35,925 nucleotides of DNA from Bacilli bacterium (GCA_018400565.1 JAGYMP010000243.1:1-35925); one strand, 5' to 3'. Counted from the stretch's first letter, positions 1 to 35,925 are shown. Notes: generated from the sequence alone by a model not told the origin. Translations and numbers: made by a program.

Positions 1-551
1 TCTTCTGAGGGAAAATCGTATTGCAGGCGATCACGTACAATTTCTCCGCAATCCGATGTATAAGAAATCTCCGTGCCATCCAGATTCAGATCCGGCAATG
101 TGACATTCGATGTCAGTTCTTCGGGCAATAATTCGGATATCTCATTGAAAACATATTCGATATGATCTTCTCTCTGCGTCTTCTCATACAAGGTCTCATC
201 CCTGAGTTGCAACAAAGTCACATAAAACAAATGACTGTCGCCGTCATGATCTAACACGATTTCAAGCTCGATTTCTGAGTGATGGTCCCTCGCGACATAA
301 GAAATCATCGGTTCATTCAATGTCTCCCCGTCAATCCGATAGGCAACATCGATATCGGAAGATAATGTTCCCGGAAGCATTATATCCTCTGAAAATTCTT
401 CGGGAATGAGTTCAAGGATTCGTTGGGATTCGGCTTCCAATATCGGTGAGACGGTCGTGCTGCGTTCCGAAAAAACGGCGCAAGAAACAACAAACACCGT
501 GATCAGCATCAAACATATGAGAAAAGACATCCGTTTTACCATTTGAATCAT
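1..551 (-). CDS. Partial secreted/lipoprotein-like protein with bacterial Ig-like (BIg_5-type) segments; 3' end lies beyond the left edge
   Basis: Reading the minus strand by eye from ATG at 549-551 (or 540-542) gives an open frame to the window edge: MIQMVKRMSFLICLMLITVFVVSCAVFSERSTTVSPILEAESQRILELIPEEF... with lipobox-like VVSC and ...LPDLNLDGTEISYTSDCGEIV... GGAAAGGA RBS-like sequence upstream. Confidence 0.6.
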   Translation of the reverse strand, partial: MIQMVKRMSFLICLMLITVFVVSCAVFSERSTTVSPILEAESQRILELIPEEFSEDIMLPGTLSSDIDVAYRIDGETLNEPMISYVARDHHSEIELEIVLDHDGDSHLFYVTLLQLRDETLYEKTQREDHIEYVFNEISELLPEELTSNVTLPDLNLDGTEISYTSDCGEIVRDRLQYDFPSE

Positions 552-642
552 CGTTCCTTTCCAAAACGTTCAACCGTTGATCGGTAACAATACTCCTTGA
601 TATCCGTAACAAACATGGACATCCGCCCCTGTTCACATCGTC

Positions 643-2535
643 TCAATCCTCATTATAAGTCAACCCATAACCAAACGGAAATGCTTTTTCGAGTGACGCA
701 TAATTGTCTCTGGTACTGATATTTTCCAGGGAATGCACATCGGTCGGCCATGTGAACGCCAGTTTCCCTGAAAAATCAGCTTGCCCCAGCAGCACGCGGG
801 CGACGGCATCGCCTCCTTCACTCCCGGGAAGGAACACCGCAAAGAAGGCATCAAAAGCTTCAAGAGCATCGCCCAAAACCAAGGGACGGCCGCTGATCAG
901 GATTCCGATTGTTTTGATTCCCTTATTTTTGGCTTCGATGGCTCTTTGTAATGTTATCTCGTTATCGGGATGTGACAATCCACAAGTCAATGTGGGGGCA
1001 GACGTATCCCCTTGGCCTTCCGCATAAGGGGCTTCCGTGAATACGGCGACCATCACATCGGCTTTCCCAACATCCGAGACGATTCGTCCCCTTTGTTGAT
1101 CCATGAGTTCGTCCAACCCACCCCTGATGGATGTGCCGACACCGATATCATCATTTGTGTTGCCCTGCCAGAAACTGGTCCATCCCCCGCACAAAAATCC
1201 GACATGATCGCTCCCGGGACCTTCCAGATAGATGTTTTCATCTCCGGATAGCGGTAACGCGTCCCGATCATTTTTCAATAAAACAAAGGATTTGATCGCG
1301 GCTTCCAAAGCCAATTGCCGATGTGATACGGTATAGACGTTGTCGTTCGGGTCCAGACGTTGATATGGTTGCGCAAAGACGCCATGTTTATGTTTGACGG
1401 CCAAAACACGATACACGGCATCATCAATGCGCCCGATGGACACATCACCGTTGTTGACGGCGAGAAGCAACTCCCCATAGGCTTGTCTCCAATGTGTCGG
1501 CTCCATCATCATGTCGATGCCGGCATTGACGGCTGTCACAATCTGTTCATAAAAACTCCCATTCAATTGATGAACCGCATTCCAATCAGACAATACCACA
1601 CCTTTGAAAGCAAGTTCCTCTTTCAGCACTTCCGTGATCCAATACGCATTCCCCGTCATCTTATCCCCGTTGATCGAACTGAAGGAAACCATGATTGAGG
1701 ACACGCCGGCATCGATGGCATGTATATATGACTCAAGATGTTGTTCGCGCGCTTCCTCTTCGGAGATGACGGCATTGCCCTGATCGATACCATGTTGTGT
1801 CGCACCATCCGCAAGATAGTGTTTGGCCGTGGCAATGACATATTCGTCCTGCAGTCCTTCGATGAATGGACCGACCAAGTTTCGGTGGATGTCAGGGTTC
1901 TCCGAAAAACTTTCATATGTTCTTCCCCAACGGATGTTTTTGGCGACACTGACGGCAGGTGAAAAATTCCAATGTATACCCGCCGATTTGACTTCCCGCG
2001 CGGTCGCTTGTCCGATTTCATACACAAGTTCGGGATCATTGATCATCCCCAGATTGATGTTGTGGGGGAAAATCGTCGATCCAAAAATATTGTTGTTGCC
2101 ATGAACGGCGTCAATCCCATAGATGATGGGAATCCCGCTCGATGATTGAAGGGCCGCGTCCTGATACGATGCAACCATCTCATACCATGCATCATAATCA
2201 TCGGTCCATGAACGCGGATGTGAACCTCCGCCGCTCAGGACACTGCCGATGTTATATTCCCTCACTTCGCCGGGGGAGATGTTGCCCCGCTCGGCCTGTA
2301 TCATCTGTCCGACTTTCTCTTCGATGGTCATGCTCCCAATCATTGATTCGATCAAGGCATCCGTGTGATCGTCGATGAATGTCGTTCTTTCGTTCAGGGT
2401 CGATGATGGTTCCGTCGTGAATATGGAATCCGTGGTTGTTGAGGAATCCGTGCTTGATAGCGGCATTTGGCCGCAACCCAAAAAAACCAACATGAACAGA
2501 AAAATATACAATAGGAAAATGCGTTTTGTAGTCAT
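643..2535 (-). CDS. GH3 family beta-glucosidase, exported lipoprotein
   Basis: 630 aa; lipobox LGCG; Ser/Thr-rich linker; GH3 features IEEKVGQMIQ, GIDAVHGNN, ATAKHYLADGAT, GVVLSDWNAVH (nucleophile Asp), and C-terminal GH3_C (LLKNDRDALPL ... GRPLVLG). Confidence 0.93.
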   Translation of the reverse strand: MTTKRIFLLYIFLFMLVFLGCGQMPLSSTDSSTTTDSIFTTEPSSTLNERTTFIDDHTDALIESMIGSMTIEEKVGQMIQAERGNISPGEVREYNIGSVLSGGGSHPRSWTDDYDAWYEMVASYQDAALQSSSGIPIIYGIDAVHGNNNIFGSTIFPHNINLGMINDPELVYEIGQATAREVKSAGIHWNFSPAVSVAKNIRWGRTYESFSENPDIHRNLVGPFIEGLQDEYVIATAKHYLADGATQHGIDQGNAVISEEEAREQHLESYIHAIDAGVSSIMVSFSSINGDKMTGNAYWITEVLKEELAFKGVVLSDWNAVHQLNGSFYEQIVTAVNAGIDMMMEPTHWRQAYGELLLAVNNGDVSIGRIDDAVYRVLAVKHKHGVFAQPYQRLDPNDNVYTVSHRQLALEAAIKSFVLLKNDRDALPLSGDENIYLEGPGSDHVGFLCGGWTSFWQGNTNDDIGVGTSIRGGLDELMDQQRGRIVSDVGKADVMVAVFTEAPYAEGQGDTSAPTLTCGLSHPDNEITLQRAIEAKNKGIKTIGILISGRPLVLGDALEAFDAFFAVFLPGSEGGDAVARVLLGQADFSGKLAFTWPTDVHSLENISTRDNYASLEKAFPFGYGLTYNED

Positions 2536-2650
2536 AGAATGTACCCCCGGATGCTGATTGTCAGTGTTTGAAAAATGATTTGGAGTGTCTGAGTGCTGTC
2601 TTCACCATATCATGGAACGATATGGTTCCAACTTTTTGATGGTATTGTTA

Positions 2651-2694
2651 GAAAAAAGAAGGCGAAGCCGGATGCGTGACCATCCGGTTTCGCC
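2651..2694 (-). terminator. Rho-independent terminator for the 2740..5025 gene
   Basis: Minus strand GGCGAAACCGGATG-GTCACG-CATCCGGCTTCGCC followed by TTCTTTTTTCT; 14-bp stem with one G-T pair. Confidence 0.85.
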
Positions 2695-2739
2695 AACATG
2701 AATGTATTTGTGATGGTTAAATACGGAACACCAACATCG

Positions 2740-5025
2740 TTACTCTGTTGTTGATGCGTACTCCCATCCCTCGATTTCAATGTTGCCGGTCGCACCTTCG
2801 GTTTTCACGAAGAAGACCAACAGATCCAACGCATCTCTTTGCACTTCGGTTAAATCATCGAGAGGAAGAATGAATTCCTGGAGACTTCCCGTCGCCGTCA
2901 CTTCAAGTTCCGTGTTACCTTCATCGCCTTCAATTTTAAAGAGATAAACATGATCGGTTGTTCCGGTAAACGTAATCTTGATGGCATCGTTTGTCCCGTC
3001 GAAGGAATCGATCGGATGCTGGGCATTGTCATTCCACCAGGATGAACCGATGTCGGCATAATCAATCGTGAAGGATGATGCGTTTTCAGTGATGTCCATG
3101 CCATAGCCGATCCATTCCGGCATGACGAATTCAATATCCGTGATTTCGATGCTGCCAGTCCATGTTTCCGTCGTACTTTCATTCTTGGCGAAAACGACGA
3201 GTAAATTCAGTGCAGCAATGTCGGTTTCCGTCAACGAATCCAGAGGCAGGATGAATTCCTGTTCGCTGCCCGTCGCGGTCACCGCGAGTTCCGTATTGCC
3301 TTCATCGCCTTCAATTTTGAAGAGATACACATGGTCAGCAGTTCCCGTGAACGTGATTTTAACCTCTTTAGTGTTTGGATCGATCGGATCAAAAGTGTAT
3401 TGGGCATTGTCGTTCCACCATGATGAATCAACATTGGTATAATCAATGGTGACGGAAGACTCGCTTTCGGTCACATCCATGCCATATCCGATCCAGTCCG
3501 GGAGAACGAATTCAATGTTCGTGATTTCGATGCTGCCGGTCCATGTCTCCGTCGTGCTCTCGTTTTTGGCGAAGAACACAAGCAGGTCCAACGCACCGAT
3601 TTGCGTTTCCGTCAATGAATCCAGGGGCAGGATGAATTCCTGTTCGCTGCCCGTCGCGGTCACTTCAAGTTCTGTGTTGCCTTCAGCGCCTTCAATTTTG
3701 AACAGATAGACATGGTCAGCGGTCCCCGTGAACGTGATTCTCACTTCTTCGGTATTCGGGTCGACTGAGTCAATGCCATATTGTGCGTTAAAATCCCACC
3801 AGGGGGATGCAACGTCCGTGTAATTGATGGTCGTCGAACTTTCGTCTTCGATGACTTCCATGTCATACCCGGTCCAATCCGTCGCATATTCCCAACCGTA
3901 AATATCAACGCTGCCGGTCAAGGTTTCGGTGGTGCTTTCATTTTGTACGAAGAAAACCAACAAATCAAGGGTATCTCTCTCTGCTTCCGTGAGTGAATCC
4001 AAGGGAAGAATCAGTTCCTGATCTTCACCGGTGGCTGTCACGTCCAGTTCGGCGTTCCCGTCTTCGCCTTCGATTTTGAACAAATAATCGTGGCCCTCGG
4101 TGCCGTTGAAGAAAATCTTAATGGCATCCTTGGTGCCATCGAACGAAGAAATTTCATATTGGGCACTGAAATCCCACCATGTGGAGGTGACATCGGCATA
4201 ATCAATGGTGTGTGAGGCTTCGTTCTTGGTAACATCCATGCCATAGCCAATCCACTCGGGTACATATTCCCAACCATAGATGTCGACACTTCCGGTTGCT
4301 CCCACGGTCGTCACAAAGAAAATCATCAAGTCAATCTGGTCGCGCTCGGCTTCGGTCATGTCATCCATGGGCAAAATGAATTCCTGCACATCACCGGTCG
4401 CCGTGACAGATTTTTCAGTGTTGCCTCCGTCACCTTCGACCTTGAACAGATATTCATGGCCTTCTTCGCCGCTGAACGTGATTTTAAGCTTGTCATAACT
4501 TCCATCAAACGAATCAAATTCATGTTGTGCGTTGGTCGTCCACCAGGAATCGCCGACTTCGGAATAAGCAATCGTCGTCGAATCCTCATTGACCGTTCTT
4601 TCCATGCCATAGACAAACCAATCCGGTTTAATGACTGTGACAACTCTCTCTTCCGTGGCCTCGTTCCCAGCTTCGTCACTCACGGTGTAGGTCAGTATGT
4701 ACTCGCCGGCCGTTTCAGTATCAACTGTGCCTGAAACCGCGATGTCATCGGTCACATTACCGTCCACATCATCGAATGCCGAAACGCCCTCCATAGCATC
4801 AAACGATTCTCTCATGTACATTTGAACATCAGATGCACCATTAATCCCTGGCGGGTTGGTGTCATCAATCGGTGCTCGGGTGGTTGTCGTTTCCCCCGAG
4901 GTTTCAGCCTCGGTGGTGGTCGTGGTGCCAGATGCTTCGGTCGTGGTCGTTGTTTCTTCTGTCGGCTGACAAGCAGTAAAAGACAATGAAATCAACAACA
5001 CAAATAAAACTAAAACTTTCTTCAT
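2740..5025 (-). CDS. Surface lipoprotein: DUF5011-like Ig domain plus five tandem ~125-aa CBM-like beta-sandwich modules
   Basis: 761 aa; MKKVLVLFVLLISLSFTACQ lipobox; Thr-rich linker TEETTTTTEASGTTTTTEAETSGETTTT; DUF5011-like NPPGINGASDVQMYMRESFDAMEGVSAFDDVDGNVTDDI; then five repeats each starting [DE]W.xY.M and containing YLFK[IV]EG...VTATG..QE.ILP. Confidence 0.85.
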   Translation of the reverse strand: MKKVLVLFVLLISLSFTACQPTEETTTTTEASGTTTTTEAETSGETTTTRAPIDDTNPPGINGASDVQMYMRESFDAMEGVSAFDDVDGNVTDDIAVSGTVDTETAGEYILTYTVSDEAGNEATEERVVTVIKPDWFVYGMERTVNEDSTTIAYSEVGDSWWTTNAQHEFDSFDGSYDKLKITFSGEEGHEYLFKVEGDGGNTEKSVTATGDVQEFILPMDDMTEAERDQIDLMIFFVTTVGATGSVDIYGWEYVPEWIGYGMDVTKNEASHTIDYADVTSTWWDFSAQYEISSFDGTKDAIKIFFNGTEGHDYLFKIEGEDGNAELDVTATGEDQELILPLDSLTEAERDTLDLLVFFVQNESTTETLTGSVDIYGWEYATDWTGYDMEVIEDESSTTINYTDVASPWWDFNAQYGIDSVDPNTEEVRITFTGTADHVYLFKIEGAEGNTELEVTATGSEQEFILPLDSLTETQIGALDLLVFFAKNESTTETWTGSIEITNIEFVLPDWIGYGMDVTESESSVTIDYTNVDSSWWNDNAQYTFDPIDPNTKEVKITFTGTADHVYLFKIEGDEGNTELAVTATGSEQEFILPLDSLTETDIAALNLLVVFAKNESTTETWTGSIEITDIEFVMPEWIGYGMDITENASSFTIDYADIGSSWWNDNAQHPIDSFDGTNDAIKITFTGTTDHVYLFKIEGDEGNTELEVTATGSLQEFILPLDDLTEVQRDALDLLVFFVKTEGATGNIEIEGWEYASTTE
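2743..4623 (-). repeat. Five tandem in-frame coding repeats (approx. 4258-4623, 3880-4257, 3499-3879, 3118-3498, 2743-3117; 366-381 nt each)
   Basis: Manual alignment of translated units of 122, 126, 127, 127 and 125 aa. Long exact stretches are shared at DNA level, e.g. aggatgaattcctgttcgctgcccgtcgcggtcac in units 3 and 4. Confidence 0.9.
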
Positions 5026-5132
5026 TTTCTTCTCTCCTTTTTTGCGTTTTTCAACGCATTATAATATGGTATTACTTGTGTCCTGAATAATCAAATGAAA
5101 TCTAATCTCAGCGTGATAAAACAAGAACAGAC

Positions 5133-5184
5133 TAAAACGTTTTCGTTATAATTTAAGTATATCAATCGACCGTTTTAAAGTCAA
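5133..5184 (-). promoter_or_regulatory. Sigma-A-like promoter of the five-repeat lipoprotein gene with a LacI-type operator just downstream
   Basis: Minus strand TTGACT (5179-5184), 17-bp spacer, TATACT (5156-5161), followed by CGAAAACGTTTTA (5133-5145). A second related half-site CGAAACCGTTT lies at 5226-5236. Confidence 0.7.
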
Positions 5185-5325
5185 TATGATTGGTAAAATC
5201 AAGAACAAAAATTGTTTTTTGTAAAAAACGGTTTCGCTTTAAAAAGAACAAGAAACTCACGTGATGCTTCCACCCGGTTGACCGTCAGAACAAAACGCTC
5301 TCTTTGATGCCTGATCCGACACCGG

Positions 5326-6027
5326 TTATTGATACACTTTGATATCTTTTATAGAAAAACACTGAGGAAACACGAACGGATCGGCATCACCTCCGAATGT
5401 GCCGCCGATGGCAAGGTTCAGAATCAGAAAGAATGGTTGGTCAAACGGCCACCCTGCTTTTGAACCGTCACGGCCGTTTTCGCCGCGTACATATGTTACG
5501 ATGTGCTCTCCGTCAACATCATAGGAAATCTCATTTTCACTCCATGTCAGTCCAAAAGTGTGAAAATCTTTTGTGATACCTTCAAACATCACTTCGGTGT
5601 AATATTGCTCGTGAGGCTCCCGATGATTGTACTTCTCGGTATGAAGGCAGAAAAATAATCGCCCCAGGCGGTTGGCGGCATGTTCCATGATATCTATTTC
5701 CCCGCTCTTCGGCCAATGGCCATATTGGGGATCGTTAGACATCATCCATATGGCCGGCCAGGTCCCCTTGCCATCAGGTATTTTTGCGACCACTTCGATT
5801 CTGCCATATTGAAAACAAAAATTGTTTCTCGTGTTGATGCGGGCACTTCGGTAAATTCCGTCGTCATATGTGGCGCGAAGGACCAAAGCATCATCAAAGA
5901 ATATGTGATTCTCATCATCAACATATTGCTGAAGTTCATTGTTCGCCCATTGGTCGCCGGCTTGGACATTCCAATCCTTGTGCAACCGATCCATGTTGCT
6001 GAAATCATAATGTTTGATTAACTTCAT
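5326..6027 (-). CDS. GH16 endo-beta-1,3-glucanase (laminarinase-like), no signal peptide
   Basis: 233 aa; WPAIWMMSNDPQYGHWPKSGEIDIMEHAANR carries the GH16 E-x-D-x-x-E catalytic motif; FHTFGLTWSENEISYDVDGE; C-terminal FFLILNLAIGGTFGG. N-terminus MKLIKHYDFSNMD has no secretion signal. Confidence 0.93.
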   Translation of the reverse strand: MKLIKHYDFSNMDRLHKDWNVQAGDQWANNELQQYVDDENHIFFDDALVLRATYDDGIYRSARINTRNNFCFQYGRIEVVAKIPDGKGTWPAIWMMSNDPQYGHWPKSGEIDIMEHAANRLGRLFFCLHTEKYNHREPHEQYYTEVMFEGITKDFHTFGLTWSENEISYDVDGEHIVTYVRGENGRDGSKAGWPFDQPFFLILNLAIGGTFGGDADPFVFPQCFSIKDIKVYQ

Positions 6028-6129
6028 AACACATCCCCTATCTTAATCGAAAATTAATAAAAGCCATCGCAGAGTATAATCCGTACAGCGAACATCTTCC
6101 ATGACGCAATAGATTTCATGATTATCATG

Positions 6130-7467
6130 TCATTCCGCCATTAACGTCACGATCGATCGTGGTTCAATCTCAAGATGATATTCATCTCCGCGGATGTTCA
6201 CGTTCATGGTTACCGTGGTCTCATCATCATTCATCGCGATAAAAACCACACTGTCGTCCTTATTTTTGAATGCAATCATCTTATTTGTGTCATCGGTGCT
6301 TCCGTTCGAATGAAGATGAACACGTTGTGCTCCGGGACGTACGAATTTGCTGAAATGACCGATATAATAATAACTGCTCTGATGGGTGAGTTCTTCGTTG
6401 TTAACCCGAACGATGATGGGCGCATCACACAAATTATTCACATGGTTGGGACCGCCGGTCTCATCTAAGAAAAGATTCCAATCGATGTAGCCTTGGCAGA
6501 AATTGTTGAAGTCACCGAACATGTTGTAAGCGTAACGCTCCCCGGTTGTCCAATCATTCCAATGCACACCATCCTCGCGGCAACCTTCCGTGAACAACAA
6601 CCCTTTGTCAGGATATAACGTATGAACCTTGCCGACGTTTTCAAATGCGTCGGACACATACCAATGAAATGCGGTCCCCCAAACATATCGAGAGGCTTCC
6701 GGATCGTCTAAGATGGTTTTTGCACGTTCCACCATCAGATCGCGGTTATGATCCCAAATGAGGATGCGCATGTCTTTGTGACGCGATTCCAGCAAGGGGC
6801 CGAGATGGTTTTTGACAAAATCCCTTTCTTGTTCTGCGGTGTATTCACACGAATCCCATCGCTGTTGGGCCGCCGGTTCATTTTGAACCGTGACCCCCCA
6901 GACGGAAAGACCTTGTTTTTTATACTCATCCACAAACTTCGCGATATAAGCGGCCCATGTCGGATAGTATTCCGGCAAAAGGCTTCCGCCTTTAATCATC
7001 AATTGATTGTCCTTCATGAACGCGGGGGGACTCCAAGGGCTTGCGATCAAATCAATCGGTCCCGCCCATTTTTCAGCTTCTTTGATGAGAGGGATGACAG
7101 CTTTTTTGTCGCGTGAAATGTCAAACGATTCCAGTGATTCATCACCTTCATCGATGTACGTGTAGCTATTCAGGCTGAAATCACAACTATGGATGGAGAT
7201 GCGTCCCAATGTGTATCCCAAGCCATATTCGGGGTCGAAATAATCACGGATGGCTTGTTTGCGAACCCTATCATCAACGCGTAGCAGGTTATATGCGCTT
7301 GCTTCCGTGAAAGCACCCCCAAACCCCACAATATTCTGATAAGTCGTATGCTCATCAACGATGTAGGAGGTCGCTTGTTGTGATGATCGGGAACGAGGAT
7401 GGATGTCCTCACGATGAAACCGTTTGTCACTGTATTTTTCCGTGCGGTATAATGTACCTCCCATCAT
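6130..7467 (-). CDS. GH30 family glycosidase (beta-1,6-glucanase/glucosylceramidase-like), cytoplasmic
   Basis: 445 aa; IVGFGGAFTEASAYNL, ASPWSPPAFMKDNQLMIKGGSL, WGVTVQNEPAAQQRWDSCEYT (acid/base Glu), LLFTEGCRE (nucleophile Glu). No signal peptide; 4-nt overlap with the upstream gene. Confidence 0.92.
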   Translation of the reverse strand: MMGGTLYRTEKYSDKRFHREDIHPRSRSSQQATSYIVDEHTTYQNIVGFGGAFTEASAYNLLRVDDRVRKQAIRDYFDPEYGLGYTLGRISIHSCDFSLNSYTYIDEGDESLESFDISRDKKAVIPLIKEAEKWAGPIDLIASPWSPPAFMKDNQLMIKGGSLLPEYYPTWAAYIAKFVDEYKKQGLSVWGVTVQNEPAAQQRWDSCEYTAEQERDFVKNHLGPLLESRHKDMRILIWDHNRDLMVERAKTILDDPEASRYVWGTAFHWYVSDAFENVGKVHTLYPDKGLLFTEGCREDGVHWNDWTTGERYAYNMFGDFNNFCQGYIDWNLFLDETGGPNHVNNLCDAPIIVRVNNEELTHQSSYYYIGHFSKFVRPGAQRVHLHSNGSTDDTNKMIAFKNKDDSVVFIAMNDDETTVTMNVNIRGDEYHLEIEPRSIVTLMAE

Positions 7468-10400
7468 TGTACCTCTTTTTTTAAAAACACGTCGATGGTC
7501 GAAACATCACGATCCCGAATTCTTTCTGCGATCTCACCGTCAAGGGTCTCATGGGATTCACCGTCGACTTCATAACGGGAAATCACACAAGAAGAATCAT
7601 ATGTGTCCAGAGTTTCCGGGTTGTGATAATTGACTTCGATCTCTCCGAGGAACGTGGTTTTGACGACTCCGTCCTTGAAAAAATCCTTGCTCAAAATAGG
7701 GTGAAGGCAAAGATGGAGTTCTTCTTCTTCATAAACGAAGGGTTTATCCCCGAACATCATGTATGACCACATACTAAGCATCTCGGCGGTCGATCCGCTC
7801 AATCGGGCCACAAAGCCCTGTCCCCGAACGTATGGGTCCGGGTTGATGCTGGAAGCGATGAAACTTGAATTTTCCAACACGGAACGCCCGTATATGGATG
7901 GATCCATGAAAATCGTCCAATTGGTCCGTATCTCTTCGAAGAAAGTTTCATGTAACCCGCCCTTCAACAGGCCCAGAAGGTATTTATATGTCATGTGCAG
8001 GAAGTTGGACTCGCGTTCCTGCCACCCTTTCGTAAAGCTTTTTCCCCGTCCGATCTCGTTTGATTCTTCATCCAAACACCCACTCGTTTTATAAAATTCC
8101 AATTCTTTGTCATAGATATCGGATGCTTTGATCTTTTCAAACATCGCACGTTTTAAATCGTCATCCTCAATGGTTTTTAACGCGCGTGCGGGAGCCTCGA
8201 GATAATGGGGCAAAGCACGGGCTTCAAACGCCAAAGGCTTGACAACCGGCAATCCGTAATGACCGATCTTGGGTTTGCCTTTTGTTTTAATCGGCTTATG
8301 GTCCGTCACTTCATGGACTAAATATGTCGGGTAAATGCCGTTTCCAAGGGATAGGGCCTTATCAAGGGCGCGATCCAATTTCTCTAACATCCGTGTTAAC
8401 AGCGTGTGTACATCAGCAGCAGACACATCGATGAGTTTCTTTGTGCTGAAACGGATGGCACTGCGATAATTTTCTTTGCTGGTGTTTGCGGCATCCCAAT
8501 AATCGTAATCCGTCAGTTTCTCATCCAACAAAACGGATAACTCTGAAGCGAAGCGAACGAACTCGGAAGGAAAACGGAAAGTCTGGGTTTGGTCGAAATG
8601 ATGAATCAAATATGACACAAGCCGTTTCAATTCGATCGTTTCACTCACACCACTGCCGAACATGGCAGGCAATCCATTCATGGCATCGTTCCATCCCGGT
8701 TTATCGGCTTCCATGTCGATGCCGATCCCGCTCGGATCCAAACTGGCCATTTTATTGACCGATAAAACGAACAATTTCTCAAACAGGGTGGCCTTGATTA
8801 TTTTACCGCTGCGGTCCATCAGCCAACCGGCCTGATTGGGGTCGAGATTTGTTTTCTCCATTTTTTCCCCATCGACATTCAGGAGGCTGCCATATCTACG
8901 GATCCGGCCATCCCCGGTCCTGCATATCTTTTCATCCCGCGGCAAAACAAAAATCGGACTGTCAAAATATGTGTATCCATGGTCATCATAAAGAGCATCC
9001 GACAAATGATCCGGGTAAATGGCTTCAAATGTTTCAACCAAATCCAGAATATACGTCCAATGGTCAATCCAATAACCTTCAGCAAAGTGTGCTTCGAAAT
9101 GTTGTGATGCATGCGGGAAAATCGCCGCAAAAATCTCCGCATCGGCATAATCGGTTGACACATCGTATCTTTGCATGGCATTGATGATGCTGCCGGGGGT
9201 GAACTTATCCTTGAGGACATCCTTCATCCTGTCATGTCCGTCAAAAAGTTTGTCGTTTAAACGTTCGATTGTGTCTTCATCCTGTATGGTGAAGGAAAGT
9301 CCGTCAATCGATAGGGGGTTGAATCCATCCGTCTGAATCAATGAACCAAACATTTTCATGTTGGCTTCTTTGACATCAGGGAACAACAATCCGTCATTTC
9401 TTCTGTTCTGACAGACATCGCGAAAACTGCCGTTGCCCTGGGAATAAAACTCCGGGGCAATCGAGAAATAATTATAATCCCGTTCCAAATCACCGTGACG
9501 ACGCGAAAAAAGATGATACACATAATCATGGCCGTTGCTTGGAAGCAACATCGGGTAACCGCCGCGAAGGATATTGTCCAATTGGTTCTGTTTCATGTAA
9601 TCATCAAAGGCGGAGATTGCCGTCTTTGTTTCCACTGACGTCAAAAGTACGTCCACAACATGTTTGCTTTGCTTGTGTTTTTCAATTAAAAATTCATGGT
9701 CAACGAGACGATGACGATGCTCAATCAACCATTCTTCGGAATGGGTGTGGCCGATCACTGTGTCGATGGTCGCCGTCTCGCCGGGTTCGAGTGAAAGTTC
9801 GACACCGGTGAAACCCACGGGGATTTTATTCACAGCAACTTGCTCTTCTGAAAGGACATCGGATACCTTATGATGGGCAAAATACTCCGGATGTCGTTTG
9901 GTCGTGTCTGTGCCAAAGACCTTCCGTTCATCAACGATCGGTCTTGTGAGTTCTCCGTTCACGGCGGAAAGGTAGAAATGACCGTCTTCGAAATCGACTA
10001 CTTCGGCGACATCCGCACTTGAACTGCGCATATAATAAAAGCCCATGTCTTTGTCCAAATGTTTGACATCCATCCAACTGCGGACAAGGTTCGTCAATGA
10101 TTTCATGTCCTGATAGCCGATGCCTGTCGGCAACAACTGGCTCACCCCATCCAGGATCTCAAAGGATTGTTTTCTATTTTTTTTGTTCTCGACTTCGACC
10201 ATTCTCACCAATGCGGGAATGTCAGCATTCGACAATCCGAAATACGTGACACGGAAAGACAGACCCAATGCTTTGTTGTTTTCTTCGATCGTGAACGCGT
10301 GTCGTCTTATGTGCATCAAACGTTCGTTGTCTTGCCCGCCGGAAAAAATTTCAGAAACTTCGCCGTTTTGTTTCACGAAGGTTCGAAACCCATCAATCCC

Positions 10401-10625
10401 GACGCGCTCATAAGCCTTCACGGCAGGATTGAATTCAAGGATTTGATGGTCTTTGTTTTCAACGCCGAAACTGGCAATCCCTTGTCCTCGGTTGACATAA
10501 AAAGCCCACAGGGGAATCCCCCTTTTCCCGGCGATGGCCGGCAAAAAACTGGAAAATGTTTTTTGCCGATCGTAATCTTTGATGATGAACTCGTCATCTT
10601 TCATGAAATAATTTTTCATAATCAT
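7464..10625 (-). CDS. GH94-clan-like inverting glycoside phosphorylase, probably beta-1,3-oligoglucan phosphorylase (GH161- or GH149-like)
   Basis: 1053 aa, longer than typical cellobiose phosphorylase. FYSQGNGSFRDVCQNRRND resembles the GH94 catalytic-Asp R-D-x-x-Q motif; later WNDAMNGLPAMFGSGVSETIEL and GDKPFVYEEEELHLCLHPI. Context is beta-1,3-glucan degradation. Confidence 0.75.
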   Translation of the reverse strand: MIMKNYFMKDDEFIIKDYDRQKTFSSFLPAIAGKRGIPLWAFYVNRGQGIASFGVENKDHQILEFNPAVKAYERVGIDGFRTFVKQNGEVSEIFSGGQDNERLMHIRRHAFTIEENNKALGLSFRVTYFGLSNADIPALVRMVEVENKKNRKQSFEILDGVSQLLPTGIGYQDMKSLTNLVRSWMDVKHLDKDMGFYYMRSSSADVAEVVDFEDGHFYLSAVNGELTRPIVDERKVFGTDTTKRHPEYFAHHKVSDVLSEEQVAVNKIPVGFTGVELSLEPGETATIDTVIGHTHSEEWLIEHRHRLVDHEFLIEKHKQSKHVVDVLLTSVETKTAISAFDDYMKQNQLDNILRGGYPMLLPSNGHDYVYHLFSRRHGDLERDYNYFSIAPEFYSQGNGSFRDVCQNRRNDGLLFPDVKEANMKMFGSLIQTDGFNPLSIDGLSFTIQDEDTIERLNDKLFDGHDRMKDVLKDKFTPGSIINAMQRYDVSTDYADAEIFAAIFPHASQHFEAHFAEGYWIDHWTYILDLVETFEAIYPDHLSDALYDDHGYTYFDSPIFVLPRDEKICRTGDGRIRRYGSLLNVDGEKMEKTNLDPNQAGWLMDRSGKIIKATLFEKLFVLSVNKMASLDPSGIGIDMEADKPGWNDAMNGLPAMFGSGVSETIELKRLVSYLIHHFDQTQTFRFPSEFVRFASELSVLLDEKLTDYDYWDAANTSKENYRSAIRFSTKKLIDVSAADVHTLLTRMLEKLDRALDKALSLGNGIYPTYLVHEVTDHKPIKTKGKPKIGHYGLPVVKPLAFEARALPHYLEAPARALKTIEDDDLKRAMFEKIKASDIYDKELEFYKTSGCLDEESNEIGRGKSFTKGWQERESNFLHMTYKYLLGLLKGGLHETFFEEIRTNWTIFMDPSIYGRSVLENSSFIASSINPDPYVRGQGFVARLSGSTAEMLSMWSYMMFGDKPFVYEEEELHLCLHPILSKDFFKDGVVKTTFLGEIEVNYHNPETLDTYDSSCVISRYEVDGESHETLDGEIAERIRDRDVSTIDVFLKKEVQ

Positions 10626-10671
10626 GGACTCCTTTTGTTAGTAATTTGACGAAAAATTGTGAATTCCCTTC

Positions 10672-11790
10672 TTATTCCTGGGACAAACTGTCCGCCTGAT
10701 AAACCCTCACGTAGTCGATCTCCATGCTTTGCGGCCAGATGTCGTTGTCAATACCCTGTTGACCGCCCCAGGCTCCGCCCACAGCAATATTCATGATTAA
10801 ATGAAATTCAATATCAAAGGGCCATGTGGTTGAATCTTCGGGGGCGCCTTCGGGAACAGAATAACGGAATACTTCAACATCGTCGATATACCATATCAGT
10901 TTGTCCGGCAGCCATTCCAGTTGATATTCATGAAAGGTGTTGCTGACATCATCATAAATGGCGCTGTCACCGATTTGGGTTCCACGCATATGATTGTATG
11001 CTTCCGTGTGGATGGTGTAATGGATGCGGTTAGGTTCATAACCGACGAACTCCATGATGTCAATTTCACCGGAATCGGGCCAACCGCCATACTCCCAATT
11101 CGTGGGCAGCATCCAGATTGCGGGCCAGACACCCACACCTTCGGGCAATTTCGCCGATATTTCGAATTTCCCGTAAAGCCAGCTGCCTTCGTTGTGCGAC
11201 AGCAACCGGGTAGATGTGTATTCGCGGTTTTCATAATGTTCCTGAATCGCGGTGATGGTCAGTGTCCCGTCGGATACATAAGCATTGTCGGGGTCGGCTT
11301 CCGTGTAATACTGTGACTCGCCATTGCCCCATCCGTGTCCGCCGACATCATAGGTCCATTTTTCCTCATCCGGAAGACCAGTGTAATTGAACTCATCGGA
11401 CCAAACCAATTCATAGTCCAGACCGGTATCATCCATGACGCCGTCCACAACGACGGTGACCGTTTCCGTGATTTCAACATCACGGGAGTTAGTCACTTTA
11501 TACAGCAAAAGATATTCGCCTTCTTCGGTGACGCGATTTTCATCGTCCAAACCAAGGTCATTCAGACCCTCGATGACGATTTGATCAGAAATGTCGCCAT
11601 CGACCGGATCGTATGCGATCACGTCCGCATAAGGGAAAAACTCATCTCCCTCACTCAATACGACGACTTTTTGTAAATGTCGAAACTCCGATGCAAGTCC
11701 GTCCTGTTGCGATGTCGTGTTTGCGACATCACAACCGATTCCGACGAACATCACCGTGACAAACAACAAAACCAATAAAACTTTCTTCAT
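10672..11790 (-). CDS. GH16 endo-beta-1,3-glucanase lipoprotein with N-terminal DUF5011-like domain
   Basis: The track ORF extends to 11883, but the start at 11790 (MKKVLLVLLFVTVMFVGIGCDVA) follows GGAGGAAATATGC. GH16 motif WPDSGEIDIMEFVGYEPNRIHYTIHTEAYNH; lipobox VGIGC. Confidence 0.93.
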   Translation of the reverse strand: MKKVLLVLLFVTVMFVGIGCDVANTTSQQDGLASEFRHLQKVVVLSEGDEFFPYADVIAYDPVDGDISDQIVIEGLNDLGLDDENRVTEEGEYLLLYKVTNSRDVEITETVTVVVDGVMDDTGLDYELVWSDEFNYTGLPDEEKWTYDVGGHGWGNGESQYYTEADPDNAYVSDGTLTITAIQEHYENREYTSTRLLSHNEGSWLYGKFEISAKLPEGVGVWPAIWMLPTNWEYGGWPDSGEIDIMEFVGYEPNRIHYTIHTEAYNHMRGTQIGDSAIYDDVSNTFHEYQLEWLPDKLIWYIDDVEVFRYSVPEGAPEDSTTWPFDIEFHLIMNIAVGGAWGGQQGIDNDIWPQSMEIDYVRVYQADSLSQE

Positions 11791-11854
11791 GCATATTTCC
11801 TCCAATGAATTATTTTTTAAACAAATATGATAAACATGCGTGCATTCATAAACC

Positions 11855-12781
11855 TTATTGTCCCGTGACACCGACGGACTCAATACCCTGGACGAATTTA
11901 CGTTGCGTGAACAGATAAATCACAAGCAACGGCAGGATGGACAGCAGGGTCGCAGCGGATTCGTATGCCTCACTGATCCGGTCGCTTCCACCGGCCTGGT
12001 TACCGAACAACGTTTCAAACGAATTCAATTTACCCGTCAGCAAATCGACGCCGCCGGAAAGAAAGACATTTGTGACAAAGTCTTCATTCCAGTTCCAGAC
12101 AAAGGAAAACAGGAATACGACCAAAATGATTGTCAATGATATTTTCACGGTGATATGCCAAAAAACCTGCATGGTATTTGCACCGTCGATGTTTGCCGCT
12201 TCATAGAGATCCTTGGGGATTTTCTTAAAGAAACTTTGGAAGATAATGATCAAAATGGCCGAATTGATGCCTTGCCCCAAAAGTGCCATGCTGATTTGTG
12301 GATATAACGTCCCATAGAAACTCATGCCCAAAATGTCGCCCAATGACGAAAAAATTATCTGGTGGGCCGCCGTCAGAAGCTGAACAGGCAGGATGAATGA
12401 AACAATCAACAACACAAACAGTGTCTTCTTGAACCTGAAATCATATCTCGCGAACGCATATCCGGTCAATGCGGAAACCGCGGTTTGCAGAACCGCAAAA
12501 AGCGCAGACACCCAAAACGAATTGAACAAGACCTGCCAATAATCCATGACCAGAATGGAAACGCGGAAATTATTGAGTGAGAATACTGAAGGCACCCACA
12601 TGACATCCGGGGCGATGACGTCTTCCACAGTCATGAAAGAAAGTGACAACATCTTCAACAGCGGGAACAAAAAGACAAAACTGATGGCAATCAAGACAAC
12701 ATATCGTAAAATCAAGCCGAGGCGCGACAAAATTTTCCGTTCCCTGGATTTACTGAGGGATAACGCCTTAATAAACTTCAT
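11855..12781 (-). CDS. Carbohydrate ABC transporter permease (MalG-like)
   Basis: Start MKFIKALSLSKSR after GAGGAGG; multiple TM segments; EAANIDGANTMQVFWHITVKIS (EAA loop). Confidence 0.92.
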   Translation of the reverse strand: MKFIKALSLSKSRERKILSRLGLILRYVVLIAISFVFLFPLLKMLSLSFMTVEDVIAPDVMWVPSVFSLNNFRVSILVMDYWQVLFNSFWVSALFAVLQTAVSALTGYAFARYDFRFKKTLFVLLIVSFILPVQLLTAAHQIIFSSLGDILGMSFYGTLYPQISMALLGQGINSAILIIIFQSFFKKIPKDLYEAANIDGANTMQVFWHITVKISLTIILVVFLFSFVWNWNEDFVTNVFLSGGVDLLTGKLNSFETLFGNQAGGSDRISEAYESAATLLSILPLLVIYLFTQRKFVQGIESVGVTGQ

Positions 12782-13808
12782 CGGCGGCCTCCTCACTGTG
12801 TTTCTTCTGTTTCTCATACAGTTCACGTGTGCGGTTGTATTCTTTACGGGCCATCACAACGATATCCTTGTCACGCAGGATAAATATCAGAAGCATGATA
12901 AACAACAAGGTGACAATGGTGTACAACAACGCATATGTCGCGGCAATCCCAAGGTTTGTCGCCGTCATCATGATTTGTTCCTGCAAAAGGCCGTACAACG
13001 GGTTCGTGTTGAAGATGCCGACCTGGACGACACTGAAAATTGCGATGACCAAAGCGGTCGATTTTATGTTCGGTATGATGATCAGCCATAAAATCTGCCA
13101 TGCGTTGCCACCGTCAATCTTCGCGGCCTCATAAATACTCTGATCAATCTTTTTAAGACCGTTGATGTACAAAACGATGGGAACACCCGTGAACCAAAGA
13201 ATGACAATCAGAACCCCGAACATCCCTGAAAGGAAATCGGCCATGAAAGGCACATAAGCATCGATCATGCTGAAAATGAATGTGTTTTCGATGTTCAGGA
13301 AAGCATTGTTCTCACCCGATGTCGTCGATATGTTGTTTAAAGTCGCATTGCTCAGAAGAACAACAGGCAAAAAGAAGATGACACGGAAAGTCGTCCTGAA
13401 TTTGAAATCATTGTTCAGCAACAACGCGATCAAAAAGGACATAATCAAAATGACGGGAATATACACAAACAACATGTTCACATAACTCAACAGGGATTGA
13501 TAAAAAATCGGATTCGTGAAGGCGAAAAGAAAATTCTCAAAACTGACAAAATCAAAACTGAATCCCTGCGGGGTCTTGAGCACATCGTGGAAACTCATGA
13601 AAAAGATCATGCCGACCGGAATGATCACGAAAATGACCAACCCGATCAACCACGGAAGCATCAACACATAGGGTGTTGTCGGATTGTCCCGTTTCCCCGG
13701 CTTATTGCGGGAAAAGAGACCCCGCATCCTCTTCCAGACGGAAGATTTCCTGATGCGATCATAGAGGGATGCCATGGCATCCCATCCACGTGTCAAGGTT
13801 TTTTTCAC
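12768..13808 (-). CDS. Carbohydrate ABC transporter permease (MalF-like)
   Basis: 346 aa; PYVLMLPWLIGLVIFVIIPV..., EAAKIDGGNAWQILWLIIIPNIK (EAA loop); 14-nt overlap with the next permease. Confidence 0.92.
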   Translation of the reverse strand: MKKTLTRGWDAMASLYDRIRKSSVWKRMRGLFSRNKPGKRDNPTTPYVLMLPWLIGLVIFVIIPVGMIFFMSFHDVLKTPQGFSFDFVSFENFLFAFTNPIFYQSLLSYVNMLFVYIPVILIMSFLIALLLNNDFKFRTTFRVIFFLPVVLLSNATLNNISTTSGENNAFLNIENTFIFSMIDAYVPFMADFLSGMFGVLIVILWFTGVPIVLYINGLKKIDQSIYEAAKIDGGNAWQILWLIIIPNIKSTALVIAIFSVVQVGIFNTNPLYGLLQEQIMMTATNLGIAATYALLYTIVTLLFIMLLIFILRDKDIVVMARKEYNRTRELYEKQKKHSEEAADEVY

Positions 13809-13833
13809 GTGTGCGACCCCCTTTCAACAGTGA

Positions 13834-16221
13834 TCAATCCAAGCATAGATAACTCAGCGCATCAACGGTTTGTCCCTGATACACATAATCATCGCTCGTG
13901 TAATTGATAATGATGATTTTGTCGTTTGAATACTGATTCAGGACAACCCCGTTTTCAAGAACCGATCTTGAAAGCCATGTTTCCGCCGAAACGTGTGAAA
14001 ATGCATCATCCATGGCTTGATAGATGTTGATGATCTTATCTTTGTAATCGCGGTATTGTGTGGAGATGTAACGATTCGAATTCGTGTTGGCCAAAGTATA
14101 GGATGGTTCATGCGTCAACACAAACGAAGGAAAAACATTGTAATCAATCATGCGGAGCATATCCGATGTCGAACTGAATGAGAAATTCGCATATGAAGCA
14201 TACATTTCGGCTGAACCACGCAACACCATCTGCAAAAACGGTACCGTGTCGGTTTCGAGGACATATTGGGTTGTGAATGTCGGCATGTCCAGATAACGGT
14301 CGACGTAAGTCATCAAATAGATGTTCGGCTGAACGGCATTGATGGTCATGGTCTGATGGACATCGGCGATCGCATCCGTGATTGCCTGTCTCGCATCAAC
14401 CCTGGTCATGTCTTCGAACGTGTCGCCGTACAGGTTTGAAACCACGCCTTTGATGGTCATGGAAGAAAGCCCCATGTCCAGGAAAAGATCGTTATGATCT
14501 TCCAAAAAATCCAATGAGCGACCGGGTTTCAGATAATACTCGGTTTCAATGGTCTGGTAATTTTGCAAATGGATTTCAACATACCGACCGTTTCGATGTT
14601 TGACGATATTATTCCGCAAAGTAATCATATCTTTGTTGATCACCGTGTAATCCTGAAGGAAGGACACATCATAATCCATCGCATCCATGTCGGCGATCAA
14701 ATCCATGAAATCACGTTTTGATCCGATGACATTTGAAAAATCGCTGTCTTTCGGCGAAGACAAAGTCACGCCGCCGTTTTGCCACCCAATCAAGCCTGAA
14801 ACGACATTCCGGATGTTCTCCTCATATAACTCTGACAGCATGAGACGGACATCGTCCGATGTCGACGTCACTCGTTCCTCGTAACCAAAAACACCTTGCT
14901 TGCTGTCTGCCATCAGGAAATCAATCCTTATCGGCATCGCATCCGTTTGTCCGGTTTGAATCTCAAGTAATTGCTGTTTAATCAAGTAATCACGGTATGC
15001 ATGCGCCATGCCGACATAATCGGCCGAACGACGATTCGTGGACCCATCCCCTGATAAAAATTCGTAACGCAGATTCATATCAAAATGATTGCGATCGCCG
15101 GGGAAACGGTTGTAACCGTCACCCTGGGCATTGTATACTTGTCTGAAAACTTCGCTGTAGATAAAACGGGCATAAGTCTGCACATATCCCAAAGTGCTTG
15201 ATAACGGCGTCGACACAATTTCCATGTATTCATCGCCGGATGTGGCATAAGCCACAAAGGCGGCTTCCGTCCCGTCACCGTATGACATCCCAAAAACCGG
15301 TGTGGTCGCTTGTTTCGGATTGACATAATCAGGCTCATCGATGAGATTTGAGTATGCGGATGTGATGTCCGGACCGTACACCCTTGCAACATAATCGTTG
15401 ACATTGATGTCCGTGTCCTCAAAACGAATCAACGCCCCGGGCCCGTCAGGAACGAACGAATATCCCGGATTGATGGGGTTGCGGACAGACTGATCCCTTT
15501 CATAAGACAATGATTCCTCATCAAACGGAATTGAATAACCGCCCTGCGCACCCATGAAAGGCGCAATATCGATGGACAGAAGCTTCTCCGGCTCATCGAT
15601 TTCAAGTTCGTCTTCACGGATTTCGATGTCCATCCCCTCATCATCGAAATGAAAATGGACACGCAATGTAATACCGTAATCACTGAAATCGACATCCAGG
15701 ACCCAATGGTCTCCGCTGGCAGATATCTGACTCATCGTTGAATCATAATCTGGGTCTGCACTGTACAAGCGCCGACTGCGACCACTGACGTCATCAAGAT
15801 AATTAACCGTGAGGAAGGAATTCACATATAACCTGGCGGAAGTCGACAAATCCTCGATGGGACGGCAGGTCTCTTCAAGATCATCTTCGGTGTAGGATCC
15901 CTCTTCGATCAATGTCTCACACTGATCTTCGATTTTGCCGGAAAGCGTTTCGTCCATCCCGGACATGAAGATGAACCCGTTCGTTTTATCATAAGCCGCC
16001 AAGACATCCCTTTCATCCCTGAAAAGGAACTCAAAACGATCATTGCTGTGCAGTTGGACCATGTCCTCCGGTTTGTCGATGGTATGAATGATCGACTCGG
16101 GAGCTTCTTTGGTGTCACGGCTGTTCGGCACATACTCCGCCACCAGATAGGTTGTCATCCCGACCAGCGAGATCAAAAGGATTGAAACCATGCCAATCAG
16201 ATATTTCTTAGCTGAAACCAT
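13834..16221 (-). CDS. DUF5696-like membrane-anchored protein, possibly glycosidase-like fold
   Basis: Start MVSAKKYLIGMVSILLISLVGMTTYLVAEYVPN (N-terminal TM) after GGGAGG; large beta-rich N-terminal part, then an alternating region (MPIRIDFLMADS...GLIGWQNGGV...) and a beta C-terminal tail. Family name from recall of length and context, not a search. Confidence 0.6.
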   Translation of the reverse strand: MVSAKKYLIGMVSILLISLVGMTTYLVAEYVPNSRDTKEAPESIIHTIDKPEDMVQLHSNDRFEFLFRDERDVLAAYDKTNGFIFMSGMDETLSGKIEDQCETLIEEGSYTEDDLEETCRPIEDLSTSARLYVNSFLTVNYLDDVSGRSRRLYSADPDYDSTMSQISASGDHWVLDVDFSDYGITLRVHFHFDDEGMDIEIREDELEIDEPEKLLSIDIAPFMGAQGGYSIPFDEESLSYERDQSVRNPINPGYSFVPDGPGALIRFEDTDINVNDYVARVYGPDITSAYSNLIDEPDYVNPKQATTPVFGMSYGDGTEAAFVAYATSGDEYMEIVSTPLSSTLGYVQTYARFIYSEVFRQVYNAQGDGYNRFPGDRNHFDMNLRYEFLSGDGSTNRRSADYVGMAHAYRDYLIKQQLLEIQTGQTDAMPIRIDFLMADSKQGVFGYEERVTSTSDDVRLMLSELYEENIRNVVSGLIGWQNGGVTLSSPKDSDFSNVIGSKRDFMDLIADMDAMDYDVSFLQDYTVINKDMITLRNNIVKHRNGRYVEIHLQNYQTIETEYYLKPGRSLDFLEDHNDLFLDMGLSSMTIKGVVSNLYGDTFEDMTRVDARQAITDAIADVHQTMTINAVQPNIYLMTYVDRYLDMPTFTTQYVLETDTVPFLQMVLRGSAEMYASYANFSFSSTSDMLRMIDYNVFPSFVLTHEPSYTLANTNSNRYISTQYRDYKDKIINIYQAMDDAFSHVSAETWLSRSVLENGVVLNQYSNDKIIIINYTSDDYVYQGQTVDALSYLCLD

Positions 16222-18259
16222 GCATGAACACCTCCCGGAACACGACAACGATGAAATCCACGATTTGCGAAAACATCATCTGAACAAACAGGACACTGAT
16301 TGTCAGAATGATCATCAGTAACAGCGTCAACAGCAGACTCTTCAACGTGTCTTTGAACTCATAATTTTGAATCTCGGTGATTCCCGTCAACAAAAGGATA
16401 AAGGTGTATGCATAAGCCAAAAACAAAGTGAATCCCACAAAGAATGCTTCATCCAACGTGACGATATGTGTCAATAACGTTGACAACAACATACCGATGA
16501 TCAACGGAGGAAAAGCATAAGTCGTCTGTATGAAGATTTTTTTCAGACCACTCTCTCCCCGATTGATGGACGTGATCAAGTAATTGGAGAAAACAAACGC
16601 AAGAACAATTGAGAAATAGCCGAAGATAATCGCAAAGAGATTCAAATCTTCCACGGCGGTCATCTGGAACAAAAAACCTTTGAACGCGCTGTTGATCAGA
16701 AACACGGCGAAAAGCGTGAACAACATCAATAGCGCCATGGACATCGATCCTTTGCTGCCTTTTTTGATTTCATAAAAACTGTTTCCGGGATTTTTGATAA
16801 TCTTTTTCATGAAAGACAATTCCCGGAAAAACATTTTCTTTTTCGCCTGCCCTAAAACATGGCCGATGGGGGTGAAAATGTGATATTTCCGATTGATGAT
16901 CTTCAGTGCCACCACAAAGACCGCAAAACCACCCATCAAGATGAATATCATGCTGAGATGATCCTGAATCCACAAATTACGTATCTCCCAATAAGTGTCA
17001 GAATAAAATTCACGGTTTTCCGCCAATTCAAAATGAGTGGCGGCCTGATCGTAATCTTCCTGATACATATAACATTTTGCCAATTGATCATTGCCAAGCT
17101 TGGAAATCTGATTCAGCATCAGAACGTCTTCCCACTGCTCGGCGGCCTCATCGTACTGACCTTCTTCAAAAAGGTTTAACCCCCGGTAAATACCCTTGGC
17201 GTAATCCGTCGGCATGTACGAAAGAAGATAGCCCTGTTCGCTGTCCACGGTATAAATCTCTCCCCGTGAATTGACGGCGATGGATTCCAAACTGGAATAC
17301 AGTCCGATGATGTCTTCATCGCTTGTGCCGCCGAAACTGAATATGAAATCACCGTATTTCGAATAAACATCAATGTAACCTTCGGACACAGACGATGTGA
17401 AAATAATTCCGTCGCGGTTGACATAGACATCGGTCATCTGTTCTGTACGATTGTAGATGCCGGAAAAAAGATTGCTGCCGCTTGTGCTGTGTTTCTTCAG
17501 ACGGTTTTCCATGGTCTGGGAAGATGTCGTCGAATATAAAATCCCTTTTCGGTCCACGAACACATTGGAAAAGGGCGAAGGCAACTTCACACCACCCATC
17601 TCCTGTCCAAAAAGATCATAGAAAAACTTGCGAATTCTCTCCTCCGGGGAATAATAGACATCATTCGAAGCGAAATACCCCAAAAACTCCCCGGAATAAG
17701 AAAGTTGCAAGACACCGTTGGGGTCACCTTCGCCAACCACGTAGATGTTCGCATTGTCATCCACCGCGATTTTCTTGGGTTTGAACTGTGATGCCACATA
17801 TGCCCGTGATTCGGGTCTTTCTATTGTTTGGACGTGCTGACCTTCGTCATCAAAATGAAAGATTTTGTTGGCCTGCGGATCAGCAACAAAAAGGTGGTCC
17901 TCCGCATTGATCGCAATCCCCGTCGGAGTCAAAAAATCCGGATGGGTGATTTGATCGACGATGGAACCGATCGTCGGATCGTAGATGACGATGCGGGCTT
18001 TCGACGCATCGCCGCCCGCATCATAATCCACAATATAGAGTAAATCATCGGAATCGAAAAACAAGTCCTGCGGAGACAGTAAACCCAGATTGAGTTTATA
18101 TTGATCGGAGAGGTAAGCATCCTGGGTGATGATCAATTCGCCTTTGGTCGACAGGGAATATGTATGTGTCGTGTTTGACGATGCATATCCCGTGTTCATG
18201 CCTGAGAACGCGAGTGTCGCCAAAAGCAAACCCAATATCAATATCAATCCTTTTTTCAT
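16208..18259 (-). CDS. Exported NHL-repeat beta-propeller / TPR-like / Yip1-like multi-TM membrane protein
   Basis: 683 aa; signal peptide; NHL-like blades (GLLSPQDLFFDSDDLLYIVD, FLTPTGIAINAEDHLFVADPQANKIFHFDDEGQ, PKKIAVDDNANIYVVGEGDP); TPR-like GLNLFEEGQYDEAAEQWEDVL...YMYQEDYDQAATHFELAE; C-terminal TM region. Confidence 0.75.
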   Translation of the reverse strand: MKKGLILILGLLLATLAFSGMNTGYASSNTTHTYSLSTKGELIITQDAYLSDQYKLNLGLLSPQDLFFDSDDLLYIVDYDAGGDASKARIVIYDPTIGSIVDQITHPDFLTPTGIAINAEDHLFVADPQANKIFHFDDEGQHVQTIERPESRAYVASQFKPKKIAVDDNANIYVVGEGDPNGVLQLSYSGEFLGYFASNDVYYSPEERIRKFFYDLFGQEMGGVKLPSPFSNVFVDRKGILYSTTSSQTMENRLKKHSTSGSNLFSGIYNRTEQMTDVYVNRDGIIFTSSVSEGYIDVYSKYGDFIFSFGGTSDEDIIGLYSSLESIAVNSRGEIYTVDSEQGYLLSYMPTDYAKGIYRGLNLFEEGQYDEAAEQWEDVLMLNQISKLGNDQLAKCYMYQEDYDQAATHFELAENREFYSDTYWEIRNLWIQDHLSMIFILMGGFAVFVVALKIINRKYHIFTPIGHVLGQAKKKMFFRELSFMKKIIKNPGNSFYEIKKGSKGSMSMALLMLFTLFAVFLINSAFKGFLFQMTAVEDLNLFAIIFGYFSIVLAFVFSNYLITSINRGESGLKKIFIQTTYAFPPLIIGMLLSTLLTHIVTLDEAFFVGFTLFLAYAYTFILLLTGITEIQNYEFKDTLKSLLLTLLLMIILTISVLFVQMMFSQIVDFIVVVFREVFMHGFS

Positions 18260-18272
18260 GGATGCCTCCTTT

Positions 18273-19145
18273 CTACTTGACTCCCGAATGACTCATGGTG
18301 TCCATCACATGATTCTGCATGATGATGAAAATGACGAGGTTCGGCACAAACATGATCAGACCGGCGGCTGCCGCCATGCCCTGACCCGCAACCGTGATTT
18401 CCAACGTTGAAGTCAATGTTGACATGTAAAACGCAAAGGTCTTCTTCAATTCGGAGTTAATGTAAAATTGTGATGTAATCAAGTTTGACCACGTCGCCTG
18501 AAATGTGAGAATCGCAACGGTCGCCAAAGCAGGTTTGGTCAACGGTACAACGATTTTACGGATGATGTAAAAATCACTGGCACCATCCACCCGGGCGGCC
18601 TCAATGATTTCATCCGGCAGTTGGTCGATGAATTGTTTCATCAAAAACAGACTGACCGGCATGGCAAGGAGCGGCAGAATATGGGCGGCCAAGGTATCGA
18701 GGATACCCATGTTTACAATGACGAGAAACGTTGGTATCGACACGGCAATCGGCACAAACATCAGTGCGGCCTGATTGATGTTGAACAAGGTTTGTCTGCC
18801 TTTGAAACGTTTTTTTGACAAAGCATAACCGGTAATCATGGTCAGTGTCAGATTGACAGATATCGCAATAACCGCAACCAAAACGGAGTTGAAGAGATAC
18901 ACAGTCAACGGAATCCCTGTTTCGCCGGCCGTCATGATCAACATATTAAAATTCCGTAATGACGGCTTTTGCACGAAAAACCGCGGCGGAAACAGCATCA
19001 ATTCGTCCAAAGGCTTGAGCGCCTGTGAAAAAATGTAAAAAATCGGCAGTAACATCACAGCCGCGATTGGGACCAAAATCAGATAAAATTTGATCTGTGA
19101 GCGATGGAATTTTTTAGGATTGATATGTGTACCCTTCAGACTCAT
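18273..19145 (-). CDS. Carbohydrate ABC transporter permease (MalG-like)
   Basis: 290 aa; TM segments; EAARVDGASDFYIIRKIVVPLTKPAL (EAA loop). Confidence 0.93.
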   Translation of the reverse strand: MSLKGTHINPKKFHRSQIKFYLILVPIAAVMLLPIFYIFSQALKPLDELMLFPPRFFVQKPSLRNFNMLIMTAGETGIPLTVYLFNSVLVAVIAISVNLTLTMITGYALSKKRFKGRQTLFNINQAALMFVPIAVSIPTFLVIVNMGILDTLAAHILPLLAMPVSLFLMKQFIDQLPDEIIEAARVDGASDFYIIRKIVVPLTKPALATVAILTFQATWSNLITSQFYINSELKKTFAFYMSTLTSTLEITVAGQGMAAAAGLIMFVPNLVIFIIMQNHVMDTMSHSGVK

Positions 19146-19158
19146 AGTTGTCCTCCCA

Positions 19159-20076
19159 TCAATCGCTGCCGAACAAAATCTTGCTCACCCGCGTAAATGC
19201 AAACACTATCAGGAACAGAACCACGGAAAGCGCCGATGCATAGCCCATTTCATATCGCAGGAATCCAAAGTCCGCAATATGATTCACGATCAACGATCCG
19301 GAGTATTGCGGCGTTGGGTTGATTCCGGAAAGAAGCACACCGATTTCACCCATGTTGAAAGCATTGACAATCGCCATTACCGCTCCGAACAGCATCTGTG
19401 GTTTCATGGCGGGAATGGTTATGTAAAAGATCTCCTGAAACCTGTTCTTCATCCCGTCGATGCGTGCGGCTTCATAAAGCTCGGGGTTGATGTTCAGAAT
19501 ACCGGCAAGCATTGCCAAAAAACCAATTCCCATACTGCTCCACAATGACACGATGATCATGATGTTCAACAAATAATCGGGGGATTGCAAAAATTGAATC
19601 GGCTGTTCAATGAAATCATAATGTAACAAGAACGCATTAAAATAACCTGTCTCACTACCATTGAAAAGGGAACGCCACAAAATGGTCACCAAAATGGCGC
19701 CGACCATCGATGGTGTGTAAAGCAACAGTGACAGATATTTTCTGGGACCTCTCTGCAACTGCGCGAGCATCCAGGCCATCAAAAAAGACAGAGCAAAACC
19801 CCCGGGACCGACAATAAAAGCATATTTCAATGTGTTCGGGATGATGTTTCTCACAAACGGCTCATCACCGGTCAACATGTAAACATAATTGTCAAAACCT
19901 GCGAATTCCGGCGGGTTGATTGTGTCAAAATATGTGAAAGACAAGGAAAATGCAATCAATATCGGAACAATGATAAATCCGAGGAAAATGAGAACATAAG
20001 GCAATACAAGCATGACCGATGACAAAATGTTTTTTTGCTTCTTGGTCACGGGGAAAAGAAAATCATGCTTCATCAT
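19159..20076 (-). CDS. Carbohydrate ABC transporter permease (MalF-like)
   Basis: 305 aa; [54 protein letters not shown] (EAA loop). Confidence 0.93.
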
Positions 20077-23032
20077 CTTCGCCCTCCCCTGCTTCTAGTT
20101 GCTGTCGGATCCATTCCAGATCGGCGATGCGATAGGGTTTAATCATGATGCCATTTTCCAAATATCCAAACTCAATCATCTTCCGTTCGATTTCACGGTT
20201 CATGTCTGTGACAACATCATCAATCGCCACACGTGCCGACTGGTTTTCGAACACCATTTTGTTCCAAATATCGGATATGCCGCGCTCCACAAGATATTGT
20301 CCGGGTGTGCGCGGGACATCACGGATCCAATGGATCTGGCTCATGATGACCGCTTTGTCGTCAGCCGGTATCGCCAACTCCTCAATGGCATTATAATTTG
20401 CTGAAAGCCACAAGAATGTCGGTCCATACGTTGATTGCATGTTTCTCGCAAACTCAATTTGGGTGTCTGTTGAAAGCCACCATTTGAAAAAAGTCCATAC
20501 ATCATCAATGTGCTTGGAATCATTGAATATGATGCCGCCCATGCCATTTCCGACATACCACCGGTTCATGTCGCCGGTATCCGAATCTACATAGGCAGGC
20601 GTCGGAGCCAATTCCCATTTGCCTTCGATTTCAGGTGCGGAATTGGATATGGTCACATAATCGTTGAAATTGATGATTCCGATCGGCAGGGAATTATAGC
20701 GGAATTCGTTATAAAAGGACGGAACCTGTTCGGGAACGGAATAAGTCGTGAAAAGATCGCCTAAGAACTGCAAAGCTTCCACGGACGCCCGATCATCCAA
20801 ACTGACATTCAAACCATTCTCCGTATAAATCTGACCACCATATTGGTAGATCAGCGGCACGGTCTGATAAAACCATTTAGTGCTCGGTCCTCCCGCCGTC
20901 GGATAATAGAAATTCATGTCATAGCGTTGCAACTGAGGCAAAAGACCCAAAACATCCTGCCAAGTGTCGGGGACGGACAAATCCAGTGACGAGAAGATAT
21001 CCTCCCGATAGATGATCGCATTGAAATTCAATGTTTCCGGCATGGCATAAACACCTTCATTGAAGGTGTACGGAACCATGGCACCCGGTACAAATTTATC
21101 GCCCGCATACGTCCAGAAATCATCAAACTGCGTGAGGTCATACAAAGCCCCACGGATCGCTAGATTATAAGGGACATACGAAGGGAGGCCGAAGGCCGCA
21201 TCGGGGGTCACGTCGCCCGCACTGGCCAACACGAGTTTGTCAACATTCGGCATGACCGAAAAATCAACACGTATGCCGGTTTGCGGGGTAAAGAGCGAAT
21301 CAGAGATTTTCTGCATCGCATCCACATGTGTCGTCGAACGTCCGACCCATATCTGTAAGGCTTCTGAATTTTCGTCATATTCATAATACTTGTCGGCGGA
21401 AAGCGATACGACAAATTCCTCAAACACAACACCGATACGTTTGAAAATGGACACATTTTTCGGTGTCACACGCCCGTTCGCCAGATGGATTTGATTCAAC
21501 GACATATTTTGCTCTTCCATGAAACCGATGGTATCGCCCAAATATTGGTTGACTGAACTCGATCCGCTGTAAAGCTGATCAACATATAAAGGTAATTCAT
21601 CGGGTTTTTCACTAATGTCATCAATCGCTTCAACGGCCAAGTTCAAAAACGATAGCTTACTCGATAAATCTTGTTTCTCGGAATATTGTGACAATTGCAG
21701 GATGTTGTATTTCAGAATCGTCTCATAAGCCTGCAAATAATCGACGGTTTCCGGAAAAACTTTCGTGAACTCCCATGTCCGATCCTCGACAATCACATTT
21801 CCGGTGACCTTTCGAATATCAAGCGCAAACGCATTGATATGATTGATGATGACCTGCATGTCATTGATGCGTTCAGATAATCTTGCGGTGTCCGCAGTCA
21901 GGGATATCACATGGCGCCCTTCATCCAGAAAAAAGGAAAACGTATCGTCCTTGTCCGACAAGGTCGTCATTTCCCATGATTTGTCCGTGGCTTCGATCAT
22001 GATGGATTTCGCTTCCTCAAAGGGCACTTGCCCATCAATCCTTACGGTGCGAAAAACATTGAAGTCAGCAGAATCAGTTGCGTAATACAACGATAATTCA
22101 TAGAGACCGGACACCGGAACATCAACTTCGTAAAAGAGGGTCTGACCGGGTTCTTCCCAAGCTTCAACAACATTGATTTTTTTATGGCGGGCATCAAACG
22201 GTGCTACCGAAGGGGTTTGGCGATTGTCCACCCGAATAAACGCCGAATCCTTCATCATGTAATCGGTCGCCTGCAAGACAATCTCTTGTTCGGGTTTCGC
22301 ATCATCACTGTGCATCGCGAGATATTGATTATAATCGGGCGTGGGTTGCGGGGCTTTGACGCTTAATTGTCCCAGAATCAAAACCTCGGGTGACGGGTTG
22401 CTCACTTCAATCGTGTTGATGCCGGACTCAAGGTAAAAATACAATCCATCCTCGGACACATATCGGTTATCATTGAGCGTCACCGAATGCCAGCCGATCC
22501 TAACTTGCTGCGAGGGGCTTAATTCATCCCCGTACCGATCGATTTCGTAATTTTTTGTTTCGTCCTGCCATATGATCGGCAACGTCAACATTTCTGCCTC
22601 TTCAAACGGGATCTCCCCGTTGATCTTGACATTCACCAAATAGTTATTCAGGGTGTCCCCGTTCAAAAAGTAATCCATGGCAATCTTATAATAGCCTTCA
22701 TGCTCCACGACGACATCATAAATCGCCTGTTGTCCTTCTTTCACAAGAACGGCTTGTCGGTCGCCATCCGAGTGTTGGTCACTTATGTTACCTTGAGAAA
22801 GGGAAACATCACCGTCATTGAGTGTGTAATCAATGTCCGCGTAATCCACATAGTCAACATAGGGATTCTCCCCCAGATCATCCACCAAATACTGATATGC
22901 GTCGCGATAGGACTCCGTATCGACCTCCGATTCATATTGATCGAGCCGGCTTCTGTCAAAACCAATGATCAGCATCGCAACGATGCCGATGATCACGGCG
23001 AAAAATACTGTTTTTAAAATTCTTTTTTTCAT
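20063..23032 (-). CDS. TM-anchored solute-binding protein (SBP_bac_1-like) fused to two N-terminal CBM35/6-like modules
   Basis: 989 aa; N-terminal [27 protein letters not shown] without lipobox Cys; two beta-sandwich-like segments ([21 protein letters not shown]..., [21 protein letters not shown]...); C-terminal half with [75 protein letters not shown]. Confidence 0.85.
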
Positions 23033-23066
23033 GATGTTCCCCCCATAAACCCAAGGATTGTTCTAG

Positions 23067-24653
23067 TCAGTCGCCGAATCGCTCATCGCCTTCGGCATAA
23101 CCATAATGGGTGATCAGAGAATCTTCGACTTCCTGCCAGGCCATATCAAGCCGGTCATTGAAAAGGTCGGTCCAGGGATCCAACTTGGAATAAAAAGTGT
23201 CAAGCCATGCGGGATCCTCGATGGTAATGTCACCGATTTCATAGAAATACCAAAATTCCTCAAAGATCATCTCACGTGTTTCCGTGGTTTCATCGGTATA
23301 AAACCAGGGATAGATTTTATCACTGATGGCTTTGACGTCACCGGAGCGGATGATGTCCAACATCGCTTCGAAACCGGGTTTGTCCTCATAATAACTGTTG
23401 CTTCCGATCTGATACCAATAATCCATCTGTTCATCAAAAAGTTCTCCAGTGGTCACCGGCAGACTCGCATCTGCCGCGCCGGTCACGACATTGACTTGAC
23501 CTTCGGTTGATGTTTCACCGTATTCCTGGGTTGCACGCGCTTCCCGGGCTCTTGAATCAGCGATCATGAAGATGGCAAACTCATAGGCCACGTCCATTTT
23601 CTCTTTTTCCTCGACGCTGCATTCGGGGTCGCCGTCGTCGTTGCAGTAATTATACACACCCAGGGGATCGGTGACCGTTGAGATCGTTGTTTCCCTTTCA
23701 TTGTAACCCGGGAACGGATACACATCAAAACCATCCGGTCCGGGCATGCTGCTGTTATGTTGCGCGAATGTATCCAAATACCAAGGATCTTCGGGGTACA
23801 CGGTCACAACTCCGTCTGAGAATGCATCAGGGGCCCAGGTCACATGTTCGTCTTGATAATCTTCTTCGTGGGCATAGAATTGATAGTCATTCCATTCTTT
23901 CATGCCGTCCGCGAAGAATTGTCGGACCTCTTCCGTGTCCAAATCCACATAACTATTGTCATAAAGATCGTCATAGATGAACATTTGTTTTGCCCAAGTG
24001 CTAGGTAATGCCCCCAACCCGCTGTAACCATCGGCCTGCCCTTCGCCGTTCATGACGAGGTCGCTGAAATCATCGAAATCCCAACTGGGTTGAACTTCCG
24101 GTAAGAATTCATCCTGAATAATGTTCTGGTTGATATACATACCATGCGGGATGAAGTAGCCGGGCAATGCGGCCTGCATGCCAAAGTAGTTGGCCTGCTC
24201 CATCAATCCCGGGTTCAGCTGTTGGTATAACTCATCATCCTCATAAACGGATAAATCAGCCAAAACACCTTGTTTCAACAGTTGAACGGTGTCAATGATT
24301 GAAAACACAGAAGGATAACTCCCGTATTTATCTTTATAATTGCTTAATTCCTGATCCCAGAAAACGCCGCCGTCATCCGGCCCCGCTTCCTTTCCGAGAT
24401 AATTAATCTTGACGTTCGGATAAATCTCGTTGAAAGCTTTGGCAGTCGCATAAATCGATGCCACTTTTTTGTTGGTCAAATCTTCTGCAGTGAAGTTTTG
24501 ATGTCCGATATCTTTATAATGGATGCCATTGCCTGCCCACGTCATCAATGATATTTCGGCAGTCACATCGGTATCCAATCCGTCATTCCCTCCACAGGCA
24601 GTGATGACGAACGCAAATATCATCATCATCAAAACAATGATCATTCGTTTCAT
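23067..24653 (-). CDS. Extracellular carbohydrate solute-binding lipoprotein
   Basis: 528 aa; MKRMIIVLMMMIFAFVITACGGND lipobox; SBP features (ISLMTWAGNG, YATAKAFNEIYPNVKINYLGKE, VFSIIDTVQLLKQGVLADLSVY); RBS AGGAGG. Confidence 0.88.
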   Translation of the reverse strand: MKRMIIVLMMMIFAFVITACGGNDGLDTDVTAEISLMTWAGNGIHYKDIGHQNFTAEDLTNKKVASIYATAKAFNEIYPNVKINYLGKEAGPDDGGVFWDQELSNYKDKYGSYPSVFSIIDTVQLLKQGVLADLSVYEDDELYQQLNPGLMEQANYFGMQAALPGYFIPHGMYINQNIIQDEFLPEVQPSWDFDDFSDLVMNGEGQADGYSGLGALPSTWAKQMFIYDDLYDNSYVDLDTEEVRQFFADGMKEWNDYQFYAHEEDYQDEHVTWAPDAFSDGVVTVYPEDPWYLDTFAQHNSSMPGPDGFDVYPFPGYNERETTISTVTDPLGVYNYCNDDGDPECSVEEKEKMDVAYEFAIFMIADSRAREARATQEYGETSTEGQVNVVTGAADASLPVTTGELFDEQMDYWYQIGSNSYYEDKPGFEAMLDIIRSGDVKAISDKIYPWFYTDETTETREMIFEEFWYFYEIGDITIEDPAWLDTFYSKLDPWTDLFNDRLDMAWQEVEDSLITHYGYAEGDERFGD

Positions 24654-24721
24654 AACAATCTGTCCTCCTATTCGTTCATCGACAAATCAAACGTGAGACA
24701 TCATATTTTCAGTCCGTCGAC

Positions 24722-24764
24722 AAAAATGAAAAACCAAAGGGACAAGCACCTAGGTACTTGTCCC
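24722..24764 (-). terminator. Terminator or attenuator hairpin downstream of the 24787..25620 gene
   Basis: Minus strand GGGACAAGTACCTAGGTGCTTGTCCC followed by TTTGGTTTTTCATTTTTG; near-perfect 26-bp inverted repeat. Confidence 0.75.
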
Positions 24765-24786
24765 GGATGAATCGTAACAATGATAC

Positions 24787-25620
24787 CTATTCAATCAATT
24801 CTTGGACGACAACGTTATCAATATAAACGGTCGTTACGGTTTCATCGCCTTCAATTGATCCCAGTTCAAATGTAACAACACCATCTGTCGTGTCTGCTTC
24901 CGACACAGTGAATGTGTAAGTGTAAGTCTGCATATCTGTTGTCAATTCGAATACTTCGTAATCATCGCCATAAATCGTAAACCAAGGTGCCGTATCGAGT
25001 AAGACACCGACTTGGGAGGCCATGCTTCTGGCTTCGTCGGCGCGTGCATCAAAGGAGACTTGATAGGTTTTACCGTTCTCATAAGTCAATCCGCCTTGAT
25101 GCATACGTGGTGAAGCAGGTCCCCAGGAAACTGCGGTCATCTCAATGACCATTTCGCCGTTTTCGGCAGTGACATTTGCAGCGCCGCCTTCAAATTCACC
25201 TTTTTCCCAACCAGTCAATTCGTTCGTCTCAAAATCACCGTTGTCAATCATGTTATCACCGGCAACCGGTTCTCCTTTTTCGATCGTAACGGTGGAAATC
25301 TTCATTGCGCTCAAATCGTTGCTGTTGGTGACCGTGTATGTCAGTGTGCATTCGATGCCTCCGACAGTCACGACACCGTCTTCGAGGTTAAGGCAATCAG
25401 TGCCGTCAACTTCGATCTGGTCGGTGATGTCCCCGTCGATTTCATCCGTCGCAGTGACACCTTCCAACGGGTCGAACTCATCCCCGGCGGTCAATGTCAC
25501 AAAGGATTCGATTCCCGACAATGTCGGAACGGTCGGTTCGACGGTTGTGGTCGTTTCACCGCATGCCGCCAAGAACACGACAAACAATAACGATAACAAT
25601 AAACCCGTAATCTTTTTCAT
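24787..25620 (-). CDS. Lipoprotein with DUF5011-like domain and CBM4/9 (CenC-like) carbohydrate-binding module
   Basis: 277 aa; MKKITGLLLSLLFVVFLAACGE; LEGVTATDEIDGDITDQIEVDG (DUF5011-like); MIDNGDFETNELTGWEKG...YQVSFDARADEARSMASQVG...TVYIDNVVVQE (CBM4/9-like). Confidence 0.85.
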   Translation of the reverse strand: MKKITGLLLSLLFVVFLAACGETTTTVEPTVPTLSGIESFVTLTAGDEFDPLEGVTATDEIDGDITDQIEVDGTDCLNLEDGVVTVGGIECTLTYTVTNSNDLSAMKISTVTIEKGEPVAGDNMIDNGDFETNELTGWEKGEFEGGAANVTAENGEMVIEMTAVSWGPASPRMHQGGLTYENGKTYQVSFDARADEARSMASQVGVLLDTAPWFTIYGDDYEVFELTTDMQTYTYTFTVSEADTTDGVVTFELGSIEGDETVTTVYIDNVVVQELIE

Positions 25621-25661
25621 TTTAAAATTCCTCCAAAATATATTTTTTTGTTTCTTATGCG

Positions 25662-26825
25662 TTATTCTTCATCACTTTGCATCAAACCGGTACCTTGGTA
25701 AACACGGACATAATCGATTATCATTTCAGCTTCCGTCAAATCAGTGTCAATGCCTTGTGAGCCTCCCCAGGTACCGCCAAAAGCGATGTTCATGATAAGG
25801 TAAAACTCTTGATTGTACGGCCAGATTTGCCAATATTCATCTTCTTCCAGTTGACTGAAAGAATCAACTTGGAACTTATATTCAAAATACTCCTGACCAT
25901 CGACATACCAGACGATTTTGTCCGGCAACCATTCCACGGAGTACACATGATATTCCGTTCTTGCGTTTTCCACATGAATGGAACCGCCGCGATGTGTGCC
26001 TGCCATACCATTATATAATTTAGTGTGGATGGTACCATGGACCATATCCGGATCATATCCGACATGTTCCATTATGTCCAGCTCACCGCTGCTGGGCCAA
26101 CCACCGTACACATCATATTGGGGCATCATCCAAAATGCAGGCCATGTTCCAAGTCCCGAGGGCAAAATCGCCCGTATCTCGATTTTTGCATACTTCCAAA
26201 AATCTTTGTCTTCCGTCGTCAGTTTTGCAGAGGTATAATTACGATTATCGTAATCTTCTTTCAAAAGGCGGATCGTGAGTGCTCCATCGGAAACATAGGC
26301 ATTTTCTTCACGATCGGTGTAATATTGGATTTCGTTATTTCCGAATCCCCAGCCACCGGTCTCCAAGTTCCATTTGTTACTGTCAGGCAGACCTTCATAA
26401 TCGAATTCATCAGAAAAAACCAGTTCGTATTCGCCAATGTCATAATCAGCCAGTTCGTCCCAGAAACTCGTGATGACAATCGATAAATCTTCGGAGGTTC
26501 TGACACCTGCGTTGTTAATCACATTATATGTGATCATATACGTCCCGGATTCGGTAACCTCATTAGATGAGTCAAGGGGAAGCTGGTCAACACCCGTGAT
26601 AAAAATTGAATCCGTGATGTTTCCGTCGACCGGATCGAAAGCGACTATCCCATCGTATGGATCGTAAACGTCACCAACCCTTAATTCAAGCGTGCCGTCC
26701 TCCGGCAACCCCTGGATATCCGGAGAATAATCCGATCCATCCGGTTGACTGTCTTCACACGAAACCATGACAAAGGTTGTGAGTATCATTAAAAAAACAA
26801 TTAATATTTTACGTTTAGATCGCAA
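25662..26825 (-). CDS. GH16 endo-beta-1,3-glucanase lipoprotein with DUF5011-like domain (TTG start)
   Basis: 387 aa; MRSKRKILIVFLMILTTFVMVSCED; PYDGIVAFDPVDGNITDSIFITG; GH16 motif WPSSGELDIMEHVGYDPDMVHGTIHTKLYN. Initiation codon is TTG, preceded by AAGGAG. Confidence 0.93.
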   Translation of the reverse strand: MRSKRKILIVFLMILTTFVMVSCEDSQPDGSDYSPDIQGLPEDGTLELRVGDVYDPYDGIVAFDPVDGNITDSIFITGVDQLPLDSSNEVTESGTYMITYNVINNAGVRTSEDLSIVITSFWDELADYDIGEYELVFSDEFDYEGLPDSNKWNLETGGWGFGNNEIQYYTDREENAYVSDGALTIRLLKEDYDNRNYTSAKLTTEDKDFWKYAKIEIRAILPSGLGTWPAFWMMPQYDVYGGWPSSGELDIMEHVGYDPDMVHGTIHTKLYNGMAGTHRGGSIHVENARTEYHVYSVEWLPDKIVWYVDGQEYFEYKFQVDSFSQLEEDEYWQIWPYNQEFYLIMNIAFGGTWGGSQGIDTDLTEAEMIIDYVRVYQGTGLMQSDEE

Positions 26826-26888
26826 AATGTTGGCTCCTTTCGGATAATCAGTATATTATAAAAACCGATTTCTTTGTTATACGCTTAC

Positions 26889-26917
26889 ATTATACATATA
26901 CCAGAACTATTTGTCAA
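26889..26917 (-). promoter_or_regulatory. Consensus sigma-A promoter for the GH16 / CBM lipoprotein operon
   Basis: Minus strand TTGACA (26912-26917), 17-bp spacer, TATAAT (26889-26894). Confidence 0.85.
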
Positions 26918-27015
26918 CATCATAAATCATATTATCATAGGAAATAGGGCTCTAATGAACGTTTGTGGAGATTTTCATCTATATTTGTGGATGCAATGAA
27001 CGAGCAAAAAGCGCG

Positions 27016-27029
27016 CGTTTTCGAAAACG
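27016..27029. promoter_or_regulatory. LacI-type operator-like palindrome CGTTTTCGAAAACG
   Basis: Perfect 14-bp palindrome; on the plus strand continues as CGAAAACGTTTATA, matching related sites at 5133-5145 and 30961-30971. Confidence 0.5.
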
Positions 27030-27065
27030 TTTATATATTTGGCACTGATGAAATCTCAGACTGAA

Positions 27066-28073
27066 TTATATCGAACTTCTTGCGATAAATTGTGGTTTGA
27101 TGCGCAATTCTCCGAAATCCGGATTCTTCTCTTGATTCTCAATGCTAGCCAACAAATACTTGGCGGCTTCAACACCTATCTTCTTTTTGTTTTGTTTCAT
27201 TGTGGCCAACGGCGGTTGATAATACTTGGCGAAGGGTATGTCATCAAAACCTATGATGGCGATATCACCCGGAATATCGATACCGTTTTCGATTAATCGC
27301 CGCATGACACCGAACGCGATGTCATCCGAACCGACAAAAATACCCGTGGGCGGTTTGTCCATCTGCAACACTTTCCCCGCAGTGCGATAACCGGCTTCAA
27401 ATGTGAAATACTCCGAAACCCAGATCAAATCTTCATCTTCGGAAAGACCTACCGCTCGCAAACCTTTTCGATAACCCATGATACGTTCATAGCCCGCAAT
27501 GCTTTGCTCAGGTCCTGCGATATGCGCAATACGTCTGTGCCCTCTTTCATATAGTTTTTGTACGGCAAGGCTAGCTCCATAAATGTTGTCCGTCATCACG
27601 GTATAAATACGATCGCTGACGAGATCGGTGGTCACACAGGGAATGTCACTCTCAATCAACTCTTCCAATTCTTCGTTACTCGGTTCGGAAACAACGATAA
27701 ACACGCCATCGATCTGCTTATATCGACAAAATTCCAAATATGTCATTTCCGTTTGTCCCAAATTCCGGATTACAAACGTTATTTCATAACCCCTTGTCTC
27801 GACATAATCCTTGAATGCTTGAATCACGCTGGAAAAAAAATGGTGTTCCAGGCCGATGTTCAGGTTTTCTGAATATATGATCCCAATCGAAAAAGATCGT
27901 TTGGTCTTCAATTGCGATGCACTGGCGCTCGGAATATACCGGACCTTGTTTGCATAGCGGATGATTCTTTTTCTGGTTTTCTCACTGACCCCTTTCACGC
28001 CATTCAAAGATTTTGAAACCGTGCTCGGGGCAACGTTCAGTTCTTTTGCGATGTCATAAATTGTTTTCTTCAT
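27066..28073 (-). CDS. LacI family transcriptional regulator
   Basis: Start MKKTIYDIAKELNVAPSTVSKSLNGVKGVSEKTRKRI (HTH) after GGTGAG; periplasmic-binding-like domain GIFVGSDDIAFGVMRRLIENGIDIPGDIAIIGFDDIPFAKYYQPPLATM. Confidence 0.96.
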   Translation of the reverse strand: MKKTIYDIAKELNVAPSTVSKSLNGVKGVSEKTRKRIIRYANKVRYIPSASASQLKTKRSFSIGIIYSENLNIGLEHHFFSSVIQAFKDYVETRGYEITFVIRNLGQTEMTYLEFCRYKQIDGVFIVVSEPSNEELEELIESDIPCVTTDLVSDRIYTVMTDNIYGASLAVQKLYERGHRRIAHIAGPEQSIAGYERIMGYRKGLRAVGLSEDEDLIWVSEYFTFEAGYRTAGKVLQMDKPPTGIFVGSDDIAFGVMRRLIENGIDIPGDIAIIGFDDIPFAKYYQPPLATMKQNKKKIGVEAAKYLLASIENQEKNPDFGELRIKPQFIARSSI

Positions 28074-28515
28074 ATTCTCACCTATCCACAATCATTTTAT
28101 ATAACCATTATATCATAGCAGCAAACTTGATTGTCACATGTTTTGAAAGCAGAAAGATGGTTGCTGTCAGGCAACCATCTCTGCGGTTCAAAATATGAAA
28201 ATCTATAAAAAAATAAAAAGGAGAACTTTGTCATTCGGTGAATAAACTTTTAATTATGTGAAAGCATTCACCCATCCAAACCATGTCATCGTTATTCATG
28301 ATTCTTCATCACATATTTCAAATAAAAGTGTTTCTTTATCACGTATATACAAAAGTTATTTTAAGATTTCCGGGACGGAGAAACAATCCCCGCCCGGAAA
28401 CAAATATGTTTACGATGTTGATTCATTTGTCAACCAGCGCATCTGTTATCCATGATAGACTAAATAGTCACATAGAGAGACAACTTGACATGATTGAAAA
28501 ATGTTGGATGTTTAT

Positions 28516-30900
28516 TTACTCTGTGCTGTCGAATGATCCGTCTGTGATTATATCCGTGCCCGGAATCACATCGGTCCCATCGGTCTCTTCAAAACGGATA
28601 TTATCAAATGTCACGGACGAACGGAAAACGGTATTTCCTGCAACATCAATTTTCAACATGGCCAATTCCGTGACGTCCGTCTCAGAATCAATGGTAAAGT
28701 CAACGGTGTAAGTGTCCATGCTTTCCGTGATGCTGACATCTTCGCTGTGATAAGGAACCCAGGTATCGCTTGAATCCATGTAACCAACCTGAACGACGAT
28801 GTTATATGTCTCTCCACTTTCCAGTTCCGGGCTCCAATAAGAAGCGTCAAAACTGATTCGGTACGAACTATCATTTTCAAGTTCGAACACACCTTTATTT
28901 TCTTCGCCTGCGGCATTGTCCAAAGCAAGATCGTCCTGAATGAGGGAAATCGCATCTTCGGACATCAAACCTTGTCGAACTTTCCTGACCATGTCCACGA
29001 CCATCTGGCCTTCTTTGACATACATGGTTGCATGGGTACCCCGGCCGAAATTATATATTCTCCAAGGTTCCATCAATTCAACCAATGGATCGGTGATGAC
29101 AATCCTGGTTTGTGCCTCAACGGTGTGACCATCTGAATCAGTGACGGAATAATTGAATACCCAGTCACCTTTTATGGTGTCGTCAAACGTCGTTTCTTCA
29201 TCCGGGCCGACCACGGTCATCGTCACATTATCAGTGATATCGCCGTCTTCCACATCGAGTGCGGTCACGTTTTCTTCGGGATCGAAATCAGCTTCGCCGA
29301 CCTCATAGTCACGAATAAGTTCCCCGACTTCGAGCATGGGTTCATAATCGGTCTCGAGTTGGTTCGTGTTGGCCACTTCAATGTTATCCAAATAAACGGT
29401 TGTGTCGATACCGACGGAATCGCCGACATCCCCGAATTCAAAGAGTAAACCGCCGTTTTGGTTATCGGTTTCCATGTAGAAAAGATATTCGTAGGTTTGC
29501 CATTCGGTTGTCAGATAAAAGACTTCGGAGTCCCCGTCAAGGAAGTCCGTGTAATAGGGAGATTCATCAAGTATTTCGCCAACCTGCAGATGCAATCCTT
29601 TTCCTTCCTCATCGGCTTTTGCGTCAAAGGAGATGACGTAGAAGTTGCCTTGTTTAAACGGCATGCCCATTTGTGTGATTCTGGGTTCCCAGGAATTTTC
29701 TCCGGAAACAACATCGATTTCCGCAACACCGTCAACGACGGACGTAGAAATCGAAGCCATGCCTGCAAAATATTCGTCCCAACCGCTCATATCCTCATCG
29801 AAAGAGCCGTTAACGACCATCGGACGCACTTCTTCAATCTTAATATTGTCAAAGAACACATCACAATCAATGTCTTCTGAATCTGTCATGTTACCTAACT
29901 CAAACAGCAAGCTGCCGTTTTGGCTATCGATGTTCATGTCAAACTCGAAAGTATACGTTTCCATGGTGGTCGACAGGTAATACGTTTTTGTGTTACCGTC
30001 CAGAAAATCGACAAACCAAGGTGATTCTGTCAACACTTCTCCGACTTGGACATGCAACCCTTTGCCTTCCACGCTGGCTTTAGCATCAACTGTGATACGA
30101 TATGTTTTGCCGTTTTCAAACGGGATGCCGGCGCTGCTAACCCTGGGTTCCCACGGGTTGTTACCGGACACAACGGACAACTTCATCATGCCGTCCTCAT
30201 GGGTTTTGGAGATGGTTCCTCCCCCGTCTTCATGAACATCCCAATCATCGACTGCTTCACTCGAATCAAAGTCGCCGCCAATCAAAAGGTTTTCACGCAC
30301 GACAGTGACTAAACGATCGGACGTAACCGTGTTATCATCGGAATCGGTAACCGAATATACGATCGTCCATACACCCGCGATGGTCGGATCGAAAGTTTCT
30401 TCGTCGTTCGGGCCTGTCACTGTCACATTAATCTCATCCGTCAAATCGCCATCTTCGTCATCCGAAGCCGACACACCTTCCATGATGTCGAAATCAAAGT
30501 CATCCACCAATTCAACATCATTCGTGCCACTGATCACAGGTGCGTGATCAGGAATTTCCTCGATGGTAACATCAATGGTTTCATGCGCGACGACCGAACC
30601 AACTGTCGCATCATAAACAACAACGCATGATCCTGCTTCTGATGTGTCCAACATCCCCTCATTAATCGAGCAATTGGAATTCACTTCCATTTGATCGGTG
30701 TAATCCACACCGTCATCACCCATTGCACTGATGCCGTCGAGCAGATCCACTTCATCCCCAACTTGGACATTCAAGTCTTCAAGTCCGGATATCGTGATCA
30801 CCGTTAATTCTGACACTGTTGTTTCAGTCTCGATTCCATTACAAGCCGAAAAAGTAAAGAGTGTCAACAGAGCCACGAGAACAACTAACCATTTCTTCAT
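28516..30900 (-). CDS. Multidomain lipoprotein: Ig/DUF5011-like domains and at least three CBM4/9-like modules; no catalytic domain seen
   Basis: 794 aa; MKKWLVVLVALLTLFTFSACNG; repeated EGVSASDDEDGDLTDEI / ENVTALDVEDGDITDNV (DUF5011-like); NLLIGGDFDSSEAVDDWD and VVNGSFDEDMSGWDEYF (CBM4/9 starts); each module ends like VTFDNIRFEE / VYLDNIEVA. Confidence 0.85.
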   Translation of the reverse strand: MKKWLVVLVALLTLFTFSACNGIETETTVSELTVITISGLEDLNVQVGDEVDLLDGISAMGDDGVDYTDQMEVNSNCSINEGMLDTSEAGSCVVVYDATVGSVVAHETIDVTIEEIPDHAPVISGTNDVELVDDFDFDIMEGVSASDDEDGDLTDEINVTVTGPNDEETFDPTIAGVWTIVYSVTDSDDNTVTSDRLVTVVRENLLIGGDFDSSEAVDDWDVHEDGGGTISKTHEDGMMKLSVVSGNNPWEPRVSSAGIPFENGKTYRITVDAKASVEGKGLHVQVGEVLTESPWFVDFLDGNTKTYYLSTTMETYTFEFDMNIDSQNGSLLFELGNMTDSEDIDCDVFFDNIKIEEVRPMVVNGSFDEDMSGWDEYFAGMASISTSVVDGVAEIDVVSGENSWEPRITQMGMPFKQGNFYVISFDAKADEEGKGLHLQVGEILDESPYYTDFLDGDSEVFYLTTEWQTYEYLFYMETDNQNGGLLFEFGDVGDSVGIDTTVYLDNIEVANTNQLETDYEPMLEVGELIRDYEVGEADFDPEENVTALDVEDGDITDNVTMTVVGPDEETTFDDTIKGDWVFNYSVTDSDGHTVEAQTRIVITDPLVELMEPWRIYNFGRGTHATMYVKEGQMVVDMVRKVRQGLMSEDAISLIQDDLALDNAAGEENKGVFELENDSSYRISFDASYWSPELESGETYNIVVQVGYMDSSDTWVPYHSEDVSITESMDTYTVDFTIDSETDVTELAMLKIDVAGNTVFRSSVTFDNIRFEETDGTDVIPGTDIITDGSFDSTE

Positions 30901-30924
30901 TGCATTTCTTCCTCCTAAAAAAAT

Positions 30925-30975
30925 TGTAAACGCTTAACACATCTTTAGTATAACTTATTTCGAAAACGTTTGCAA
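30925..30975 (-). promoter_or_regulatory. Promoter of the multi-CBM lipoprotein gene with two operator-like elements
   Basis: Minus strand TTGCAA (30970-30975), 17-bp spacer, TATACT (30947-30952). Plus-strand cgaaaacgttt (30961-30971) overlaps spacer/-35; tgtaaacgcttaaca (30925-30939) lies at the expected start site. Confidence 0.65.
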
Positions 30976-31106
30976 GGGGATTTTTTAAATCATTTATTTA
31001 AATTATCATAAGCGAACTATCGCTATATACGGTCATTTATAGAAGTGAAATATAAATCATTTATTGAGGTTCCATAAAATATCAATGTCATCGGTTTCTT
31101 TCGTTG

Positions 31107-31137
31107 CAAAAAAAGACAATCCAATGATTGCCTTTTT
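31107..31137 (-). terminator. Rho-independent terminator downstream of the second LacI gene
   Basis: Minus strand GGCAATC-ATTG-GATTGTC followed by TTTTTTTGC. Confidence 0.7.
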
Positions 31138-31191
31138 AGATCCCTTTGTCAAGCGCATATGGCGCATCAATCGTAATCATGAATGGGCATC

Positions 31192-32208
31192 CTATGTCAA
31201 CTCAACAGTACTCTTCCCGATGATCAGACGAGGTGATATCTTTTTAATTTTGGGACTTAGTGGTTTCTCACCGTTCATGAGTTGAATCAAAATGTTTGCG
31301 ATATGGGAACCTATGCTGTTGGTGTCTTGTCGCACCGATGTCAATGTCGGCGTTATATATTGGTTGAGTCTGGTTCCGTCAAACCCAACAACCGAAAAAT
31401 CACCAGGACAACGATATCCTTTTTCGTCGATGGCCCGAAGAGCTCCCATGGCCTGTAAATCAGATGCGCAGAGCACTGCTGTCGGGGGAATGTCCAGCAC
31501 AATGAGACGACTCATTGCTTGGTATCCACCCTCAAACGAAAATGCATCGCCATCCGAAAGATATTCGCTTTTGTAATCAATGTCATACTCTCTCAACAAA
31601 TTGGTATATGCCGTCATTCTTTGTCTCCCCGGCAGTGTGATACTTGAACCATATATATGAGCGATACGATAATGCCCCAGGTTAAAAACATGTTCAAATG
31701 CCAATCGCATTCCCATTTCATTATCGGTGGAAACGTTATGAACCGATGAACTGAGATGATCGAACACAACACACGGAATATCGCTGTCACTCAATTCCTG
31801 ATACTCTTCGGAATCATAATCCGTCACAATGACAAAAACCCCGTCCACACCCTTTCTTTTCGCGTGTTCAAGATAACTGCTCATTTTTGTCTGCCCGATG
31901 TATAATGACAAGATCATGATATCATATCCTGCGTTTCCCACTTCCTTCTTAAATGAATCCAATACTTCCGCAAAAAGGGGATGCTGCAAACCGATGCCGC
32001 TGATTTCATCCATCACAACACCGATAGTCCAGGTTTTTTTCGTTACCAAGCCGCGAGCCTGAAAATTTGGGACATATCCCAGGCGTTTTGCAATACGTTG
32101 GATGGAGAGACGTGTTTCGGCATTGACGTCGGAATATCCATTCAATGCTTTTGACACTGTCGTGACCGAATAACCTGAAGCCTTCGAAATATCTTTTAAT
32201 GTGACCAT
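31192..32208 (-). CDS. LacI family transcriptional regulator
   Basis: Start MVTLKDISKASGYSVTTVSKALNGYSDVNAETRLSIQRIAKRLGYVPN (HTH) after GGAAGGA; PPTAVLCASDLQAMGALRAIDEKGYRCPGDFSVVGFDGTRLNQYITPTLTSVRQ. Confidence 0.96.
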   Translation of the reverse strand: MVTLKDISKASGYSVTTVSKALNGYSDVNAETRLSIQRIAKRLGYVPNFQARGLVTKKTWTIGVVMDEISGIGLQHPLFAEVLDSFKKEVGNAGYDIMILSLYIGQTKMSSYLEHAKRKGVDGVFVIVTDYDSEEYQELSDSDIPCVVFDHLSSSVHNVSTDNEMGMRLAFEHVFNLGHYRIAHIYGSSITLPGRQRMTAYTNLLREYDIDYKSEYLSDGDAFSFEGGYQAMSRLIVLDIPPTAVLCASDLQAMGALRAIDEKGYRCPGDFSVVGFDGTRLNQYITPTLTSVRQDTNSIGSHIANILIQLMNGEKPLSPKIKKISPRLIIGKSTVELT

Positions 32209-32447
32209 CGTTTCAAATCCTTCCAAACTATGTATCCAAGCAGGATATCAACATGCTCATCCAATTATGATATGAATATATATATGTATTATATCATTAT
32301 ATCGCATAATATGAAAATGCCACATTCAAGTCTTTGCAAGATCATTGATCATGAAAAAAGCATAAGCATCCCGGATGTTTTTAAGAAAAACCGGTTTTCT
32401 TAACCGATAGGTTGAATTCTATGTTAAAATACATGATGAGGTGGCTT

Positions 32448-33122
32448 ATGCGAATTGTGAAACGGTTTGAATACAAATATCTTATGAGTTACAAAGATTA
32501 TCACATGTTGCAATCCAAGATATCGCCATTTTTGATAAAAGACCGACACGACCAAAAAGGGCGGTATCCTGTAAACAGCATCTATTTTGACGATCTATGT
32601 TTTCATGGCGCCGCGGACAAAGCATTCGGAAACCAACAACACCAAAAATATCGGATCCGATATTATCGGAACCCAAAGCTAAAACGTTTGGAATGCAAAG
32701 AAAAAACCGGTTCTGATTCCACAAAATACTCAACGGAAATCACTGAGGAAATCGCCGGTCATCTACTTGAACCGAATTTGGACATCTTGCATGACAATTT
32801 CAATGATCCACTCATCCGTCGCTTCACTCTCGATCACATGCTTAAACATCTAACACCGCAGTTTTATGTGTTTTATGAAAGAGAGGCCTACCGCGACAAA
32901 ACCAATAATTTCAGATTGACTTTCGACCACAACATTCAAGGTTCGCGTTATAAGGACGATTTATCACTGACACAACCGGTCATCCGACCGAATCAACTCA
33001 TCATGGAACTCAAATATGAACATCATTATCCCAAACATATCAAACACATCCTTAATCAGTTTAAGATGACTCATCTGGCTGTTTCGAAATATTTTCTCGT
33101 TTTCGATCAATTCAATTATTAG
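32448..33122 (+). CDS. VTC domain-containing protein (polyphosphate polymerase-like)
   Basis: Start MRIVKRFEYKYLMSYKDYH after GATGAGGTGG; NSIYFDD, QKYRIRYYRNPKLKRLECKEKTG, VFYEREAYRD, LIMELKYEH. The track's TTG start at 32412 is less likely. Confidence 0.88.
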   Translation: MRIVKRFEYKYLMSYKDYHMLQSKISPFLIKDRHDQKGRYPVNSIYFDDLCFHGAADKAFGNQQHQKYRIRYYRNPKLKRLECKEKTGSDSTKYSTEITEEIAGHLLEPNLDILHDNFNDPLIRRFTLDHMLKHLTPQFYVFYEREAYRDKTNNFRLTFDHNIQGSRYKDDLSLTQPVIRPNQLIMELKYEHHYPKHIKHILNQFKMTHLAVSKYFLVFDQFNY

Positions 33123-33132
33123 GAGGCTTCCC

Positions 33133-33813
33133 ATGTCAATCCGCGATTTCTTTACCCAAGATCTTTATCATTTTTACAATCCGGATAACATCGATCCGCT
33201 ATGGATCATCTTCAACCTTATCTGTGTTTTTTTGTTGGGACTTGTCATTTTATTCACTTATAAGCGCAGTTACCAAACAACGGTGTACAACCGCAGTTTC
33301 GCGGTTGGGTTGCCTGTCGCGGCAATGGTCACTTCCATTGTCATCGTCAGTGTGTCCACCAATATCATTCTTGCGCTCGGTATGGTCGGTGCATTATCCA
33401 TCATCCGGTTCCGCACCGCACTGAAAAACCCTTTCGACACCGTCTTCATGTTTTGGGCGATTGGTCTTGGCATCACGGCGGGTGCGGGTTTGTTGTTGAT
33501 TTCAGTGATCTCCACGTTTGCCATCGCCATTGTCATCTACATCCTCATTCGCATTGAAATCTTTGTTTCTTCATATTTTGTCATCATCCGGGCCGATGAC
33601 GCCGGAAAAGAAGAGAAAATCCTCAATAAAATCAAAAGCATTTATGGAAAATACACGATGCGCAATAAAACGGTGAAGCGTGCGCAACTTGATTTGACTC
33701 TGGAAGTTCGCAGCAAAGCGGATAAATCCGAATCGGTCAACAAAATCCAGGACATCGATGGTGTCAAGAGTGTGATTCTTCTAAGCCATCAAGGTGATTA
33801 TATTGCGGACTAA
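33133..33813 (+). CDS. DUF4956 family membrane protein
   Basis: 226 aa; TM segments; MVGALSIIRFRTALKNPFDTVFMFWAIGLGITAGAG is characteristic; sits between VTC and CotH genes. Confidence 0.88.
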   Translation: MSIRDFFTQDLYHFYNPDNIDPLWIIFNLICVFLLGLVILFTYKRSYQTTVYNRSFAVGLPVAAMVTSIVIVSVSTNIILALGMVGALSIIRFRTALKNPFDTVFMFWAIGLGITAGAGLLLISVISTFAIAIVIYILIRIEIFVSSYFVIIRADDAGKEEKILNKIKSIYGKYTMRNKTVKRAQLDLTLEVRSKADKSESVNKIQDIDGVKSVILLSHQGDYIAD

Positions 33814-35281
33814 AAGTCTTCTATGGATGAAACGAATCGTTCTAATCGGCATCCTTGTGATTGCATTGGCATTAACGGAAGCCCTCACTGAACAATCCAT
33901 GTTTGTGCACCTCCCCGATGATCAACACATCGATGACAATATCGCATCCATGTATGAACAAGCGGCGCCGATAGATAAATCTTTGTATGAAAGTAATGAA
34001 GAGGCTTATTTGCGACTTTTTGACAACTCTGTCCGCCATACATTTATCGTCCGATTCACGCATGAAGAATGGAACGGCATGATTGAAGACATGAAATCCT
34101 ATCATGATTCTTTCGGCAGTTACCGTTCGAATAACTACCGAAAGGTTGACATCACATATCGTGATGATGACAAAGAAGTCATGATCCACGATGTCGGTTT
34201 TCGTTCAAAAGGAAGCAATTATTCACGTGATATCCCTCTTGACGACAATGGAAGCCCAGTCCCATTCCATTTCATGCTGAAATTCAATGAAACCTTTGAT
34301 TATGCAGCTGGGTCAACCAAGTATGACCTTTTGAGAAAACGTGATGTTTTTGAACTGGAGAATCTCTATTTCAAATGGAACAACCAAGAGGATGCATCAT
34401 ACTCCAATGAACTCTATGCGATGCAGTTGATGGAAAATGCGGGCGTCATCGTTCCTCGTTCTTCTTTTGCGGAGGTCCAGATATGGATTGATGACGCTTT
34501 GGTCATCAATACCCTCTATCACATGTTTGAGGATATCGACGATGAATTTCTCAAAAAAAGATTCACAAACCATCGCCCGGATGTCGGCAATCTTTACAAA
34601 GTCATCCATCCCGGTTCTCTCCATCCGATCACCGATCTTTCCGATGTCGGCATCCGCGATTGGGCCATCAATGAACGTCCGACTTATGGACTGGAAACAA
34701 ACACACTCAATCCCGACTATTGGGATTTGATCACTTTTTCCTATATCAGCACCATATCCGATCCCCTAAGAAAAAAACTGATTCTCAACCAAATTTTTGA
34801 CATCGACCGATTTCTGGAAGCCATGGCCGTCAATGTGCTCATCGGCAATCCCGATGATTACCGAGGAAATCTTAATAACTATTATTTGTATTTCGATAAG
34901 AATGGACAGGCCACATACATCCCTTATGACTTGGACAACTCCATGGGAAGCGGTTGGGGTGGAGAACCTGCATTCATCGATCATACATTGGGAAATGACA
35001 TCTACACGTGGGGACATTTCATAAACAATCCGCGACCGATCCTTTGGGACACAATCGTCAGCTACGAAGAATACAGGGTACAGTTTGAAAACAATCTCAT
35101 GGATTTGATTGAAGATGGTCAGTTCTCCGCGGAGTCCTATCATGAATTGGTCCATACCGCGCAATCTTTGTATGGCAATTTAATCAACATCGAAAACGAT
35201 AAAACGTATTTTATCGGGATGAAAACAAGTCAGGTCATCGAGGATGTTTACCATTATCGCAACCAACGAACCGATGAATGA
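33794..35281 (+). CDS. CotH kinase family protein
   Basis: 495 aa; GFRSKGSNYSRDIPLD, LLRKRDVFELENLYFKWNNQEDASYSNELYAMQLMENAGV, NYYLYFDKNGQATYIPYDLDNSMGSGWGGE. Start is GTG at 33794 or TTG at 33803, the latter well placed after AAGGTGA. Confidence 0.88.
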   Translation: MIILRTKSLLWMKRIVLIGILVIALALTEALTEQSMFVHLPDDQHIDDNIASMYEQAAPIDKSLYESNEEAYLRLFDNSVRHTFIVRFTHEEWNGMIEDMKSYHDSFGSYRSNNYRKVDITYRDDDKEVMIHDVGFRSKGSNYSRDIPLDDNGSPVPFHFMLKFNETFDYAAGSTKYDLLRKRDVFELENLYFKWNNQEDASYSNELYAMQLMENAGVIVPRSSFAEVQIWIDDALVINTLYHMFEDIDDEFLKKRFTNHRPDVGNLYKVIHPGSLHPITDLSDVGIRDWAINERPTYGLETNTLNPDYWDLITFSYISTISDPLRKKLILNQIFDIDRFLEAMAVNVLIGNPDDYRGNLNNYYLYFDKNGQATYIPYDLDNSMGSGWGGEPAFIDHTLGNDIYTWGHFINNPRPILWDTIVSYEEYRVQFENNLMDLIEDGQFSAESYHELVHTAQSLYGNLINIENDKTYFIGMKTSQVIEDVYHYRNQRTDE

Positions 35282-35316
35282 AAAAAGACAACCATTCGCA
35301 TTTGGCTGTCTTTTTT
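35281..35316. terminator. Bidirectional terminator between convergent CotH and aminopeptidase genes
   Basis: aaaaaagacaaccattcgcatttggctgtctttttt: A/T-flanked stem symmetric on both strands. Confidence 0.85.
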
Positions 35317-35335
35317 GATTGGTTGGATGTCGCAC

Positions 35336-35925
35336 TCAAATCACAAAATTGCCGTCTTTGAAGATTTGTATGGTTTCACCGTTTTTCTTTTTGCCGGTGA
35401 CTTCAAGGTCTTTGCTTCCGAACATGAAATCCACATGGGCCATGGAGTTGTTGTAACCGTGTTTCTGGAGTTCTTCCATCTCCATCTCGGTGCCGCCCTT
35501 GATATTCATCGGATAGGCTCTGCCGAGTGCGAGATGGCAAGAGGCGTTTTCGTCAAACAAGGTGTTGAAAAACAGGATGTCGGCTTTGGAGATCGGCGAG
35601 TCGTAACTGATCAGGGCGACTTCACCGAGATAAGAACTTCCTTCATCGTATTCCAAAAGGTTCGTCAGACTGTCCTTGCTTTCCTTGGCATCGTAATCCA
35701 CAACTTTGCCGTCTTTGAATTCCAACCAGAAATCTTCGATGAGGTTCCCCTGGTAATCAAGCGGTTTCGTGGCGACGACTTTGCCGTTGACTTTGTGTTT
35801 GTGCGGCATGGTGAAATTTTCTTCGGTGGGGATGTTCGGATTGAAATCAACACCGTCGGTCGTTGTTTCCTTGCCGCCGGACCACACATGGTTGTCCGCA
35901 AGGCCGACGGTCAGGTCAGTGCCGA
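35336..35925 (-). CDS. M29-family aminopeptidase (AmpS/PepS-like), partial; 5' part lies beyond the right edge
   Basis: Frame extends through 35925 as ...GTDLTVGLADNHVWSGGKETTTDGVDFNPNIPTEENFTMPHKHKVNGKVVATKPLDYQGNLIEDFWLEFKDGKVVDYDAKE...LALGRAYP...HVDFMFGSKDLEVTG. Confidence 0.88.
   Translation of the reverse strand, partial: GTDLTVGLADNHVWSGGKETTTDGVDFNPNIPTEENFTMPHKHKVNGKVVATKPLDYQGNLIEDFWLEFKDGKVVDYDAKESKDSLTNLLEYDEGSSYLGEVALISYDSPISKADILFFNTLFDENASCHLALGRAYPMNIKGGTEMEMEELQKHGYNNSMAHVDFMFGSKDLEVTGKKKNGETIQIFKDGNFVI

Follow-up and report, generated by a model that had tools for sequence, protein, structure and literature searches.

The capture and import of long polysaccharide fragments by Gram-positive-type bacteria is much less understood than the Sus systems. 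Among the importers to which the locus described here can be compared are ABC transporters of the CUT1 type that draw on a shared ATPase, for which MsmK offers a precedent (PMC12710961). For Acholeplasma laidlawii and A. oculi, a survey of the GH161 family described a permease pair that has no solute-binding protein (SBP) and lies beside an SBP-bearing cluster; most of the loci surveyed had no ATPase, and a shared SBP was proposed (PMC6484121). The available part of that survey mentions neither of the two protein families with which we are concerned here, a Yip1-containing protein (YIP) and DUF5696. We found no paper mentioning DUF5696 and none in which 'YIP1 family protein' appears together with ABC permeases and carbohydrate, and the names that NCBI gives to YIP-like proteins go no further than 'YIP1 family protein' or 'NHL repeat-containing protein'. 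The Anaerocellum xyloglucan importer Athe_2052-2054 was considered as a possible described case and set aside, as neither DUF nor Yip1 proteins are named in the text on it. We conclude that the gene block presented below, in which two permease pairs enclose YIP and DUF5696, constitutes a composite oligosaccharide importer that has not been described before.

Layout of the gene block and its transport components

The block lies within a stretch of DNA of 35,925 nt, the whole of which was analysed and is referred to as the window. Its genes, all on the minus strand, are given in order of transcription:

23067..24653, minus strand: SBP-A, lipoprotein solute-binding protein of 528 aa (signal ...FVITACGG)
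20063..23032, minus strand: SBP-B, 989 aa, N-terminally anchored (PF01547, 6.6e-16)
19159..20076, minus strand: F1, MalF/UgpA-type CUT1 permease (PF00528, 1.9e-11)
18273..19145, minus strand: G1, MalG/UgpE-type CUT1 permease (PF00528, 1.2e-16)
16208..18259, minus strand: YIP (Yip1, 4.8e-11; NHL, 9e-8; TPR_2, 5.6e-7)
13834..16248, minus strand: DUF5696 (PF18952, 6.4e-139)
12768..13808, minus strand: F2, second MalF-type permease (PF00528, 5.1e-8)
11855..12826, minus strand: G2, second MalG-type permease (PF00528, 2.3e-12)

F1 and G1 are 13 nt apart, as are G1 and YIP; YIP overlaps DUF5696, 25 nt separate DUF5696 from F2, and F2 overlaps G2, so that the initial annotation was right in giving spacings of 25 nt or less. 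Open reading frames and Pfam matches likewise agree with its co-directional arrangement of two permease pairs flanking NHL/TPR/Yip1-like and DUF5696-like genes, and an HMM search with Pfam matched all four of the families it had named (NHL, TPR, Yip1 and DUF5696). The range it had assigned, 12768-20076, needs correction: the six-gene content stands, but the fourth permease, G2 (11855-12826), falls outside, and while the middle of the unit had been recognized, SBP-B and SBP-A upstream had been missed. The true start of DUF5696 is likely near 16221 (MVSAKK...).

The SBP_bac_1 domain of SBP-B occupies only residues 584-858, with about 550 additional residues ahead of it; the protein has a single hydrophobic segment, at its N-terminus, and Lin1841 is its best PDB match (1.5e-9). 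SBP-A gave no Pfam match, and a profile built from its alignment (A3) matches the solved SBP 22hh at 2.3e-65. SBP-B adjoins F1 as a conserved feature across loci, and SBP-A stands directly upstream of SBP-B in most modules, though not in all.

All four window permeases score above the PF00528 cut-off, and the closest NCBIfam models are those of UgpA/UgpE/MalG/GlcT/GlcU. An EAA loop is kept in each (YEAARIDG in F1, IEAARVDG in G1, YEAAKIDG in F2, YEAANIDG in G2) and in the consensus of each permease slot, which should allow each pair to dock an ATPase; with its loops intact, F2/G2 is not a degenerate pair. In the permease tree F1, F2 and G2 are each recovered, with full support, as a monophyletic clade apart from ordinary CUT1 permeases, indicating that each slot is old, and F2 branches with another CUT1 permease, not with F1. 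These distinct lineages rule out a recent duplication of F1/G1 as the origin of F2/G2. Mean distances are 0.57 and 0.63 for F1 and G1 versus 1.22 and 1.07 for F2 and G2, the first pair evolving about twice as slowly. The window holds no ATPase gene. The genome from which it comes (72% complete) encodes one 373-aa UgpC-type ATPase that scores far above the others (6.7e-124), and in Paenibacillus cellulosilyticus the NCBI annotation places ugpC directly upstream of the block.

Conservation and surroundings of the block

To examine how constant the block is, we compared approximately 150 loci from Bacilli, Clostridia, Treponema and Thermotogota, in three partly overlapping sets that were scanned with profiles built from the module's own components, and with counts made where the flanks allow. 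The first set covers the family and order of the window's source (L032-L071). The second consists of genome contigs retrieved with DUF5696 (L075-L154), which include Acholeplasma oculi, Haloplasma, Lachnospiraceae, Treponema, Paenibacillus, Bacillus, Thermoanaerobacter, Mahella and Thermotogota, and the third takes in the wider class and two plasmids (L213-L254). The order SBP-B, F1, G1, YIP, DUF5696, F2, G2 is essentially invariant. YIP adjoins DUF5696 in 37/37, 69/70 and 38/38 cases in the three sets respectively (144/145 summed), F2 lies beside DUF5696 in 35/36, 75/77 and 39/39 (149/152), and the remaining components are in place in every case when the sets are summed (G1, 140/140; F1, 136/136; SBP-B, 86/86; G2, 147/147). 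The exceptions to the order comprise a frameshift-split DUF5696 (L126), an over-long overlapping ORF call (L055) and an inverted contig piece (L125). The recurrence of this order in essentially every DUF5696 locus is far beyond chance.

Most of these loci were retrieved through DUF5696, and their frequencies are hence conditioned on it; the reverse search, starting from YIP, covers one phylum sample. A scan of the genome contigs with a single YIP sequence gave no matches, its patterns being too narrow, and alignment A1 was used for these contigs instead. Of the 392 genomes that make up the phylum sample, 48 carry YIP; strong DUF5696 matches (E < 1e-50) occur in the same 48 and in one further genome. 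The copy in this last genome is not a lone DUF5696 but a chimera, in which a GH161 N-terminus is fused to a DUF5696 C-terminus ahead of F2, and it is a remnant or an assembly error. The initial annotation had proposed that its view would fall if the two families normally occurred apart from ABC permeases. The opposite is seen in the 392 genomes and approximately 150 loci: the families were not found apart from permeases, so this objection fails, and the gene neighbourhoods show near-obligate co-occurrence of the YIP-DUF5696 pair with both permease pairs. YIP and DUF5696, which hardly ever occur without each other or without both pairs, are tied to import.

The block thus described is a fixed seven- or eight-gene unit of gut, rumen, termite, soil and thermophilic bacteria, and genomes with several copies carry a dedicated YIP/DUF5696 pair in each. 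In one clade YIP is split into an NHL/TPR gene and a Yip1 gene, and F2 and G2 are fused in three loci (L071, L240 and L247); the parts are unchanged, and only the number of genes that encode them differs. NCBI records for P. cellulosilyticus and Butyrivibrio fibrisolvens give the order SBP, two permeases, YIP1 (or NHL plus YIP1), DUF5696, two permeases. In A. oculi (L087) a full module is followed by GH16, GH161 and GH3; the two Acholeplasma clusters of the GH161 survey are therefore parts of one block. In a set of 77 non-redundant complete modules, the pairwise distances of YIP correlate with those of DUF5696 at r=0.91 (0/500 permutations as high), while the other component pairs range from 0.67 to 0.90. 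The block has therefore been inherited as a unit, and contact is not implied, such a correlation being also expected from simple co-inheritance.

These distributions bear on whether the operon might instead hold two separate importers, each served by an SBP of its own and not joined in a supercomplex. One would handle shorter oligosaccharides and the other longer or branched ones, with YIP and DUF5696 serving one of them only or acting as surface glycan receptors. The distinct lineages and different rates of F1/G1 and F2/G2, which are not recent duplicates, are consistent with such a division, as are the two SBPs present in many modules and the account given in the available part of the GH161 survey, where the Acholeplasma locus is read as two clusters side by side (PMC6484121). 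Independent importers, however, would be expected to separate sometimes, and in the three locus sets YIP and DUF5696 always lie between the two permease pairs, no locus combining them with one pair alone. We consider two separate importers rather unlikely, and the case for a conserved composite importer strong.

The genes surrounding the module in the window are as follows:

25662..26825, minus strand: GH16, upstream of the module (PF00722, 1.1e-19)
10672..11883, minus strand: secreted GH16 beta-glucanase (PF00722, 1.6e-25), overlapping the end of G2
7464..10625, minus strand: GH161 beta-1,3-glucan phosphorylase (PDB 9qqk, 2.5e-224)
6130..7467, minus strand: GH30 (PF02055, 1.5e-82)
5326..6027, minus strand: GH16 (PF00722, 5e-21)
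643..2535, minus strand: GH3 family glycosidase (PF00933, 2.9e-73)

CBM/Ig proteins and LacI regulators are also encoded. The GH161 protein (1053 aa) has neither a Pfam match nor a signal peptide and, having no hydrophobic segment, is probably cytoplasmic. A sigma-70-like promoter at 26917-26889 precedes the upstream GH16 and is the only one with full consensus in 24400-28600; a terminator-like hairpin (24764-24739) lies just before SBP-A, and promoter-like matches in 5000-24800 are no commoner than in shuffles.

By its GH16, GH30, GH3 and GH161 neighbours the window locus is a beta-1,3-glucan locus, and this context makes beta-1,3-glucan the likely substrate of the window copy. Close relatives carry the block beside GH16, GH161, GH3 and GH30 as well, Bacillus/Paenibacillus-type loci carry it beside PF10091 and GH35/GLMA, and in the split-YIP clade it is found beside NamZ, NAGPA, GKRP/SIS, BadF and glucosamine isomerase genes, which suggest peptidoglycan sugars. 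The link to laminarin and oligosaccharides made in the initial annotation is retained for the setting of the window copy, but laminarin specificity of the module is ruled out, as the neighbours vary by clade. This variation indicates a general glycan-import module, the substrate of which is probably set by the SBPs and the flanking enzymes.

Predicted folds of YIP and DUF5696

YIP comprises, in order, a signal peptide, an NHL beta-propeller, TPR, a TM helix (approximately 437-455), a basic linker (456-506; 12 K/R versus 2 D/E) and a C-terminal multi-TM Yip1 domain with helices over 506-682, which matches PF04893 at 43.3 bits against a cut-off of 28.6. Its AlphaFold model (pLDDT 91.2, pTM 0.83) retrieves NHL propellers in Foldseek (Lin41/TRIM NHL, 7.9e-15) and is predicted to place the propeller and TPR outside the cell and the basic linker inside. 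The models and hydropathy together predict outward-facing extracellular parts for both YIP and DUF5696, as had been claimed from the sequence.

The window DUF5696 matches PF18952 alone among Pfam families (464.7 bits, cut-off 25.6). Its AlphaFold2 model, built with 62 sequences (pLDDT 91.8, pTM 0.91), shows an N-terminal TM helix followed by a large beta-sandwich, a TIM barrel and a C-terminal beta-sandwich, the succession that characterizes the GH129/GH101 fold. The best PDB match in Foldseek is the GH129-like DagB (5opq; 9.2e-31, TM 0.71 by target), which shares the top ranks with 8rzk and 5wzn (NagBb), and GH101 and GH36 follow. Profile-profile comparison (hhalign) with a GH129 profile made of three enzymes (L250-L252, of which L251 matches NagBb at 3.5e-195) gave a probability of 97.5 over 378 columns. 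The 25 families listed for the 62 DUF5696 members include neither the GH129 nor the GH101 Pfam model. The PF18952 model also picks up true GH129 enzymes, and L250-L252, which could have passed for DUF5696 proteins without permeases, are such enzymes. Assignment to GH13, raised by weak HMM matches to alpha-amylases, is disfavoured by both fold and profile comparison, the matches being explained by the TIM barrel common to both. On the strength of the model, DUF5696 can now be placed structurally as having a GH129-like fold.

The catalytic Asp435 of NagBb, conserved as Asp486 in DagB, is needed for activity (PMC5698469). This position is Lys600 in the window DUF5696, and D or E in 41/62 of its relatives. 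The acid/base Glu, which we take to be E478 of NagBb (SSEE motif), corresponds to Val639 in the window copy and is variable across the family. Since Lys600 replaces the catalytic Asp and the acid/base Glu is not conserved, the window copy is predicted to be inactive and is likely a glycan-binding pseudo-glycosidase, while those members that are acidic at the nucleophile position may be active. The earlier suggestion that the complex processes oligosaccharides before uptake is accordingly not supported for this DUF5696, which is without the GH129 catalytic pair (for the catalytic role see PMC5698469). It is improbable that DUF5696 acts as a membrane-anchored glycosidase or transglycosidase trimming side chains before uptake: the GH129/GH101-like fold, the GH129 profile homology and the acidic nucleophile position of many members speak for activity, but the residues of the window copy speak against it, and GH129/GH101 substrates, alpha-linked GalNAc or anhydro-galactose, fit poorly with beta-1,3-glucan. 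Equally improbable is a role of YIP and DUF5696 as permease assembly or quality-control factors (membrane chaperones) and not working transporter parts, for although TPR and propeller domains are common mediators of protein contacts and eukaryotic Yip1 proteins have a role in membrane-protein trafficking, neither the sugar-enzyme fold kept in DUF5696 nor one dedicated pair per transporter copy is expected of a general chaperone.

Proposed mechanism and relation to known systems

The reading that we favour, and which we regard as having an even chance of being correct, is that of a dedicated composite CUT1 importer with a YIP/DUF5696 surface platform coupling the SBPs to both channels. Outside the cell, GH16 and GH30 would cut beta-1,3-glucan, and SBP-A and SBP-B would capture the resulting beta-1,3-gluco-oligosaccharides. 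YIP, with its propeller and TPR on a Yip1 bundle, and the inactive GH129-like DUF5696 would make up the platform, holding long or branched oligosaccharides and joining the SBPs to the channels. F1/G1 and F2/G2 would carry the oligosaccharides across the membrane, with a shared ATPase of the UgpC/MsmX type, whose gene lies elsewhere, driving both, and GH161 and GH3 would degrade the imported sugars. Physical assembly, the binding of glycan or permease by YIP/DUF5696, and the direction and substrate of transport are parts of this scheme that we infer.

A physical supercomplex with YIP as the bridge is plausible. More tentatively, and with somewhat less than an even chance, the block may represent a new class of ABC importer, in which two different permease pairs are bridged by Yip1 into one supercomplex with an external propeller/TPR arm and a repurposed dead glycosidase; this glycosidase would then receive polysaccharide fragments too large or too branched for one ordinary SBP and pass them to the channels. 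If true, the supercomplex would play in Gram-positive bacteria the part that the Sus-type glycan-capture machine plays at the outer membrane, and it would be a single genetic block maintained in several phyla and redirected to different glycans through changes of its SBPs and flanking enzymes. Two families of unknown function, YIP and DUF5696, become assignable to glycan import, and the block bears on the puzzle of the GH161 loci, permeases without SBP or ATPase beside an SBP-bearing cluster, which in Acholeplasma are halves of one module.

Of the described loci, the Acholeplasma GH94-GH161 clusters are of the same type as the present one, but were described as two clusters in the available part of the survey (PMC6484121). 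The Yip1 family (PF04893) and NHL-repeat proteins share with YIP domain matches above cut-off and the propeller fold; what sets YIP apart, whether fused or split into two adjacent genes, is its link to ABC permeases. We assume no bacterial equivalent of the Rab-GTPase/vesicle role that Yip1 has in eukaryotes. The GH129/GH101 alpha-N-acetylgalactosaminidases and GH129-like DagB resemble DUF5696 in overall fold and domain order, whereas DUF5696 is membrane anchored, always lies beside ABC permeases and, in the window copy, has Lys in place of the catalytic Asp435/Asp486, with the acid/base position not conserved. CUT1 importers of the MalEFG/UgpABE type with a shared ATPase (MsmX/UgpC/MsmK) likewise combine SBPs with MalF/MalG-type pairs bearing EAA loops, and their multitask ATPase is encoded elsewhere, just as most block copies are without a local one. 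The block differs from these importers in its second permease pair, in an SBP of 989 aa that carries a long additional region at its N-terminus, and in the obligatory presence of two membrane proteins that are not ABC components.

Peptidoglycan sugars as possible cargo of the split-YIP modules

In the clade in which the NHL/TPR and Yip1 parts are encoded by separate genes (split-YIP; L215-L249, e.g. L217, L219, L220 and L222), the genes adjoining the modules encode NamZ exo-beta-N-acetylmuramidase, NAGPA phosphodiester glycosidase, MurQ-like GKRP_SIS_N proteins, glucosamine isomerase and kinases of the BadF type, all counted across the whole set rather than locus by locus. Because of these neighbours, peptidoglycan sugars are suggested as the cargo taken up by these modules. 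The window's own genome carries a second module (L033, G000:C200), which is of the split-YIP type and has a GH3 gene nearby.

Modules of Bacillus, Paenibacillus and thermophiles

Most loci in this group (L133-L154) place PF10091 'glycoamylase' and GH35/GLMA-like genes beside the module, with SOGP in one, and the glycan there is therefore probably a different one. On a Paenibacillus cellulosilyticus plasmid (L213), ugpC precedes the module and LLM-class flavin oxidoreductases and two additional solute-binding proteins follow it, an unusual substrate context.

Expression signals and flanking genes in the window

The following features were located in the window:

24764-24739, (-) strand: terminator-like hairpin, 11-bp, with T-rich tail, immediately upstream of SBP-A
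26917-26889, (-) strand: full-consensus sigma-70-like promoter ahead of the upstream GH16
32412-35281, (+) strand: VTC-domain, DUF4956 and CotH-kinase genes in succession, divergent from the glucan locus

Given this hairpin and promoter, the operon's transporter genes may be subject to attenuation.

Relatives of SBP-A and DUF5696

A 474-aa relative of the solute-binding protein SBP-A is represented by five solved PDB entries (22hh-22hl; 2.3e-65, profile). At L030:1219-2238 a GH161 N-terminus is joined to a DUF5696 C-terminus, with permease gene F2 next, a chimera that arose either by misassembly or by genomic deletion. Automatic DUF5696 assignments can mislead, since the L250, L251 and L252 proteins are GH129 enzymes despite scoring over the Pfam DUF5696 cut-off; that of L251 matches the known GH129 enzyme NagBb at 3.5e-195.
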